From the NCBI GenBank assembly GCA_029239785.1, contig JARBUG010000008.1:1-64000 (forward strand): DNA of 64,000 nucleotides, written 5' to 3'. The first letter of the stretch is position 1, and every line of letters starts with the position of its first letter. Of the stretch, positions 1-64,000 are shown piece after piece. A model generated the notes under the pieces. It worked only from the letters and a program-made list of their open reading frames with translations. It was not told where the DNA came from and made no database searches. Position numbers and translations under genes: made by a program. This stretch comes from Symbiobacteriaceae bacterium (GTDB lineage Bacteria > Bacillota > Sulfobacillia > Symbiobacteriales > Symbiobacteriaceae).

Positions 1-1
1 G

Positions 2-886
2 TTCTCGGTCAACTGGCCCTTGCTGCTGCTCAGTGTGCTGATTGCCACCGCCCTGAAGCTGTACGTGGATCAGCGGAAGATTGCCGCGTTCCTGAAGCGG
101 AATCAGAAGGCCGGGGTGATTGGCGCCACGGCTGTGGCGGTTACGACGCCGCTCTGCTCGTGCGGAACGACTGCCGTCATTCTGGGCATGATGGCCAGCA
201 TGGTTTCGTGGGCACCGATTGTGGCGTTTATGGTCGCCTCGCCCCTGACGTCGCCGCAGGAGCTGGTCTACAGCGCCGGGCTCTTCGGTTGGCCGTTTGC
301 GATCGCGTTCTTCGCCTCGTCGATTCTGCTGGGGCTGGCGGGCGGCGTCGTGGCTTATGTACTGGAGCGGGCCGGCTGGCTGAAAGGCCAGTACCGCATG
401 CAGCCCATGGCCGGGGGCCAGGCGGGTGATGTAGCGGAAATCACCGGCGGGACCTCCGCCCGCCCCGGGCTGCGGGCCTTCGCCACCGAGTTTTCTCGAG
501 TCGGCGGCCGGTTGCTCATCCTCTTCCTGGGCTTCGCCTTCATCGGGTACCTGCTCAACGGCCTGATTCCCGAGGCCTGGATTACCAGCCTGTTCGGCTC
601 AGGCAAGGTCTACGGGGTGCCGCTGGCTGCGACCCTCGGCCTGCCGCTCTACATCAACACCGAAGCCTCGCTGCCCCTGGTCCGGTCCTTCTTCGACCTG
701 GGCATGAGCCCCGGCGCCACGCTCGCCTTCCTCATTACCGGGGCAGGCACCTCGCTCGGCGCCCTGGCCGGGGCCCTCACCATCGCCCGGTGGCGGGTCG
801 TGGCAGTCGTGGTGGGCACGCTCTGGGTTGGCGCCATCGCCATCGGGTACGTCTATAATGCACTGGTTGCCCTGGGACTGGTGTAG
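2..886 (+). CDS. ArsP/YraQ-type permease (5' end outside window)
   Basis: This is an integral membrane permease of the ArsP_1/DUF318 family, whose members export organoarsenicals or other small solutes. The reading frame is open from base 2, so the true start lies upstream; 294 residues are visible. The family hallmark CSCG sits in a TTPLCSCGTTAVILG stretch about 45 residues in. A second pseudo-repeat carries the LPLYINTEASLPLV and ITGAGTSLGALAG segments, between several hydrophobic helices. The substrate cannot be read from the sequence. The gene is followed directly by a palindromic repeat and faces the next gene convergently. A TTG at 20 could serve as a start but would remove part of the first helix, so a partial gene is more likely. 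Confidence 0.8.
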   Translation, partial: FSVNWPLLLLSVLIATALKLYVDQRKIAAFLKRNQKAGVIGATAVAVTTPLCSCGTTAVILGMMASMVSWAPIVAFMVASPLTSPQELVYSAGLFGWPFAIAFFASSILLGLAGGVVAYVLERAGWLKGQYRMQPMAGGQAGDVAEITGGTSARPGLRAFATEFSRVGGRLLILFLGFAFIGYLLNGLIPEAWITSLFGSGKVYGVPLAATLGLPLYINTEASLPLVRSFFDLGMSPGATLAFLITGAGTSLGALAGALTIARWRVVAVVVGTLWVGAIAIGYVYNALVALGLV

Positions 887-898
887 GCGGGGGCCTAA

Positions 899-995
899 TA
901 CCGGCCCATGCCGAGAGGGTCTAGGCACCCTCAATGGGTGCCGTAACCCGTCAGGCGTGGGCCGAATCTCAACCGGCCCATGCCGAGAGGGGCTA
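899..995. repeat. Palindromic interspersed repeat, copy A
   Basis: About one and a third units of a 72-73 bp palindromic repeat. In this orientation one small hairpin (GGCACCC/GGGTGCC, 925-943) is followed by a larger imperfect hairpin whose arms lie near 946-962 and 974-990. A second half arm (901-918) precedes them. The same unit occurs inverted at 33960-34107. It lies between two convergent genes, and its end TAG (complement of 993-995) is the stop codon of the minus-strand gene. Confidence 0.8.
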
Positions 996-2342
996 GTTCA
1001 ACTCACTGCGGTGCTCGGGTTCGGGTGCAGGTGGCGGGGCGCCGTGCGGCAGCGACAGCGGAATCGCACGCACGCGGTCGATGCGGTGCCCGTCCATGCG
1101 CTCGACAATCAGGCGCCAGCCCTTGGCCTGCACCTCGTCGCCCACCTGCGGAATATACCCCAGCAGGTGCAGCATATAGCCCGCCAGCGTTTCGTAGTGC
1201 GAACTCGGCGGAATCGTGATGTTCAGCTCCTCGGCGACTTCGTCCATGGTGTCGGCGGCGTCCAGTTCATGCTCGACGTGCTCACGCCCGGCGGCAAGGG
1301 GCTCCTCCGCCACCTCTCCGACAATCTCCTGCAGCAGGTCTTCCAGCGTCACCAGCCCGGCGATGCCGCCGTACTCATCCACCACAATCGCCATCTGTTC
1401 ATCGGCGACCTGCATCTCTTTCAGCAGGCCCAGCGCCTGCTTCGCCTCGGGCACGAAGCGGGCGGGGCGCATGACCGCAGAGACCGGCGTTTCGGCGGCC
1501 TTCTCATCGCAGTGGTAGAGCAGGTCCTTCACCGTCGCGATGCCTACGATATCGTCGTAATCCTTCCGGTAAACGGGATACCGCCAGAACCCGTGCCGAC
1601 GGGCGTTTTGAATCGCCTCCACCAGCGACTCGTCCTGGTGGAGGCATTCCATTTCCGGGCGCGGCACCATGATCTGGCGAACCAGCCGGTCGCCAAAGTC
1701 GAACACGCCGGCGATGATCCGCTTCTCGGCATCCTGGAGTTCATCGTGCTCCTCCACGTAGAAGCGGAGCTCCTCTTCGGAGATGGACTCCTCCTTCTGC
1801 TCCACTTTGCCGCCCAGCATCCGCACGACCAGGTTGGTCGAGGCCGTGAGCAGGGCGATGAACGGCCCGGTGAACCTGGCAATGAACTGCACGGGTCGGG
1901 CGACAAAGAGTGCGATGCGCTCCGGGGATTGCAGGGCCATGCGCTTGGGCACCAGTTCGCCCAGCACGAGCGTGATATACGAAAGCGCCAGCGTGACCGT
2001 CACGAGGGCGACGGTACTCGCCACCGACGGCGCCAGCCCCAGCGACTGCAGAAAACCGGCCATGTCGTTGGAAAGGCCCACAGCTGCCGAGGCGCTGGCC
2101 AGAAAACCCGCCAGGGTGATGCCGACCTGAATCGAGGCCAGGAAGCGGCTGTGATCTTCCATGAGCCGGATCAGCGCCTGGGCGGACGTGTTACCCTGCT
2201 CAGCGAGCTGCCGTATGCGTACGGGCCGCGAGGAGACCACGGCGATTTCGCCGGCTGCGAAAAACGCGTTCAACAGTACCAGTCCTGCGATGAGGGCAAA
2301 CTGCGGCCAGTGTTGCATGGTTTTCCTCCAGTGCATGGCCAT
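993..2342 (-). CDS. CNNM/CBS-domain membrane protein (HlyC/CorC/TlyC family)
   Basis: This is a membrane protein of the hemolysin-related CNNM/CorC family, implicated in Mg2+/Co2+ efflux. It is 449 residues long, normal for the family. The order is a DUF21/CNNM transmembrane domain (about 1-190, with LNAFFAAGEIAVVSSRPVR near the start and GELVPKRMALQSPER at its end), a CBS pair (about 205-330, e.g. VVDEYGGIAGLVTLEDLL) and a CorC_HlyC C-terminal domain (about 345-430). It starts 43 bp after the methyltransferase stop on the same strand, so the two may be cotranscribed. A 22 bp near-palindrome lies in that gap. The stop codon TAG belongs to the neighbouring palindromic repeat. The transported ion is not proven. 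Confidence 0.88.
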   Translation of the reverse strand: MAMHWRKTMQHWPQFALIAGLVLLNAFFAAGEIAVVSSRPVRIRQLAEQGNTSAQALIRLMEDHSRFLASIQVGITLAGFLASASAAVGLSNDMAGFLQSLGLAPSVASTVALVTVTLALSYITLVLGELVPKRMALQSPERIALFVARPVQFIARFTGPFIALLTASTNLVVRMLGGKVEQKEESISEEELRFYVEEHDELQDAEKRIIAGVFDFGDRLVRQIMVPRPEMECLHQDESLVEAIQNARRHGFWRYPVYRKDYDDIVGIATVKDLLYHCDEKAAETPVSAVMRPARFVPEAKQALGLLKEMQVADEQMAIVVDEYGGIAGLVTLEDLLQEIVGEVAEEPLAAGREHVEHELDAADTMDEVAEELNITIPPSSHYETLAGYMLHLLGYIPQVGDEVQAKGWRLIVERMDGHRIDRVRAIPLSLPHGAPPPAPEPEHRSELN

Positions 2343-2358
2343 TCTCTGGAGGCATGGC

Positions 2359-2380
2359 GCACTCCATAGCTATAGAGTGC
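2359..2380. repeat. 22 bp near-perfect palindrome
   Basis: GCACTCCATAGCTATAGAGTGC is palindromic except for one mismatched pair (20 of 22 positions). It lies in the 43 bp gap between the methyltransferase stop and the CNNM gene start. There is no T-run, so it looks more like an operator or RNA processing hairpin than a terminator. Confidence 0.5.
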
Positions 2381-2385
2381 TCGGG

Positions 2386-3012
2386 TCAGGCGGTGGCCAA
2401 TCGCCGCAGGATCACGGTTTGATACGGCACACCGGCGATTTTGGCCGTTTCGGTTCGTTCGATGATCAGGCTGGTGTGGGCGACGATCGGACCCAGTTTG
2501 CGCGTGATGTCCGAGAAGAGCAGGTTGGCAAAAACGTTGCCCACGCGGCGGCCCAGCCCCGGCGCTTCATCATCCGGAACGAATTTGTCGAAGATGACGG
2601 CCCGGCCACCGGGTTTCAGGACCCGCTCCACTTCCCGGATGCAGGCCACGGGGTCGGGGATGACGGCCAGAATCAGGTGGAGGATGACGGCGTCGAACCG
2701 GGCTGCGGGCAGGTCCAGGGCCTGGCCATCCATGACCCGGGCATCGACCGGGCGCCCCAGGGCCTGCGCCCGCTCCCGCAGGCGGTCGAGCATGGCGGGC
2801 GTCAGGTCGATGGCGGTCAGGCTGATGCCCGGGGGCAGGTGCGGCAGGTCGGCGCCCGTGCCGGCGCCCACGATCAAGACCTCCTCACCGGGCAGCGGGC
2901 GGAGCAATTCGATCGAGCGGCGGCGGTATGTAGGAAAGGCAGCGATGCGGTCGTAAATGGGCGCCCACAGCGTGTAGCGGATTCGGTTCCAGACGTTTGT
3001 GTTGATCGTCAT
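2386..3012 (-). CDS. Class I SAM-dependent methyltransferase
   Basis: A Methyltransf_11-type enzyme that transfers methyl groups from S-adenosylmethionine; the acceptor is unknown. The glycine-rich motif I (LIVGAGTGADLPHLP) is near residues 46-60. The acidic ribose-binding residue follows in LTAIDLTPAMLDRL, and a motif III-like segment (RVLKPGGRAVIFDKFVPD) is near residue 135. I chose the ATG at 3012 because GGGAGAG lies 8 nt upstream; an in-frame ATG at 3033 lacks such a site. A consensus promoter sits just upstream. The closest well-known relatives are UbiE/phosphatidylethanolamine-methyltransferase-like proteins, but that assignment is weak. Confidence 0.82.
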   Translation of the reverse strand: MTINTNVWNRIRYTLWAPIYDRIAAFPTYRRRSIELLRPLPGEEVLIVGAGTGADLPHLPPGISLTAIDLTPAMLDRLRERAQALGRPVDARVMDGQALDLPAARFDAVILHLILAVIPDPVACIREVERVLKPGGRAVIFDKFVPDDEAPGLGRRVGNVFANLLFSDITRKLGPIVAHTSLIIERTETAKIAGVPYQTVILRRLATA

Positions 3013-3054
3013 GGGTCTGTCTCTCCCGTTCATTTAGATACTCGTTTGAATGTA

Positions 3055-3083
3055 ATAATAGACGATCCCACAGATTTCGTCAA
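3055..3083 (-). promoter_or_regulatory. Sigma-70 promoter of the methyltransferase gene
   Basis: Read on the minus strand: TTGACG (3083-3078), 17 nt spacer, TATTAT (3060-3055), about 43 nt upstream of the ATG at 3012. It lies directly downstream of the uvrA-like gene terminator. Confidence 0.65.
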
Positions 3084-3117
3084 TCAGAAAAGAGACTCGC
3101 GCAACGCTGTGCGCGAG
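3084..3117 (-). terminator. Terminator of the uvrA-like gene
   Basis: On the minus strand the arms CTCGCGCA (3117-3110) and TGCGCGAG (3103-3096) are perfectly complementary. They are followed by a T-rich run (TCTCTTTTC), a typical rho-independent terminator 18 nt after the stop codon. Confidence 0.75.
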
Positions 3118-3134
3118 CCCCCTGTTTCAACCGG

Positions 3135-6019
<2,885 letters not shown>

Positions 6020-6023
<4 letters not shown>

Positions 6024-6940
6024 CGGACATGCCCCCCATCGTAGTAGTAAGCGACTTCGTCCACGAAGGCCCGGCTCTTGTAGGTCAGTTCGACCGGTGC
6101 GGAGAGCTTCTCGATGATGCCCAGTCCGGCCAGCCACTCACAGGCATCAACGATCACGTCGTCGGAGACCCGCGGGAGGCGTTCGCACAGCTCGGTGAGT
6201 CCCATGGTGGTGCCCTTCTCTGCCAGGGCATCAAGCACGACCGCAAAGATGCGCCCGGCGCGTTCGGTCAGGTAGGTTTCGACCCGGTCGAGCGCCTGCC
6301 GCATGACGGCCGCATCCTTCGGCTGCTGCGCAAGGTCGGTGTAGATGGCGCGGAAGAAGGGTTCGTTCAGTTCCAGCGCCTGCTGGATCACTTCCCGGGC
6401 CGGAATCTGGTCGGCCAGGGTGACCTCGATGATGGCCAGGTGATCGAGGGCGCGCATCAGCCAGTAGTAGCTGTAGAGGGCGTCGCCCCTCACCACCAGC
6501 CACTTCTGCGCCTTTGCCAGGTCTGCGACCGCGTAGGAGCCGCGTGTGGCCAGGTTCAGTTGCTGGTCGTGCTCACCGAGCTCGAGCATGGACTCGTACA
6601 GCTCCCGGAGGGTCTCGTCGGTGGTGTAGAGCAGGGTCGTTTTCGACAGCCAGGAGTGGAAAACGCCGCTGCGCAGACCTGTGTCGAGCTGGCGCTTGAA
6701 CTTGCGCCGGTCGAACGTGGCAGCGTTGATGATGATGCTATCTTCCACCATGCTGAAGTGACCGGTGGGCTTCTTTGCGTCATCCACAATCAGGATGACG
6801 TCGATGTCGGACTTCTCCCAGACCACGTCGTGGTACAGGCTGCCAGCCAGGATTACAGCGAGCACGTACTTGTCTTGCTTGACTTTCTCGACGAACGCGT
6901 TGAGGGCACGGGTGTACTTCTGCTGCAGGTCAGAGCCCAT
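6020..6940 (-). CDS. Nucleotidyltransferase-domain protein, operon with uvrA-like gene
   Basis: A 306-residue protein with an N-terminal polymerase-beta-type nucleotidyltransferase fold. The motif AGSLYHDVVWEKSDIDVILI (about residues 30-50) matches GS...(S/D)DIDV of the NTP_transf_2 family, and the two aspartates would bind Mg2+. The C-terminal half is helical and ends in a winged-helix-like segment (TELCERLPRVSDDVIVDACEWLAGLGII). Aminoglycoside nucleotidyltransferases and MNT-type antitoxins share the fold, but I cannot assign a substrate. The ATG at 6940 follows AGGAAGG; an in-frame start at 7057 lacks a site. Its TGA overlaps the ATG of the uvrA-like gene, so the two are translationally coupled. 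Confidence 0.78.
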
Positions 6941-6978
6941 GGCGGCACCATCCTTCCTGATGTCGTGAGCGCTCATGG

Positions 6979-7007
6979 AGCATACTGCGATTTGGCCGGG
7001 GGTGCAA
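6979..7007 (-). promoter_or_regulatory. Promoter of the nucleotidyltransferase-uvrA operon
   Basis: On the minus strand TTGCAC (7007-7002), a 17 nt spacer and TATGCT (6984-6979), about 39 nt upstream of the start at 6940. Confidence 0.55.
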
Positions 7008-7088
7008 AACGACGGTGGCGTGGTGGTATGCGGTGTCATGTAGCCGCGTTCCTGCATCTAGGGGGTGCGAGGAATTCCGGGTTTTTTC

Positions 7089-7117
7089 TTGCCAATCGAC
7101 TGCTTTACTGGTATAGT
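7089..7117 (+). promoter_or_regulatory. Consensus-like sigma-70 promoter
   Basis: TTGCCA (7089-7094), exactly 17 nt, then TATAGT (7112-7117), read on the + strand. No protein gene follows it. The first thing downstream is a hairpin with a T-run ending near 7190, so a short RNA could be made. Confidence 0.6.
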
Positions 7118-7123
7118 AATAAT

Positions 7124-7190
7124 GTTGAGGCGAACGAAATTGGCGTTATGAGCGGGGCTTCCCAATTTGGGATGTGGCCCGGCTTTTTTG
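7124..7190 (+). ncRNA. Candidate small RNA
   Basis: This interval runs from the predicted start of the promoter at 7089-7117 to a terminator-like hairpin. The hairpin arms are GGGC (7155-7158) with inner CCCA/TGGG (161-164/168-171) and closing GCCC (7177-7180), followed by CGGCTTTTTTG. No convincing ribosome site or ORF lies inside; an ATG at 7148 has only a weak upstream purine run. It could equally be a leader fragment of an abandoned gene. Whether it is expressed cannot be judged from the sequence. Confidence 0.35.
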
Positions 7191-7222
7191 TTTTGTGGCG
7201 GGATGTGTGTCGGGCAGGCACG

Positions 7223-7263
7223 AGAAAAAGAGGGTCAGGCCTTTTGGGCTGACCCTCTTTCAT
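7223..7263. terminator. Strong bidirectional terminator
   Basis: A perfect 12 bp stem, AAAGAGGGTCAG (7227-7238) and CTGACCCTCTTT (7249-7260), flanked by an A-run on the left and T-run on the right. It could stop transcription from either side. Confidence 0.8.
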
Positions 7264-7689
7264 TTAGATACTTGTTGGCATCCACCTGATGGCCAAGCTG
7301 CGGTGCCTGGCAGTTAGCCAATGGAGCAGCGGCCCAGATGTGGCACCGTCACGCTCCACCCAGGTCGCCGGTTCGACGAGATAATGACACCCTTCCAGGG
7401 CGCAGCGAGTGATATTCTTTCGTCGAAGACGCACCCCCAGACCTGTTCAGACCCGGGACAGCCGACAAACCCTCCCTGAGCACGATAGGTTCGGACAGGG
7501 ACCGACAGGATTCGTCAGGCCTCGCAGCTGCTTCAGCCGTGAATGACCGCCGATCCGGGACGGGGAGCCTGTTTCGGCGAGAAAGTATCACTCTTAAGTC
7601 ATAAAACAACTGTCAAAGACTCGTCGAACCGAGGCTTGCCCGGTCCGGTGCCCCCCACGACTCACGTTTGGCCTGGCCGTTGAACGCTG
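7264..7689. other. Gene-free stretch with an inverted-repeat element (7407-7593)
   Basis: No ORF here has a convincing start or family match; an 86-codon minus-strand frame (7349-7609) runs through the element and looks fortuitous. The visible structure is a pair of 21 bp imperfect inverted repeats at 7407-7427 and 7573-7593 (17 of 21 matching, all differences being C/T transitions), enclosing 145 bp. This could be a MITE-like or REP-like element or a structured RNA. I see no target-site duplication. Confidence 0.45.
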
Positions 7690-8529
7690 TCACGGCCGTG
7701 TGACCATGTAGATGCCCCCGCCCTCCGTCCACCGCAGGCTGTCACTGGTCTTGATGGGAACCCGTTCGCCGGTGGCAAGATTGATCAGGAACTGCCTTTG
7801 CTCCCCGGCGTCCAGGGTCTGGAGCACAAGCGGGCCATCGGGTAAGGGGCGGGCATACCCGGATAGCGAGTCCACCACCACACCGCTCGCATCGAGCAGG
7901 GCCGTTTCGTTGGATACCCTGCCGACTCGCGCGAGGATTCGCCCTTCGGGCAGCCAACCGGTGAGCAGGTGCCCTTCGAACGAGCGGACCAGCTCGCCTG
8001 AGAAGGGATCGACGATACGGGTGCGGGCGCCCTAGTTGCCCGGGGCGTTGGGCCCCCACAGGGCGAGGTGGCGCCCAGACGGTGATGGCTCAACGAGCCA
8101 GGTCAGGGCGACTTCAGCGATCGTTTCAAACTTGTCCTGGGCAGGGTCGCCGAGCCAGATGTGGTCACCGACCAGGAGCAACCGGCCGTCGGGGAGTTGG
8201 TGCGCATAGGCGTACCAGCCGGTGGGGTCGGGGCCGGTCAGTTTGGTGGAGGTCCCGGTGGTGAGATCAAGCAGGTAAATGCCAGTTGACTGGGTCCACG
8301 GAGATGGGTAGAGGATGGCCACGTTGTGGTCAGCCTGGACGTGGATCGCGTGGGTGTCTGTGCCCGGCGGCAGCCGAACGGTCAGGTACGGGGCGGTCTC
8401 GTCTGCAAGAAGCGCATCGGCCTTGAATAGATGTAGGTTGGAGACAGACGGGGGAGCAGGCTGTTCTAGTGACGGAGGGGTCACGGGTGGGGCTGGCATC
8501 CACATCTTGACCAGGGCGTTTCTGTTCAC
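7690..8529 (-). pseudogene. Beta-propeller (PD40/TolB-like) protein gene with in-frame TAG
   Basis: Read from the GTG at 8529 (GGAGGT about 10 nt upstream), the frame gives 165 codons, then TAG at 8034-8032. It continues open in the same frame to a TGA at 7690. The sequence on both sides is one coherent product: repeated blades such as YLLDLTTGTSTKLTG, HQLPDGRLLLVGDHIWLGD and, after the stop, IVDPFSGELVRSFEGHLL and LINLATGERVPIKTSD. No signal peptide or membrane anchor is visible at the N-terminus, so the 5' part may also be missing. A sequencing error, a real nonsense mutation and readthrough all remain possible. The function is unknown. Confidence 0.6.
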
Positions 8530-8622
8530 TTGGACAGTTACCTCCGCTGTCGAACGGTGGTACTTGCTGATAATAACGACCGAACCCTTCAACAGGTTAC
8601 AGCCCGGGGCCTCCCGGGCAGC

Positions 8623-8653
8623 AAAAAGGCTGGGCCGCAATGGCTCAGCCTTT
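8623..8653 (-). terminator. Terminator of ade
   Basis: Read on the minus strand, AAAGGCTGAGCC and GGCCCAGCCTTT form a 12 bp stem with one mismatch, followed by TTTTT. It begins 8 nt after the ade stop codon. Confidence 0.75.
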
Positions 8654-8660
8654 CATTCGT

Positions 8661-10403
8661 CTACACCCCCAGGCTGACGAGCCGCCCGCCGGAGGGGTCA
8701 ACTAACCCCTGGTCGGTCAGCTTCAACTCCGGAATCACCGACAGCGCCAAAAATGAGAGCGTCATGAACGGCGCCGGAATTGACACGCCCAGTTGCTGCG
8801 CCGCCGCCTCCAGGTCGTCGAGCGCCTCCACCACTTCGGGCAGGGACTGCTGCGACATGAGCCCCGCTACCGGCAGGGGCAGCCGGGAGACCACTGCGTT
8901 GTTGTGAACTGCGGCAAACCCGCCGCCGGTGGCGGCGACAGCCTCCGCCGCGGCCAGAATCTCCTCATCATCAATGCCGGCGACGATGATGTTGTGCGCA
9001 TCATGCGCCACGGTTGATGCGATGGCGCCCCGCTTCAGGCCCAGGCCGTGGACCAGACCGATGCCCACGCCCCCGGTCCGGCCGTGCCGCTCGATCACGA
9101 CGAGCTTGGCAAGGTCCCGGTCGGGGTCGGCCTTGATCTCGCCATGTGACACGGTTGGTGTCATCGTCAGGGACCGGGTCACAATCTGCCCGGGAATCAC
9201 GCCGATCACCCGTACATCGCCGCCCGGGGCGGGGAGGCGCAGACGGTCGGTGGTCAGGTCAGGCAGCTTCACTGTATGTAGCAGGCGTTGGTCGATGGGC
9301 GGCTTCACGTCGGTCAGCGGCTCGCCGTTCCCGGCCACAAGGGCGCCCGCCTTGTACACCGCGGAGCAGGCGAGCGTCGCCGGATCGAGGACGGCCAGGT
9401 CGGCCCAATAGCCCGGGGCGACGGCGCCCCGGCGCCGGATGCCGAAGAACTGGCAGGTATTGATCGTCGCCATGCGCACCGCCGTGGGCAGGTCGAGGCC
9501 GAGCTGGACCGCCTTGCGCACGGCGAAATCCACACCGCCTTCCCGCACCAGGTCGTGGGGATGCTTGTCGTCGGTCACCAGGCAGAAGCGGTCACGGCGC
9601 TCAGGCGTGACACAGGGCAGCAAGTCGGCCAGGTTCCGGGCCGCCGAGCCTTCCCGAATGAAGACGGTCATGCCGATGCGCAGCTTGGCCTCCGCCTCCT
9701 CGGTGTTCAGGCATTCGTGGTCAGAGCCGACGCCCGCGGCTACGTACGCGTCAAGCTGGCGCCCGGTCAAAAGCGGGGCGTGCCCATCGACCGCCTTGTT
9801 ATGGTTTGTCGCCCGCCATGCCTTGTCCAGTTCGGCGGGCTCTCCGGCCACCACGCCGGGGAAGTTCATCAGCTCACCGAGCCCCACGACTCGCTCGCCG
9901 CCGAGCACCTGGTCCAGGTCATCGGGGCTCAGGCGGGCGCCCGCCGTTTCCAGCGGGCTGGCCGACACGCACGACGACGCCGTCAGGTAGACATCAAGCG
10001 GGAGGCCGGCGGTGGCGGACAGGGCCGCCTCGAAGGCGGTGGTGCCGACCACGTTCGCCCACTCGTGGGGGTCCCAGACCACGGCGGTGACGCCCCGGGG
10101 CACCACGGCCCGGGCGTACTCCCGCGGCTCCACCAGGGCCGACTCCAGGTGCACGTGCCCGTCGATGAAGCCGGGCGCCACCAGGGCGCCGCCCAGGTCG
10201 GCGGTCGCCTGCGCCGCCGCGCTCGCGTACGCCGGCCCGAAGCCGGCCACCAGGCGCCCGGCCAGCAATACCGGCCCCGGTTCTACCTTTCCGGTGAACA
10301 CATTCACGACCTGCGCATTCGTCAGCAAAAGCGTGCCGGACTCACGACCGGCGGCCACGGCTACCGCGTACCGAACCTCATCCAGCGTCAGAGGACTCGC
10401 CAT
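8661..10403 (-). CDS. ade: Adenine deaminase
   Basis: It converts adenine to hypoxanthine and ammonia, feeding the purine operon that diverges from it. The 580 residues match the bacterial Ade family. An amidohydrolase metal site is visible (PGFIDGHVHLES near residue 75), followed by the Ade-specific VVWDPHEWANV, the TDDKHPHDL segment and the C-terminal domain (AHDAHNIIVAG, GGGFA). The ATG at 10403 follows AAGGGGGG; the frame extends upstream without a ribosome site. A TATACT -10 box lies 22 nt before the start, so the leader is very short. Adenine entering here would be deaminated and then oxidised by the divergent molybdenum hydroxylase. Confidence 0.95.
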   Translation of the reverse strand: MASPLTLDEVRYAVAVAAGRESGTLLLTNAQVVNVFTGKVEPGPVLLAGRLVAGFGPAYASAAAQATADLGGALVAPGFIDGHVHLESALVEPREYARAVVPRGVTAVVWDPHEWANVVGTTAFEAALSATAGLPLDVYLTASSCVSASPLETAGARLSPDDLDQVLGGERVVGLGELMNFPGVVAGEPAELDKAWRATNHNKAVDGHAPLLTGRQLDAYVAAGVGSDHECLNTEEAEAKLRIGMTVFIREGSAARNLADLLPCVTPERRDRFCLVTDDKHPHDLVREGGVDFAVRKAVQLGLDLPTAVRMATINTCQFFGIRRRGAVAPGYWADLAVLDPATLACSAVYKAGALVAGNGEPLTDVKPPIDQRLLHTVKLPDLTTDRLRLPAPGGDVRVIGVIPGQIVTRSLTMTPTVSHGEIKADPDRDLAKLVVIERHGRTGGVGIGLVHGLGLKRGAIASTVAHDAHNIIVAGIDDEEILAAAEAVAATGGGFAAVHNNAVVSRLPLPVAGLMSQQSLPEVVEALDDLEAAAQQLGVSIPAPFMTLSFLALSVIPELKLTDQGLVDPSGGRLVSLGV

Positions 10404-10557
10404 GTGGAACCCCCCTTTTGCCGCAGTATACCGCAAAATAGTTCGGAAAAGAACCGTCAAGCCTGAAAACATAGAGGAATCCTCGGAAGTGAGAGCGAAA
10501 TACGGCGCAAGATTTGCAGTCTGACTGAATTTCGTGTACCGAGGGAGGCGATCCCTT
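10404..10557. promoter_or_regulatory. Divergent promoter region between ade and the purine operon
   Basis: A 154 bp region between two divergent starts. On the minus strand a strong -10 TATACT (10430-10425) serves ade; its -35 is poor (TTCTTT-like at 18 nt). On the + strand GAGGGAGG (10541-10548) is the ribosome site for the first operon gene. I found no clear + strand promoter and no purine-riboswitch core, so control is probably by a protein factor. Confidence 0.5.
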
Positions 10558-11409
10558 ATGCTTCAGGCAGACGTGCCGGTCTACACGCCGGCCACACTCG
10601 CCGAGGCGCGCCAGCTGCTCCAGGAACCAGGCACCCGCCCCGTGGCGGGCGGCACCGATGCGATGGTCAGGTTCAAGGATGGTGTTTGGCGGCCGACGGC
10701 GTGGGTCAACCTGCTCCGCCTGCGCGGCGAACTCGCCTACATTCGGGAAGATGGCGACTGGCTGGAGGTCGGCGCCCTCACCACCTTCAGCGAGTTGCTC
10801 GCCTCCCGGGTGGTTCGTGAACGCGCCCCGCTGCTGGCCAAGGCGGTCCGAACCGTCGGCGGGCCGGCGATACGGAACATGGGCACCATCGGTGGCAACA
10901 TCGGCACAGCGTCGCCTGCGGGGGATAGCCTGCCGGCTCTGTACGCCCTTGACGCCGAGGTCCTTGTGAACGGCGTAACGACCATCGGCATCGCTGAACT
11001 GATGCTCGGGCCGGGGCGCCTCAAGCTCCAGGCCGGGGATCTGATTACCGGGGTCCGGTTCCGGGCCCAGGCGCCGGACGAGGTCTGCACCTTCGAAAAG
11101 CTCGGGCTGCGGGCAGCGCATGCGATTTCGCTCGCCAGCGTGGCCGTGCGGCTCGCGCCGGGCATGGCCCGGGTCGCCCTGGGCGCCGTGGCGCCCACCG
11201 TCATTCGCGTGCCGGATGCGGAGGCGGCCCTGGTGGCCGGTCATGCGGCCGCCGCCGCGGCTGCTGCCCAGGAAGCTGCCCGGCCGATTTCCGATGTGCG
11301 GGCCAGCGCCGAGTACCGCCGGGCTATGGCCGGGAACCTGCTGCTGCGGGGCCTCATGCGCATGCTCGGCCCAAATCTGGTCTCCCCGATCGGAGGCGAT
11401 CCCCGATGA
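10558..11409 (+). CDS. Molybdenum hydroxylase FAD subunit (CoxM/XdhB type)
   Basis: This is the medium subunit of a xanthine-dehydrogenase-type molybdenum hydroxylase. It binds FAD and passes electrons from the Fe-S subunit to NAD or another acceptor. It is 283 residues long with the FAD_binding_5 motifs AGGTD (30-34) and RNMGTIGGNIGTASPAGD (107-124), and a C-terminal CO_deh_flav_C domain. The ATG at 10558 is 9 nt after GAGGGAGG. Its TGA overlaps the ATG of the next subunit by 4 nt. It is the first gene of a tightly spaced operon reaching 27.1 kb. No flavin-cysteine or Fe-S extension is present, so the three cofactor domains lie on separate chains. Confidence 0.92.
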   Translation: MLQADVPVYTPATLAEARQLLQEPGTRPVAGGTDAMVRFKDGVWRPTAWVNLLRLRGELAYIREDGDWLEVGALTTFSELLASRVVRERAPLLAKAVRTVGGPAIRNMGTIGGNIGTASPAGDSLPALYALDAEVLVNGVTTIGIAELMLGPGRLKLQAGDLITGVRFRAQAPDEVCTFEKLGLRAAHAISLASVAVRLAPGMARVALGAVAPTVIRVPDAEAALVAGHAAAAAAAAQEAARPISDVRASAEYRRAMAGNLLLRGLMRMLGPNLVSPIGGDPR

Positions 11410-13739
11410 CGAACCAGCAGACCTGGATCGGCAAGTCCGTCCACCGGGTCGATGCGCCCGCCAAGCTGAAGGGCGAGCCCGTTTACATGACCGACCGGCC
11501 CCTGGAGAACCCCTGCTTCGGCCGAGTGCTCCGCTCCCGCTATCCCCACGCACGCATCCTCCGCATCGACACGGCCAAGGCCTCGGCCCTGCCCGGCGTC
11601 ATCTGCGTCCTGACGCATAAAGATGTTCCCGGTCTGAACGGCTTCGGTATCGTCATTCCCGACCAGCCGGTGCTCTGCTTCGACAAGGTCCGCATGATGG
11701 GCGACGCGCTGGCGTTGGTGGCGGCGGAGACGCCCGAAATTGCGGCCGCCGCACTCGATCTGATCGAAGTCGATTACGAGCCCCTGCCCATCGTCGATGA
11801 CGCACTCGCCGCCATCATGCCCGGCTCGCCCCTCGTCCACGAGACCGGCAACATCCACCTGCGCACGGTGATTCGCCGGGGCGAGGTGGCGCAGGCCTTC
11901 GCCGAGGCCGCCGTGGTCGTCGATCATGTCTACTTCACGCCCCGGCAGGCCCACATGTTCCTGGAGACCGAGGGCGGCGTGGGCCAGCTCATGCCCAACG
12001 GCGAGCTGCATATTTGGTGCCCGGCGCAGGCCGCGTTCCGGGACCGGCTCCAGGTGGCCCGGCTCCTCGGCTGGGACCCGGAGCGGATTCGTGAGTACTC
12101 CAGCCCGTCCGGCGGCGCCTTCGGCGGCAAGGACGAGCTGACGGTTCAGCATTACCTCGCCCTGCTGGCCCTCCACACGGGCGGGCGCCCGGTCAAAATC
12201 CATCTCTCCCGCGAGGAGTCGACGGTGGCGGGCATCAAGCGGCACCCCTTCATGGTGCAGATGCGGACGGCGGCCGCAGCCGACGGCACCTTCCTGGCGC
12301 AGGAGGCCTTCGTCGTCGCCGATACCGGGGCCTACGCCTCGCTCGGCGGACCGGTGCTGAACCTCGCGATCGAGCACATCGGCGGCGTGTATCGTTTCCC
12401 GAGCCTGAATGTCGAAGGGTATTGCGTCTACACCAACAACGGCATCAGCGGCGCCTTCCGGGGCTTCGGCGTGCCGCAGGTGCTGGTGGCGCTGGAGTCC
12501 AACATCGACGAAATCGCCCGCCGGCTGGGCCGTGACCCGCTCGACCTGCGCCGGCAGAACCTGATTCAGCGCGGCGACCTGTCGGCCATCGGCAACCCGA
12601 TGACGACCGGGGTCGGGAATCAGGCGGTGCTGGAGGCGCTGGAAAACTCGCCAACCTGGAAGGAACGTACCGCAAAAAAGGCGGCCGTTACGGATCCGTG
12701 GAAGCGCCGGGGCGTGGGCATCGGCCTCTGCATGCAGGGCCTCGGCCTGGGCAAGGGGATTCCCGACTACGGCGCCGCCGTCATCGAACTGCTGCCGGGC
12801 GGCAAGTTCAAGGTGGGCATCTCCATTCAGGAGATTGGCACCGGCAACCAGACCGCCTACGCCCAGTTCGCCGCCGAAGCGCTCGGCTGCGATGTGGCCG
12901 ATGTTGAGGTGATTCAGGGCGACACAGGCTACTCCGCCGATGCCGGCACCGTGACCGCCACCCGCTCGGTCTTCACCGGCGGTAAGGCGATTCAAATCAC
13001 CGCTGAAAAGATGGTTGCGCTGCTGCGCTCGACGGGTGCCGAGTCGTACGCCGCAGCCTACGCTGTCGCCCGCGAGCGGGGCCTGGAAACGAAGGTGCGC
13101 GGCTCCTTCGCCTGGCCCGAAGCCGACGAGGAGATTCCCGGGGCGTTCGGCCTGCCGCACCACATTTACGGGTACGGCGCCCAGGCCGCCCTGGTCGAAG
13201 TCGACACCCTGACCGGCGAGGTGCAGGTCCTGGAGGTCGCCTCGGTTGTGGATACCGGCAAATCCATCAACCCCATGGGCGTTGAAGGGCAGTCGGAGGG
13301 CGGCGTCGCCCAGGGCGTGGGCCTTGCCCTCATGGAAGATACGGTCGTTCGCGAAGGACGATTCCTCAATGCGAACATGAGCAACTACATCATCCCCACG
13401 GCGGGCGATGTGCCGAAGGTCGAAACCTTCATCGTTGAGGTGCACGAGGAGAAGGGCCCGTCCGGCGCCAAGGGCATGGGCGAAGTGCCCATCGTGCCGA
13501 CCATGCCAGCCATTTTCGGGGCGATTTACGACGCGGTGGGCGTGCAGATGTTCCGGGCGCCCGCCACGCCGGAGCGGGTCTACATGGCGATGATGGGTGA
13601 TCCATCGGCGACGGAGGATACGCCCGCGTTGCGGGCACGCATCGCCGAAGGCCGGCGGGCGGGGCTTGCGGCCCAGCTTCACCAGACCGAGGGCGAGGGT
13701 TATGCACAGCCCAAGGGCCCCGAAGACGAGGAGGCGTAA
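11406..13739 (+). CDS. xdhA: Molybdenum hydroxylase catalytic subunit (xanthine dehydrogenase family)
   Basis: The large, molybdopterin-cytosine-dinucleotide-binding subunit, 777 residues. The N-terminal Ald_Xan_dh_C domain (about 15-125) is followed by the Mo-binding domain with SGGAFGGKDE (about 236-245), ISGAFRGFGVPQ (about 348-359) and the catalytic glutamate E693 in GAKGMGEVP. Linkage to SsnA, YgeW, YgeY, YqeB, YqeC and ade argues that purines are substrates. YqeB and YqeC are markers of selenium-dependent molybdenum hydroxylases, so a labile selenium ligand is plausible but not visible in the sequence. Whether it oxidises xanthine or another purine, or works in the reducing direction on urate, cannot be decided here. 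Confidence 0.92.
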   Translation: MTNQQTWIGKSVHRVDAPAKLKGEPVYMTDRPLENPCFGRVLRSRYPHARILRIDTAKASALPGVICVLTHKDVPGLNGFGIVIPDQPVLCFDKVRMMGDALALVAAETPEIAAAALDLIEVDYEPLPIVDDALAAIMPGSPLVHETGNIHLRTVIRRGEVAQAFAEAAVVVDHVYFTPRQAHMFLETEGGVGQLMPNGELHIWCPAQAAFRDRLQVARLLGWDPERIREYSSPSGGAFGGKDELTVQHYLALLALHTGGRPVKIHLSREESTVAGIKRHPFMVQMRTAAAADGTFLAQEAFVVADTGAYASLGGPVLNLAIEHIGGVYRFPSLNVEGYCVYTNNGISGAFRGFGVPQVLVALESNIDEIARRLGRDPLDLRRQNLIQRGDLSAIGNPMTTGVGNQAVLEALENSPTWKERTAKKAAVTDPWKRRGVGIGLCMQGLGLGKGIPDYGAAVIELLPGGKFKVGISIQEIGTGNQTAYAQFAAEALGCDVADVEVIQGDTGYSADAGTVTATRSVFTGGKAIQITAEKMVALLRSTGAESYAAAYAVARERGLETKVRGSFAWPEADEEIPGAFGLPHHIYGYGAQAALVEVDTLTGEVQVLEVASVVDTGKSINPMGVEGQSEGGVAQGVGLALMEDTVVREGRFLNANMSNYIIPTAGDVPKVETFIVEVHEEKGPSGAKGMGEVPIVPTMPAIFGAIYDAVGVQMFRAPATPERVYMAMMGDPSATEDTPALRARIAEGRRAGLAAQLHQTEGEGYAQPKGPEDEEA

Positions 13740-13744
13740 CCACG

Positions 13745-14209
13745 ATGGAACTGAAGATGAACGTCAACGGCCAGCCCGTCGCCGTCGAAGTTGCGCCCAC
13801 GGAGCCGCTCCTGCAGGTGCTGCGCGAGCGCCTGGGCCTGGTCGGGGCCAAGGAGCCCTGCGGCAAGGGCGAATGCGGCGGCTGCACGGTGCTCATGAAC
13901 GGCCAGACCGTCAACGCCTGCCTCGTCATGGCCGCTCAGGCTGAGGGCGCCGAAGTGCTGACGGTGGAAGGGTTAGCGGCCCCCGACGGCAAGCTTCACC
14001 CGGTGCAGCAGGCCTTTGTCGAGGCCGGCGCCGTTCAGTGCGGCTACTGCATGACCGGCATGGTCATGAGCGCCTTCTCGCTGCTGCAGCAGAATCCGCA
14101 GCCCACCGAGGCGGAGATCAAGGAAGGCATGGAGGGCAACCTCTGCCGCTGCACCGGCTACCAGAAGGTTTTTGATGCCGTCAACTTGGCTGCGGGCCGT
14201 TTGAGGTGA
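13745..14209 (+). CDS. Molybdenum hydroxylase [2Fe-2S] subunit
   Basis: The small subunit with two [2Fe-2S] clusters, 154 residues. The plant-ferredoxin-like cluster uses C39, C44, C47 and C59 (CGKGECGGC...C). The second, all-helical cluster uses C99, C102, C134 and C136 (CGYC...CRC). It carries electrons from the Mo centre to the FAD subunit. It starts 5 nt after the large-subunit stop and ends 7 nt before the next gene, so the three subunits are made from one message. The order is FAD, Mo, Fe-S. All eight cluster cysteines are present and the length is normal for the family. Confidence 0.94.
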   Translation: MELKMNVNGQPVAVEVAPTEPLLQVLRERLGLVGAKEPCGKGECGGCTVLMNGQTVNACLVMAAQAEGAEVLTVEGLAAPDGKLHPVQQAFVEAGAVQCGYCMTGMVMSAFSLLQQNPQPTEAEIKEGMEGNLCRCTGYQKVFDAVNLAAGRLR

Positions 14210-14216
14210 AACCGGC

Positions 14217-15299
14217 ATGATGCAGTGGGACACGCTGGTGCGGGCCGTCCGGCAGGAGCTGCCGGTCTGCCGGGTGGCCGTGGTGGACGGCCCTGTGCCG
14301 CTCCTGGGAACGCGGCTCGTCGCTGGGTCCTTCGGCGCCACCGATGGCCCGGCCTGGACGGCGCTGCCTGCCGATGTGGCGGGCCTGCCCCGGGAGGCCC
14401 TGGCCGACGGTCGCCCCCGGCTGACCCAGGCGGGCGGGCTGCGGATTTTCGCCGAGCCCATCCTGCCGCCGCCCCGGCTGATTGTGGCCGGGGCCGGGCA
14501 CGTGGCCCTGGCCCTGGCCCCGGCAGCGCAGGCCGCGGGGTTTCGGGTCACGGTCATCGATGACCGGGCCGAATTCGCCCGGCCCGAGCGGTTCCCCGGC
14601 TGCACCGTCATTTGCGATGACATGGCGGCATGCATCGAACGCCTGCGGCCAGATGCGACCACGTTCATCGTGCTGGCCGGGCGGAGCCACGACAAGGACA
14701 AGGAGGCGCTCCGGGCGGCCGTGCAACTGCCCTCCGCCTACCTCGGCATGATGGGGAGCCGCCGCAAAGTAGCGACCCTGCAAAGGGAGCTACTTGAGAC
14801 CGGCGAGGCTACGGTCTGGGCGATGGAGAAGCTGCGGGCGCCCATTGGGCTTGACCTCGGGGCGGAGACGCCCGCCGAGATCGCTGTGGCGATCGTAGCG
14901 GAGCTGATCGCCGTGCGGCGAGGCGGGAGCGGCGCCCCGCTGGCCGGGGCCATGCGCCGGGCGCCCGAGGGCGGCGTGCCCGCCGGCACACTCGAAGGCC
15001 AGCAGGTCTGGCTCGCCCTCGCCGACGCGGTCGAGCGAGGCGAACCCTGCGCCCTCGCCACCATTCTCAGCGTCCGGGGCAGCACGCCCCGCAGCGCCGG
15101 GGCCTGCATGCTCATTCAGAAAAACGGCGCCACCGTGGGCTCGGTAGGCGGGGGCAAGTGGGAGTCTGAAGTCCGGCGCCTCGCCAGCGAAACGGAGCGC
15201 CCCATCCTCATCGAATCTCAGTACCTGGACGAATCAGACATGATCTGCGGCGGCACCGCCGAGGTCTTCATCGAACCCGTCACAAGGAGGCATACGTAG
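14217..15299 (+). CDS. XdhC-family maturation factor with permuted domain order
   Basis: XdhC/CoxI proteins bind the molybdenum cofactor and insert it, after sulfuration or selenation, into xanthine-dehydrogenase-type enzymes. This 360-residue protein has the Rossmann domain (XdhC_C) first: IVAGAGHVALALAPAA near residues 89-104, then GLDLGAETPAEIAVAI near 216. The CoxI-type domain is last: ALATILSVRGSTPRSAGA near 283 and VGSVGGGKWESEV near 313. The other XdhC in this window, at 25540, has the opposite order. Its TAG overlaps the GTG of the next gene. The permutation is visible; its consequence is unknown. Confidence 0.82.
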   Translation: MMQWDTLVRAVRQELPVCRVAVVDGPVPLLGTRLVAGSFGATDGPAWTALPADVAGLPREALADGRPRLTQAGGLRIFAEPILPPPRLIVAGAGHVALALAPAAQAAGFRVTVIDDRAEFARPERFPGCTVICDDMAACIERLRPDATTFIVLAGRSHDKDKEALRAAVQLPSAYLGMMGSRRKVATLQRELLETGEATVWAMEKLRAPIGLDLGAETPAEIAVAIVAELIAVRRGGSGAPLAGAMRRAPEGGVPAGTLEGQQVWLALADAVERGEPCALATILSVRGSTPRSAGACMLIQKNGATVGSVGGGKWESEVRRLASETERPILIESQYLDESDMICGGTAEVFIEPVTRRHT

Positions 15300-16210
15300 T
15301 GGCAAAGCTGTCGGTCGACCTGCTGGGCATGACGTTCCGGAACCCCATCCTGCCCGCCGCCGGCCCCAACGTGGGCAACGGCCGGCAGCTCCGCCTGACC
15401 GCCGAGGGCGGCGCCGGCGGCCTGCTGGCTAAAACCATCTCGGTGCGGGCTGCCGAAGTGCCCCGACCCGACATGGTCCGCTTCGGCCAGACCGGCATGC
15501 TCAACACCGAACTCTGGACCGAGTTATCCCCAGAAGAATGGCTGGACCGGGAGTACGACATCGGCCTGGCCGCGGCCCGGGAACACAACATCCCCTTCCT
15601 GGCCTCCATCGGCTACACGCCCGACGAACTGCGGGCTATCGGCCCCAAGGTCGAAGCCAAGGGCGTCGACGCCATCGAGTTCTCCATTCACTACCTCGAC
15701 CCCGCCCGCCTGATTGACACGGCCCGCGCCTTAAGGGAATCCGTCAAGTGCCCGATTATCGCCAAGCTAACGCCCCACAAGGGCGACCTCGGCGAACTGG
15801 CCGCCATGATCGAACCCTACGTCGACGCGTTCGCCTGCATCAACAGCTACGGCCCGACCCTGCGCATTGACATCGACCGGATGGAGCCCACGCTAGGAAG
15901 CCCACTCGGCTACGGCTGGCTCAGCGGCACGCCCATTCGCCCCCTCGCCCTGCGCTCGGTCTTCGAGGTCGCCCGGCGGGTGAAAAAGCCCGTCATCGGC
16001 GTCGGCGGCATCGCCAACCCGAAAGACGTCATCGCCCACTTCATGGCCGGCGCCTCGGCGGTGCAGGTCTGCACGGCGATTCTGCTGCGGGGCCAGAACT
16101 ACTACGCCAAGCTGGCCCGGGGCGTCAGCGACTGGCTGGACGCCCACGGTTACGACGACATCAACCAGGTGCGGGGCCGCTACCTGGAGCGGCTCGGCCT
16201 GAAAGCTTAG
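15299..16210 (+). CDS. Dihydroorotate-dehydrogenase-like flavoprotein, first copy
   Basis: A TIM-barrel FMN enzyme of the dihydroorotate/dihydropyrimidine dehydrogenase family, 303 residues. Family features are FRNPILPAAGPNVGN near the N-terminus, AKTISVRAAEVP, the barrel strand IIAKLTPH, INSYGPTLRIDID and the FMN phosphate-binding IGVGGIANPKD...GASAVQV (about 222-260). It lacks the C-terminal ferredoxin domain found in the next gene. The start is GTG 15299, overlapping the upstream stop. In this operon it may reduce a purine- or pyrimidine-derived ring, but it is far from pyrimidine biosynthesis genes and the substrate is unproven. The two neighbours could form a heteromer. Confidence 0.82.
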   Translation: MAKLSVDLLGMTFRNPILPAAGPNVGNGRQLRLTAEGGAGGLLAKTISVRAAEVPRPDMVRFGQTGMLNTELWTELSPEEWLDREYDIGLAAAREHNIPFLASIGYTPDELRAIGPKVEAKGVDAIEFSIHYLDPARLIDTARALRESVKCPIIAKLTPHKGDLGELAAMIEPYVDAFACINSYGPTLRIDIDRMEPTLGSPLGYGWLSGTPIRPLALRSVFEVARRVKKPVIGVGGIANPKDVIAHFMAGASAVQVCTAILLRGQNYYAKLARGVSDWLDAHGYDDINQVRGRYLERLGLKA

Positions 16211-16225
16211 AGGGGGTGTGCGGGC

Positions 16226-17341
16226 ATGGCGAACCTTGCCGTTGAACTGACCGGACTCCGCTTCCCGAATCCGATTCTCGCCGGCGCCGGCCCCAGTACC
16301 GAGGGCGCCGCGGCCCTGGCCGCCGCCGCCCGGGGCGGGGCGGGCGGGCTCGTGGCCCGCACCGTGCTGGCGCACCCCTTCCTGCCCGCCGCCGAACCAT
16401 CCGTCGTCCCCTACGGGCGCGACGGCCTGCTGACCAACCAGCGGGGGTCATCCCTCACCGCCGCCGATTGGACTTATCCACAGGACTTGAGCATTCCCGT
16501 CATCGCGAGCCTGGCCGGTACGGCCGCCGAGGTGCTCGAACTCGGCCCGCGGCTGGTGGCGTCCGGCGCCCAGGCCCTGGAGTTCGCCACCGCCTTCCTC
16601 GGCTGGCCCGAGTCGGTCGAGGCGCTCCAGGCCCTGCGCAAGGCAGTCAACGTCCCCATCTGGGCCAAGCTCAGCCTGCGCCACGGCGAAGATATCGCCG
16701 ACCGGGCGGCCCAAATTGAACCCTTCGTCGACGCCTTCGTCTGCATGAGCGGCTTCGGCCCCGTTCTCGATATTGATGTGGATGCGGGCGGCGCCCCCCG
16801 CCTCAGCGACCCCTACGGCTACGGCTGGCTCAGCGGCGCCCCCATTCACCCCATCGCCGTGCGGACGGTCTTCGAAGTCGCCCGCCGGGTGAACAAGCCC
16901 GTCATCGCCAGCGGCGGCGCCATGACCGCCCGGGACGTGGTCGAATTCCTGCAAGTCGGCGCAGTGGCAGTCCAGGTGACCACCCTGCCGATGCTCAAAG
17001 GCCCGCAGGCCTACGAAGCGCTCACCAACGACCTGAACGGCTGGCTCGACCAACACGGCTACGACAGCGTGGCCGACATCACAAACCTCTACCTGAACAA
17101 GTGGCGCCACGGCCAGCGGGTCGTTCTCATCACTGAAGAGGCGCCCAAGCTGGACAAAGCCCTGTGCACGGGCTGCACCATCTGCGGGCTCGTCTGCTAC
17201 TGGGATGCGATTACCGCCAAACCCAAGGCCCTGCCCATCATCAACGCCGACAACTGCTTTGAGTGCGGCCTCTGCGTATCGGCCTGCCCCGAGGGCGCCC
17301 TCAGCTTCCGCCCCCGCACGGAGGTGACCCTGCTCCCATGA
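16226..17341 (+). CDS. PreA-like dihydropyrimidine-dehydrogenase subunit with 2[4Fe-4S] domain
   Basis: A 371-residue paralogue of the preceding protein with the same barrel motifs (FPNPILAGAGPSTE, WAKLSLRHGEDI, VIASGGAMTARDV). A C-terminal ferredoxin domain carries two CxxCxxCxxxC/P clusters (CTGCTICGLVC and CFECGLCVSACPEG, about 305-360). This architecture is that of PreA, the catalytic half of NAD-dependent dihydropyrimidine dehydrogenase. No PreT partner is adjacent; the nearest flavin reductases are NfnB/NfnA at 46.7-49 kb. The last bases overlap the ATG of the ssnA-like gene (ATGA). A role in reductive ring opening during purine breakdown is inferred from context. Confidence 0.85.
   Translation: MANLAVELTGLRFPNPILAGAGPSTEGAAALAAAARGGAGGLVARTVLAHPFLPAAEPSVVPYGRDGLLTNQRGSSLTAADWTYPQDLSIPVIASLAGTAAEVLELGPRLVASGAQALEFATAFLGWPESVEALQALRKAVNVPIWAKLSLRHGEDIADRAAQIEPFVDAFVCMSGFGPVLDIDVDAGGAPRLSDPYGYGWLSGAPIHPIAVRTVFEVARRVNKPVIASGGAMTARDVVEFLQVGAVAVQVTTLPMLKGPQAYEALTNDLNGWLDQHGYDSVADITNLYLNKWRHGQRVVLITEEAPKLDKALCTGCTICGLVCYWDAITAKPKALPIINADNCFECGLCVSACPEGALSFRPRTEVTLLP
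16474..16482 (+). other. DnaA-box 9-mer TTATCCACA
   Basis: A perfect + strand copy inside the PreA-like gene, first of a cluster of five between 16474 and 20766. Confidence 0.6.
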
Positions 17342-18645
17342 AACGGCTCATCGGCCCCGGCGCCGTCGCCACCATGACCGCCAGCGGGGTTATCCACAGC
17401 GGCGGCGTCCTGGTCGAAGGCGACCGCATCACCGCAGTCGCCGCCTACGACGAACTCGCCGAGCTCTACCCCGACGCCGAACGGCTCGACGCCCGGGGCG
17501 CCGTGATCATGCCCGGCCTGACCAACGCCCACACCCACCTCTACGGCCTCTTTGCCCGGGGCTTTGCCTTCGGCGCATCGCCGGCCTCCTTCCGCCAGAT
17601 TCTCGAACAGGTCTGGTGGCGTCTCGACAAAGCCCTCGCCCGCGAGGCCGTCCACCTCTCCGCCCTGTGCGGCCTGGCCGACCACCTCCGCTGCGGCGTC
17701 ACCACCATCGTCGACCACCACGCCAGCCCATCGTACATCGAAGGTTCATTAGATGAGATCGCCGACGCTGCCGAGCACCTGGGCATCCGGGCCTGCCTCT
17801 GCTACGAAGTCACCGACCGGAACGGCCCCGCAGGCGCCGCCGCCGGCATCGCCGAGAACGTCCGCTACCTCAAGGCACGGAGAACGCCCGCCCTCTTCGG
17901 CCTCCACGCCTCCTTCACCCTGAGCGACGAAACCCTCGCTGCCGCACGCCGGACCGCCGACGACCTGGGCGCCAGCTTCCACATCCACCTCGCCGAAGGC
18001 CCCGAAGACCCCGCCCACGCACTTATCCACAGCGGACAGCGTACGGCGCACCGCCTCGCGAAGGCGGGCATTCTCCGCCCCGGCACCTTTGTCGGCCACG
18101 GCGTCCATCTCGACGAAGAAGAAGCCGCCATTCTCGCCTACACCGGCGCCACCCTCACCCACCAGCCCCACTCCAACATGGGCAACGCCGTGGGCTTCCC
18201 CCGCATTCTTCACATGCGGGAGCGGGGCGTCAAGGTCGCCCTCGGTACCGACGGCTACACGCCCGACATGCTCGAGACCCTGCGGGCGGCGGCGACCCTT
18301 CATAGTCACGCGACGGTCACGCCTTCAGCAGGCGTCGGCGAGTTCGCCAACGTGCTCCTCAAAGAGAACCCATCGCTCTTATCCACAGTCTTTCAACAGC
18401 CGATAGGCCGCCTGGAACCCAACGCCGCCGCCGACCTCATCATTACCGACTACCACCCCCCGACCCCCATGACCGCCGACAACTTCCCGTTCCACCTCTA
18501 CTTCGGCATCTCGTCGGCGCACATCCGCACCGTCATCGTGGGCGGGCGGATCGCCGTGCTTGATCATCGCCTCGTCGGCCTCGACGAGGAAGCCCTGTCC
18601 CGACAGGCCCAACACGTCGCCGGGCAGGTCTGGAAACAAATCTGA
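17338..18645 (+). CDS. ssnA: SsnA-like aminohydrolase
   Basis: A 435-residue amidohydrolase of the SsnA/chlorohydrolase group, near the size of E. coli SsnA. Metal ligands are H65 and H67 (AHTHLYG), a histidine in FHIHLAEG, a histidine in GHGVHLDEEE and the aspartate in ALGTDGYTPDM. The family hydrolyses C-N or C-halogen bonds on nitrogen heterocycles. In ygeW/xdh clusters SsnA is thought to act on a purine-derived ring. The ATG at 17338 is chosen because it follows GGAGGTG and starts in the previous stop (ATGA). Three DnaA-box-like 9-mers lie in it, in different reading frames. Confidence 0.87.
   Translation: MKRLIGPGAVATMTASGVIHSGGVLVEGDRITAVAAYDELAELYPDAERLDARGAVIMPGLTNAHTHLYGLFARGFAFGASPASFRQILEQVWWRLDKALAREAVHLSALCGLADHLRCGVTTIVDHHASPSYIEGSLDEIADAAEHLGIRACLCYEVTDRNGPAGAAAGIAENVRYLKARRTPALFGLHASFTLSDETLAAARRTADDLGASFHIHLAEGPEDPAHALIHSGQRTAHRLAKAGILRPGTFVGHGVHLDEEEAAILAYTGATLTHQPHSNMGNAVGFPRILHMRERGVKVALGTDGYTPDMLETLRAAATLHSHATVTPSAGVGEFANVLLKENPSLLSTVFQQPIGRLEPNAAADLIITDYHPPTPMTADNFPFHLYFGISSAHIRTVIVGGRIAVLDHRLVGLDEEALSRQAQHVAGQVWKQI
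17390..17398 (+). other. DnaA-box 9-mer TTATCCACA
   Basis: Perfect + strand copy in the ssnA-like gene, here encoding Val-Ile-His-Ser. Confidence 0.6.
18023..18031 (+). other. DnaA-box 9-mer TTATCCACA
   Basis: Perfect + strand copy in the ssnA-like gene (Leu-Ile-His-Ser). Confidence 0.6.
18379..18387 (+). other. DnaA-box 9-mer TTATCCACA
   Basis: Perfect + strand copy in the ssnA-like gene, in another reading frame (Leu-Leu-Ser-Thr). Confidence 0.6.
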
Positions 18646-18673
18646 CCCGTACATATGGAAGGAGATCTTGCCC

Positions 18674-19216
18674 GTGGGTTTAGGCGAACGCATTCGCCAG
18701 CGGCGTCAACAAATGGACATCAGCCTGCAGGAGTTGGCAAACCGGACAGGCCTGACCGCCAGCTTCCTCAGCCAGGTGGAGCGGGACGTCACCGAGCCGT
18801 CCATCTCCTCGCTCCGGCGCATCGCCGGCGCCCTGGAAGTTCCCATGTTCTACTTCCTGCTCGACGATTCGACCCCGAGCCCCGTGGTGCGCAAAAGTGA
18901 ACGCCGCATCCTCCGCCTGCACGACACCGCCGCCCAGTGGGAACTGCTCTCCCCCGCCGACCCCAACTCGCAACTCGAGGTCGTCCTCACCCGGCTCCCC
19001 GCCGGCGTCTCCTCGGGCGATGAGCACACCTCCCACCCCGGCGAAGAATCCTTCGTGGTGCTCGAAGGCGAAATGGAGATCGACGTCGCCGATGAAACCT
19101 ACCACCTCGACACGGGCGACGCCATCCAGATCCGGGCGACGCTGCCCCACCGCATTCGCAACGGCGGCAAAACGGAGTTGGTAGTCCTGGCGGCCATCAC
19201 CCCGCCCAGATTCTAA
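18674..19216 (+). CDS. XRE-family regulator with cupin domain
   Basis: A 180-residue transcription factor: an N-terminal XRE helix-turn-helix (about 5-60, with LQELANRTGLTASFLSQVER) joined to a C-terminal cupin_2 domain (about 105-178, with HPGEESFVVLEGEMEI and DAIQIRATLPHRIRN). Such proteins often regulate the operon they sit in, with the cupin sensing a small ligand. I start at GTG 18674, 7 nt after GGAAGGAGAT; the open frame upstream to 18560 is a shadow of ssnA. It lies in the middle of the purine operon between ssnA and the hydantoinase, so the natural hypothesis is control by a pathway intermediate. Confidence 0.9.
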   Translation: MGLGERIRQRRQQMDISLQELANRTGLTASFLSQVERDVTEPSISSLRRIAGALEVPMFYFLLDDSTPSPVVRKSERRILRLHDTAAQWELLSPADPNSQLEVVLTRLPAGVSSGDEHTSHPGEESFVVLEGEMEIDVADETYHLDTGDAIQIRATLPHRIRNGGKTELVVLAAITPPRF

Positions 19217-19231
19217 GGGGGGATACGATCC

Positions 19232-20617
19232 ATGGCCACAATCATCGCAGGCGGAACGGTTGTTACCGCCGCCGGCCGGATGCTGGCCGATGTCAAAGTG
19301 GAGGGCGCCCGGGTCACCGCCATCGGGGCGGGCCTGCGCACCGCCGGCGACGAGATCATCGATGCGACCGGCTGCTACGTGCTGCCCGGCGCCATCGACC
19401 CGCACACCCATATTGAGTTACCCACAGGCGGCGGCCAGCACAACGCCGACACCTGGCACAGCGGCACGGTGGCGGCGGCCTTTGGCGGCACCACCACCGT
19501 CATCGACATGATCACGCAGGAGAAAGGCGGCACGCTGGCAGATGCCCTGGCCGACTGGCGCCGCCGGGCCGGCCCCGCCGCCGTCGTCGACTACGGCTTC
19601 CACATGGGCATCATCGACGTTTCGCCGCCCGTATTGGACGAGATTGACCTGATGATGCGCGAGGGCGTTACGTCCTTCAAACTCTACACGGCTTACCGCA
19701 ACCGCCTCATGCTGGATGATGCTCACCTGTTCGCAGTCATGCGGCGGGTGGCGGCGGCGAACGGGCTGGTTCTCATCCACGCCGAGAACGGCGATGTGAT
19801 CGATACCCTGGTCGCCGAGGCGGTCGCCCGGGGCGATGTGGCGCCCCAGTTCCATGCCCTCACCCGGCCCGCCGCCGCCGAGGCCGAGGCCACGGCCCGG
19901 GCCTGCCGCCTGGCCGAACTGGCCGGCGCCCGGCTTTACGTAGTCCACGTCACCTGCCGGGAAGCGCTGGCCGAAATCGAGGCCGCCCGGCGCCGGGGCC
20001 AGCCGGTATGGGCCGAGACCTGCACGCATTACCTCTTCTTTACGGCCGATGACCTGGCGCGGCCCGACTTTGAAGGCGCCAAGTGGGTGCTGTCGCCGGC
20101 GCTTCGGACACCGGAAGATCGCGAGGTGCTGTGGACATCGCTTACCCACAGCGTTGAGGTGGTCGCCAGCGACCACTGCCCGTGGACCAACGCCCAGAAA
20201 GCGAAGGGCTGGGAGCGCTTCGACCTGATTCCGAACGGCGCCCCGGGCCTGGAGGAGCGGCTCCCCTTCCTCTATACCTACGGCGTGGTCGAAGGACGCC
20301 TCACCCTGGAAGAGCTGGTCGCCGTCACATCCACCAACCCGGCCAAAATCTTCGGCCTCTACCCCCGCAAGGGCACCATCGCCCCAGGCAGCGACGCCGA
20401 CCTGGTCATCTGGGACCCGCACATCAACCGCACCTGGTCGGCGAAATCCCACCACTGCGGCAGCGACAACACCCCTTACGAGGGGATGTGGGTCAGCGGC
20501 GGCGTCCGGCACCTGCTGGTCCGGGGGCGCCCCGTCATCACCGGAGGCGCGCTGGCCGCCGGTACCGAGGGTTGGGGCACTTACCTGGAAAGGGGCTCAG
20601 ACCGTGCAGTACGTTAA
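19232..20617 (+). CDS. hyuA: Dihydropyrimidinase/D-hydantoinase family hydrolase
   Basis: A 461-residue cyclic-amidohydrolase that opens hydantoin or dihydropyrimidine rings. The binuclear site is complete: H58 and H60 (DPHTH), the carbamylated lysine K150 (TSFKLYTAY), H183 (LIHAEN), H239 (VVHVTC) and D314 (ASDHCPW). The tyrosine of LYTAY is the usual substrate-stabilising residue. It matches HyuA of ygeW/ygeY/ssnA clusters, where it would open the remaining imide ring after purine ring cleavage. The first codon is ATG 19232 after AAGGGGGGA. Its end overlaps the next gene by 14 nt. Confidence 0.92.
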   Translation: MATIIAGGTVVTAAGRMLADVKVEGARVTAIGAGLRTAGDEIIDATGCYVLPGAIDPHTHIELPTGGGQHNADTWHSGTVAAAFGGTTTVIDMITQEKGGTLADALADWRRRAGPAAVVDYGFHMGIIDVSPPVLDEIDLMMREGVTSFKLYTAYRNRLMLDDAHLFAVMRRVAAANGLVLIHAENGDVIDTLVAEAVARGDVAPQFHALTRPAAAEAEATARACRLAELAGARLYVVHVTCREALAEIEAARRRGQPVWAETCTHYLFFTADDLARPDFEGAKWVLSPALRTPEDREVLWTSLTHSVEVVASDHCPWTNAQKAKGWERFDLIPNGAPGLEERLPFLYTYGVVEGRLTLEELVAVTSTNPAKIFGLYPRKGTIAPGSDADLVIWDPHINRTWSAKSHHCGSDNTPYEGMWVSGGVRHLLVRGRPVITGGALAAGTEGWGTYLERGSDRAVR

Positions 20618-21842
20618 GCACCTCGAATGCGTTCTCTGCGGCAAGACCTACCCGGCCTCGCCGACCGCCACCACCTGCCCCGCCTGCGGCCCCAGCGGCA
20701 TCCTCGATGTCGTCTTCGACTACGATGCCATCTCGCACCGTGAAGACCGCGACGAGGTTATCCACAGCACGGACAACGGCCTCTGGCGCTGGATGCCCCT
20801 GCTGCCAGTTGAGCCGGACGGGCCCCGCGGCCCGCTCCTGCCGGGCAATACGCCCCTAGTCCCCGCCCCCCGCCTCGCCGAAGCGCTCGGCGTCGGTCGC
20901 CTCTGGCTGAAAGATGAAGGCCGGGCACCCACCGCCTCGCTCAAGGACCGCGCCTCCGCCATCGGCGTCGCCAAGGCGCTCGAAGTGGGCGCCCGCACCG
21001 TCGCCACCGCCTCCACCGGCAACGCTGCCTCCTCCCTCGCCGGCGCCTGTGCCGCCGCCGGGCTCCGCTCGGTCATCTTCGTGCCGAAAACGGCCGCCGA
21101 AGGTAAGGTCGCCCAGCTCCTCATCTTTGGGGCGACCGTCTTCCAGGTGCAGGGTTCCTACGCCGACGCCTTCCGCCTCGCCACCGAGGCCATCGCAGAG
21201 CAACCCGGCTGGTACAACCGGCTCTCCGGCATCAACCCCTACCTGGTCGAAGGCAAAAAGACCTGCGGTCTGGAAATCGCCCTCGACCTGAACTGGAAAG
21301 TGCCCGACTGGGTCGTCGTCTCCGTCGGTGACGGCTGCACCGTGGCCGGCATCGCTCGGGCGTTCATCGAACTGAAGCGCATCGGTTGGATCGACCGGGT
21401 TCCCCGCATTCTCGGTGTACAGGCGGCAGGCTCCCGGGCCATCGCCGACGCCTTCGCCACCGAGCGCTACGCCCCGGGCGGCGAAGATACCATCGCCGAC
21501 GGCATCGCCGTAGGCGAACCCCGCAACTGGATCAAGGCCGTCACCCGCATCAAGGCCACAGGCGGCACCTTCACCCTCGTCACCGACGACGAGATTCGTG
21601 AAGCCATGCGCCTGACCGGCCGCCTCACCGGCGTCTTCGCCGAACCGGCCGCGGGCGCCGCTGTCGCAGGCCTGCAAAAGGCCACCGTGCAAGGGATCAT
21701 CGGGAAGTCCGACTCGGTCGCCGTCGTCGTGAGCGGCAGCGGGCTGAAGGACGTGCGCCGGGCCATCGAGGCCGCCGGGGCGCCGCTCAAAGTCCAGCCG
21801 ACCATCGAAGCGGTCCGGGCCGCCCTCCCGCCTATGAATTAG
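20604..21842 (+). CDS. Threonine-synthase-like PLP enzyme (in the ygeX position)
   Basis: A 412-residue fold-type II PLP enzyme of the threonine synthase/diaminopropionate lyase superfamily. An N-terminal zinc-ribbon-like module (CVLCGKTY...CPACGPSG, about 8-32) precedes the catalytic domain. PLP lysine is in ASLKDRAS (about 112-119), the phosphate loop is near STGNAASSLAGACAAAG, and a glycine-rich loop follows in VSVGDGCTVAGIA. The GTG start at 20604 lies inside the previous gene. In E. coli-type clusters this slot is held by YgeX, 2,3-diaminopropionate ammonia-lyase. I infer that this protein makes the corresponding amino-acid elimination here, but true threonine synthase activity cannot be excluded; no thrA or thrB is nearby. 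Confidence 0.8.
   Translation: MQYVKHLECVLCGKTYPASPTATTCPACGPSGILDVVFDYDAISHREDRDEVIHSTDNGLWRWMPLLPVEPDGPRGPLLPGNTPLVPAPRLAEALGVGRLWLKDEGRAPTASLKDRASAIGVAKALEVGARTVATASTGNAASSLAGACAAAGLRSVIFVPKTAAEGKVAQLLIFGATVFQVQGSYADAFRLATEAIAEQPGWYNRLSGINPYLVEGKKTCGLEIALDLNWKVPDWVVVSVGDGCTVAGIARAFIELKRIGWIDRVPRILGVQAAGSRAIADAFATERYAPGGEDTIADGIAVGEPRNWIKAVTRIKATGGTFTLVTDDEIREAMRLTGRLTGVFAEPAAGAAVAGLQKATVQGIIGKSDSVAVVVSGSGLKDVRRAIEAAGAPLKVQPTIEAVRAALPPMN
20758..20766 (+). other. DnaA-box 9-mer TTATCCACA
   Basis: Perfect + strand copy in the threonine-synthase-like gene (Val-Ile-His-Ser frame); last of the cluster of five. Confidence 0.6.
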
Positions 21843-21876
21843 CTCCATCCACCACCAAAGTAAGGGGTGAACCATC

Positions 21877-23079
21877 TTGTTGGATGAGGTGCGGGAGAAA
21901 GCCCGCGCGTACCAGGATGACGCCGTCGCTTTCCTGCGCGACATCATCGCCATTCCTTCCACCAGCACCAACGAAAAGGCCGTCGTCGAGCGCATCGCCG
22001 ACGAAATGCGCAAAGTCGGCCTCCAGGACGTGCACTTTGCCCCCAACGGCTGCGTCCTGGGCCGCATCGGCAGCGGCCCCATCACCATTCTCTACGACTC
22101 CCACATCGACACCGTCGGCATTGGCGATCCGGCCGCCTGGCCGCACGACCCGTTCCAGGGCAAGGTCGAAAACGGCATCGTCTACGGCCGCGGCGCCTCT
22201 GACAACAAGATGGCCATCGCCACCATGGTCCACGGCGCCCGCATTCTCAAGGAACTCGGCCTCGACGGCGCCTTCACCCTCTGGATCGTTGGCGTCGTTG
22301 AAGAGGAGTCCTGCGACGGCTGGGCCGTGGGCGACCTGATCAAGACCGGCCACATCAAGCCGGACTACGTCGTCATCGGCGAGACCACCGACCTTGACAT
22401 TTACCGGGGCCACCGGGGCCGCTGCGAAATCAAAGTGACGGTCAAGGGCGTCTCCTGCCACGCCAGCGCCCCCGAACGGGGCAACAACGCCCTCTACAAA
22501 ATGGCCCGCATCATCAGCGGCATCGAGCAGCTGAACGAGCGGCTCGCCTACGACGAGTTCCTCGGCAAGGGCACGATCGTGGCGTCGTATCTCGAATCGA
22601 AGACGCCGTCGCTCAACGCCGTGCCGGATGAGGCCGTCCTCTACATCGACCGCCGCCTCACCGTCGGCGAAAGCGCCTCGTCGGCGATGGCTGAGATCAA
22701 AGCCTTGCCGGGCGCCGAAGAGGCGACGGTGGAACTGCTCCGCTATAGCGACCCGTCGTGGACCGGTTACGAGAAAGATGTCCCCAAGGACTACCCGACC
22801 TGGGTTCTGCCCGAGGAGCATCCCCTCGTGCAGGCCGGCGCTGAAGCGGCCCGCAACATTCGTGGCACCGAGCCCGCCATCAGCCGGTGGGTCTTCTCGA
22901 CCGACGGCATCGCCACCATGGGCCAGCTCGGCATTCCCACCATCGGCTTCGGCCCGGGCGAGGAGTTCTATGCCCACACCGTTCAGGATCAGGTTCGCAT
23001 CGACGATATGGTGACCGCCATGGCGTTCTACGCCGTGTTCCCGCAGATTCTCACTAACCGTGTGGAAGGGAGCCGTTAG
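21877..23079 (+). CDS. ygeY: YgeY-like M20-family hydrolase
   Basis: A 400-residue zinc-dependent M20/M28-type amidohydrolase or peptidase, typical of YgeY. Metal-site motifs are YDSHIDTVGIG (about 69-79), YGRGASDNKMA (about 107-117), VGVVEEESCDG (about 139) and the C-terminal AHTVQDQV. The dimerisation domain contains KGVSCHASAPERGNNAL. The start is TTG 21877, preceded by AAGGGGTGA. It lies between the PLP enzyme and YgeW, the same neighbourhood as in E. coli. In purine-degradation models YgeY trims a carbamoylated or peptide-like product of ring opening; the exact bond is not shown by sequence. Confidence 0.9.
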   Translation: MLDEVREKARAYQDDAVAFLRDIIAIPSTSTNEKAVVERIADEMRKVGLQDVHFAPNGCVLGRIGSGPITILYDSHIDTVGIGDPAAWPHDPFQGKVENGIVYGRGASDNKMAIATMVHGARILKELGLDGAFTLWIVGVVEEESCDGWAVGDLIKTGHIKPDYVVIGETTDLDIYRGHRGRCEIKVTVKGVSCHASAPERGNNALYKMARIISGIEQLNERLAYDEFLGKGTIVASYLESKTPSLNAVPDEAVLYIDRRLTVGESASSAMAEIKALPGAEEATVELLRYSDPSWTGYEKDVPKDYPTWVLPEEHPLVQAGAEAARNIRGTEPAISRWVFSTDGIATMGQLGIPTIGFGPGEEFYAHTVQDQVRIDDMVTAMAFYAVFPQILTNRVEGSR

Positions 23080-23082
23080 ATT

Positions 23083-24072
23083 ATGCACAGCATGCTGCGT
23101 GGCAAGCACTTCATCACCGATCAGGAATGGACCCGTGAAGAGCTCGAAATGGTCTTCGACACCGCCGACGAGCTCAAGCGTGACTTTGCCCTCGGCCGCC
23201 CCCACCGGTACCTGCCCGACAAGACCCTGTTCATGATCTTCTTCGACAACTCCACCCGCACCCGGAACTCCTTCGAGGCCGGCATGACCCAGCTGGGCGG
23301 CCACGCCCACGACCTGACCCCCGACAAGCTGCAGATCAGCCACGGCGAGAACGCCAAGGACACCGCCAGCGTTCTTTCCCGGTACGGCCACGGCATCGCC
23401 GTGCGGCACTGCGCTTATAAGGAAGGAAACCAGTACATTCGGGAACTCGCAAAGTACAGCCGGGTGCCCATCCTCAATATGCAGTGCGATATCTACCACC
23501 CGTGCCAGGTGCTCGCCGACCTGATGACGATTCGCGAGCGCTTCGGCAAGAACACCCGGGGCCTGAAGCTGACCGTCGCCTGGACCTCCGCCCCCAACTA
23601 CGTCCGGCCGCTCTCCGTGCCGCAGAGCCTGATCATGCTCATGCCGCGCTTCGGCATCGACGTGACCCTGGCCGCGCCGAAGGAGTTTGCGCTGATGCCC
23701 GAGACCGTGGCGACGGCCCGCGCCAACGCCGAAGAGGCCGGCGTGAAGTTTGAGATCGTCGATGATATGGCCGAGGGCTTCCAGAACGCCGACATCGTCA
23801 TTCCGAAGTCCTGGGGCCCGCTCACCTTCACGACCAACAAGGCCGAAGGCATCGACCTGATCAAGAAGTATCCGGGCTGGAAGTGCGACAGCCGCATGAT
23901 GAGCCACGCCAAGAAGTCGGCCATCTACATGCATCCGCTGCCTGCCGACCGGAACTTCGAGGTGACTGACGAGGTGATCGATGGCCCGCAGTCGGTCGTG
24001 TACGACGAGGCCGAGAACCGGCTGCACGTGCAGAAGGCGCTGATGGCGCTGACCATGGGCGGGCGGGGCTAA
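23083..24072 (+). CDS. ygeW: YgeW-type carbamoyltransferase
   Basis: A 329-residue member of the aspartate/ornithine carbamoyltransferase family, most like YgeW. The carbamoyl-phosphate loop is NSTRTRNSF (56-64), with a second phosphate-contacting segment RHCAYKEGNQY and the characteristic MHPLPADRNFEV near residue 280. Related enzymes run carbamoyl transfer in reverse to make carbamoyl phosphate, which would allow ATP recovery from ureido groups released during purine breakdown. That direction is inference. The gene begins 4 nt after ygeY and its stop abuts the ATG of yqeC. Confidence 0.9.
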   Translation: MHSMLRGKHFITDQEWTREELEMVFDTADELKRDFALGRPHRYLPDKTLFMIFFDNSTRTRNSFEAGMTQLGGHAHDLTPDKLQISHGENAKDTASVLSRYGHGIAVRHCAYKEGNQYIRELAKYSRVPILNMQCDIYHPCQVLADLMTIRERFGKNTRGLKLTVAWTSAPNYVRPLSVPQSLIMLMPRFGIDVTLAAPKEFALMPETVATARANAEEAGVKFEIVDDMAEGFQNADIVIPKSWGPLTFTTNKAEGIDLIKKYPGWKCDSRMMSHAKKSAIYMHPLPADRNFEVTDEVIDGPQSVVYDEAENRLHVQKALMALTMGGRG

Positions 24073-24756
24073 ATGAGGTTACTCGAAGCCCTCGGGCTCC
24101 GTGCAGGCGATGTGGTTGCGCTGGTTGGCGGCGGCGGCAAAACCGCCCTGGGCCACCTGCTGGTGCGTGAAGCTGTATCACTTGGTTTGAGGGCTGTCTT
24201 TACCGTTACGACCAAGATATTTACTCCTGACCTGCCGCCCGACCAGTGGGCGGCAGGTCCGCCCCTCCCGGACGGGAAGCTTTCGGGGCTCTCTTTTGCG
24301 GATATCGAAGCTTTGCGGTCCCGGTATGACCTGGTCGTGGTCGAGGCCGATGGCTCGGCGGGCCGCCCTTTGAAGTTCCCCGCAGCCCACGAGCCCGTCA
24401 TTCCGCCGTCTGCTACGGTGGTCCTGCCCGTAGTGGGCGCCTCGGTGGTGGGGCGGCCTTTGGCGCCCGAGTGGTGCCACCGGTGGGAGTTGGCCGCCTC
24501 CTTTGCGGGCCGGGGCGGGGCCATTACGGCCACGCTCATTGCCCGGATTCTGTGGCAGGCGGCGGCCCGGGGGCGCCCGGCGGGGGCCCGGGTCGTGCCG
24601 CTGGTCAACCAGGCCGATAACGCCGAGCGCCTCGCGGCGGCCCGGGCCGTTGGACAGGCGCTGCTGCGGGAAGGCGCCCCCCTTGCGCTACTCACTTCAG
24701 CCATCACCGAACCACCTGTCATTGAACGCTTCGTCGCGGGAGGGATCCAGGCATGA
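24073..24756 (+). CDS. yqeC: YqeC-type selenium-dependent hydroxylase accessory protein
   Basis: A 227-residue protein with a P-loop near its start (VALVGGGGKTALGHLL, 17-32) and the YqeC motif VVVEADGSAGRPLKFPA (about 97-113). YqeC occurs with YqeB and SelD in genomes with selenium-dependent molybdenum hydroxylases; its chemistry is not settled. The ATG follows the ygeW stop without a gap, and its own TGA overlaps the yqeB ATG. Its presence supports a selenium-modified Mo site in the hydroxylase of this operon, although selD is not in the window. Confidence 0.85.
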   Translation: MRLLEALGLRAGDVVALVGGGGKTALGHLLVREAVSLGLRAVFTVTTKIFTPDLPPDQWAAGPPLPDGKLSGLSFADIEALRSRYDLVVVEADGSAGRPLKFPAAHEPVIPPSATVVLPVVGASVVGRPLAPEWCHRWELAASFAGRGGAITATLIARILWQAAARGRPAGARVVPLVNQADNAERLAAARAVGQALLREGAPLALLTSAITEPPVIERFVAGGIQA

Positions 24757-25547
24757 TCCTGGTCAAAGGCGCCGGGGAACTGGCTTCAGGAATTGCTTGG
24801 CGGCTGGTGCAGTGTGGCTTCCCGGTGGTGATGACCGAGGTCGCACAGCCCCTCGCGGTGCGGCGGACGGTCTCGTTTTGCTCGGCCGTCTACACCGGAA
24901 GTTGGACGGTGGAGGGCGTGACGGCGCGGCTGGTCTCGTCGGTTGAGGACGCTGCCCACCGCGAAGTGCCTCTCCTCATCGATCCAACCGCTGCCTGCGT
25001 CGCCACCCTCCGCCCCACTGCCGTGGTTGATGCGATCATGGCCAAACGCAACCTGGGCACCGCCCTGTCCGATGCCCCGGTGGTGGTCGGCGTCGGCCCC
25101 GGCTTCACCGCCGGCACCGACTGCCACGCTGTGGTCGAGACCCAGCGGGGCCACTGGCTGGGCCGGGTCTACTACCAGGGCGCCGCGATCCCCGACACGG
25201 GCCAGCCCGCCGAGCGGGGCGGCCACAGCGAGGGGCGCATCGTGCGGGCGCCCGCCCCCGGCGCCTTCCATGCCGCCGGGTCCGCTACCATCGGCTCCAC
25301 CGTGCGCCCCGGCGACGTCCTCGGCCACGTGGGCGGAGTCCCCGTCTACGCCGCCATCGGCGGCATTCTCCGGGGCCTCGTCTTCGACGGCACCCCCGTC
25401 ACACTGGGCCTGAAAATCGGCGACATCGACCCGGTCTGCGAACCGGAACGTTGCCATACCATTTCGGACAAGGCGCTCGCCGTTGCAGGCGGCGTCCTCG
25501 AAGCACTGCTCCACCTGAGCCGCAAAGGGGGGACCACACGTGGCTGA
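24753..25547 (+). CDS. yqeB: YqeB-type selenium-dependent molybdenum hydroxylase maturation protein
   Basis: A 264-residue protein of the EF2563/YqeB family. The N-terminus has a nucleotide-binding-like loop (VKGAGELASGIAWRL, 4-18). Family segments VLIDPTA-like (LLIDPTAACVATLRP), AKRNLGTALSDAPVVVGVGPGFTAG and EGRIVRAPAPGAF follow. It is a marker, with YqeC, for labile-selenium molybdenum hydroxylases. It overlaps yqeC by 4 nt and the next gene by 8 nt, so these accessory proteins are translationally linked. The exact biochemical role is unknown. Confidence 0.86.
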   Translation: MILVKGAGELASGIAWRLVQCGFPVVMTEVAQPLAVRRTVSFCSAVYTGSWTVEGVTARLVSSVEDAAHREVPLLIDPTAACVATLRPTAVVDAIMAKRNLGTALSDAPVVVGVGPGFTAGTDCHAVVETQRGHWLGRVYYQGAAIPDTGQPAERGGHSEGRIVRAPAPGAFHAAGSATIGSTVRPGDVLGHVGGVPVYAAIGGILRGLVFDGTPVTLGLKIGDIDPVCEPERCHTISDKALAVAGGVLEALLHLSRKGGTTRG

Positions 25548-26523
25548 CAACGCATTCCTCGATCTTGACCGGGTGCGGCGCTCCGGCCGCAGGGCGGTCC
25601 TCGCCACGGTCGTCCGGGCAGATGGCCCGTCCTACCGGCGCCCCGGCGCCTCCGCCGTCATCGCCGAAGACGGCGACGTCGTCGGCGCCATCAGCGCGGG
25701 CTGCCTCGACGCTGACATCCGGGAAAACGCCCTCCAGGTCATCGCAGGCGCGGCGCCCCGGCTGCTCCACTACAACACGGGCTCCGCCGAGGACCTCCTC
25801 TACGGCACCGGCAGCGGGTGCGGCGGCAACATTCAAATCCTGGTCGCCCCGGTCGAAGACGACCTCCTCGCCCACATCATCACCCGCATCGCCGGCGGTG
25901 AGCCCGTCACCCTGGAGACAATCATTGACCCCGGCCCCGACCTGGGCCGGCGCCGGCTCACTGCCCCCGGCGTGGCGGACCGCACCGCCTCGGCCGACCC
26001 GGCCACCTTCCGCCAACGCATCACCCCGCCCATCACCCTGCTCATCTGCGGCGCCGGCGACGACGCCCGCCCCCTGGCCCAGCTCGCCTCGGCCGCCGGC
26101 TTCCGGGTCGTCGTCTGCGACCACCGCCCGGCCTGGGCCTCCCCCGAGCGCTTCCCCACCGCCGACCACACCCTCATCTGCGAATGCTCCAGCCTTCCCA
26201 CCCAAATTCCACTCCCCGCCGGCAGCTACGCGGTGCTGCTTACGCACCAGTTCGAGCGCGACCTCTCCCACCTGGAAGCGCTCCTGGAGCGAGACCTCGC
26301 CTACATCGGCCTGCTCGGCGCCCGCGACCGCTCGGCCCGCCTCATCAGCCAGCTGCTCACCGCCCGCCCCGACCTCTACCAGGCCGTGCGCGACAAACTC
26401 CACGCCCCGGTCGGCCTCGACCTCGGCGCCGACGGCCCCTTCGAGATTGCGCTGTCGATTGCCGCCGAGCTGGTCGCCCACCGGGCGGGGCGCCCCGGCG
26501 CTGCCCTGAGCGAAGTCCGCTGA
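25540..26523 (+). CDS. xdhC: XdhC/CoxI-family maturation factor, usual domain order
   Basis: A 327-residue second XdhC homologue. The CoxI domain comes first (AVLATVVRADGPSYRRPGAS near residue 20, VVGAISAGCLDADI near 48). The Rossmann XdhC_C domain is second (LLICGAGDDARPLAQLA near 168, DLAYIGLLGARDR, GLDLGADGPFEIAL). It would prepare the Mo cofactor for insertion. The GTG start overlaps the yqeB stop region. Having two XdhC proteins with opposite domain order in one operon suggests division of labour, for example sulfuration versus selenation, which is speculation. Confidence 0.88.
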   Translation: MADNAFLDLDRVRRSGRRAVLATVVRADGPSYRRPGASAVIAEDGDVVGAISAGCLDADIRENALQVIAGAAPRLLHYNTGSAEDLLYGTGSGCGGNIQILVAPVEDDLLAHIITRIAGGEPVTLETIIDPGPDLGRRRLTAPGVADRTASADPATFRQRITPPITLLICGAGDDARPLAQLASAAGFRVVVCDHRPAWASPERFPTADHTLICECSSLPTQIPLPAGSYAVLLTHQFERDLSHLEALLERDLAYIGLLGARDRSARLISQLLTARPDLYQAVRDKLHAPVGLDLGADGPFEIALSIAAELVAHRAGRPGAALSEVR

Positions 26524-26530
26524 GTAAGGA

Positions 26531-27136
26531 GTGATCCCCCTGGAATTCGGCATCATTCTGCTGGCAGCGGGCGCCTCCCGGCGCATGGGCGATGAGCACA
26601 AGCTCCTCCTGCCCTGGGGCGCCGGCACCGTCATCGGGCAATCGGTGCGCACGGCAGCGGCGGTCGACGGCGCCCATCTGGTCATCGTCCTGGGCTGCCG
26701 GGCGCCCGAAGTGCGTGACGCTGCAGAAGCCGCCCTGAACAGTAACTCCACCCCCACCTGGGTCATCAACCGCGGCTGGCAGGAAGGCATGTTCACCTCC
26801 ATCCAGACCGGCCTCGCCCACCTGCCCGACTCCGCCACCGCCTTCTTTGTCGCCCTCGGCGACATGCCCATGATCCCAGCCCAGGCCTACCGCACCCTCA
26901 TAGACGCCTACAAGGCCCAGCCCGACCGCATCTACGTCCCCACGTACGAAGGTCGGCGCGGCCACCCCGTCCTCGTCCCCCGTCGCGTCGTCACCGATAC
27001 CCCTCCACCCGACACCGACCAGGGCCTTCGCAGCGTCCTGCGGCAGTACCCCGAACTCGTCGTCGAAGTCCCGGTTCCCTACCAGGGCGTCTGCATCGAC
27101 CTCGACACGCCTGACGAATATCGTCGCTATGTATAA
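26531..27136 (+). CDS. mocA: Molybdenum cofactor cytidylyltransferase
   Basis: A 201-residue NTP-transferase that would join CMP to molybdopterin, giving the cytosine dinucleotide cofactor used by xanthine-dehydrogenase-type enzymes. Motifs are LLAAGASRRMGDEHKLL (nucleotide-binding loop, about 10-26), ALGDMPMI (metal-binding Asp) and RRGHPVLVPR. The start is ambiguous. GTG 26531 overlaps its own GGAG ribosome site. The CTG at 26540 is 8 nt downstream of that site and gives the usual short N-terminus (MEFGIILLAAG). It is the last gene of the operon; a hairpin follows directly. Confidence 0.9.
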   Translation: MIPLEFGIILLAAGASRRMGDEHKLLLPWGAGTVIGQSVRTAAAVDGAHLVIVLGCRAPEVRDAAEAALNSNSTPTWVINRGWQEGMFTSIQTGLAHLPDSATAFFVALGDMPMIPAQAYRTLIDAYKAQPDRIYVPTYEGRRGHPVLVPRRVVTDTPPPDTDQGLRSVLRQYPELVVEVPVPYQGVCIDLDTPDEYRRYV

Positions 27137-27139
27137 AGC

Positions 27140-27170
27140 GGACACGGGGCACACGCTCCGTGTCCTTTCC
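27140..27170 (+). terminator. Terminator of the purine operon
   Basis: GGACACGG (27140-27147) and CCGTGTCC (27158-27165) form a perfect 8 bp stem followed by TTTCC, directly after mocA. Confidence 0.65.
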
Positions 27171-27289
27171 TGAAGGAGGCTTCCTGACTCGCTGCCGCAG
27201 CCGTTTGACCGCCCCTCCCCTTTCCTCGCCGACAGTTTCCCACACGCCAATGACTGGACCGGGTCCAAGAAGCGAATCCATAACGAAAC

Positions 27290-27315
27290 GGGGTACGGCC
27301 ATCTGACCGCACCCC
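27290..27315. terminator. Terminator hairpin of the minus-strand oxidoreductase gene
   Basis: GGGGTACGG and CCGCACCCC form a 9 bp stem with one mismatch. On the minus strand it is followed by GTTTCGTT, on the + strand by TTCTTATTT, so it may act both ways between convergent units. The 27171-27289 stretch shows no gene. Confidence 0.5.
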
Positions 27316-27322
27316 TTCTTAT

Positions 27323-29386
27323 TTACATCCGCCGCACATCGACCCAGGTCGACTGGAACGTGGCCCCGGCACCCATGGCGCCCAACCGGTCCGATGTCAG
27401 CACGTTGACCGGCCCGCCCGACAGGTATCGGCTCCGGCCCCGGTGGCCCTCAACCACCACCTGCCCGGGCTGCGTCGCATCGGTCACCGCTGCGTGCAGT
27501 CCCACCTCGCCGCGTTCATTATAGATGATGACCTGGTCGCCATTGCTGATCCCCCGGGCCTCCGCATCGGCCGGATGCAGCAGGCACCGCGGCTCTCCCT
27601 CAATCCGCTGCAGCGACGCCACCCCGGCAAACGCCGTGTGATGCTGCGAATGGCCCGGCGCCGTCAGCAGCCGCAGCGGGCCTTCCGCCGCCTCAGGCGC
27701 CCAGTCGGGCAGGGGCGGCAGGCCATCCCGTTCCATCGCCTCCGAGTACAAGTACGTGACGGCCGGGCCGCTCTGGTCGACCGCCAGCTTCACGGGGCCG
27801 GCGCCCACCAGACCCTCGGCCGTGAACGTCGTTCCCTGCGTCAGCAGATCGATATACTCCGCCGTGCTGTGCCGGAAGACCGGGTCCTCCAGCCCCAGCC
27901 GGGCGGCCAGTTGCTGCACCACCCACACGTTGGGGCGCGACTCGCCCAGGGGCTCAATCAGCTGGGGCCCATGCTGCGTGTAATAGGTCCCGTAGCTACG
28001 GAAGAGATCTTCCGACTCAAAGGGCGTACAGGCCGGCAGCACAATATCGGCGAACAGCGCCGTGTCCGACAGGAAGATATCTTGGACGACCGTAAACAGG
28101 TCCTCCCGGCTGAGGCCGGCCACCATGCGGGCCTGGTCCGGGCAGGTGACTGCCGGGTTGTTGGCTGCCACAAACAGCGCCTTAATGGGCGGATCGTTCA
28201 GCTCGATTAACGCCCGGCCCAGCTGGCTGTGGTTGATCTCCCGGGTCGGGCGCCCCAGCAAATCCGGGCGCCGCAGGGCGTTGTAGTTCCAGTTCCACGC
28301 GGCGGCGGTGTCCTGCAGGGCGCCGCCGCCCCGCTTTCCCCACGCCCCCACCAGGGCCGGCAGGCAGGCCACGGTCCGGGTCGCCATGCCACCGCCCGCG
28401 TTCCGGGCCATGCCCATCCCCAGCCGGATGAACGGCGCCTTCGCCTTCCCGTACGCATGCGCCAGCCGCTCCACGTCGGCGGCCGCGATTCCGGTCATCT
28501 CCGCAACCCGCTCGGGCGTGTACGACGGCAACACCTCGTCGCGTAGCCGCTCAAAGCCCACCGTGCGATTACCCACAAATTCCTGGTCATACAGGCCGTC
28601 CCGCACCAGTACGTGCATCATGCACAGCGCCAGTGCCGTATCCGTCCCGATGCGCGGCGCCAGGTGCCAGTCCGCCCGCTGGGCCGTGCGGGTCCGGTAG
28701 GGGTCGATCACGATCAACTGGGCGCCCCGGGCCTTCGCCCGGTCGATAAACGGCACGATGTGCACGTTCGTCGTCACCACGTTGGCGCCCCAGCAAATAA
28801 TCAGGTCCGAGTCTTCCACCGACTCCGGATCGGTGCCAGGGGTGGGGCCGCAGGCATACTCCCATCCAACCTCGCAGGCCGAATCACACACCGTGCCGGC
28901 CAGAAACTGGCTGGCGCCCAGGGCGTGGAACAACGCCTTGACCGTATTGCGGTTAATCAGGCCCATGGTGCCGCTGTAGGCATAGCCCAGCAAGGCTTCC
29001 GGGCCAAACTCAGCCTGTAACTCACTCCACCGGGTCGCGATCTCATCGAGCGCCTCATCCCACGATATCGGGGCGAAGCGCCCGGCGCCCTTCGGCCCGA
29101 CCCGCTTCAGCGGCATCATCAGCCGCTCGGGCGAGTGGACCCGCTCCGGGTACCTGTTCACCTTCCCGCACAAAAAGCCCCCGGTGAAAGGATGCGCCGG
29201 GTCACCCGCCACCTTGACTACTCGGCCATCTTCCACCGTTGCCAATACCGAGCACTGGTCCGGACAGTCATGCGGACATACCGTGCGAATCAATTCCTGG
29301 CCCAACCCCTCATCCCCCGTCGCATCCGTTTCATGCGTATCTGCATACGCCAGCCACCCGCAAAGGGCCTGCCGTCGGCGTTTCAT
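27323..29386 (-). CDS. Molybdopterin oxidoreductase (DMSO reductase family)
   Basis: A 687-residue bis-molybdopterin guanine dinucleotide enzyme. The N-terminal [4Fe-4S] site is CPHDCPDQC plus a cysteine about 28 residues later (FLCGKVNRY). Then come the molybdopterin domain (SWDEALDEIATRW, LGYAYSGTMGLINRN) and the molydop_binding domain (CLLHPADAEARGISNGDQV, VVEGHRGRS). A cysteine in GTVCDSACEVGW is a candidate Mo ligand. No TAT signal, membrane or electron-transfer partner gene is adjacent, so a cytoplasmic enzyme with a diffusible partner is likely. The substrate is unknown. The start is uncertain: ATG 29386 lacks a good ribosome site, and an internal TTG before IRTVCPHDC would give the common family N-terminus. 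Confidence 0.85.
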   Translation of the reverse strand: MKRRRQALCGWLAYADTHETDATGDEGLGQELIRTVCPHDCPDQCSVLATVEDGRVVKVAGDPAHPFTGGFLCGKVNRYPERVHSPERLMMPLKRVGPKGAGRFAPISWDEALDEIATRWSELQAEFGPEALLGYAYSGTMGLINRNTVKALFHALGASQFLAGTVCDSACEVGWEYACGPTPGTDPESVEDSDLIICWGANVVTTNVHIVPFIDRAKARGAQLIVIDPYRTRTAQRADWHLAPRIGTDTALALCMMHVLVRDGLYDQEFVGNRTVGFERLRDEVLPSYTPERVAEMTGIAAADVERLAHAYGKAKAPFIRLGMGMARNAGGGMATRTVACLPALVGAWGKRGGGALQDTAAAWNWNYNALRRPDLLGRPTREINHSQLGRALIELNDPPIKALFVAANNPAVTCPDQARMVAGLSREDLFTVVQDIFLSDTALFADIVLPACTPFESEDLFRSYGTYYTQHGPQLIEPLGESRPNVWVVQQLAARLGLEDPVFRHSTAEYIDLLTQGTTFTAEGLVGAGPVKLAVDQSGPAVTYLYSEAMERDGLPPLPDWAPEAAEGPLRLLTAPGHSQHHTAFAGVASLQRIEGEPRCLLHPADAEARGISNGDQVIIYNERGEVGLHAAVTDATQPGQVVVEGHRGRSRYLSGGPVNVLTSDRLGAMGAGATFQSTWVDVRRM

Positions 29387-29446
29387 TTACATCAGTCTGG
29401 TCAATAATCACTACCACCACGTTATGTGAAGGGTGGCAGTGCAGCG

Positions 29447-29677
29447 ATGCCGTTCTGGCAGCGGAAAAACCGGCTGGGGTACTGGCGCAAGATCAGGGGG
29501 TTGAACCAGGAGGCAGTGGCGCGAAGGCTTCGCGTCGCTCGGCGAACCATTTATCATTGGGAGCTGGACATTACAGAACCTACTGTAGACCAGACCGAAG
29601 CACTCGCAGAAATCCTCGGTGTTAGCGCCCGCGAACTGTTTCCCTGTGCAGCCCTTCGAAAGAGACGACATATATAG
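29447..29677 (+). CDS. Small XRE-type helix-turn-helix protein
   Basis: A 76-residue protein consisting almost wholly of a Cro/C1-type HTH (YWRKIRGLNQEAVARRLRVARRTIYHWELDITEP, about 12-46) and a short tail ending RELFPC-AALRKRRHI. ATG 29447 is preceded at 10 nt by AGGGTGG; the frame opens slightly upstream at a GTG without a site. It is divergent from the molybdopterin oxidoreductase, 60 bp away, and may regulate it, but no operator is obvious. There is no toxin or phage gene next to it. Confidence 0.75.
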   Translation: MPFWQRKNRLGYWRKIRGLNQEAVARRLRVARRTIYHWELDITEPTVDQTEALAEILGVSARELFPCAALRKRRHI

Positions 29678-29679
29678 GA

Positions 29680-29867
29680 CACATCCACCTGCACCAACGC
29701 CTTCCGGAACATAACCGCCACCTGCACAAACACTTGCTCGGTCTACCTGAAGGCACCGCCAGAACCATCTGCCGAACGGCTTCCAGGCCTACCGCACGGT
29801 CTACACCTGGGACAACGAAGCCAAGTACACCTTCGTCCCGGGGCAAACAACTGAATTCAACCCGTAG
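29680..29867 (+). pseudogene. Gene remnant (3' end of an unknown coding sequence)
   Basis: In-frame codons from about 29769 to a TAG at 29865-29867 read LPNGFQAYRTVYTWDNEAKY followed by TFVPGQTTEFNP, which looks like real extracellular-protein sequence. The matching upstream part (SVYLKAPPEP) lies in another frame and has no start. I take this as the decayed end of a lost gene. Family unknown. Confidence 0.35.
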
Positions 29868-29879
29868 CTGCCAAAAGAG

Positions 29880-29905
29880 AAGGCCTCCCCGCCCGGGGAG
29901 GCCTT
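29880..29905. terminator. Terminator of the siderophore-binding gene
   Basis: A perfect 11 bp stem, AAGGCCTCCCC and GGGGAGGCCTT, with a 4 nt loop. On the minus strand it is followed by CTCTTTTGG and begins 7 nt after the stop codon at 29912. Confidence 0.75.
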
Positions 29906-29911
29906 CACACT

Positions 29912-30879
29912 TTACTGGGGCAGAATCTTCACGAGGTCATCCAGCACCCGGTTCGCCGCCGTAATCCCGATGCCCAGCATCCAGTGGTCATCGGACATCT
30001 CGTACACCTTACCCGCCTTTACCACGTTCAGGTTCTGCCAGAGCGGGCTCTTCATCAGATTGACAATCATCGTGTCCTTCTTGTCCGCACCCCGGAACTG
30101 GGTATATACGAGAATGTCACCCTCCAAGTCCGGAATCCGCTCCTCCGTCGCCTGCTCCATAAACACCGGCTTATTCTGCGCGGCCGGGCGGGCCAGACCG
30201 GCATCGGTCACCACCGTATGCACAAAGGTATCCTGCATATAAATCCGCACATGATCAGACAGGCCCCGGGCGATGGAGATCGTCATCTTCCCGCTCTTGT
30301 CGCCCAGCTTCTGCTTGATCTCAGCCGTGCGCTTGTCGTAATCGGCCATAATCTTCGCAGCCTCAGCCTGCTTGCCAACGGCCTCAGCATGCACCTTAAA
30401 GTTGACCTTCCAGGCCACGCCGACTTTTTCGGTAAAGACCGTGGGCGCAATCTGGCTCAGCTTATCGTAAATGCCTTATGGCGAAGCGCGCTGCTCAGAA
30501 TCAGGTCAGGCTTGAGGGCCGCGATCGCCTCCAAGTTGGGCTGCGCAATCGTCCCGACCTTGGTAACCCCATCCAGCTTCCCCTTCAGATACTCCGGGGA
30601 TTCCCCGCCCTGAAACGGCGTCACGGCGCCCACCGGCTTGATGCCAAGTGCGACCATGCTGTCCAGCTCACCCGTATCGAGCACAACTACCCGCTGCGGC
30701 AAGGCCGACACCTTGCTCTCGCCCATAAAGTGCTTGACCACGCGCTCGGTCTGCGCGGCCGGAGCGGGGGTCGGGTCCTGCTTTGCCGCATCCGGTGCCG
30801 GCTTGGTTCCACCGCAGCCAATCACCAGCAACATCGCAGCAAGAAGAAAAGTCGCCATAAACCGGTACCTTTTCATCAT
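29912..30879 (-). pseudogene. Ferric-siderophore ABC transporter binding lipoprotein, frameshifted
   Basis: Two adjoining frames make one FecB/FhuD-type periplasmic-binding protein. The first (from ATG 30879, after GGAGC) carries a lipoprotein signal (FLLAAMLLVIGCGG, lipobox cysteine at about 22) and the N-lobe (RVVVLDTGELDSMVALGIKPVGAV, NLEAIAALKPDLILSS). It stops at 30457. The second, open through 29912, supplies the C-lobe (GRDLVYTQFRG-like DILVYTQFRGADKK, DDHWMLGIGITAANRVLDDL). Adding one base in 30474-30477 restores LRHKGIYDKLSQIAPTVF, a standard family sequence. Either a sequencing error or a true mutation explains it. It is divergent from the permease and ATPase genes it would serve. 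Confidence 0.8.
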
Positions 30880-30893
30880 TGTTCATACGCTCC

Positions 30894-30905
30894 TTACCAT
30901 GGTAA
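30894..30905. promoter_or_regulatory. 12 bp palindrome upstream of the binding-protein gene
   Basis: TTACCATGGTAA is a perfect palindrome 15 nt before the start at 30879, in the divergent iron-transport promoter region. Possible operator. Confidence 0.35.
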
Positions 30906-30923
30906 ACTAGTCGATGTCACGTG

Positions 30924-30952
30924 TTGCGATTGAGAATCATTATCATCTATCT
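30924..30952 (+). promoter_or_regulatory. Fur box within the iron-transport promoter
   Basis: TGAGAATCATTATCA (30931-30945) matches the 7-1-7 Fur consensus TGATAATNATTATCA with one mismatch. It lies exactly between a candidate -35 (TTGCGA, 30924-30929) and -10 (CTATCT, 30947-30952) on the + strand. Iron-loaded Fur bound here would block the permease operon and probably the divergent binding-protein gene. Confidence 0.75.
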
Positions 30953-31048
30953 CACAAGGCACATCGTAACAGGAGTGGCGAAAACCGTCAATAACACGTT
31001 TTCGTCGACCTCCCTGATGCAAAAGATTCATCAGAAGGGGGTTTATGC

Positions 31049-32056
31049 TTGTCAACAATCAGAGCTCGCACTGCTCCGGCAGCGGCGCTTATGCTCGGCG
31101 TTTTGCTGCTGCTGGCCTGTGCCGCTTTCAGTATTGCCTACGGCCTTATGGACATTCGCCTATCAACTATTTACGAGGCGCTGACCGGCTTCAACGCCTC
31201 GCCGGAACACTACATTGTGCGCACCGTTCGCCTTCCCCGGGCCCTCATCGCAGCAACGGTGGGCGCCGCCCTCGCCGTAGCCGGCGCTATTATGCAGGCC
31301 CTCACCCGCAACCCCCTTGCAGCCCCCGGTGTCCTCGGCATCAACGCCGGGGCATCGCTGGCAGTCGTCGCCGCCATGTTTCTGCTCAACACCGCGTCGC
31401 TTTCGGTTTATGCCTGGTTCGCGTTTCTCGGCGCCGCACTGGCTGCCGTCCTGGTCTACAGCTTGGGCTCCCTGGGGCGCGGCGGCATGACACCGCTCAA
31501 ACTCACAGTCGCCGGCGCAGCTCTCACAGCGCTCTTCTCCTCCATTACACAGGGGCTCATGGTGCTTAACGAGCGGACGCTGGACGAAATGCGCTTCTGG
31601 ATGGCCGGCTCAGTGGCAGGGCGCGACATGACGCTCTTCCTGCAGGTCCTGCCGTTCCTGGGCGCCGGACTGCTCGGTGCTTTCGTCATGGGCAAGCAAA
31701 TCACCACCCTCAGCCTCGGCGAAGATGTCGCCCGTGGCCTGGGCCAGCGCACCGGCTGGATCAAGGCCGGGGCGGCGCTTATCGTCGTGCTGCTGGCGGG
31801 CAGTGCCGTCGCCGTGGCAGGACCAATCAGCTTCATCGGGCTGGCAGTCCCGCACATCGCCCGAAAAATCGTGGGCACCGATTACCGCTGGATTCTGCCC
31901 CTCTCTGCCGTGCTGGGCGGCATTCTCCTGCTGCTGGCCGATATCGGAGCACGAGCGGTGCTGAGACCGCAGGAGGTCGCCGTCGGCATCATGACGGCCC
32001 TGCTCGGCGCCCCGTTCTTTATTGCACTCGCCCGACAAGGGGTGAAGAAGACATGA
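31049..32056 (+). CDS. Ferric-siderophore ABC transporter permease (FecCD family), first
   Basis: A 335-residue FecCD permease with about nine hydrophobic segments. Family motifs are RLPRALIAATVGAALAVAGA and [21 protein letters not shown] (about 60-100), GEDVARGLGQRTG (the ATPase-contacting loop, about 225) and VAGPISFIGLAVPHIARKI (about 257-275). The start is TTG 31049, preceded by AGAAGGGGG. It is the first gene of a three-gene operon under the Fur box. Its TGA overlaps the ATG of the second permease. With that partner, the ATPase and the binding lipoprotein it would import Fe3+-siderophores. Confidence 0.92.
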   Translation: MSTIRARTAPAAALMLGVLLLLACAAFSIAYGLMDIRLSTIYEALTGFNASPEHYIVRTVRLPRALIAATVGAALAVAGAIMQALTRNPLAAPGVLGINAGASLAVVAAMFLLNTASLSVYAWFAFLGAALAAVLVYSLGSLGRGGMTPLKLTVAGAALTALFSSITQGLMVLNERTLDEMRFWMAGSVAGRDMTLFLQVLPFLGAGLLGAFVMGKQITTLSLGEDVARGLGQRTGWIKAGAALIVVLLAGSAVAVAGPISFIGLAVPHIARKIVGTDYRWILPLSAVLGGILLLLADIGARAVLRPQEVAVGIMTALLGAPFFIALARQGVKKT

Positions 32057-33084
32057 GAAAGGCCGTCACACTGCGGCGTGGGCCACTCTCCTTCCAGATC
32101 AACCTCCGTGTGATCGGAGTGCTGCTGGGACTACTCGCCGTTACGCTCGGCGTTATGATCATCAACATGGGCCTCGGCGAGTTTCCCATCGCCCCGGTGG
32201 ATGTGCTGAAGACCGTTCTGGGCCTGGGCACCGGCGAGTACGACTTCATCGTGGGCACCCTGCGCCTGCCGCGCAATTTTGTTGCCTTCTTCGTGGGCGG
32301 CGGGCTGGCACTCTCCGGCGCCATCCTGCAGGGGCTGACCAGAAACCCGCTGGCGGCGCCAGATGTGATCGGCATTACCCATGGCGCCAACCTGGGGGCG
32401 GTAGCCGTCCTCATCCTGGCACCGACAGCGCCGCTTATCGCGCTTCCCGGTGCCGCCATCGGTGGGGCACTCGCTGCAGCGACCATCACCTACACCCTGG
32501 CCTGGAAGGGCGGCACCGCCCCCATTCGCCTGATTCTGGTCGGCATGGGCATCGCTTCGGCGCTTCAGGCCTTGACTACCCTGCTGCTCACCCATGGCAA
32601 CGTCATCGTGGTCAGCCAGGCGATGGTCTGGATCACAGGCAGCGTCTATGGCCGGAGCTGGGAGCACCTCGCACGCCTGCTCCCCTGGCTGGTCGTCGCC
32701 ATCCCGGCAGCGCTGCTGCTGGCCCGCCACGCCAACGCTCTCCAACTCGGCGACGACATCGCCCGGGGCCTGGGCGCCCGGGTCGAACGCAACCGTGGCC
32801 TCCTGCTCGCCATCAGCGTCATTCTGGCCGGTGCAGCCGTGGCCACCTGCGGGGCAGTCGGGTTTGTCGGCCTCATGGCGCCGCACATCGCCCGGCAGTT
32901 GGTCGGCCCATCTCAAGGCGGCCTCTTCCCCGTCGCCACTGTTGCGGGCGGGCTGATCCTGGTCACCGCCGACATGCTCGGCCGCACCCTGTTTGCCCCC
33001 ATCGAAGTCCCCGCCGGCGTCATCACGGCTGCGGTCGGTGCCCCGTACTTCCTGTGGCTCCTGTTCCGGAGCCGTAATGCCTAG
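32053..33084 (+). CDS. Ferric-siderophore ABC transporter permease (FecCD family), second
   Basis: A 343-residue FecCD permease, paralogous to the upstream gene and likely its heterodimer partner. Motifs are [20 protein letters not shown] and [21 protein letters not shown] (about 72-112), [15 protein letters not shown] (about 233) and [19 protein letters not shown] (about 270-288). It has the usual nine to ten hydrophobic helices. Its ATG lies within the previous stop (ATGA), so translation is coupled. The ATPase gene follows after 16 nt. Confidence 0.92.
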
Positions 33085-33100
33085 GACGGAGGGAACTAGC

Positions 33101-33904
33101 ATGCATAAACTACAAGCCAAAAACCTGACGCTGGCGTACGACGGCGCCCCCGTCGTCAGTGGGCTGAACATGGAAATCCCGTCCGGGCGCATTACGGCGC
33201 TGGTCGGCGGCAACGGGTGCGGAAAGTCGACCCTCCTCCGCTCCCTGGCCCGGCTCATGAAGCCACGGGGCGGCGAGATTCTGCTCGATGGCACCAGCAT
33301 CGCCACCATGTCCACCAAAGATGTCGCCCGGCGACTCGGCATTCTGCCCCAGGGCCCGGTGGCCCCCGAGGGCCTGACTGTTCGTGACTTGGTCGCCCAG
33401 GGGCGTTATCCACACCAAAGCTGGTACTCCCAGTGGTCGGCGGACGATGAGCAGGAAGTCGAAAGGGCGCTGGCGGCAACATCCACAGCCGAACTGGCGG
33501 ACCGACCGCTGGATTCCCTCTCTGGCGGGCAGCGGCAGCGTGCCTGGATTGCCATGGCTCTGGCCCAGGGCACCGAAATCCTCCTGCTCGATGAGCCCAC
33601 CACCTACTTGGACATGGCCCACCAGTTCGACGTGCTCGACCTGCTCTGGGAACTGAACCGTTCGGAACAGCGAACCATCGTCATGGTGCTCCACGACCTG
33701 AACCAGGCCTGCCGCTACGCCCACCACCTGGTGGCCATCAAGAATGGCGCCATCTGGGCGCAGGGGAATCCGGAAACCGTCATGACACGTGATATGGTCC
33801 GTGCCGTTTTCGGGATGGAGTGCCGCATCGTGGCCGACCCGGTCACAGGCACCCCCATGTGCGTCCCCCTCAGCCGGGTCGCCGCCGCTGCCGCCGCAGA
33901 CTAA
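33101..33904 (+). CDS. Ferric-siderophore ABC transporter ATPase (FecE/FhuC type)
   Basis: A 267-residue ABC ATPase. Walker A is GGNGCGKST (about 36-44), the Q-loop [16 protein letters not shown], the signature [10 protein letters not shown] (about 141), Walker [13 protein letters not shown] and the switch histidine in [10 protein letters not shown]. The ATG at 33101 is preceded by CGGAGGG, and the open frame before it overlaps the permease. TYLDMAHQ is characteristic of the iron-chelate subfamily. A strong hairpin terminator follows the stop. Confidence 0.94.
33406..33414 (+). other. DnaA-box 9-mer TTATCCACA
   Basis: Perfect + strand copy in the ABC ATPase gene. Confidence 0.6.
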
Positions 33905-33907
33905 AAG

Positions 33908-33950
33908 AGTCCCCCGCCCTGAGCACAACCTCAGGACGGGGGACTTCTTC
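33908..33950 (+). terminator. Terminator of the iron-transport operon
   Basis: A 16 bp stem with one mismatch (AGTCCCCCGCCCTGAG, 33908-33923, against 33930-33945) followed by TCTTC, 3 nt after the stop codon. Confidence 0.8.
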
Positions 33951-33959
33951 ATGACCCCA

Positions 33960-34107
33960 CTAGACCCTTCCGGCATGGGCCGGTCGGGATTTGGCCCATG
34001 CCGGAAGGGTTACGGCACCCACCCGGGGGTGCCTAGACCCTCCCGGCATGGGCCGGTCGGGATTTGGCCCACGCCTGACGGGTTACGGCACCCATTGAGG
34101 GTGCCTA
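33960..34107. repeat. Palindromic interspersed repeat, copy B (two units)
   Basis: Two tandem units of 73 and 72 bp (33961-34033 and 34034-34105). Each has a large hairpin and a small one. In unit 1 the large arms CCCTTCCGGCATGGGCC (33964-33980) and its exact complement (33992-34008) form a perfect 17 bp stem. The small hairpin is GGCACCC...GGGTGCC. Unit 2 has the same layout with a few mismatches. It is the inverted relative of 899-995. It also lies between convergent genes, and its terminal TAG is the lutC stop codon. Confidence 0.85.
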
Positions 34108-34797
34108 AATGATGATCACATGCGCCTGGCACGGGCCGTGCACGCCAATCGACAGGTCATTCTCAATATCCGCACTCCGGCTCGGGCCGGAAGCGAAAAT
34201 CACCTGGCTCGGCATCACGCCCAGCTTCCGCAGCTTCTGGAACACATGCGCCGGCGTATACACAAACTGCTCCTTACGCACCACGGCAATATGGATCGGC
34301 GGCAGCAGCGCCACAGTCCGCCCCCGCCCCGGGGCGCCGGCCACGCCCGGCCGCGAGCTCCCCAGCACAATCGAGCCGGTCTCGGCAATCGCAAAGTCCG
34401 CCCCGGTAATGCCCGCCACGGCGCTCTCCGCCAGTTCGATCTGCGGGCGCCCCGGCTCGCCATGCTTCACCGGTGTCACTGCGTACCCGGCGGCGCCCAG
34501 CGCCTCGTCCAGGCCCAGATCATTCAGCGTGGGATCATCCCAGCGCACAACCTTCCCCGTCACGCCGGCTTCACGCAAAATACTCACCAAAAGCGGCCCG
34601 ACCTCAGCCTCCGACAGCACCCGATAGCTCTTGCCGCTCAGCTTCGCCAGCTCCATCTGATACCGCTCCACCAGCGCCTCGGCATCCGTCGGCCCCACGT
34701 CGGGAATCGGCAGCGACGGCTGCCACTCCGGCTCGCTCTCCGTCCCCGACCGGCCCAGCCGGGTCCGCACCCGATTGATGAACGTCTGCTGGTTCAT
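34105..34797 (-). CDS. lutC: LutC-like lactate utilization protein
   Basis: A 230-residue LUD-domain protein. LutC is the third component of the LutABC L-lactate oxidase found in Bacillus and others; it has no Fe-S cysteines. Family features are ITGADFAIAETGSIVLGSS (about 130-148) and LPPIHIAVVRKEQFV (about 167-181). It follows lutB directly, with stop and start adjacent. Its TAG stop is the first triplet of the palindromic repeat downstream. Together with LutA and LutB it would oxidise lactate to pyruvate. Confidence 0.92.
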   Translation of the reverse strand: MNQQTFINRVRTRLGRSGTESEPEWQPSLPIPDVGPTDAEALVERYQMELAKLSGKSYRVLSEAEVGPLLVSILREAGVTGKVVRWDDPTLNDLGLDEALGAAGYAVTPVKHGEPGRPQIELAESAVAGITGADFAIAETGSIVLGSSRPGVAGAPGRGRTVALLPPIHIAVVRKEQFVYTPAHVFQKLRKLGVMPSQVIFASGPSRSADIENDLSIGVHGPCQAHVIII

Positions 34798-36266
34798 TAC
34801 TTCTTCCCCTCCTGCTCCAGGTCGGCCCAGCGCTCATGGAACGTACGCTTGACCACGGGCGGGAAATTCCGGGTATTGGTCCAAGCTGCAAACGGCCCGG
34901 GCAGATGCTCAGCCACTTCAGTGCCATCGTCCCGCTTCTTGGCATACATCCGCATGCCCAGGTAGCCAACCTTCGACATCAGCCGGTAGATCGCCGGGCG
35001 CCGCCAGGCGGCCATCCACAGCTTCATCACCCGGGTAAAGCCCGGGTCGGCCTTGGCCTGCGTCACCATATCCATCCGCAGGTTGACCAGATGATCATGC
35101 AGATGAATGCCCATCGGGCAGGCCTCGGTGCACGCCCCGCACAGGCTGGAGGCCTGCGGCAGGTCGGTCCACTCGTTAAAATCGTTCAGCAGCGGCGAAA
35201 TCACCGACCCTATGGGTCCGGGATAGATCGCGCCATACGCATGCCCGCCGATATTCCGGTAAACCGGGCACACGTTCAGGCAGGCGCCGCAGCGAATGCA
35301 CATCAGGGTCTCCTCATACTTGGAGCCCAAAATGTTCGTCCGCCCATTATCCAGGAAGATCACATGCAGCTCTTCCGGCCCGTCCGGCTCGCCGGGGCGC
35401 CTGGGTCCGGTGATCATGTTGAAGTACGTGCTGATTTTCTGGCCCGTAGCGCTACGGGGCAGCAAGCCGTACAGGACCGCCAAGTCCTCCAGGGTCGGCA
35501 CCAGCTTCTCCATGCCCACAATCGCCAGATGAACCGGCGGCACAGATGTGGACAGCCGGCCATTGCCCTCGTTCGTCACCATGCAGATGGTGCCCGACTC
35601 CGCCACCAGGAAGTTGGCGCCCGATACACCGATATCGGCAGCCATAAACTTCTTGCGCAGCGTTTCGCGGGCGAACTTGGTCAGCGTCGGGGTGTCGGTG
35701 GTCATCTCCCGGCCCGCGACCTCACCGAACATGTCGGCAATCTGGCGCCGGGTCTTATGAATCGCCGGAATCACGATGTGCGCTGGCGTCTCGTGCGCCA
35801 GCTGAATAATGTACTCGCCCAGGTCAGACTCCACCACCTCGACGCCCTTGGCTTCGAGTGCGTGGTTCAGGAAAACTTCTTCCGACGCCATCGACTTGGC
35901 CTTAATGACCTTCTTGGCGTTGCGCCGGTCGATGATCTCCTCGGTAATGCGGACCACGTCGGCCGCATTCGCCGCCCAGTGGACCGTGCCGCCGTTGGCA
36001 CGAATCTGCTCCGCCGCCCGGGTCAAATAATAATCAAGGTGTGCGAGCGTATGCTCCTTGATCTTCCGGGCCTGCTGGCGCAAGTCCGTGAACGTACCAA
36101 TCGACATCTGCTCCGCCGCCTGGGCGTTCAAATCGCCAACGGCCGCGTTCCGCTTGGTCCGCAGGCTGTCTGCCGTGAAACGAATGGCGCCGCGCAACTG
36201 CTGATCCTTCAGGGCCTTCGCAATCCGCCCCTTAAAGTCCAACATTTCCTTGAGACTAGCGGCCAT
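34797..36266 (-). CDS. lutB: LutB-like iron-sulfur lactate utilization protein
   Basis: A 489-residue protein with an N-terminal LUD domain (about 60-300, with SEEVFLNHALEAKGVEVVE-like and GVSGANFLVAESGTICMVTNEGN). A C-terminal ferredoxin-type region carries two cysteine clusters (CIRCGACLNVCPVYRN and CGACTEACPMGIHLHDHL, about 310-385), as in LutB. ATG 36266 follows AAGGGGTG and lies inside the end of lutA (11 nt overlap). It is the electron-transferring core of the lactate oxidase; membrane quinone or ferredoxin is the likely acceptor. Confidence 0.94.
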   Translation of the reverse strand: MAASLKEMLDFKGRIAKALKDQQLRGAIRFTADSLRTKRNAAVGDLNAQAAEQMSIGTFTDLRQQARKIKEHTLAHLDYYLTRAAEQIRANGGTVHWAANAADVVRITEEIIDRRNAKKVIKAKSMASEEVFLNHALEAKGVEVVESDLGEYIIQLAHETPAHIVIPAIHKTRRQIADMFGEVAGREMTTDTPTLTKFARETLRKKFMAADIGVSGANFLVAESGTICMVTNEGNGRLSTSVPPVHLAIVGMEKLVPTLEDLAVLYGLLPRSATGQKISTYFNMITGPRRPGEPDGPEELHVIFLDNGRTNILGSKYEETLMCIRCGACLNVCPVYRNIGGHAYGAIYPGPIGSVISPLLNDFNEWTDLPQASSLCGACTEACPMGIHLHDHLVNLRMDMVTQAKADPGFTRVMKLWMAAWRRPAIYRLMSKVGYLGMRMYAKKRDDGTEVAEHLPGPFAAWTNTRNFPPVVKRTFHERWADLEQEGKK

Positions 36267-36993
36267 GATTGCGCACCCCTTCACACAGCAGCGTGGCCAG
36301 ATGCATCGTCTTCATCGGCAGCTTCTCCCGCTCGGCCCGGCCGCCCATGTGCATCAGGCAGCCGCCGTCGCAGCTGACAATAATGTCAGCCTTGGTGCTG
36401 GCGTAAATCCCGAGCCGCTCGTCGGCCATCGCAGTGCTGATTTCGGGCATCTTCACGGAGAAGGCGCCGCCAAAACCGCAGCACAGGTCATAACGGGGGT
36501 TATCCACAAGCACGAGATCCTTCACGTTCCGGAGCAGCTCCAGCGGCTCCTCCTTCACGCCCAACTCCCGCTGCATGTGGCAGTTGTTGTGGAAAACGAC
36601 GGTCGCCGGGAAGCGGGCGCCCACGTCCTTCACCTTCAGCACCTTGACCATAAACTCGCTGAACTCATAGGTCTTATCGGCCACGGCGCAGGCCCGCTTA
36701 AACATCTCCTTGTCGTCCTTGAACATCTGCGGATAGAAGTACCGCACATGCCCGGCGCAGGAGCCCGAGGGCATCACCACATACTCGCTCTGCTCAAACG
36801 TCTCGATGTAGGCACGGGCGTAGGCCTTCGCCTCATCTTCCAAACCGGTGTTCCAGGCCGGCTGGCCGCAGCAGGTCTGGTTCGGGGGGAAATCGACGTC
36901 ACAGCCGTAACGCCGGAGCAGGTGTACAACCGCCTCGCCCACTTCCGGGTAGAAGTGGTCAGCCAGGCAGGTGATAAAAAGAGAAACTTTCAA
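36256..36993 (-). CDS. lutA: LutA-like CCG-domain iron-sulfur protein
   Basis: A 245-residue protein with two cysteine-rich CCG domains of the LutA/GlpC/HdrB type: CGQPAWNTG preceded by TCC (about residue 40), and CCGFGGAFSVKMPE (about 170). Such domains bind a [4Fe-4S] or noncubane cluster. I prefer TTG 36993 because AAGGTGG lies 8 nt upstream and KVSLFITCLADHFYP is the normal family N-terminus. A GTG at 37005 also opens the frame. A 15 bp palindrome matching the one before lctP is 33 nt upstream, so the FadR-type regulator in this cluster probably controls lutABC. Confidence 0.9.
   Translation of the reverse strand: MKVSLFITCLADHFYPEVGEAVVHLLRRYGCDVDFPPNQTCCGQPAWNTGLEDEAKAYARAYIETFEQSEYVVMPSGSCAGHVRYFYPQMFKDDKEMFKRACAVADKTYEFSEFMVKVLKVKDVGARFPATVVFHNNCHMQRELGVKEEPLELLRNVKDLVLVDNPRYDLCCGFGGAFSVKMPEISTAMADERLGIYASTKADIIVSCDGGCLMHMGGRAEREKLPMKTMHLATLLCEGVRNHGR
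36500..36508 (+). other. DnaA-box 9-mer TTATCCACA
   Basis: Perfect + strand copy, antisense to lutA. Confidence 0.6.
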
Positions 36994-37025
36994 CCCCTGC
37001 ACCACCTTGTGAGTTACTTCGGTCT

Positions 37026-37040
37026 GGTGGTCAGACCACC
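37026..37040. promoter_or_regulatory. Operator palindrome before lutA
   Basis: GGTGGTCAGACCACC is a perfect 15 bp palindrome. Its core TGGTC-N-GACCA also occurs at 42472-42482 before lctP. It resembles FadR/LldR-type (TGGTNNNACCA) operators. Confidence 0.7.
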
Positions 37041-37101
37041 ACAGTGACGGACGTGCCCGGAAGAAGCGGTTGCGGGCCGCCTCCCCCGAGCCAAAAGCAA
37101 C

Positions 37102-37110
37102 TTATCCACA
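37102..37110 (+). other. DnaA-box 9-mer TTATCCACA (intergenic)
   Basis: Perfect + strand copy just downstream of the glcF stop, the only one of the eleven outside a coding region. Confidence 0.6.
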
Positions 37111-37117
37111 GTCGTAG

Positions 37118-38443
37118 CTATTTCTTCTGCGACTTTGCTGCGTCCATCGACTCCCGGAGCACGGTGGCGATATGCACCACACGCACGCCTTCCTTATCCA
37201 TACCGGACCGCATCAGGCTGGCCCGCATATGCAACTGGCACGGCGGATTGGTCACAACCAACTCCTGCGCGCCCGTGGCTTTTACCCGTCCCGCCTTATC
37301 CTTGCCAATGGCGTTCGCCGTCTCCGGCTGCGTGATGTTATACACGCCACCGGCGCCGCAGCAAGAATCAGCGTTGCCAATCTCCACAAACTCCAGCGCC
37401 GGTACCCGGGCCAGCATCTTCCGGGGCTCGCTCACCAACTTCTGCACGTTCCGCATATGGCAGGAATCCTGCAGGGTGACCCGGCCCGGGCGCGGCCCCA
37501 TGGGAATCGGGGGGAGTGCCAGCAGAATCTCGCTAATGTCCCGGCAGCTCGCCGAGAACTTTGCCGCCCGCTGGGCCCACTCGGGGTCTCGCGCCAGCCA
37601 GAGCTTGTACTCCTTGAGCGCAGCGCCGCAGCCGCCGGCCGCGTTCACCACATAGTCAATCTGGCACTTCTCAAACGCAGCAATGTTTCGCTTCGCTTGA
37701 TCATGCGACGTGCCCTCTTCGCCCGTATGCGTGTGGACGGCGCCGCAGCAGCCCTGCCCGGGCACAATCAGCACCTCACAGCCGGCATTCTGCAGCAGGG
37801 CGATCGCATCCCGGTTTTCCTTCCAGAACGTAATCTCCTGAATGCAGCCGGTGAAGAAGCCAACCTTGGCCCGCTGTTCCCCAATGGCCGGGAATACGTG
37901 GCCCGAGCCGCCTCCCATAAACCGCTTGATCGGGCTGGGCACCTTGGGCATGGCCGCTTCCATCTCGGCGACGGCCTTGCCCGCCACCGCCTTGACCAAC
38001 CCGGTCCGGCGGGCCAGCCACGAAAGGCCGGTCACCTGCCAGAACCAGAGGCCGAAGGCGCCGAGCTTGATGCCGCCCGGGGTGCCAAGCACCCACTTCA
38101 GGCCGACCTTGCGCACCAGCTTCTCCAGCGTACCCTGATGCTTGTGCTCAACGATCGTCGCCCGTGCTGCTTCAAGAATCGTGCCGTAGTGAACACCGGC
38201 GGGGCAGGCCACTTCGCAGGCCCGGCAGCCAATGCACTGGTCCAGCGGTCCGGTAATCTGATCCAGGGTCAGGTGGCCCTCGGCCACCGCCCGGGCCAGC
38301 GCAATCCGGCCACGCGGGCTCTTCGGCTCATGCAGGCTCAGTTTGTACGTTGGGCAAGCCTGCAGGCAGAAGCCGCAGCGCATGCAGTTAATGATCTCTT
38401 CGTGTTTGAGCGATTCCTTCAGCTCGGCCAGGGTGGCGGTCAT
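37118..38443 (-). CDS. glcF: Glycolate/lactate oxidase iron-sulfur subunit GlcF
   Basis: A 441-residue Fe-S protein with an N-terminal ferredoxin-like region (CMRCGFCLQACPTY, about 20-33, and CIGCRACEVACPAG, about 70-83) and two C-terminal CCG domains (GCCGAVHTHTGEEG and SCCGAGGVYNI). GlcF passes electrons from the FAD subunit GlcD to the membrane. Its start overlaps the glcD stop (ATGA), so the two are coupled. The substrate could be glycolate, D-lactate or both. The neighbourhood with lactate permease and LutABC favours lactate. Confidence 0.93.
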   Translation of the reverse strand: MTATLAELKESLKHEEIINCMRCGFCLQACPTYKLSLHEPKSPRGRIALARAVAEGHLTLDQITGPLDQCIGCRACEVACPAGVHYGTILEAARATIVEHKHQGTLEKLVRKVGLKWVLGTPGGIKLGAFGLWFWQVTGLSWLARRTGLVKAVAGKAVAEMEAAMPKVPSPIKRFMGGGSGHVFPAIGEQRAKVGFFTGCIQEITFWKENRDAIALLQNAGCEVLIVPGQGCCGAVHTHTGEEGTSHDQAKRNIAAFEKCQIDYVVNAAGGCGAALKEYKLWLARDPEWAQRAAKFSASCRDISEILLALPPIPMGPRPGRVTLQDSCHMRNVQKLVSEPRKMLARVPALEFVEIGNADSCCGAGGVYNITQPETANAIGKDKAGRVKATGAQELVVTNPPCQLHMRASLMRSGMDKEGVRVVHIATVLRESMDAAKSQKK

Positions 38444-39855
38444 CCCTGCCTCACCACCAGTCGCTTGCGCGTGGCCTTGGGCAGCACCTTGCCGGGGTTC
38501 AGAATGTTGGCCGGGTCAAACGCCGCCTTGATCCCCCGCGAGACTGCCACACCGGCCTCGCCAATCTTCCACTCCAGGTAATCCTGCTTGGAAATGCCCA
38601 CACCGTGCTCGCCGGTAATCGTGCCGCCCAACGACAGTGCCTTGTCAAAGATCTCGGCGAAAGCATGCTCCACCCGTTCGATCTCCTCATGGTCACGCTC
38701 GTCGCAGGGGCAGGTCGGGTGCAGGTTGCCGTCGCCGGCATGACCGAAGGTGCAGATCGTCAGGTTGTACTTCTTGGCCGTAGCATTAATGAAGCGAATC
38801 ATCTCGGCCAGGTTGGAGCGGGGCACCGTGGCATCTTCCAGCACGCAGGTCGGGCGGAGGCGGGCCAGGGCCGGCAGCGCAAAGCGCCGGGCTTCGGCCA
38901 GCTTGGTCCCTTCCTCAACCGTGGCGGCCACGCTCACGGCACGGGCGCCCTCTTCCCGGCAAATCTTGCCGGCCAGTTCGATGTCGGAATCCACAACGGC
39001 CCGGGCGCCATCCTGCTCAATCAGCAGCACGGCGGCGGCATCGGTGGGCAGGCCGACATGGGCAAAATCCTCAACCGCCTTGATCGTCCCCTGGTCCATA
39101 ATCTCAAGGGTGCAGGGGATAATCCGGCTCTCAATAATCCGGGCGACGGCCCGGGCGGCATCCTCCAGCGCGTTGAAAACCGCCAGGGCAGCCCGTTTCG
39201 TCTCCGGCTTCGGAATCAGCTTCACGGTCACTTCGGTAATCACGGCCAGCGTGCCCTCAGAGCCCACCAGCAGGCGGGTCAGGTCGTAGCCCGCCACGTC
39301 CTTGGCGTTCTTGCCGCCCGTGCGCAGCACTGCGCCGTTGGGCAGAACCGCCTCCAGGCCCATCACATAGTCACGGGTCACGCCGTACTTCAGGCCGCGC
39401 AGGCCGCCGGCATTCTCCGCCACGTTGCCGCCCATCGTCGAAATGACCTGCGAGCCGGGGTCGGGGGGATAGAACAAACCCCGGGCGTCGGCCTCCCGCG
39501 CAAGCTGCGCAGTGGTCACTCCCGGTTCCACAGTCGCCGTCAGGTTGGCGGCGTCGATTTCGATAATTTGGTTCATGCGGTTCATGTTCAGCATAATGCC
39601 GGCGTTAATGGCAATCGTCCCACCCGAAAGGTTGGACGCAGCACCCCGCGGAATCACTGGCACGCCTTGTGCGGTGGCCAGTTCCAGAATCGCTTTCACT
39701 TCCGCCGTCGAACCCGGAAACACGACTACGGTGGGGAGACTGCGGAGCAGGGGCGTTGCATCCACCGCGTACGCAGCGAGGTCAGCGGGAGAATGCAGTA
39801 CATGCTGCTCCCCGACGATGCCCTGCAGCGCCTGAATCAGCGCGGCGTCACCCAT
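38440..39855 (-). CDS. glcD: FAD-linked glycolate/D-lactate oxidase subunit GlcD
   Basis: A 471-residue FAD_binding_4 oxidase. The PP-loop is VPVIPRGAASNLSGG (about 70-84). FLYPPDPGSQVISTMGGNVAENAGG-type sequence (about 132-155) marks the D-lactate/glycolate dehydrogenase group. The C-terminal FAD-oxidase domain has CTFGHAGDGNLHP (about 370) and GEHGVGISKQDYLEW (about 415), with the catalytic histidines expected there. The ATG follows GAGGTGACC. It lies 12 nt downstream of the regulator gene and overlaps glcF, so regulator, glcD and glcF look like one unit. Confidence 0.94.
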   Translation of the reverse strand: MGDAALIQALQGIVGEQHVLHSPADLAAYAVDATPLLRSLPTVVVFPGSTAEVKAILELATAQGVPVIPRGAASNLSGGTIAINAGIMLNMNRMNQIIEIDAANLTATVEPGVTTAQLAREADARGLFYPPDPGSQVISTMGGNVAENAGGLRGLKYGVTRDYVMGLEAVLPNGAVLRTGGKNAKDVAGYDLTRLLVGSEGTLAVITEVTVKLIPKPETKRAALAVFNALEDAARAVARIIESRIIPCTLEIMDQGTIKAVEDFAHVGLPTDAAAVLLIEQDGARAVVDSDIELAGKICREEGARAVSVAATVEEGTKLAEARRFALPALARLRPTCVLEDATVPRSNLAEMIRFINATAKKYNLTICTFGHAGDGNLHPTCPCDERDHEEIERVEHAFAEIFDKALSLGGTITGEHGVGISKQDYLEWKIGEAGVAVSRGIKAAFDPANILNPGKVLPKATRKRLVVRQG

Positions 39856-39867
39856 GTCAGGTCACCT

Positions 39868-40602
39868 CTATTGCTTATTTGATGAGGCCGGAGTCGCCCC
39901 GTAGAGCGTCCGCCTCACACGCTCGATGTGAGACCGCATGCGGTTGTGGGCCAGATCCGGCATCTGGGCGCGAATGGCGTCCAGAATGCCCTGGTGCTCG
40001 CTCAGAAGGAGCTTGTCCATCTCAGGAATGCGGAGCAGCTGCGTGCGATACCGGTGGAGCATCTCCTGCATGCTGTCACTCAGCGTCCGCATGATCTGGA
40101 GCAAAACCCCGTTGCCGGATGCCGACGCGACCGCATGGTGGAAATCCCAGTCGGCTTGCGCACCATGATTGCCCGTCTGCAGATCGATCTCCATCTGCGC
40201 CAGCGCTGCTTCCATGGCGGTCAGGTCTTCCTGCTCCCGGCGCTGGGCAGCCAGGTATGCCGCCTCGGCCTCAAGGGCTGCACGAATCTCAAGCATCTCG
40301 AGGCCAATCGCCTCGTCGCGTTCCATGGCCACAAGCAGCGCCATCGGGGTAATCAGCGCCTCCTCCGTCACACTGCGGACAAAGGTGCCCTCCCCCGGGC
40401 GTATTTCCACGAGACCCATCAAACCCAGAGCCGACAGGGCTTCCCGCACTGCCGCCCGGCTCACGCCGAACTCTTCGGCGAGCTGGCGCTCGGGCGGCAG
40501 GCGGTCACCCGGATTCAGGGAGCCGTCACGAATCATGCGTGAAATCTGATCGACAATCTGCTGGTAGATGCGCTGGTTAGCGATTCGCTCGAACCGGCCC
40601 AC
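39868..40602 (-). CDS. GntR-family (FadR subfamily) regulator of the lactate/glycolate genes
   Basis: A 244-residue transcription factor with a winged-helix GntR domain (about 8-75, RDGSLNPGDRLPPERQLAEEFGVSRAAVREALSALGLMG) and a C-terminal FCD ligand-binding domain (about 90-225, with DWDFHHAVASASGN and LSEHQGILDAI). LldR, GlcC and PdhR are close types and respond to lactate, glycolate or pyruvate. GTG 40602 follows GGAGGAG. The palindromes before lctP and lutA are good candidate binding sites. I see none directly before this gene. Confidence 0.9.
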   Translation of the reverse strand: MGRFERIANQRIYQQIVDQISRMIRDGSLNPGDRLPPERQLAEEFGVSRAAVREALSALGLMGLVEIRPGEGTFVRSVTEEALITPMALLVAMERDEAIGLEMLEIRAALEAEAAYLAAQRREQEDLTAMEAALAQMEIDLQTGNHGAQADWDFHHAVASASGNGVLLQIMRTLSDSMQEMLHRYRTQLLRIPEMDKLLLSEHQGILDAIRAQMPDLAHNRMRSHIERVRRTLYGATPASSNKQ

Positions 40603-40684
40603 GTCGGACTCCTCCAGTCATGAGGACCAAGCCGTATTGCGTTTGCGTCCTTAAGCTACATCTACCAGTATACTTCATATCAAG

Positions 40685-42400
40685 CTATTTCGTGATGGCA
40701 GGAATCATCCACGGGAAGACATAGGCCTGAAGCATAACGAGAATGCCCATCAGAGCGGCCAACAGCAGGGAGTGCGGCAGCACGCCACGGAAGATCGGGC
40801 CGGCAGCGAGCTTGCCTTCGTTCTTATCCTCGTAGCAGGCAGCGGTCGCAACGACGATGGACTGGGCGTCGATCATCTTGCCCATAACGCCGCCGGTGGA
40901 GTTGGCGGTGCAGATCAGGACGGGCGAGAGGCCTAGCTGTTCGGCCGTGATCTTCTGCATGCCGCCGAACATCACGTTGGCGGAGGTGTCCGAACCGGTC
41001 AGGGCGACGCCCAGCCAGCCCAGCATGGCGGCGAAGAACGGGTAGAACCAGCCGGTCTTGGTGAAAGCGAGGCCGAGAACGGCGTCCATGCCGGAGTACT
41101 TCGTCACATAGCCCATGCCGAGCACCAGGCCGATGGTCAGCAGCGGCAGGCGGAGGCGGACGGCGGTCCGCTTGATCACCTGGACCCACTGGGCGCCGCT
41201 CATGCCGATGATCAGGCCGGAGATAAGGGCCGAGATCAGAATGCCGGTGCCAGGAGCGGAGAGCCAGTTGATGCTGTAAACAGCCGAGTCAAGCGTCTGC
41301 TTAGCCACGACTGGCGCCGTGCGGAAGACGAGGCCCTGTACGAACGGCACATTCCACTTGATCAGGGCGCCGGGCAGGCTATTGAGCCAGTTCTTGACGT
41401 CGGGATAGCCCCACAGGAAGACAAAGACCGTCAGCAGAGCCCAGGGCATCCAGGCCTTGATCACCTGGCCAGTGGTGTAGGAAGCGGCGCCGGCAATCTT
41501 CGCCTTCGGGGCGGCCTTGACGTCGGCGGAGTAAGCCTGCTTGGGCTGCCAGAACCGGGAGAAGATCGCAACCGCCGCCATGGAGACCAGGCCGCCGAGG
41601 ATGTCGACAAGCATGTGGCCCATGTAGTTGCCAACGGCGAACTGGGTGATGGCGAAAGATCCGCCGGAGACGAGCAGGGCGGGCCATACGTTCCAAACGT
41701 CAGACCACTTGCCGCCGTCCATCTTCACCTGAGCGGCGACCATCCAAACGGGGACGATCAGGGAGAAGAAGGGCAGCTGGCGGGCGGCCATCTGGGAGAT
41801 GGTGAAGGCCGGAATGCCGGTAACACCTTCCAGCGCGGTGACCGGGGTGCCCAGGGCGCCGAAGGCGACGGGGGCGGTGTTGGCGATCAGGCAGAGAATA
41901 GCGGCCTGCAGGGGCTTGAAGCCGAGGCCGACCATCAGGGCGCCGGAGATGGCGACCGGGGTGCCGAAGCCGGCGGCACCTTCGACGAAGGCGCCGAACG
42001 AGAAAGCGATCAGGATCGCCTGGATGCGCTTGTCGGAAGACATCGAGGCGACGGAGTCCTTCACGATCTCAAACTGACCGGTGACCAGGGTCACGGTGTA
42101 CAGGAACATCGCAGCGATCACAATCCAGCCGATCGGGAACATGCCGTAGAGCACACCGTAGAGGTAGGACATACCAGCGGTCTGCACGGGCATCTTGAAA
42201 ACGAAAACGGCGGCCAGGAGCGAGACGATACCGGCGATGAGTGCGGCCTTGTGAGCCTCGATACCCTTGTGAAGCGAACCCTGATTCGACTTGGACGGAT
42301 GAAGAGCGAGGAAATAAAGCAGGGTCACGACCGGGAGCGCAGCGACGAGGGTGGACAGGAAAGCGTTGCCTAGGGGATTGTAGTTCTGCAGGTACTGCAT
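40685..42400 (-). CDS. lctP: L-lactate permease
   Basis: A 571-residue LctP-family permease with about 12-14 hydrophobic helices, importing lactate (and probably glycolate) with protons. Family hallmarks are SFGAFVEGAAGFGTPVAISGALM (about 131-153), TAPVAFGALGTPVTALEGVTG (about 170) and VALTGSDTSANVMFGGMQ (about 468-485). I start at ATG 42400, exactly downstream of AAAGGAGG, giving MQYLQNYNPLGN, the usual N-terminus. An operator-like palindrome lies 71 nt upstream. The gene heads the minus-strand lactate block. Confidence 0.95.
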   Translation of the reverse strand: MQYLQNYNPLGNAFLSTLVAALPVVTLLYFLALHPSKSNQGSLHKGIEAHKAALIAGIVSLLAAVFVFKMPVQTAGMSYLYGVLYGMFPIGWIVIAAMFLYTVTLVTGQFEIVKDSVASMSSDKRIQAILIAFSFGAFVEGAAGFGTPVAISGALMVGLGFKPLQAAILCLIANTAPVAFGALGTPVTALEGVTGIPAFTISQMAARQLPFFSLIVPVWMVAAQVKMDGGKWSDVWNVWPALLVSGGSFAITQFAVGNYMGHMLVDILGGLVSMAAVAIFSRFWQPKQAYSADVKAAPKAKIAGAASYTTGQVIKAWMPWALLTVFVFLWGYPDVKNWLNSLPGALIKWNVPFVQGLVFRTAPVVAKQTLDSAVYSINWLSAPGTGILISALISGLIIGMSGAQWVQVIKRTAVRLRLPLLTIGLVLGMGYVTKYSGMDAVLGLAFTKTGWFYPFFAAMLGWLGVALTGSDTSANVMFGGMQKITAEQLGLSPVLICTANSTGGVMGKMIDAQSIVVATAACYEDKNEGKLAAGPIFRGVLPHSLLLAALMGILVMLQAYVFPWMIPAITK

Positions 42401-42470
42401 CCGATTGCCTCCTTTAGCGGGGTTTGGTGGCAAACCGGGTCCGGACCCTATCGACATGTCAGGTGGTCAT

Positions 42471-42483
42471 GTGGTCTGACCAC
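42471..42483. promoter_or_regulatory. Operator palindrome before lctP
   Basis: GTGGTCTGACCAC, a 13 bp palindrome with the same TGGTC-N-GACCA core as the site before lutA. A half site (GTGGTC) also lies at 42463-42468. Likely target of the FadR-type regulator at 39868-40602. Confidence 0.65.
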
Positions 42484-42811
42484 TTGGCCAATAGAATATG
42501 ACAGGCCGTCGTGAATTCCTTTCGTCGCATTTCAAAACGCAGACACATTGAGCACAAGTGTCTATTTGAGAATGTTATCTCTTTCACAAAGTTCATATGG
42601 TGACAATTTACGCGGCCCGTGGGGCAGTAGTAGAGAAGGCCGATTGGCGCCTACAGACAGGCTATCCAATCGGCCTTGATGATTGATGTTTCCTATACCC
42701 TATCTGTCGGTGTTTCGCGCCGCCTTGATATGGTATGCGTGGGTAGTTATGGGGATTCGCTCTCATTCGCCCGCACGACCCTGTTCTCCCCCTACCGACC
42801 GGGCTTCTGGA
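42484..42811. other. Intergenic region with a 12 bp stem hairpin
   Basis: A 328 bp stretch without a supported gene. It should contain the lctP promoter, but I cannot pick a convincing -35/-10 pair. AAGGCCGATTGG (42636-42647) and CCAATCGGCCTT (42666-42677) form a perfect 12 bp stem. No T-run follows on either strand, so it may be a weak terminator for the mannosidase gene or an RNA structure. Confidence 0.45.
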
Positions 42812-45800
42812 TCACCCGAACTGCACGACCAAGGTCCGAATGGCGTAGGGCGCCACGTCAATGATCACCCGGCGCCCCGTGAACGGGACTTCCTGCGGCG
42901 CTTGTTCCAATAGGTTTGTCGCGTGCACGGCCTTGATCGGCCTTCCGAAAAGCAACTCAACCGGTCCACGCCGGTTTCCAAACTCGTAGACCCGCACGAC
43001 GATTCCTTCGCCCGACTCAGCCCGTTTGACGGTCTCGATCATGACGTTCGGTGCCTCGCAGGAGACCAGGCCGAAAGCGGCGGGCAGTTTTCCGCTGTGC
43101 GCCGGCGCCACCACCGCCGTCAGCGGGTTGTTGAGCCGATAGCCCTGCGCCACGGTCCCGCCCCGGAACCAGTCCTCCGCGTGCGGGAACAGGCTGTAGG
43201 TAAACCTGTGCTCGCCCCGGTCGGCGGTCGCGTCGGGCCAAATCGCCGACTTGATCAGCGTCAGGCGGAGCACGTTGTCGTGAATGTCGTACCCGTACTT
43301 GCAGTCGTTCAGCAGGCTGACACCGTACCCGCCTTCTGACAGGTCGGCCCACTTGTGGCCCACGCTCTCAAAGCGGGCCCAGTCCCAGGAGGTGTTCTGG
43401 TGGGTCGGGCGCTCCACGTTGCCAAACTGGATTTCGTAGGTGGCCCGGGTACTGTGGACCTGCACGGGGAAGGCCGCCTTCAGCAGCACCTGTGACTGCT
43501 GCCAGTCGACACGGGTGTCAAAGTCGATGCGCGGGGTGCGGGCATACACGGTCATCCGCTGGGTGATGGTGGAATCTTCAAAGCGCCATACAAGCTTCAA
43601 AATGCCTTGCTCCGGCCCTTCCTCCTCCACGGTCGCTTCCACCAGGTCGGTGACTTCGCGGCATTTCTGGGTGTAGTAAATGTCGATGTCCCAGGCGTCG
43701 TAGTTCATGGGCTTGTCTTCGAAAGCCTGGAGCACGTTGGCCGCCCGGCCCTGGGCAAGCACCTCCCGCTGCTGCACCTTGTCGTACAGCCGGGTCATCT
43801 GGCCCTGTTCGTTCAGCTCGATGCGGAAGTGGGGCGTCTCCACCAGTCCGGGCGTGACTGTGAGCCGGCGGCTGCGGGCCTCCGGGCGCCCGCCCCGGGG
43901 CGCCGCCACCGGCCGCAGCGGGAAGGCCCGGTAGCCGTTCGCCGGCACATCCACCGCATAGACCAGCTTTCCCTGCACCGGCAGCGGCACACCCTCCTCA
44001 TCCACCGGCACCGTTCCGGCGGGCAGTTCGACCTCCACCAGGTCGCTCCGGGAAAAGCCCGTCGGGTTAAAGACCACCACAGACTCCTCCGCCAGGTCCA
44101 TCGCCGCGACCAGCGCTGCCTGGGCCTCTCCAAGCACCCCGCCACCCAACGCATGCGCCGCCTGGTACTCGACCGTGCTGTCCTGATACACCTCCCGAAT
44201 CGAAGAACCGGGAATGATATCATGGAACTGATTGCGGAGCACAATCTCCCACGCCTCATCCAGCCGCTCCCGCGGGTACTCCTCTCCTGTCAGCACTCCT
44301 GCCAGCGCCCCGTAGAGTTCGGCATTATGCAGCAGGAACTCGAGCTTCCGGTTGTGCCGCTTCTGCTGCGCCTGCGACGTGTATGTCCCCCGGTGATACT
44401 CCAGGTACAATTCGCCATTCCACACCGGCAGCCGGGGGTCGGTCCAGACCCGCTCTTCCAGGCGGGCAAAGTACTCATCCACCCGCCCGATGCGCACGTG
44501 GGGAATGCCCGGCATATCGGCCAGCCGGCGGGCGAATTCCATGTTCTCGCGGGTCGGCCCGCCGCCCCCGTCACCCCACCCGAACGATGACAGCGGTTCG
44601 TTGTTAATCTCCTTCTGTTGATAAAGGTCCCAGGCGCCCTTCACCACATCGGGCAGCACCTCGGCGTTATAGGTGTAGTTCCAGGAATCGGGCGCCCGGT
44701 TCGGCACCGGCGCGGTAATGAAGTGCGTCAGCACTTCCGTCCCATCAATGCCGCGCCACCGGAACGTGTCAAACGGGAAGCGGTTGAACTGATTCCACGA
44801 GATCTTCGTCGTCATGAAATACTTCAGCCCAACACCCTTGATAATCTGCGGCAGCGCCCAGGCGTACCCGAACACGTCGGGCAGCCACAAAACCACGTTA
44901 TCCACACCCAGTTCCTCTCGGAAGAACCGCATGCCATACAGGAACTGCCGAATCAGCGACTCGCCACCCGACAAGTTGCAGTCCGCTTCCACCCACATGC
45001 CGCCGTCGGCCTCCCAGCGGCCCTCGGCGACGCGGCGCTTCACCTGCTCCCAAATTTCGGGCTGCGTTTGCTTGATGTACTTATAAAGCTGTGGCTGCGA
45101 CTGAATCCACTTGAACTCCGGATACTGCTCCATCAGCCGCAGGGCCGACGACCAGGAGCGGGCCGTCTTCAGTTTGATGTTGTCCAATGTCCACAGCCAG
45201 GCCACATCCAGGTGCGTATGGCCAATATGGTTCACAATCGGTTTCAGCGCATCAATGCGCTGAAGGCGTTCAAACCCTTGCTGCATAACAGCCCGGGCGC
45301 CCCGGACCGACGCGTAGAACGCCTCCGACCCGGGATGCGTCCAGTCCAAATCGGCCATCACCGCCTCGGACAGCTTGAGGAGTTCAACCCTCGCCACCGA
45401 GTTGGCGTCTAGTTCCTTGAGCGTCCGACCAATCGCGTCGAAGTCGTACGCCAGCGCATCGGTCTCGTCGTCGAACTGGATCAGCTCCGGGTCCTGCCAG
45501 AGCAGGTTCTCGTACTGCCGCCAGCCCGACCAGGCCTGAATCGCAATGGCGATCACCCGGCCAGTCTCGCACAGGTCAGCCGGGAGGAAGATCACCCGGT
45601 GGTTCCGATCCAGCCCGTGGTGCGGACGCCCATCTATGTACAGCAGCGACTCGGGCATGTCGTTGTGCCCACCGTTGGCAATGTGGCTGCCGAAGCGCAA
45701 GGCGAGCCGCCTGCCACCCAGGTGCCCGGGAATGGTCACCTGCGCCCGGTACCAGGTAATCATGTTCGGGCGCCCCGCGATGCGGTCATATGGCCGCACC

Positions 45801-45952
45801 ATCGGCCAGCCCGTATCATCCAGGGCCGGCGCAAAGGCGCCCGGAAGGTCGCCCTCGTGGTACCGGAACGGCCCTACCGGCACTGCCAGCCGGGCCACCC
45901 AACGCCTGAGCTCATCCCGACGGCCCATCAGCTTCTCTTCCGTCCAGAACAT
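42812..45952 (-). CDS. Glycoside hydrolase family 38 alpha-mannosidase
   Basis: A 1046-residue retaining alpha-mannosidase. An N-terminal beta-sandwich domain (about 30-170) precedes the GH38 catalytic barrel starting NHIGHTHLDVAWLW (241-254), where H247 and D249 would bind zinc. The nucleophile is probably D359 in WLPDVFGYAW. A further zinc histidine is expected in DNEPLSSFGWGDGGGG-type sequence (about 500). The C-terminal beta domains (about 640-1046) complete the fold. There is no signal peptide, so it is probably cytoplasmic, acting on mannosides taken up or recycled. No sugar transporter or regulator is adjacent. Confidence 0.93.
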   Translation of the reverse strand: MFWTEEKLMGRRDELRRWVARLAVPVGPFRYHEGDLPGAFAPALDDTGWPMVRPYDRIAGRPNMITWYRAQVTIPGHLGGRRLALRFGSHIANGGHNDMPESLLYIDGRPHHGLDRNHRVIFLPADLCETGRVIAIAIQAWSGWRQYENLLWQDPELIQFDDETDALAYDFDAIGRTLKELDANSVARVELLKLSEAVMADLDWTHPGSEAFYASVRGARAVMQQGFERLQRIDALKPIVNHIGHTHLDVAWLWTLDNIKLKTARSWSSALRLMEQYPEFKWIQSQPQLYKYIKQTQPEIWEQVKRRVAEGRWEADGGMWVEADCNLSGGESLIRQFLYGMRFFREELGVDNVVLWLPDVFGYAWALPQIIKGVGLKYFMTTKISWNQFNRFPFDTFRWRGIDGTEVLTHFITAPVPNRAPDSWNYTYNAEVLPDVVKGAWDLYQQKEINNEPLSSFGWGDGGGGPTRENMEFARRLADMPGIPHVRIGRVDEYFARLEERVWTDPRLPVWNGELYLEYHRGTYTSQAQQKRHNRKLEFLLHNAELYGALAGVLTGEEYPRERLDEAWEIVLRNQFHDIIPGSSIREVYQDSTVEYQAAHALGGGVLGEAQAALVAAMDLAEESVVVFNPTGFSRSDLVEVELPAGTVPVDEEGVPLPVQGKLVYAVDVPANGYRAFPLRPVAAPRGGRPEARSRRLTVTPGLVETPHFRIELNEQGQMTRLYDKVQQREVLAQGRAANVLQAFEDKPMNYDAWDIDIYYTQKCREVTDLVEATVEEEGPEQGILKLVWRFEDSTITQRMTVYARTPRIDFDTRVDWQQSQVLLKAAFPVQVHSTRATYEIQFGNVERPTHQNTSWDWARFESVGHKWADLSEGGYGVSLLNDCKYGYDIHDNVLRLTLIKSAIWPDATADRGEHRFTYSLFPHAEDWFRGGTVAQGYRLNNPLTAVVAPAHSGKLPAAFGLVSCEAPNVMIETVKRAESGEGIVVRVYEFGNRRGPVELLFGRPIKAVHATNLLEQAPQEVPFTGRRVIIDVAPYAIRTLVVQFG
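44898..44906 (+). other. DnaA-box 9-mer TTATCCACA
   Basis: Perfect + strand copy, antisense to the mannosidase gene. Confidence 0.6.
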
Positions 45953-46121
45953 CGCACATCATTCCTCTGTCCGATCATTTCCGCCTGAAAGATTTCGTCA
46001 CGCTCGCAATCCCCCCTTTCCGCCGGTGAAAGATTTCGGCGAGTCGGCGCCTGCGCAAACAGGACACAGCCCGCGCTCTGCCGAACCACTTCCCAACAGC
46101 CCCGCCAAAGGAGATCCGATC
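45953..46121. promoter_or_regulatory. Divergent region with two TGAAAGATTTCG direct repeats
   Basis: The 12-mer TGAAAGATTTCG occurs at 45986-45997 and 46027-46038, 41 bp apart (about four helical turns), between the divergent mannosidase and 157-residue protein genes. They are candidate sites for a shared regulator. AAAGGAG (46108-46114) is the ribosome site of the + strand gene. Confidence 0.4.
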
Positions 46122-46595
46122 ATGTCACTGCAAGAGCAGATCGTGGCCGCCCTGGCCAACGCCCAGACCGGCGGACCGCTAGTCGAGCCGAAGACCGCCC
46201 GCAACCTGCTGCTCGGCCTCACCCGCGCCCTCGGCGGCAGCGTCGAAGACGAAACCGACTACAGGGCCGGCCGGGCCTATCGCTTTTCCCACTCCGTCCG
46301 CACCGAAGAAGAGCGCAAGTGGCGCACCCTCTTCCATATCGACATCAGCGCTGTGGGCCCGTTCGTGACTCACACCGCGATTCTCCGCACGGTTGAGGAG
46401 CGCTGGTGGTCCCACAACATCCGCGCCAGCCGCAACGGCTTCCACCCGGAAGACGCTGAGGTCATCGCAAACCTCCGCACCTGGTACGCCGAAAACGACC
46501 TTATTGAGGTCGACCCCATGGTGCAGGCGCTGCCGGCGCCCGAGGGCGCCTTCAAGGAAGGCACGACCCTGTTCCAGGCCCTGTTCCGGCCCTAA
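46122..46595 (+). CDS. Uncharacterized 157-residue protein
   Basis: I do not recognise a family. The ATG at 46122 follows AAAGGAGATC at ideal spacing. The product is soluble, with an N-terminal helical part (LQEQIVAALANAQTGGPLVEPKTARN) and a likely alpha/beta region with many aromatic and charged residues (RAYRFSHSVRTEEERKWRTL, FHIDISAVGPFVTH, ERWWSHNIRASRNGFHPED). No cysteines, signal peptide or membrane helix are seen. It is divergent from the mannosidase and ends at a strong bidirectional terminator. Codon use resembles its neighbours, so it is probably a real gene. Confidence 0.72.
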   Translation: MSLQEQIVAALANAQTGGPLVEPKTARNLLLGLTRALGGSVEDETDYRAGRAYRFSHSVRTEEERKWRTLFHIDISAVGPFVTHTAILRTVEERWWSHNIRASRNGFHPEDAEVIANLRTWYAENDLIEVDPMVQALPAPEGAFKEGTTLFQALFRP

Positions 46596-46619
46596 ACTGC
46601 GAACCGTACTCACATAAAT

Positions 46620-46656
46620 AGGGCGGCGGGAAATTAGCTCCCGCCGCCCTTTGTTT
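46620..46656. terminator. Bidirectional terminator
   Basis: AGGGCGGCGGG (46620-46630) and CCCGCCGCCCT (46640-46650) form a perfect 11 bp stem with TTGTTT on the + side. It sits between two convergent genes. Confidence 0.82.
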
Positions 46657-46657
46657 C

Positions 46658-48067
46658 TTATGCGTGAACCGCAGCCTGCTTCTCCAGGTACTCATGAATC
46701 GCCCGGGCCGCCTTCTGCCCGGCGCCCATGGCCAGAATCACCGTCGCGGCACCCGTTACCGCGTCGCCACCGGCAAACACCCCGGGCCTGGTCGTTGCCC
46801 CCGTCTCCGGGTCGGCCACCACGCAGCCCCACTTGTTCGACTGCAGCCCCGGCGTAGTCCGTAGCAAAATCGGGTTCGGCGTAGTGCCCAGCGCCATAAT
46901 CACGGTATCCACAGGCATCACAAACTCCGAGCCCTTCACCGTCACTGGCTTGCGGCGGCCCGACTCGTCCGGCTCGCCCAGTTCCATCTTCACGCACTTC
47001 AGGCCGGTCACCCAGCCGTCCTCGTTAGCCAGAATCTCCACCGGGTTCGTCAGGAAGTTGAACTGCACGCCCTCTTCCTCGGCATGCTCAAACTCCTCAC
47101 GCCGGGCCGTCATCTCATGCTCCGTCCGCCGGTAGACAATCATCGCCTGCTCGGCGCCCACCCGCAGGGCGGTCCGCACCGAGTCCATGGCCGTATTGCC
47201 GGCGCCTATGACGGCGACCCGCTTGCCGACCTTGAGCGGCGTGTCATACTCGGGGAACTTATAGGCCCGCAGCAGGTTAATCCGGGTCAGGAACTCGTTG
47301 GCGGAGTAAACGCCACTGTAGTTCTCCCCGGGAATGCCCATAAACTTCGGCAGGCCGGCGCCCGTCCCGATGAAGACCGCGCTGTACCCGTCCTTCTCCA
47401 TCAAATCATCAATCGTCACGGTCCGGCCCACCAGCACGTTGTAGCGGAACTCAACGCCCATCTCCTCCAGGCGCCGCACATCCGTCTCTACAATCTCCTT
47501 GGGCAACCGGAACTCGGGAATGCCATACATCAGCACGCCGCCCGCGGCGTGAAGCGCCTCAAACACGGTTACCTGATAGCCCAGGGCCGCCAGGTCGCCA
47601 GCGCAGGTCAGGCCGGCAGGGCCAGCGCCCACCACTGCTACCTTAACGCCCCGCGACGCCACCGGCTCAAGCTCCCCAAAGCCGTGCTGCCGCTCCCAGT
47701 CGGCCACAAACCGCTCCAGGCGGCCAATCGCAACGGGCTCAAACTTCACGCCCATCACACACTTGGACTCGCACTGCTCCTCCTGCGGGCAGACGCGGCC
47801 GCAAATGGCGGGCAGGCGGTTCACTTCACGCAGCCGCTTGACCGACTCCGCAACCTTGCCCTCCGCCAGCAAAGCGACAAAGTCCTTCACCGGCGACTGC
47901 ACAGGGCAGCCAATTTCGCAGGTCGGATTCTTGCACTTGAGGCACCGCTGCGCTTCTTCAATTGCCATCTCCAGCGTATAACCAAGCGCCACCTCATCAA
48001 AACGGTTCACCCGAACGGCGGCGTCCAGCAGCGGCATGGGGTGCCGATCTCGCTTCATTTTGGCCAT
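46658..48067 (-). CDS. nfnB: NfnB / GltA-type NADPH-dependent flavoprotein
   Basis: A 469-residue flavoprotein of the glutamate-synthase small-subunit family. The N-terminal Fer4_20 region has conserved cysteines (CLKCKNPTCEIGCPV and CGRVCPQEEQCESKCV, about 42-105) for two [4Fe-4S] clusters. An FAD GxGxxG is in VVGAGPAGLTCAGDL (about 145) and an NADPH GxGxxA in VIGAGNTAMDSVRTA (about 285). Immediate linkage to the FAD/[2Fe-2S] subunit downstream makes this the NfnB half of NADH-dependent reduced ferredoxin:NADP oxidoreductase rather than glutamate synthase; no gltB is near. The start follows GGAGGAGC. Confidence 0.9.
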   Translation of the reverse strand: MAKMKRDRHPMPLLDAAVRVNRFDEVALGYTLEMAIEEAQRCLKCKNPTCEIGCPVQSPVKDFVALLAEGKVAESVKRLREVNRLPAICGRVCPQEEQCESKCVMGVKFEPVAIGRLERFVADWERQHGFGELEPVASRGVKVAVVGAGPAGLTCAGDLAALGYQVTVFEALHAAGGVLMYGIPEFRLPKEIVETDVRRLEEMGVEFRYNVLVGRTVTIDDLMEKDGYSAVFIGTGAGLPKFMGIPGENYSGVYSANEFLTRINLLRAYKFPEYDTPLKVGKRVAVIGAGNTAMDSVRTALRVGAEQAMIVYRRTEHEMTARREEFEHAEEEGVQFNFLTNPVEILANEDGWVTGLKCVKMELGEPDESGRRKPVTVKGSEFVMPVDTVIMALGTTPNPILLRTTPGLQSNKWGCVVADPETGATTRPGVFAGGDAVTGAATVILAMGAGQKAARAIHEYLEKQAAVHA

Positions 48068-48082
48068 GACTGTCTGCTCCTC

Positions 48083-48958
48083 CTACCGTACTGCGGCCGT
48101 CTTCTTGCACTGGCACTCGTGCTCATGTTCATGCTGGTGCTCGAAATGCTCCAGCGCCGCCTTCTCCTCGGCCTTGTACATCTTCGTGCGCCGTGTGACC
48201 TCTTCGAAGTCCACCTTGTGGGCATCGAAGCAAGGCCCGTCCACGCAGGCGAAGCGGTTCTCGCCGCCGACCCGCACACGGCAGGCGCCGCACATGCCGG
48301 TACCATCGAGCATAATGGGGTCCATGGAAGCGAGGGTATAAATGGCGTAGGGACGGGTCACCTCGGCCACCGCCCGCATCATGGGCATCGGGCCGACGGC
48401 GATGACAAGGTCATAGCCCTCTTCAGCCTTGATCTTCTCCTGCAGCACGCCGGTTACAAAACCCTTGTAGCCATATGAGCCATCGTCGGTGCAGGCGAGA
48501 AAACGGTCGACGTTGGCGGAAACCTCGTCGGCCAGAATCAGCAGGTCCTGGTTCCGGGCGCCCACAATCGCGTCCACCGTAATCCCGGGCCGGCCGTGCA
48601 GCGCCTTGGCGATGGTCAGAATCGCCCCCGTGCCGAAGCCGCCGCCCACCAGGGCGACACGGCCCTGCGCCGGCAACTCCACCGGTGATCCGAGTGGACC
48701 GGCAAAGTCATGAATGTAGTCACCCTCGCCGAGCTGGGCCAGCCACTTGGTGGTCTTGCCCACTTCCTGCACCACAATCGTTACGGTCCCCGCTTCCCGG
48801 TCGAAGTCCGTAATCGTAATGGGAATGCGCTCGCCCGTCGCGCCGACACGCAGAATGATGAACTGCCCGGGCTGCGCCGACCGGGCCACCAGCGGCGCAT
48901 CAACGACATAAAGCCGGGTTACCGGTGTCAGCTGACGCATCTTGAGAATGCGATACAT
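48083..48958 (-). CDS. nfnA: NfnA-type ferredoxin-NADP reductase subunit with metal-binding-like tail
   Basis: A 291-residue FAD/NAD-binding protein like the dihydroorotate dehydrogenase electron-transfer subunit: FAD domain (about 1-95), NAD domain (VALVGGGFGTGAILTIAKAL, about 102-121) and a C-terminal [2Fe-2S] site (MCGACRVRVGG...CVDGPC, about 223-243). With NfnB it forms the electron-bifurcating transhydrogenase. The last residues are unusual: HFEHQHEHEHECQCKK, a His/Glu/Cys-rich tail normally absent from NfnA. The start follows GGAGGGATAAGTGA. It could balance NADPH, NADH and ferredoxin for the lactate and purine pathways in this window. Confidence 0.88.
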   Translation of the reverse strand: MYRILKMRQLTPVTRLYVVDAPLVARSAQPGQFIILRVGATGERIPITITDFDREAGTVTIVVQEVGKTTKWLAQLGEGDYIHDFAGPLGSPVELPAQGRVALVGGGFGTGAILTIAKALHGRPGITVDAIVGARNQDLLILADEVSANVDRFLACTDDGSYGYKGFVTGVLQEKIKAEEGYDLVIAVGPMPMMRAVAEVTRPYAIYTLASMDPIMLDGTGMCGACRVRVGGENRFACVDGPCFDAHKVDFEEVTRRTKMYKAEEKAALEHFEHQHEHEHECQCKKTAAVR

Positions 48959-49143
48959 TCACTTATCCCTCCGCGACCGTCTATTACGATGCGAAATACG
49001 TGTACAGGTTCGCCTGACCCGCCGGTTAGTTCCTGTGCTACAGATGAAATGAGTACGGATATGGACCATACGCGTCATCACTATCCTCGGTCCAATAACC
49101 TATTTGTTATAATCAAATAGGTGAGAAAGAGAGGGGAAATCCG
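48959..49143. promoter_or_regulatory. Divergent region; palindromic operator over a TATAAT box
   Basis: CCTATTTG (49099-49106) and CAAATAGG (49114-49121) are perfect inverted repeats separated by TTATAAT. The spacer contains a perfect -10 (49108-49113) for the alpha/beta hydrolase gene. A repressor bound here would block its transcription. No good -35 is seen at 17 nt. Confidence 0.6.
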
Positions 49144-49905
49144 ATGGAATATCGTGTATGGGGCGCCCCGGGCCGGCCGCTCGTCCTCCTGCTGCACGCC
49201 CTGGGCTGCCACAGCGGCTGGTGGGCATGGACGGCACCGCTGCTGGCGGAGCGGTATCATGTGGTGGCGCCCGATTTCCGGGGACATGGGGACACTCCCC
49301 GGGCCGACGACTACAGTTTCAAGGCCTATGCGGCCGATGTGGAACGCCTCGTCCAAAAGTTGGGCGCCGGCCCCTGTGCACTGGTCGGCCACTCCATGGG
49401 CGGCTATGTCGCGCTTACAGTTGCCGCCCGCAAGTTCATCCAACCGACCGCCATCATTGTGGCTGATATGAAGACCAGCGCCCCCGAACAGGAGCTGGCC
49501 GACCTCAAAGCCGCTTCCCAGAAGCCCAGCCGTACATATGCGACCCTCGATGAGGCTGCCGCCCGCTACCGGCTCTCGCCTCCCGACCATGTCGTTCCGG
49601 CACAGCGGCTGGCAGCCGTCGCCCGGGAGTCCTACCGCCAACTCCCCGACGGCACCTGGGCCGAGAAGTTCGATCGTCGGGCCCTCGCCATCGACCCCCT
49701 GGCCCCCGGCGACCTGGCGGCCCGCCTCAACTGCCCTGCGCTCTTCCTGCGCGGTGAACACAGTGTGATCATGCCGGCCGAACCGGCCGCCGCCCTCGCC
49801 GCCGCCGCAAAAGCTCCGCTGGCCACCATGCCGGGCCTCCACCACCACCTCCCGCTCGAAGACCCCGAGGGGTTTGCGGCGCAGGTAACAGCCTTCCTGA
49901 AATAA
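49144..49905 (+). CDS. Alpha/beta-hydrolase fold enzyme
   Basis: A 253-residue alpha/beta hydrolase. The oxyanion region is LLLHALGCHSGWW (about 16-28). The nucleophile is S84 in GHSMGGYVAL, the acid is probably the aspartate-region residue in LFLRGEHSVIM (about 203-213), and the base is the histidine in MPGLHHHLPLEDPEGF. The DFRGHGDTP motif after the second strand is typical of esterase/lactonase-like members. The substrate is unknown. The ATG follows GAGAGGGGAAA. Its promoter overlaps a palindromic operator, so expression is probably repressible. A strong terminator follows. Confidence 0.86.
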   Translation: MEYRVWGAPGRPLVLLLHALGCHSGWWAWTAPLLAERYHVVAPDFRGHGDTPRADDYSFKAYAADVERLVQKLGAGPCALVGHSMGGYVALTVAARKFIQPTAIIVADMKTSAPEQELADLKAASQKPSRTYATLDEAAARYRLSPPDHVVPAQRLAAVARESYRQLPDGTWAEKFDRRALAIDPLAPGDLAARLNCPALFLRGEHSVIMPAEPAAALAAAAKAPLATMPGLHHHLPLEDPEGFAAQVTAFLK

Positions 49906-49911
49906 CAAAGT

Positions 49912-49948
49912 GCCGGGCCCCTCCGACAACGGCGGGCCCGGCTCTTTC
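49912..49948 (+). terminator. Terminator of the alpha/beta hydrolase gene
   Basis: GCCGGGCCC (49912-49920) and GGGCCCGGC (49934-49942) form a perfect 9 bp stem followed by TCTTTC. Confidence 0.75.
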
Positions 49949-49993
49949 ATTGGCGTCCGAAAGTGGCATCCTACTCCCGGAGGCGATCGCCAC

Positions 49994-50884
49994 ATGCCCG
50001 AACTCCCCGAAATGGAGATCTACCGCAGCCACCTGGAGCGCAACTGCACAGGCCAGACCATCACGCAGATCGAAATTGGCCGGCCCAAGAGCATCAACGT
50101 GGGGGTCCGGGAATTCAAGCAGGCCGTGCAAAGCGCCACGCTCACCGGCTTCTCACGTGCCGGCAAAGCCCTGGTTTTTCACTTATCCACAGGCAACGTG
50201 CTGCTGAACCATCTCATGCTGGGCGGCGCCGTTTTTTACGGAACCAAGGACGAAGCGCCTCAGCGCACCTTTCAGGTCACCTTCTGGCTGGATCAAGGCC
50301 GGGCCTTGTGGTGGACAGGCCTCCGGCTGGGCTGGCTCCACCTGCTTACCCCGGCCGAACTGGCCTCCTACCGGGCCGATCTGGGCCTTGACCCACTCGA
50401 TGAACATTTCACCACCGCCTACCTGGCCTCCCTTCTCCAAGGCCGGCGCGGCAAGCTCAAGCCCCTCCTTGTTGACCAGCAGCTCTTCCCCGGCATCGGC
50501 AACTGCTACTCCGACGAAATCTGCTGGACGGCCCGTATCCACCCGCTCCGCATCGCCGGGTCGCTCAAAACGGACGAGTGCGAGCGGCTCTGGCAGGCCA
50601 CCCAAAGCGTTCTGACCGACGCCACAGCCCGGGGCGGTTACACGGAAACCCCATTCCACAAGGGCGACCAGTTCACGGGCGGGTACCTTCCACACTTGAA
50701 GGTTTACGACCGGAACGGCGAGCCCTGCCCACGGTGCGGGACACCGATCGCCCTGGTTGAGGCGAGCAATCGCAAGGTCTTCTTCTGCCCTGCCTGCCAG
50801 CCGGAGGCTACTCCCGAGATCTCTATCGCGACCAGTGCACGAAAATCTGAGGCTGAACCGTTTCTATCTGCAGATGTGAAATGA
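49994..50884 (+). CDS. Fpg/Nei-family DNA glycosylase
   Basis: A 296-residue base-excision-repair glycosylase/AP lyase. It begins MPELPEMEIYRSHL with catalytic P2 and E3. The N-terminal domain includes HLSTGNVLLNHLMLGG. The H2TH domain includes LLVDQQLFPGIGNCYSDEICW (about 163-183). A C-terminal zinc finger is present (CPRCGTPIALVEASNRKVFFCPAC, about 249-272). The ATG at 49994 follows GGAGGCGAT; the frame upstream overlaps the terminator. Substrate preference (oxidised purine or pyrimidine) cannot be told. The tail after the zinc finger (about 25 residues) is longer than usual. Confidence 0.92.
   Translation: MPELPEMEIYRSHLERNCTGQTITQIEIGRPKSINVGVREFKQAVQSATLTGFSRAGKALVFHLSTGNVLLNHLMLGGAVFYGTKDEAPQRTFQVTFWLDQGRALWWTGLRLGWLHLLTPAELASYRADLGLDPLDEHFTTAYLASLLQGRRGKLKPLLVDQQLFPGIGNCYSDEICWTARIHPLRIAGSLKTDECERLWQATQSVLTDATARGGYTETPFHKGDQFTGGYLPHLKVYDRNGEPCPRCGTPIALVEASNRKVFFCPACQPEATPEISIATSARKSEAEPFLSADVK
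50183..50191 (+). other. DnaA-box 9-mer TTATCCACA
   Basis: Perfect + strand copy in the Fpg-like gene (His-Leu-Ser-Thr-Gly frame); eleventh and last in the window. Confidence 0.6.
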
Positions 50885-50929
50885 AAACATCACGTCCGGC
50901 AAACGCTTAGGGTGAAGGAGAATCCCAAA

Positions 50930-52654
50930 ATGCTAAGTGACCACCGGTTTTTTCTGTGGGTTTATCTCCCGCTCTACGCGCTCCTGACCCTCATGGTTGT
51001 CCGCCAGTGGTACAACCATCCTGACAGGCCCCGCCGCGACACAGCGCTCCTCTTCTTCGTGCTCTTTATGAGCCAGGCGGTCCCCGCGGTGCTGCCGCAA
51101 AACCTGGGCGTCCTTACCCTGGGGCGCCTGCTTATTAACACCGGCTACTTTCTGGTGATCACTGTACTGGGCCACCTGCAGCCCGTTTCACTGCGCGTGC
51201 GCCGCGGCGCGCTGGCCACATTCTTCCTTCTCCATGCCGCCATACTCGGGAGCATCGCCCTGCCTGGTGCCAACCTCCTCTGGCTCGACCTGGCCATTGA
51301 CCTCTTCGGGGCGCTGGTCATCGTCTACACCGGCGCCGCCGTGCTCCAGGGCGCCCGGGAAGCAGGCGGCATCCTCCGGCGCCGGCTCCTGCTCATCGCA
51401 GCGGCCACCTACCTCGTGGGCTTCCTCACACTGGTCAAGGTCTTCCTGCCCGTTCCTGCCTACCTGACTTCTCTGGGCATGCTGCCTTTCTTCCCCCTTG
51501 CCTACCTGGGCTTCGCCACCCCCGCCTGGCTCGTGCGCATCTGGCAGCGGGCAGGGCTCTTTACGTTCCTGCACGATTCTGCCCATCTGCCCCGGCACAC
51601 CCGCTCCACCGCCATGCTCGACCACCTGCTGCCGGCCGCCGCCCGCACGGTCGGGGCCATATCCACCGTGGCCGCCATGTACGAACCGGGCACCGACCGG
51701 CTCGTCCTGCGCCCCGGCTACCCGGGCCAGCCCGGCCAGCTCGACCCGGCAACCTTCCCGGTCGACTCCGAACCCCTCTACCTGACCACCAGCGCCGCCA
51801 TGGGCCCCGATCTCGGCCCCATCGCCACAGCCATGGGCGCCGAGGCGGTTATGATCGTGCCCATCGCCACCGCCGAGTCGACCTTCGGCTTCCTCATCGC
51901 ATTCCTCCGGCACGGAGCACTCTTCCCTGAAGATGACCTGACCCTGCTCAACCTCATGACCGAGCACGTCGTTTTACATCTCCAGCTCATGCACCACAAC
52001 CAGACGCTCGAGCAGCGAGTCCAGGAGCGCACCCGGGCGCTGCGCGAGGCCAAAGTAGAAATCCTCCGCCACCTGGCCCGGGCCGCCGAGTTCCGCGACG
52101 ACGACACCGGGGACCACCAGGAGCGGGTCGGCTGGCTCTCCGCCCGCCTGGCCCAACACCTCGGCCTTCCCCAGGACGAAGTGGAGCGAATTCGCCTCGG
52201 CGCCCCCCTCCACGATGTTGGCAAAATCGGCATTCCCGACACCATCCTCCTCAAGCCCGGCCGCCTCAGCGAGGCCGAGTTCAGCCAAATCAAGGCACAC
52301 ACCACCATCGGCGCGGCCATCTTCGCCGACTGCCAGTACGGTGTCCTGATCGCCGCCCGTGAAATCGCCCTGACCCACCACGAAAAGTGGGATGGCACCG
52401 GCTACCCTGCCGGCCTCGCCGGCGAGGAGATTCCCCTGCGGGGCCGCATCGTCGCCGTGGCTGACATCTTCGATGCACTTTCCCACGCCAGGAACTACAA
52501 GACCGCCTGGCCCATGACGGCGGCCCTCCAGGAAATCGAACGGCTCAGCGGCACGCACCTCGACCCCCGTATCGTGGCGGCCTTCCTCGAACTGGCCCGC
52601 TCCGGCGAAATCCCCCCGGTCCACACCCTCGACCAGGTTGCGGCTGCCGGGTAG
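50930..52654 (+). CDS. Membrane HD-GYP domain protein with GAF domain
   Basis: A 574-residue signalling protein, probably a cyclic-di-GMP phosphodiesterase. The N-terminal about 205 residues hold seven or so hydrophobic helices. A GAF-like domain follows (about 225-355, LLPAAARTVGAISTVAAMYEP to DDLTLLNLMTEHVVLHLQL), then a short coiled coil (NQTLEQRVQERTRALREAKVE) and the HD-GYP domain (about 380-560). Key motifs are intact: HDVGKIGIPD (HD), HTTIGA, HHEKWDGTGYPAGLAGEEIP (the GYP part) and DIFDALSH. The ATG at 50930 follows GAAGGAG. What the membrane part senses is unknown. Confidence 0.9.
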   Translation: MLSDHRFFLWVYLPLYALLTLMVVRQWYNHPDRPRRDTALLFFVLFMSQAVPAVLPQNLGVLTLGRLLINTGYFLVITVLGHLQPVSLRVRRGALATFFLLHAAILGSIALPGANLLWLDLAIDLFGALVIVYTGAAVLQGAREAGGILRRRLLLIAAATYLVGFLTLVKVFLPVPAYLTSLGMLPFFPLAYLGFATPAWLVRIWQRAGLFTFLHDSAHLPRHTRSTAMLDHLLPAAARTVGAISTVAAMYEPGTDRLVLRPGYPGQPGQLDPATFPVDSEPLYLTTSAAMGPDLGPIATAMGAEAVMIVPIATAESTFGFLIAFLRHGALFPEDDLTLLNLMTEHVVLHLQLMHHNQTLEQRVQERTRALREAKVEILRHLARAAEFRDDDTGDHQERVGWLSARLAQHLGLPQDEVERIRLGAPLHDVGKIGIPDTILLKPGRLSEAEFSQIKAHTTIGAAIFADCQYGVLIAAREIALTHHEKWDGTGYPAGLAGEEIPLRGRIVAVADIFDALSHARNYKTAWPMTAALQEIERLSGTHLDPRIVAAFLELARSGEIPPVHTLDQVAAAG

Positions 52655-52722
52655 ACTCCCCTTTGACCACCTCCCCGCCGGCCAACACACCACCCCCGTG
52701 TGCGGCCGAAGGCTAACACATA

Positions 52723-52782
52723 ACCCCCCGGTCCACGCAACGGCCAAGCATGCCGTCCCGCGTCCGGGGGGTCTTCTTTATA
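52723..52782 (+). terminator. Terminator of the HD-GYP gene
   Basis: ACCCCCCGG (52723-52731) and CCGGGGGGT (52764-52772) form a perfect 9 bp stem with a 32 nt loop, followed by CTTCTTTA. The 68 bp before it is GC-rich and shows no gene. Confidence 0.55.
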
Positions 52783-53524
52783 GCTGGGTCAATACGACCG
52801 GTCCTTCCGCGGTAATGGCGATTGAATGCTCGTACTGCACGCAAATCGATCCGTCCACCGTCCGGGCCGTCCACCCGTCATCGTCTCCCTTGGCCCGCCA
52901 GGTGCCCAGGGTAATCATCGGCTCGATCGCCAGCACCATGCCGTTGCGCAGCTGCGCCCCGGTCCCCGGCTTCCCATAGTGCGGCACCGCCGGCGACTCC
53001 CAAAGGTCCTGGCCAACGCCGTGCCCCGTAAACTGCCGCACCACACCGTACCCCTGCCCCTCGGCCAGGGTCTGAATCACATGCCCTATGTCGCCCACCC
53101 GGTTGCCCTCCACCGCCTGCGCAATGCCGGCGTTCAGGCACGCCAGGGTCGTCTCCATGAGCGCGCGAACCTCAGGTGATACCTCGCCGACCGTATATGT
53201 CCAGGCAGAGTCGCCATGGTAGCCCTTGTAGTAAGCTCCAATATCGATCGTAATCACGTCCCCGGACTTCAGCTTCAACTGCCCAGGAATGCCGTGACAA
53301 ATCACATCATTTACCGCCACGCAAATGGAGCCGGGGAATCCGTGGTACCCTTTAAACGACGGGATGGCGCCCTTTTCGCGAATCCACCCCTCGACCAACG
53401 TGTCCAACTCCAGGGTCGTAATTCCCGGCTGAACATGTTTTCCCAACGCCGCGTGGCACTCAGCCACAATCCGCCCCGCCTCGCGCATAATCGCGATCTC
53501 ACGGGGTGACTTTAGTTTGATCAC
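52778..53524 (-). CDS. map: Methionine aminopeptidase, type I
   Basis: A 248-residue M24 metallopeptidase removing the initiator methionine. All metal ligands are present: D94 and D105 (ITIDIGAYYKGYHGD), H168 (FTGHGVG), E201 (AIEPM) and E232 (YEHSIAIT); H77 (ICHGIP) is the usual substrate-binding histidine. The start is GTG 53524, after AAGGGGG at 8 nt, giving MIKLKSPREIAIMREAG, the standard type I N-terminus without an SH3/zinc extension. It overlaps the upstream CGNR gene by 26 nt, so translation is probably coupled. The gene is not in its common ribosomal-protein operon context, so it may be a second copy. Confidence 0.95.
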   Translation of the reverse strand: MIKLKSPREIAIMREAGRIVAECHAALGKHVQPGITTLELDTLVEGWIREKGAIPSFKGYHGFPGSICVAVNDVICHGIPGQLKLKSGDVITIDIGAYYKGYHGDSAWTYTVGEVSPEVRALMETTLACLNAGIAQAVEGNRVGDIGHVIQTLAEGQGYGVVRQFTGHGVGQDLWESPAVPHYGKPGTGAQLRNGMVLAIEPMITLGTWRAKGDDDGWTARTVDGSICVQYEHSIAITAEGPVVLTQL

Positions 53525-54044
53525 CAGCCCGGCCCCCTTCCGCTTTCCGCAATTTGTAGTTATGACGGTTCCGGCAGCGCGTCGAGCAGAACTTATTGAC
53601 CGGCGCCCGGCTGTAAGGCTCAAACCAGTTTCCGCACTCGGCGCAGGTGCATAACTCCAGCGGCCCGTCCTCCAGCGCCTCCAACAGGCTGACGAGCGCT
53701 TCAAAGTAAATCCGCCGCCCCTGCGCACCGTCCTGCTCGCCAATCACCGCGCGCACCCTGTGCCTGCGCAGTAAATTTGCACTCCCCGCCGTGTACAGCG
53801 GATCCTCTTCGCCTGGTACGATTTTCAGCTTCACCATGCTGCACCGGTCGAAAATCAGGTTCAGCACCTGAATTTCGGCCGGCGTGCATGCGGTCCCGTC
53901 CCGTACATGCTCGACCAAACGCGTCAGCAGCCGGTACATCTCGCCGGTGAGCGCATCGGCAGCCTCAATCCGCTGCTTATGTACAAAGGCCGGCTCATTG
54001 AGCACGCCCAAAAAGAAGCGGTCCCGCGCCAGTCGCGGACACAT
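53499..54044 (-). CDS. CGNR-type zinc-finger protein
   Basis: A 181-residue protein with a C-terminal zinc finger CAECGNWFEPYSRAPVNKFC followed by CRNRHNYKL (about 133-165). This matches the CGNR finger (C-x2-C-x15-C-x3-C-R-NR) found in putative transcription or stress regulators. The N-terminal about 120 residues are mainly helical (ADALTGEMYRLLTRLVEHVRDG, EALVSLLEALEDG) and unassigned. The frame starts at ATG 54044. Its end overlaps map by 26 nt. DNA binding is plausible from the finger type but not shown. Confidence 0.72.
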   Translation of the reverse strand: MCPRLARDRFFLGVLNEPAFVHKQRIEAADALTGEMYRLLTRLVEHVRDGTACTPAEIQVLNLIFDRCSMVKLKIVPGEEDPLYTAGSANLLRRHRVRAVIGEQDGAQGRRIYFEALVSLLEALEDGPLELCTCAECGNWFEPYSRAPVNKFCSTRCRNRHNYKLRKAEGGRAGDQTKVTP

Positions 54045-54174
54045 TACAACCCCTCCAAGGTGTCACGGTTTCATCGCCGTAATCGGATTACTACACTTTA
54101 TCCGATGATACGACGATTGACCGTCCACGTCAACCAAAACGACCACAATCAAGCCTTGTTTCTGTACCCTGACG

Positions 54175-54191
54175 TTAACCACACCTTAACA
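54175..54191 (+). promoter_or_regulatory. Candidate Pho box before the phosphate transporter
   Basis: TTAACC (54175-54180) and TTAACA (54186-54191) are direct repeats at 11 bp spacing, as in PhoP-type boxes (TTAACA, 5 bp gap). They lie 58 nt before the transporter start and suggest induction under phosphate limitation. Confidence 0.55.
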
Positions 54192-54248
54192 AAGAGTGTT
54201 TACGATGAAGATAGAGAGGCCCAACCTGTCGCTGAGGAGGAAACCAAC

Positions 54249-55454
54249 TTGGAACCGATGCTGATCATCGGAGCCGTTGTGGTATTGGCGCTGATTTTCG
54301 AGCTCACGAACGGCTGGAACGATGCTGCTAACGCAATTGCTACGATCGTCTCAACCAAGGTGCTGAAACCCCGCACCGCCGTCATCATGTCCGCATCGTT
54401 CAACATCATCGGAGCCCTGCTGAGCACCAAGGTCGCTGCCACTGTTTCCGGTATGGTCAACGCAAAAATGATCAGCCCCTCCACCGTAGCTGCCGCTATG
54501 GTAGCCGGCGCCCTCTGGAACGCCGCCATGACCCGCCTCGGTATGCCGATTTCCGCCAGCCACGCCCTGCTGGGCAGTGTTACAGGCGCTGCGGTTGCCG
54601 CTGCCGGCACCGGCGTCCTCAAGTGGGATGCGATTATGAAGGCTGTTAACGGACTCTGGTCCTCTCCCCTTATTGGTATGATCATCGCCCTCGCCATCGC
54701 CTTCCCGCTCCTGCGGCTCGTCCCCAGGATTCGCCTGCAGGTGGCCAGCCTGATGATCATTGCCCTCGCCTATAGCTATAAGCCCATTCTCGGTCTCATC
54801 GCCTTCCTGGCGATCGGCGCGTTCTACCTCTATATGCGCCGCACGCACAACCGCGACGAGGACGAGTATTGGAAGAAGTACCAGCTCATCTCGAGCACCC
54901 TTATGTCGCTGGCTCACGGCACCAACGATGCGCAGAAGGTCATGGGCGTTATCACCATGGCGCTCGTTGCCGGTCACTTCCTGCCGGAAGGCGCCGCTCC
55001 GCCCCTGTGGGTCATTCTCTCCTGCGCCACCGTCATGGGCCTTGGCACCTATATGGGCGGCTGGGAAGTAATTAAGACCCTGGGTGAAAAGCTGACCGAC
55101 CTGCGCCCGATTCACGGGTTCGCTGCCGAAACTGCCGCAGCCACCGTCCTTTCCACCACAGCCCACCTCGGCATTCCCGTGTCGACCACCCACACCATCA
55201 CGGGCTGCATTATGGGCGTTGGTATGTCCAAGTACGAAGTCAACTGGGGCATCGCCAGCAAGATTGGCCTCGCCTGGGTCTTCACCATTCCGGTCACTTT
55301 CGCTGCCGGTTGGACCCTGGGCACCGCAATCACTCATTTCGGCTTCTGGCCCGTCCTCGCTGTGAGTCTCCTTGTGGTGGGTATCGTGGAACTGGTCATT
55401 TACCTGCGCAAGAAGCGTGACGCCGAACCCGCCGGTGAAGTGACTGCTGATTAA
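54249..55454 (+). CDS. pit: PiT-family inorganic phosphate transporter
   Basis: A 401-residue PHO4/PiT permease (proton- or cation-coupled phosphate uptake) with about ten hydrophobic helices. Both family signatures are present: FELTNGWNDAANAIATIVSTK (about 15-35) and SLAHGTNDAQKVMGVITMAL (about 222-241). GMPISASHALLGSVTG and GIPVSTTHTITGCIMGVG mark the repeated halves. I start at TTG 54249, 8 nt after GAGGAGG. The open frame upstream reaches 53907 but overlaps the opposite gene and the Pho box. No PhoU-like DUF47 gene is adjacent. A strong terminator follows. Confidence 0.94.
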   Translation: MEPMLIIGAVVVLALIFELTNGWNDAANAIATIVSTKVLKPRTAVIMSASFNIIGALLSTKVAATVSGMVNAKMISPSTVAAAMVAGALWNAAMTRLGMPISASHALLGSVTGAAVAAAGTGVLKWDAIMKAVNGLWSSPLIGMIIALAIAFPLLRLVPRIRLQVASLMIIALAYSYKPILGLIAFLAIGAFYLYMRRTHNRDEDEYWKKYQLISSTLMSLAHGTNDAQKVMGVITMALVAGHFLPEGAAPPLWVILSCATVMGLGTYMGGWEVIKTLGEKLTDLRPIHGFAAETAAATVLSTTAHLGIPVSTTHTITGCIMGVGMSKYEVNWGIASKIGLAWVFTIPVTFAAGWTLGTAITHFGFWPVLAVSLLVVGIVELVIYLRKKRDAEPAGEVTAD

Positions 55455-55465
55455 GGAAAACGCCA

Positions 55466-55497
55466 AGCGGCGCCCAATCGGGCGCCGCTTTTTTTAC
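55466..55497. terminator. Terminator of the phosphate transporter gene
   Basis: AGCGGCGCCC (55466-55475) and GGGCGCCGCT (55480-55489), a perfect 10 bp stem with a 4 nt loop, followed by a run of seven T. It may also serve the convergent ABC-F gene. Confidence 0.9.
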
Positions 55498-55520
55498 ACC
55501 TTTTTTCAGGGCTCGCCCGC

Positions 55521-57470
55521 TCAAGACTGCGTTTCAGCCGCCTCCTCCAGTACCAGCCACTCTGCATAGAGTTGCTCCAGTCTCTCCTGCACCCGCACCC
55601 GCTCTGCCCACTGTGCGCCCAAAGCCGCAACATCCGCAGCCTGCTCCAGTTCCACGTCAATGGCAGCCAGCAACCCTTCTGCCTCTGCGATTGCCTGCTC
55701 AAGCTGCCGTTTCGCCCGCAGACTGTCAGCCTCCTTGCGACGGGTAGCCCCCGCTCCACCTCGCACGCCGTCCTGGCCCCGGCTGCGCCGGTCCCCGCCA
55801 CCTGCCTCAGTCGCCACACCCGCGCTCTGCCCCTCCCGGGCCAGCCGCAACTGCGTCCGCTTCTCCCGGTAATCGTCATAGTTGCCCAGGTAGAACGACA
55901 GGCGCCCATCCTCCAGCTCCCACACCCGTCGCGCCATCCGGTTGATGAAATAACGGTCATGGGAAATCGCCAGCACCGTGCCGGTGAACTCCTCCAGCGC
56001 CTCTTCCAAGGCCTCGCGTGAGTCGATGTCCAGGTGGTTCGTCGGCTCATCCAGCAGCATCAAGTTTGGCTGCCGCTGCATGAGCAGGGCCAGGCGCAGG
56101 CGTGTCCACTCGCCACCGGAGAGCCGGTTAATCGGCTTAAAGACATCCTCCCCGTAAAAGAGATAGCGCGCCAACTTGGCACGGCCTTCGCCGGTTTCAA
56201 CGCCGGCCTCCTCGCAAAAGGCCTGCAGAACCGTCTTCTCAACGTCCGGATGGTCCTGCTGGGCAAGGTACCCGATCTCCACCCGGGCGCCCAGTTCGGC
56301 TGCCCCGGCATCAGGCAGCACCTGTCCGAGCAGGAGCTTAAAGAGTGTGCTCTTGCCCGTGCCATTCTTACCGACCAGCGCCACCTTCTCCCCATAGGTA
56401 AGCGTGGCATCGACCCTGTCCAGCAGCGGCCGGTCCCCGAACTGCTTGCTCAGGCCGACCAGCCTGACGACCTCCCGGCCGGAACGGTCCTTTTCCTGCA
56501 AGTCAAACTCAGCAGTGCGTCGCTCCACCGGGCGTTTCACCCGCTCAATCCGGTCGAGCGCTTTCTGCATCGAAGCGGCACGTCGAAAGAACTTGTTGTT
56601 GGCGCCAATCCGGCCCCACTCTTGCAGTTGCCTGATGGTTTCTTCCATTTTCTTAATCTGCTTCTGCTGTTCCTTAAACTCGGCAAACTGCTGGAGCAGG
56701 CGCTGTTCTTTCTCCGCCACATAGCCCGTGTAGTTGGTCAGGTAGACCGTGGCTTCCCCGTCCTCCAGGTCGACCATCTTGGTCACAACCCGATCCAGGA
56801 AGTACCGGTCATGCGAGACGATCAGGCAGGTTCCGTCATACTCACGCAGGAACGTTTCGAGCCACTCCACCCCATCGGCATCCAGGTGGTTCGTCGGCTC
56901 GTCAAGCAGAAGCAGCGTTGGCCGCTCAATCAGCAGCGACGCGAGACCGACCTTCGTCTTCTCCCCGCCGGAGAGGGTGGCATAGGCCCGGCCAAACTGC
57001 TCCCGTGGAACGCCCAGGCCGTTTGCAACGGCCTGCATGTTGGCATCCATCTCGTAGCCACCCTCGCGCTGAAACTGCTCCTGGAGCGCCGCATAGCGGG
57101 CCAGGAGCCCATCCATCACACGCGGGTCGGCGCCCGTATGAGTCGCCATCTCATGCTCCAGGTCCTGCATCTGCCTGCGGCAGTCCATCACGCTGCGGTA
57201 GCCGAGCGCCAGCACGTCGTAAACGGTTACGCCGTCCCGCTCCACCGGAATCTGGGCCAAATACCCGATGCGCGCCCGCTTCTGAATCGCCAAGTTGCCG
57301 CCATCGGCATTTTGCACGCCGGCCAGCACCTGCAGCAGGGTCGACTTGCCACACCCGTTACGGCCGATCAGCCCGACCCGCTCACCTTCATCCACCTCAA
57401 ACGTTATGTCAGCCAGTACGAGATTGGCCCCGTAATACTTCTTTATGCGCTGGCAGCTTATGACCGTCAT
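55521..57470 (-). CDS. ABC-F family ATPase
   Basis: A 649-residue soluble protein with two ABC domains and no membrane part. Walker A motifs are GRNGCGKST (about 45) and GKNGTGKST (about 368). Signatures are LSGGEKTKVGL and LSGGEWTRLRL, each followed by LLLDEPTNHLD. The linker between them is a charged coiled coil (KEQQKQIKKMEETIRQLQEW), the region that reaches the ribosomal P-site tRNA in ABC-F proteins. A C-terminal coiled-coil extension (about 565-640) follows. ABC-F proteins rescue or protect ribosomes, some against antibiotics; the subtype is not clear. ATG 57470 follows AGGAGG. Confidence 0.92.
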   Translation of the reverse strand: MTVISCQRIKKYYGANLVLADITFEVDEGERVGLIGRNGCGKSTLLQVLAGVQNADGGNLAIQKRARIGYLAQIPVERDGVTVYDVLALGYRSVMDCRRQMQDLEHEMATHTGADPRVMDGLLARYAALQEQFQREGGYEMDANMQAVANGLGVPREQFGRAYATLSGGEKTKVGLASLLIERPTLLLLDEPTNHLDADGVEWLETFLREYDGTCLIVSHDRYFLDRVVTKMVDLEDGEATVYLTNYTGYVAEKEQRLLQQFAEFKEQQKQIKKMEETIRQLQEWGRIGANNKFFRRAASMQKALDRIERVKRPVERRTAEFDLQEKDRSGREVVRLVGLSKQFGDRPLLDRVDATLTYGEKVALVGKNGTGKSTLFKLLLGQVLPDAGAAELGARVEIGYLAQQDHPDVEKTVLQAFCEEAGVETGEGRAKLARYLFYGEDVFKPINRLSGGEWTRLRLALLMQRQPNLMLLDEPTNHLDIDSREALEEALEEFTGTVLAISHDRYFINRMARRVWELEDGRLSFYLGNYDDYREKRTQLRLAREGQSAGVATEAGGGDRRSRGQDGVRGGAGATRRKEADSLRAKRQLEQAIAEAEGLLAAIDVELEQAADVAALGAQWAERVRVQERLEQLYAEWLVLEEAAETQS

Positions 57471-57498
57471 GCCGTTCGTCCTCCTGCATTCGTTCAAA

Positions 57499-57530
57499 GA
57501 GGCGGTGCCCGCCCGAGCGGGTACCGCCTC
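57499..57530 (-). terminator. Terminator hairpin of the 414-residue protein gene
   Basis: A 14 bp stem (57499-57512 with 57517-57530) with one G-T pair and a 4 nt loop. On the minus strand it is followed by TTTGAACG, 50 nt after the stop at 57580. Confidence 0.65.
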
Positions 57531-57579
57531 CTCATCGATTATATAACATGGCCGGCAGAATTTTTAGCCTCCCGTTTCG

Positions 57580-58824
57580 CTACTCCTCGTCTTCTGACTC
57601 GTCCTCGTCCCCGTCCTCATCGTCGTCTTCATATGCCGCATCCTCGGCCTCCATCGCGGCCCACTCGGCATCGTCTCGAACCCTTTGCGCTTCTGCCTTT
57701 CTGTGCCGGACCTCCTGCAACCGGACCAACTTGCTGATATCAAGCGGAATCTGCTTCTCCTCGGTCCGCTCGATCTCGCTCTGATGGAAAAACTTCCACC
57801 AACGCATCTGGTTCCGCTCACGCGTGTCAACGATCCCAAACCATGACCATGAGTAGCGCATTTTCAGTTCCCGTGCTACTTCCAGGCTGCGGGTGCGCAG
57901 TTGGTAGACATCCGGCAGGACCGTAGCAGCGTGCAGTTCCAGCCGGTGGCCGCGCACATAGCACCAGCGAACCGACTTGTAACACCGGTCGATGAAACCA
58001 GCCGGCACCAGTGCCCGGTACCGGTCGTCCACGCGCAGCCGTATGCCCAGCGCCTTCGCCACCACTGCGTCGCTCGTCTCTATGAGACACTCCCCGTGCC
58101 GGCTCACCGAGTAGAGCTCCACCTTGTGCCCGGAGACCATGGCAAATTGGGTGGTCCTGTTCACACAGTGGTTGCGCTTCCACAGATCCGACTCGTCGTG
58201 AAAGTCCAACCGGTGCCTCGGATGATGCATAACCTCGGGAATGTAGCGCGATACCTGTCGGAGGTCGCCAAAGGGCACTAACACCGTTTCATGATTTTCG
58301 CTCCGATCCAGAAGCACACTGTCGGGAAGAAGCTCAATGACCCTGCCCCGCTCGCTGCGCTCCCTGCCCTCGAGAATCAGTTCTTCGTTGTGCTTCATGC
58401 CATACTTCAGTTCCGGTATGACCCCTGAACAGAGGAACCGATACTGGTCCCGCCAGAACCGAAAGGCCGACGGTGCCTTGGGGGTGCCCGTCTTGCGATA
58501 GATTGCCTGAATGTACAGCAGACGTTTATGGATCTCTCCAAGTGTTTCATCCGGCTCCCAGGCGGTCATGCGCCACAATGACGCTGCGCTCCCAGAGCTA
58601 TAAACCACCGCATCATCCGGTGTGCCGGCGATAACTACCGGCTCCCAATGATCACAGGCCAAATCCGGGCAGACCAGCTTCGCCGTCCGTCCGATTCGGA
58701 GGTGGAGGTGCTGATAGCCGACCACCCAGCGTCCCCGCCGCTCAGCTGCCAATAGCAGCGGCAGCCCGCACGCGGGGCAGGCGATCATGCCAGTGCCTTC
58801 ACTCTCATTCAAGAAAAGACGCAT
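57580..58824 (-). CDS. Uncharacterized 414-residue protein with N-terminal zinc ribbon and acidic tail
   Basis: I do not recognise a family. The N-terminus has a zinc-ribbon-like set, CPACGLPLLL (about 16) and CPDLACDHW (about 52). The middle (about 75-340) is rich in basic and aromatic residues and may be a nucleic-acid or WYL/SH3-like beta region (VLLDRSENHETVLVPFGDL, FAMVSGHKVELYSV, RWCYVRGHRLELHAA). A charged helix (about 370-395) leads to a strongly acidic C-terminus, DDDEDGDEDESEDEE. ATG 58824 follows AAGGTGG; the GTG 12 nt upstream lies in that site. It stands alone between two terminators. Confidence 0.7.
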   Translation of the reverse strand: MRLFLNESEGTGMIACPACGLPLLLAAERRGRWVVGYQHLHLRIGRTAKLVCPDLACDHWEPVVIAGTPDDAVVYSSGSAASLWRMTAWEPDETLGEIHKRLLYIQAIYRKTGTPKAPSAFRFWRDQYRFLCSGVIPELKYGMKHNEELILEGRERSERGRVIELLPDSVLLDRSENHETVLVPFGDLRQVSRYIPEVMHHPRHRLDFHDESDLWKRNHCVNRTTQFAMVSGHKVELYSVSRHGECLIETSDAVVAKALGIRLRVDDRYRALVPAGFIDRCYKSVRWCYVRGHRLELHAATVLPDVYQLRTRSLEVARELKMRYSWSWFGIVDTRERNQMRWWKFFHQSEIERTEEKQIPLDISKLVRLQEVRHRKAEAQRVRDDAEWAAMEAEDAAYEDDDEDGDEDESEDEE

Positions 58825-58939
58825 AGCGTTGACCACCTTCCTACGATCATCAATATTGGTATATTCTAGCTGTTTGTTCGATCTCCTCCCCCACAGTCTT
58901 CAAACATTCTGGATTAAGCCGTGGCCTCACCCAATCAGA

Positions 58940-58978
58940 TGGGGTGCTGGCCAGGTATCGGCCAGCACCCCACTTTTG
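58940..58978. terminator. Hairpin terminator
   Basis: TGGGGTGCTGGCC (58940-58952) and GGCCAGCACCCCA (58960-58972) form a perfect 13 bp stem with CTTTTGTT on the + side. It lies 18 nt after the stop of the minus-strand gene at 58990, where it lacks a T-run. Confidence 0.65.
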
Positions 58979-58989
58979 TTCTCCTTGTG

Positions 58990-60841
58990 TTACCGGCGCT
59001 TCGGACCGCCAAAGGCCGGGCCGCCGGTGGTCACGCCCGACTCGGACAGCCACGTCACCACATTAGTAATGGCGAAACTCACCACCTTGGTCCCGTCCCT
59101 GCGCGCCCCATCCGTATACAGCCCGTCCGAAACGGTGCCGGATGCGGTCCCGCCGGTGTAAAGCGTATAGGTTTCACCCTTCTTCAGCTTGGGCGACGAA
59201 ATTACGACAGACTGGTAGGGCTTGCTCGGGGTATAGGTCACCACGGCATTTCCCTGCTGGTCGTGGAGGCTGACCAACGTGCCCGCCTGCTGTGTGCTGG
59301 AGAACACCATCGCCACAGCGTGCTGTGTAGACTGCTCGGAAGGCGCCTGCGCCATGCCGGCACTGCCAGCCGCAATTACGAAACCACCCGTCATCTCAAA
59401 GGTTCCGTCATAGTCCAGGGCGCCGTTGTTGCTGGCCGTCGGACCGCTTACCACAATGGTGCCATCCGTCATCCGAATCGATCCGTTCACATCCACGCCG
59501 TCACCCGTGGCCGAAACAGCTACATAACCCCCATCAACAAACAGGCCGCTGTCTCCGGCAGAAGCAAAGGTGTTCTGCCCCGGGCGCCCGTTCATGGACG
59601 AACCGTCGTTCCCGCCACCCACGTTCACACCGTCGTCCAGCGAAGTGAGTCGCGTCTCACCGCCGGCGATGGTGATCAGCTTACTCTCAATGCCCTCGTA
59701 GCTCTTGGCAATGGTTGTCTTGCCGCCCCGAATGGTCAGCTTTGCGTCGGCATGAATCCCATCGTCACCGCTGGCAATGGCGATCTGACCGCCCGCAATG
59801 GTGATGCTGCCGTTGCTGTGAATCGCATCGTCCGCCGTGTCAAGATCAAAGGTACCTCCGCTGATGGAGATATCCACTGCAGCCTTGATCCCCTTGGCAC
59901 TCCCCGAGTCCGCTGCGGTCGGGGTGCCCTTTTGGGCGCCCATCCCATTTGGCCCGGCCGGGGCCGCACTGACCGTTTTGTTGCTGTTGGTGCTGCCGCC
60001 GTTCGTTACGATCTTGTAGGTTCCGCCCGAAATCTGAACGGAGGTTTCAGCCTGAATGCCATCGGCTCCGGCGTGGATGCTGAACGTGCCACCCTCAAGG
60101 GCGACAAACCCCTTCGCGCCATCTGTGTCATTCGTCGTTTTGATGCCGTCGCCGGCCGCCTGAATGGTGATATGCCCATCCTTCACGGCAAGCATATCCC
60201 GTGCCACCAGCCCATCATCTTTGGCGACGATCTCCATTTTCCCGCCGGTGATGACCATTTCATCCTTGCTGACGATGCCATCCTTGTATTCGCCGGTCAT
60301 CCTTACTGAAGATCGCCGCGGTGGGCTCGTCCTCTCCGGCCTGGGCCCGTGCCGCTGCCCCGTCCGACACCATATTCTGCGTCCCGTCAGCCAGCGTGAT
60401 GATGGTTTTGCTGGCGTTCTTCACCCAAATCGGGGCACTGTTGTTGCTGTGAATGTCAGCCCCGTTCAAGACCAGCCGTACGGTGCCCTTGTTCTGTGCA
60501 TCCACGATAATCTGGCCGTCGCTCAGCTTTCCGCTGACCAGGTACACCCCGGGCGAAAGAATTGTAATCGTATTTCCGCTGGCCGCCGCACCCGTGCCGT
60601 TCACGCTGGCGGAAGCCCCGGCAAGTTCAACCTTGGTCACAGCTCCGGTCTGCCAATCTGTAAGTTCGTCATCGCTGTCATAGGAAACGGCGACAACGGG
60701 AACCGTGGTCTCCTGCGAAATGGACACCGCGGCCGTAGTGGGTACATTGCCGGCAACCTCTGGGGTCGGAGCTTTTGTGCAGGCAGCTAATGACGCTCCA
60801 ATCAGGAGCACCGGCAACACTCGATAGAGCAGCTTATTCAT
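58990..60841 (-). pseudogene. Carbohydrate-binding-domain lipoprotein, broken by a small deletion/frameshift
   Basis: Two overlapping frames make one secreted protein of the carbohydrate-binding-domain (PF14262/Cthe_2159-like) type. The first starts at ATG 60841 (after GGGAGGG) with a lipoprotein signal (LPVLLIGASLAACTKAP, lipobox cysteine at about 20) and runs to 60260. The second is open from 60300 to 58990. It carries many beta-helix rungs of the type ADGIQAETSVQISGGTYKI, DDAIHSNGSITIAGGQIAI and DDGIHADAKLTIRGGKTTI. At the junction AAIFSK should continue with a rung of about a dozen residues before YKDGIVSKDEM; that stretch is missing and the frame changes. The C-terminal frame has its own ATG but only a weak ribosome site. 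Whether two polypeptides are made is unknown. Confidence 0.72.
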
Positions 60842-61134
60842 AAAGGAGACCCTCCCGCCAGTATGCAATCGTTTGGTCCAGTCGTGCTGGTTCTTGTTGT
60901 ACCAAGCCAAACTGAAAGGCACCTGAACGGGACGATCGAACGCGTACCGCTGGCCAATGGAAAAGCGGCGCCCCGGAAACTCGCTCGACAGAGAGAGACG
61001 ACCGGGGGCTCCGGGCCTCAGCTTGCGACCCAGGTTACCTGAAGTTACTAATGGTACGGTTCCCCGTAGCGTATCAAACGGCGAAATCGCCATGCCCACC
61101 GGAATGTGGTAGGATTACCTAAAGGGGTGGTCAT
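60842..61134. other. Intergenic region with second copy of the rlmH 3' end
   Basis: No gene is supported. It contains the ribosome site of the lipoprotein, the 22 bp near-copy of the rlmH terminus at 61045-61066 (see that entry), and a candidate promoter for the antitoxin gene: TCGCCA (61087-61092), 17 nt, TAGGAT (61110-61115). Confidence 0.5.
61045..61066 (-). repeat. att-like direct repeat: second copy of the rlmH 3' end
   Basis: This 22 bp matches 62182-62203, the last 22 bases of rlmH, at 21 positions and in the same orientation. Read on the minus strand it still encodes Gly-Glu-Pro-Tyr-His before a stop. The segment between the copies holds the toxin-antitoxin pair and one unknown gene. 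The arrangement resembles the att sites of SCC-type elements and ICEs that integrate at the end of rlmH. Confidence 0.65.
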
Positions 61135-61389
61135 GTGAGCAAACCCATACACATCCGGGACGCCGATGTGATCCGTGCGATAGAGCAAGGGGCCGATTTT
61201 GTGGTCATCGGCCAGCGCCGGTTCCTGTTGGTAGAGGTAGACGAGGCCACCCAAGATGCCTACCAAGTTACCGATCCCGAAGATGTCGCTCTGGTTCGGG
61301 AAGCCCTTCAGGATACTAGTCCGCGCCTATCGGGAGAGGCGGCTAGGGACTATCTCAAAGCCCGGCTGCGAGAACATGGCGTCCGTTAA
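61135..61389 (+). CDS. Putative antitoxin of a type II toxin-antitoxin pair
   Basis: An 84-residue protein, GTG start at 61135 after AAAGGGGTGG. The first 45 residues look like a short beta/alpha DNA-binding or Phd/YefM-like module (VIRAIEQGADFVVIGQRRFLLVEVDE). The C-terminal half is charged and helical (DVALVREALQDTS, ARDYLKARLREHGV), as in antitoxins that wrap a toxin. It overlaps the following toxin-like gene by 14 nt, the classical arrangement. The family is not certain; position and size are the main evidence. Confidence 0.6.
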   Translation: MSKPIHIRDADVIRAIEQGADFVVIGQRRFLLVEVDEATQDAYQVTDPEDVALVREALQDTSPRLSGEAARDYLKARLREHGVR

Positions 61390-61687
61390 TTGGACCCAAG
61401 AGGGCCTGAATAGCCTCGCCAAAATGGATGCCTGGCGTCTCAGCGAAGGCTGGGAACCAATTGGCCTGGAACTGGTAACCGCCACTGAACGTTACTTCGA
61501 CCGCTGGGACCCGAGTCAGCCGCCGAGCTTCATGCCCGGTCGCCCTGTTGAGTTAGAAGATACACCGACAGATCTCCGGATGGCAACGGTGACGGTTCGA
61601 AGCAAATCGTTTCGGGTCTTCTTTCGATACGTAGCGACACCGGGAGTATTTGAGGTTCTACGAATTATCCATCCCCGTGCGAAATGA
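61376..61687 (+). CDS. RelE/ParE-like toxin
   Basis: A 103-residue protein starting at ATG 61376 inside the antitoxin gene. An N-terminal helix (WTQEGLNSLAKMDAWRLS) is followed by a variable loop and a beta-sheet that ends in RSKSFRVFFRYVATPGVFEVLRIIHPRAK. This is the layout of RelE/ParE toxins, whose last strands carry the R...Y/F...I.H pattern. Such toxins cut ribosome-bound mRNA or poison gyrase; which applies is unclear. The base composition is less GC-rich than the surrounding genome, in keeping with transfer as part of the island between the two rlmH-end repeats. Confidence 0.68.
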   Translation: MASVNWTQEGLNSLAKMDAWRLSEGWEPIGLELVTATERYFDRWDPSQPPSFMPGRPVELEDTPTDLRMATVTVRSKSFRVFFRYVATPGVFEVLRIIHPRAK

Positions 61688-61703
61688 CAATTGAATAGTC
61701 AAT

Positions 61704-61735
61704 CGGCAGTCCTATACGGGCTGCCGTTCGGTTTT
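61704..61735 (+). terminator. Terminator of the toxin-antitoxin operon
   Basis: CGGCAG (61704-61709) and CTGCCG (61721-61726) form a short stem followed by TTCGGTTTTC, 17 nt after the toxin stop. Confidence 0.55.
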
Positions 61736-61777
61736 CGGACCATGCAGTGCGAAACTGGTGAGATTGAGGACTAGGGC

Positions 61778-62122
61778 TCACAATCCCCCGCTCATCGTTT
61801 GATCAATTTGGATGCGTGGGCTGAGTCTAAGCCACAAGGCCACTTGATCAGTCAAAACAACCTCAAGGCTTTCGCACCCGTTTCTTTTATGGTAACGGAC
61901 GTCATCCACGCCCACGGCATTTACCTCGAAGATCTTTTGGCCCCTAAGCATTAGGAGTAAGCGAATGTCCTTATAGGCAGGGGCAATGGAAAAGGAAAGG
62001 GCCATATCCTCCTGCTCCACTTGGAAAAGGAAGTCGTTATACGGCCACGGAACGTCGGGGTCGAGTGGTGTGGGCATGGTGTTGAAGAAACTTAGCAGAT
62101 TCCACTCCTCTACTGAGACCAC
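61778..62122 (-). CDS. Uncharacterized 114-residue island protein
   Basis: I recognise no family. The GTG at 62122 is 8 nt after GAGGAG; a GTG at 62131 overlaps that site. The product is small and acidic-to-neutral with alternating beta-strand-like segments (LLLMLRGQKIFEVNAVGVDDV, SLEVVLTDQVALWLRLSPRIQI). The composition is AT-richer than neighbours. It lies convergent to the toxin-antitoxin pair inside the segment bounded by rlmH-end repeats, so it is probably cargo or an immunity-like gene of that island. Confidence 0.55.
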   Translation of the reverse strand: MVSVEEWNLLSFFNTMPTPLDPDVPWPYNDFLFQVEQEDMALSFSIAPAYKDIRLLLMLRGQKIFEVNAVGVDDVRYHKRNGCESLEVVLTDQVALWLRLSPRIQIDQTMSGGL

Positions 62123-62181
62123 GTTCTTCACTCCTCATCAGGGCTCGAACGGACTGCGTGCAGTTGGGGTGTAGTTCGCCA

Positions 62182-62203
62182 TTACTTATGGTACGGTTCC
62201 CCG
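62182..62203 (-). repeat. att-like direct repeat: end of rlmH
   Basis: The last 22 bases of rlmH including its TAA, encoding Gly-Glu-Pro-Tyr-His-Lys. Partner of 61045-61066 (21 of 22 identical, same orientation), 1.14 kb away. Confidence 0.65.
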
Positions 62204-62661
62204 CGGTTGATCTTGAAGCCCCGGTACACCTGCTCAAGCAACAGCAGCGGGACCATCTGGTGCAGAAAAGTCATCCGCCCCAGGGACAGCTTAAAGTCCG
62301 CCCGCTTCAGTACCTGGGGCGCCAGCCCCAGCGATCCCCCGATCACAAAGGCCACGTTGGGCTGTCCCCGCAGCGACCGCTCTGCCAGAAACGCCGCCAG
62401 TTCTTCAGACGAACGCGTCTGCCCACGTAAATCCAAAGCCACCACGTACTGGCCCTGATCGACCTGTGCCAGAATCCGCTCACCTTCCCGGGCCTTCACC
62501 TGCTCTTCCTGTGCAGGCGATGCTCCGTCAGGCGTCGGCTCGTCCTGAAGGTAGATGATCTCCACCTTGGCGTACGGCCCCAGCCGCTTCAAGTACTCTT
62601 CAATACCCGCCAGCAAGTACTTTTCTTTGACCCGGCCCACCAAAATGATCTTGATTCGCAA
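62182..62661 (-). CDS. rlmH: 23S rRNA (pseudouridine-1915-N3) methyltransferase RlmH
   Basis: A 159-residue SPOUT methyltransferase, exactly the usual size. It methylates pseudouridine 1915 in helix 69 of 23S rRNA. SPOUT motifs are [17 protein letters not shown] (about 73-89), [14 protein letters not shown] (about 104-117) and [27 protein letters not shown] with the terminal GEPYHK (about 124-159). The start is TTG 62661, right after AAGGAGGTCCGGAGG; the upstream frame crosses the murA terminator. In staphylococci and some other Firmicutes the last codons of this gene are an integration site. Here its final 22 bp recur at 61045-61066. Confidence 0.95.
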
Positions 62662-62686
62662 CCTCCGGACCTCCTTACAACGGTGC

Positions 62687-62716
62687 GAAAAGGGCGGTGC
62701 CAACCTGGCACCGCCC
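62687..62716 (-). terminator. Terminator of murA
   Basis: GGGCGGTGCC and GGCACCGCCC (62692-62701 with 62707-62716) form a perfect 10 bp stem. On the minus strand it is followed by TTTTCGC, 11 nt after the murA stop. Confidence 0.82.
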
Positions 62717-62727
62717 ATAAGTTTTCC

Positions 62728-63999
62728 CTAACCAACCGCCGTTCCCTGCCGGTCGTAGACCCGAATATCGGCGCCCAGACCCAGGAGTTTCTGTTCCAGG
62801 TGCTCGTACCCCCGTTCAACATGCTCAAGGCCGTAAACGGTGGTTTCACCTACGGCGCCTAGTCCTGCAAGAATAAGTGCTGCACCAGCCCGAATATCAG
62901 TGGCTTGAACCGGAGCGCCATACAAAGATTCAACGCCCTCCACAACGGCCGTGCGGCCTTCCACACGCATGCGGGCGCCCATACGGGCCAGCTCGGACGC
63001 GAACCGGAACCGATCGTCATACAGGGTCTCGGTGACATAGCTAGTTCCCGCGGCACAGGTCAGCAGCGCTGTCATTTGGCTCTGGGCATCGGTCGGGAAG
63101 CCCGGGTATGGCAGGGTTTTGACCGTAATGGCCCGTGGACGTTCCCGAGAAATGACCCGGACCGAGTCGCCGCCTTCCAGCACCTCGGCACCGGCTTCAC
63201 GCAGCTTGGCAATAATGGGCGTGACATGGGTGGGAATCACGTTTTCCACCAACACATCGCCCTGGGTCGCAAGTGCGGCCATCATCCAGGTGCCGGCTTC
63301 AATATCGTCGGAGATGACCGAATGAATGGGGCCCACCAGCCGGTCGACACCCTCAATGCGAATGGTGTCGGTGCCGGCGCCTACCACGTGGCCACCTGCG
63401 GCGTTGATGAAATTGGCCACGTCAACCACGTGTGGCTCCCGTGCACAGTTCTGAATGGTCGTGGTCCCCTTGGCGAGCGAGGCCGCCAAAATCAACTGAA
63501 TGGTGGCCCCTACGCTGACCACATCAAGATAGATGGTTGCGCCGCGCAGGCGGTTGGCCCGGGCCCGCATGATGCCGCGGTCAATCCAAACTTCGGCACC
63601 CAGGGCCGACAGGCCCTTGAAATGCTGGTCAACAGGACGCTGCCCGATTTTGTCGCCGCCCGGGAGCGGAATGTCAGCCTGCCCGAAGCGGGCCAGCAAA
63701 ACCCCGAGCAAATAGTAAGAAGCACGCATGGCAGTGGCCAAATGGTAGGAGACCTCACGGGGTGCCAGTGCACCCGTATGGACGGTCAAACGCCCATGCA
63801 CCGGGTCCCAGTCGGCCCGGGCGCCGAGCGACTGCAGAATTTCCCGGTAGGTGGCCACGTCGTGAATGCGTGGTACGTTTTCCAAACGGCTTGAGCCATC
63901 GGCCAAAAGGGTGGCTGCAATCAGGGGGAGTGCGGAGTTCTTCCGCCCGCCAACGCGAACAGTGCCGTGTAGCCGGTGTTCCCCTCGGATCGTAAGCTT
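62728..63999 (-). CDS. murA: UDP-N-acetylglucosamine 1-carboxyvinyltransferase with Asp at the catalytic Cys position (5' end outside window)
   Basis: The first enzyme of peptidoglycan precursor synthesis, joining enolpyruvate to UDP-GlcNAc. The frame is open through the window edge; 423 residues are visible, starting KLTIRGEHRLHGTV, so only a few are missing. The catalytic KN pair is in GGRKNSALPL. The loop that normally reads GGC(T/A)IG reads LPGGDKIGQRPVDQH, placing Asp (codon 63654-63652) where fosfomycin-sensitive enzymes have Cys115 (E. coli numbering). This substitution is known from naturally fosfomycin-resistant MurA proteins. The family signature PGFPTDAQSQMTALL and the C-terminal DIRAGAALILAGL are normal. 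Confidence 0.94.
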   Translation of the reverse strand, partial: KLTIRGEHRLHGTVRVGGRKNSALPLIAATLLADGSSRLENVPRIHDVATYREILQSLGARADWDPVHGRLTVHTGALAPREVSYHLATAMRASYYLLGVLLARFGQADIPLPGGDKIGQRPVDQHFKGLSALGAEVWIDRGIMRARANRLRGATIYLDVVSVGATIQLILAASLAKGTTTIQNCAREPHVVDVANFINAAGGHVVGAGTDTIRIEGVDRLVGPIHSVISDDIEAGTWMMAALATQGDVLVENVIPTHVTPIIAKLREAGAEVLEGGDSVRVISRERPRAITVKTLPYPGFPTDAQSQMTALLTCAAGTSYVTETLYDDRFRFASELARMGARMRVEGRTAVVEGVESLYGAPVQATDIRAGAALILAGLGAVGETTVYGLEHVERGYEHLEQKLLGLGADIRVYDRQGTAVG

Positions 64000-64000
64000 A

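Follow-up and report, generated by a model that had tools for sequence, protein, structure and literature searches.

Two paralogous genes lie side by side in a cluster of purine genes in the window, the whole 64,000-nucleotide stretch of a Symbiobacteriaceae assembly that we analyzed, and the question they raise is whether their products are two enzymes or the two halves of one. A sequence-only reading had described adjacent DHODH-like paralogues at 15299-17341, a 2[4Fe-4S] tail on the second alone, and no PreT subunit; our analysis bears out all of these observations.

Two DHODH-type paralogues in a purine gene cluster

The first protein, DHO1 (303 aa, GTG start), has a PF01180 barrel (E=1e-27), and no Fe-S family was found among its family matches; the second, DHO2 (371 aa), matches PF01180 (E=3.9e-20) and, in two stretches, Fer4 (E=3.5e-10). 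The two genes are in the same frame with a gap of 15 nt, and their products share 41% identity across 304 aligned columns (E=3e-68). The DHO1 start shares one base with the stop of an XdhC-family gene, and the start of SsnA overlaps the stop of DHO2. On the 5' side stand genes for xanthine dehydrogenase (XDH)-type subunits and the XdhC-family factor, with adenine deaminase on the opposite strand, and on the 3' side follow SsnA, an XRE-cupin regulator, a HyuA-type hydantoinase (40% identical to E. coli HyuA), a PLP enzyme, YgeY, and a carbamoyltransferase (Table 1).

Table 1. Coordinates, strands, and supporting matches of features in the window
Feature	Position	Strand	Match or remark
Adenine deaminase	8661..10472	-	TIGR01178 516.2 bits, cut-off 472.5
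Xanthine-dehydrogenase-type FAD, Mo, and 2Fe-2S subunits	10534-11409, 11406-13739, 13745-14209	+	Family matches, all below equivalog cut-offs
XdhC-family maturation factor	14217..15299	+	NF045664 253.2 bits, below cut-off 350
DHO1: DHODH/UacX-type barrel, no ferredoxin tail; proposed catalytic chain	15299..16210	+	PF01180
DHO2: degenerate barrel and C-terminal 2[4Fe-4S] domain; proposed electron-input chain	16226..17341	+	PF01180, Fer4
DHO2 ferredoxin tail, last residues FRPRTEVTLLP	17114..17338	+	8 Cys; 56% identity to DHO2b tail
SsnA, amidohydrolase	17338..18645	+	TIGR03314 457.4 bits, cut-off 455.5
HyuA-type hydantoinase/dihydropyrimidinase	19232..20617	+	TIGR02033 536.3 bits, cut-off 393.25
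YgeY	21877..23079	+	TIGR03526 498.5 bits, cut-off 321.5
NfnAB-like pair: NfnB 46658-48067, NfnA 48083-48958	46658..48958	-	TIGR01316 600.9 bits (cut-off 471.75); NF004862 381.7 bits (cut-off 220)

The place of YgeX (20604-21842) is taken by the PLP enzyme, which is threonine-synthase-like and shares 26% identity with YgeX of E. coli over 180 aa, and that of YgeW (23083-24072) by the carbamoyltransferase, which scores below the YgeW cut-off. A formate-dehydrogenase-like molybdoenzyme (27323-29386, minus strand; TIGR01591 290.9 bits, cut-off 666.25) adjoins the cluster; in some bacteria formate is needed for urate breakdown.

Several family assignments were tried on the pair and rejected. DHO1 and DHO2 score 121.7 and 121 bits as PreA (NF006183, cut-off 335) and 148 and 109.8 bits as PyrD, dihydroorotate dehydrogenase (NF005574, cut-off 269), and a better PF01180 match on contig C61 (274.9 bits) speaks against DHO1 as the cell's biosynthetic PyrD. 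The YgfK profile (TIGR03315) reaches at best 284.6 bits in the assembly against a cut-off of 835.3, and BLASTP of both proteins against E. coli YgfK gave no match at 1e-3. Because its middle part is GltD/PreT-like, this profile also served as a proxy in the search for PreT: across the assembly (5.5 Mb, 91% complete, contamination estimate 4.9%) it gave one strong match, at 46679-47944 of the window, the nine others listed scoring at most 34.9 bits. That gene adjoins a PyrK/NfnA-like gene and reads as NfnB; a GltD-like protein thus exists about 29 kb off, but no PreT was found beside the pair, and no gene of the window was identified as PreT. A 984-aa ORF on contig C207 (L010, 3285-6239, minus strand) has weak DHODH matches near its start and, by eye, apparent membrane segments and a kinase-like end.

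A second locus and the descent of the pair

The same assembly holds a second pair, at 2704-5497 of L009 (contig C125) and 1-579 of L047 (contig C222). C125 encodes SsnA2, DHO2b (383 aa), and an XdhC-family protein, with the C-terminal 102 residues of DHO1b at the contig end, and the N-terminal 193 residues of DHO1b lie at the end of C222, near XDH genes; reading the two ends as one split DHO1b, the gene order DHO1-DHO2-ssnA is common to both loci. DHO1b is 72-76% identical to DHO1, and DHO2b is 38% identical to DHO2 in the barrel and 56% in the tail. The GC contents of C125 and C222 differ (0.678 and 0.616, compared with 0.640 for the window), and these contigs could come from a related organism, the contamination estimate being 4.9%; the pattern recurs in either case. 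A second pair beside a second ssnA in the same assembly indicates that the arrangement is more than chance. At the position of E. coli XdhD Glu606, the Mo subunit of the window has Thr and that of the second locus (L047, near 3712-5922) has Glu, like XdhD itself; the two loci may carry out differing XDH steps.

In a tree of barrels that includes single-chain relatives, DHO1 groups with DHO1b (100/98), the sister of this clade being a tailed single-chain protein, L048 (99/95), and DHO2 groups with DHO2b in another clade (95/90). End branches are 0.20 and 0.21 for DHO1 and DHO1b and 0.99 and 2.42 for DHO2 and DHO2b, and branches as long as the latter two may join falsely, as the tree program warns. 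An AU test did not reject a single clade of all four proteins (p 0.086), nor the same clade with L048 added (p 0.321). As the sister of one of 31 single-chain relatives, all of which join barrel and tail, DHO1 most likely descended from a tailed protein and lost its tail.

We further surveyed related genomes for similar arrangements. DHO2 has a match at E 1e-20 in 16 of 61 genomes near that of the window; across 154 genomes of the class, DHO1 has one at E 1e-40 in 15 and DHO2b in 7, and at these class-survey limits only the window's own genome has more than one match. An alignment of UacX, a single-chain yanthine reductase, matches at E 1e-55 in 76 of 398 genomes drawn evenly from the phylum, and among the five candidates scored per genome no adjacent pair was found elsewhere, eleven other genomes having at least two matches that are never adjacent. 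Across the class and phylum surveys the DHO1-DHO2 tandem turned up in a single assembly, which weighs against the reading of a divided reductase favored below. Matches listed in other genomes are open frames of at least 360 aa, except in G448 (279, partial). A contig scan, queried with a single protein and not an alignment, returned two loci, with L058 (a 46-residue match) left out.

Relatives share the purine context: 20 of 21 loci, L064 being the exception, have at least one neighbor with a best match to an XDH subunit, HyuA, adenine deaminase, or SsnA, where flanks of about 1.5 kb each side were compared with 20 window proteins only and some matches are weak (SsnA 26-31%). These relatives needed an open frame of more than 330 aa (21/21 passed) and were picked as best matches, which biases the set towards tailed proteins. 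At L086, L089, L090, and L092, the XDH Mo subunit beside the UacX match is in two pieces on separate ORFs, either a split subunit or a frameshift.

Site residues and ferredoxin tail on the two chains

As a yardstick for the barrels we used 65 columns at least 90% conserved among the 31 single-chain relatives, each of which has barrel and tail together in one protein. DHO1 keeps 56/65 of these columns and DHO1b 33/36 and 25/29 in its two fragments; DHO2 keeps 42/65 and DHO2b 34/64, with K45, N69, E71, W73, S183, and others (DHO1 numbering) gone from both. In a HMMER alignment, pig DPD residues K574, N609, N668, K709, N736, and T737, which we take to bind FMN and pyrimidine, correspond to DHO1 K45, N69, S129, K156, N182, and S183; these positions read KNSKNS in DHO1, KNTKNS in DHO1b, RTAKSG in DHO2, and QHDLGA in DHO2b. 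The sequences thus show DHO1 with the site residues of the single-chain relatives but no tail, and DHO2 with the tail but most of those residues lost, a pattern repeated at the second locus. Since the site of the Fe-S chain itself is degenerate in both DHO2 copies, DHO1 more likely carries the only active site.

The reading we favor, and hold to be somewhat probable, is that gene duplication with complementary losses has split a UacX-type purine reductase into these two chains, which are predicted to form a heteromer. Unlikely, though the best placed of the alternatives, is that DHO1 and DHO2 are separate enzymes, DHO1 a homodimer fed by free ferredoxin and DHO2 acting on a different substrate with its own site. 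The intact frame and confidently predicted fold of DHO2 would suit this, as would its retention of K156 and of the phosphate-site GG; DHO2 may therefore still bind FMN, a point against a pair with one site. However, none of the six DPD-matched positions has the same residue in DHO2 as in DHO2b, so that a new site common to the two copies is not seen, which favors loss over a shared new function. The fast-changing part of DHO2, moreover, is the barrel and not the tail. Tail identity minus barrel identity is +0.176 between DHO2 and DHO2b, compared with a mean of -0.146 (sd 0.074, maximum +0.059) among the relatives, none of whose 465 pairs, which share ancestry and so are not independent, is as high.

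A heteromer as proposed, acting on a pyrimidine or another ring instead of a purine intermediate, we judge quite improbable. Kinship with DHODH and DPD and the dihydropyrimidinase-type HyuA downstream speak for it, but the neighbors are SsnA, YgeY, xdh-type genes, and adenine deaminase, and the DPD Cys loop is not present, H131 and Y132 each being kept in 26/31 relatives.

Both tails end in FRPR(T/D)EVTLL, an ending not seen in the relatives whose sequences were inspected for comparison. That DHO2 is a functionless, decaying duplicate is very improbable. Its fast-diverging barrel, with the long end branches given above, would suit this reading, but frames are open at both loci with eight cysteines in each tail, the tail identity to DHO2b exceeds the 21-45% of 220 relative pairs with barrel identity below 50%, and its GC3 (0.868) resembles that of neighboring genes (0.846-0.888).

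The proposed two-chain reductase and known systems

In the divided purine reductase, DHO1 and DHO2 would pair as a heterodimer in which electrons pass from a donor, likely reduced ferredoxin, to the clusters of DHO2 and on through the chain interface to the FMN of DHO1; the ferredoxin could perhaps be reduced by the NfnAB-like pair, a putative member of the system. DHO1 would reduce an 8-oxopurine, likely yanthine or a near relative, and SsnA would then open the ring of the product. The barrel of DHO2 would be kept for holding the ferredoxin domain in place. We give even chances to the stronger form of this proposal, an obligate heterodimeric purine reductase derived by complementary loss from a DPD-like homodimer, with a dead barrel retained solely so that its ferredoxin domain faces the flavin of the partner chain.

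The DHO2 monomer is predicted with a mean pLDDT of 90.6 and pTM of 0.82, the last seven residues falling below 50. Its model superposes on pig DPD 530-1006 with Z 37.1 and rmsd 7.6 over 350 residues (26% identity), compared with Z near 36 and rmsd about 2.1 over about 290 residues for DHODHs, barrel only, so the monomer model does not position the tail as DPD does, a point against the pair model. A DHO1-DHO2 read-through fusion, for which relatives were aligned on the DHO1 half only, gave a mean pLDDT of 72.6 and pTM of 0.50, the DHO2 part being poor.

E. coli uses XdhD for the reduction of urate to yanthine, YgfK for that of yanthine, and SsnA for opening the ring, and in C. difficile the yanthine reductase is UacX, published in 2025 as a single protein that is probably ferredoxin-dependent; UacX and SsnA with reduced methyl viologen converted yanthine (PMC12507026). 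As far as the published description goes, UacX resembles the DHO pair as a PF01180 flavoprotein with no FAD domain, likely driven by ferredoxin and clustered with ssnA, hyuA, and ygeY, but has on one chain the site residues and Fe-S tail that are here in DHO1 and DHO2, respectively (PMC12507026). YgfK of E. coli would act at the same step as the pair, but is an FAD/NAD(P)H enzyme.

PydAc, a ferredoxin-dependent dihydropyrimidine dehydrogenase, shares with the proposed pair the FMN barrel, Fe-S domains, reduced ferredoxin as donor, and lack of an FAD domain, but reduces uracil, and in C. pasteurianum has one Fdx domain on a second ORF, described in the part of the source covered as an Fdx domain only and not as a barrel paralogue (PMC7332683). 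The FMN of each DPD chain receives its electrons from the C-terminal clusters of the partner chain; DPD differs from the proposed pair as a homodimer with an FAD domain, catalytic Cys671, and both sites active (PMC8097209). A figure legend colors the pig enzyme by this cross-chain scheme and the PydAc model likewise (PMC7332683); a differently worded passage puts each FMN domain close to its "corresponding C-terminal domain", possibly that of its own chain, which would speak against the cross-chain reading (PMC8156676). If electrons cross between the chains of a DPD-type homodimer, one chain can drop its tail and the other its site, provided that they pair. Trypanosomatid deoxyhypusine synthase likewise joins an enzyme to a catalytically dead paralogue, but there the paralogue activates, and no electron delivery is described in the portion of the source covered (PMC3663545). 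A literature search, mostly at the level of abstracts and largely outside subscription papers, found neither a UacX nor a PreA that consists of two chains and has a degenerate barrel.

The sequence-only reading had also proposed a heteromer in which one chain receives electrons through Fe-S clusters and the other adds a second active site, an arrangement new for purine catabolism. Its electron-input chain fits the sequences, if indirectly, and its second active site does not, given the degenerate site of both DHO2 copies. The claim of novelty was too strong in view of single-chain UacX; the new element is the division of the reductase between two paralogous chains.

Within the literature covered, cross-chain electron delivery in the DPD family rests on structures. 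The pair, if our reading is true, would be a natural demonstration of electrons reaching FMN in trans, with one active site per dimer, and having flavin site and wiring on separate chains would permit a direct test, as each half can be altered alone. Reductive purine breakdown, which attracts interest because of urate in the gut, would also gain a further layout beside those of YgfK and UacX.
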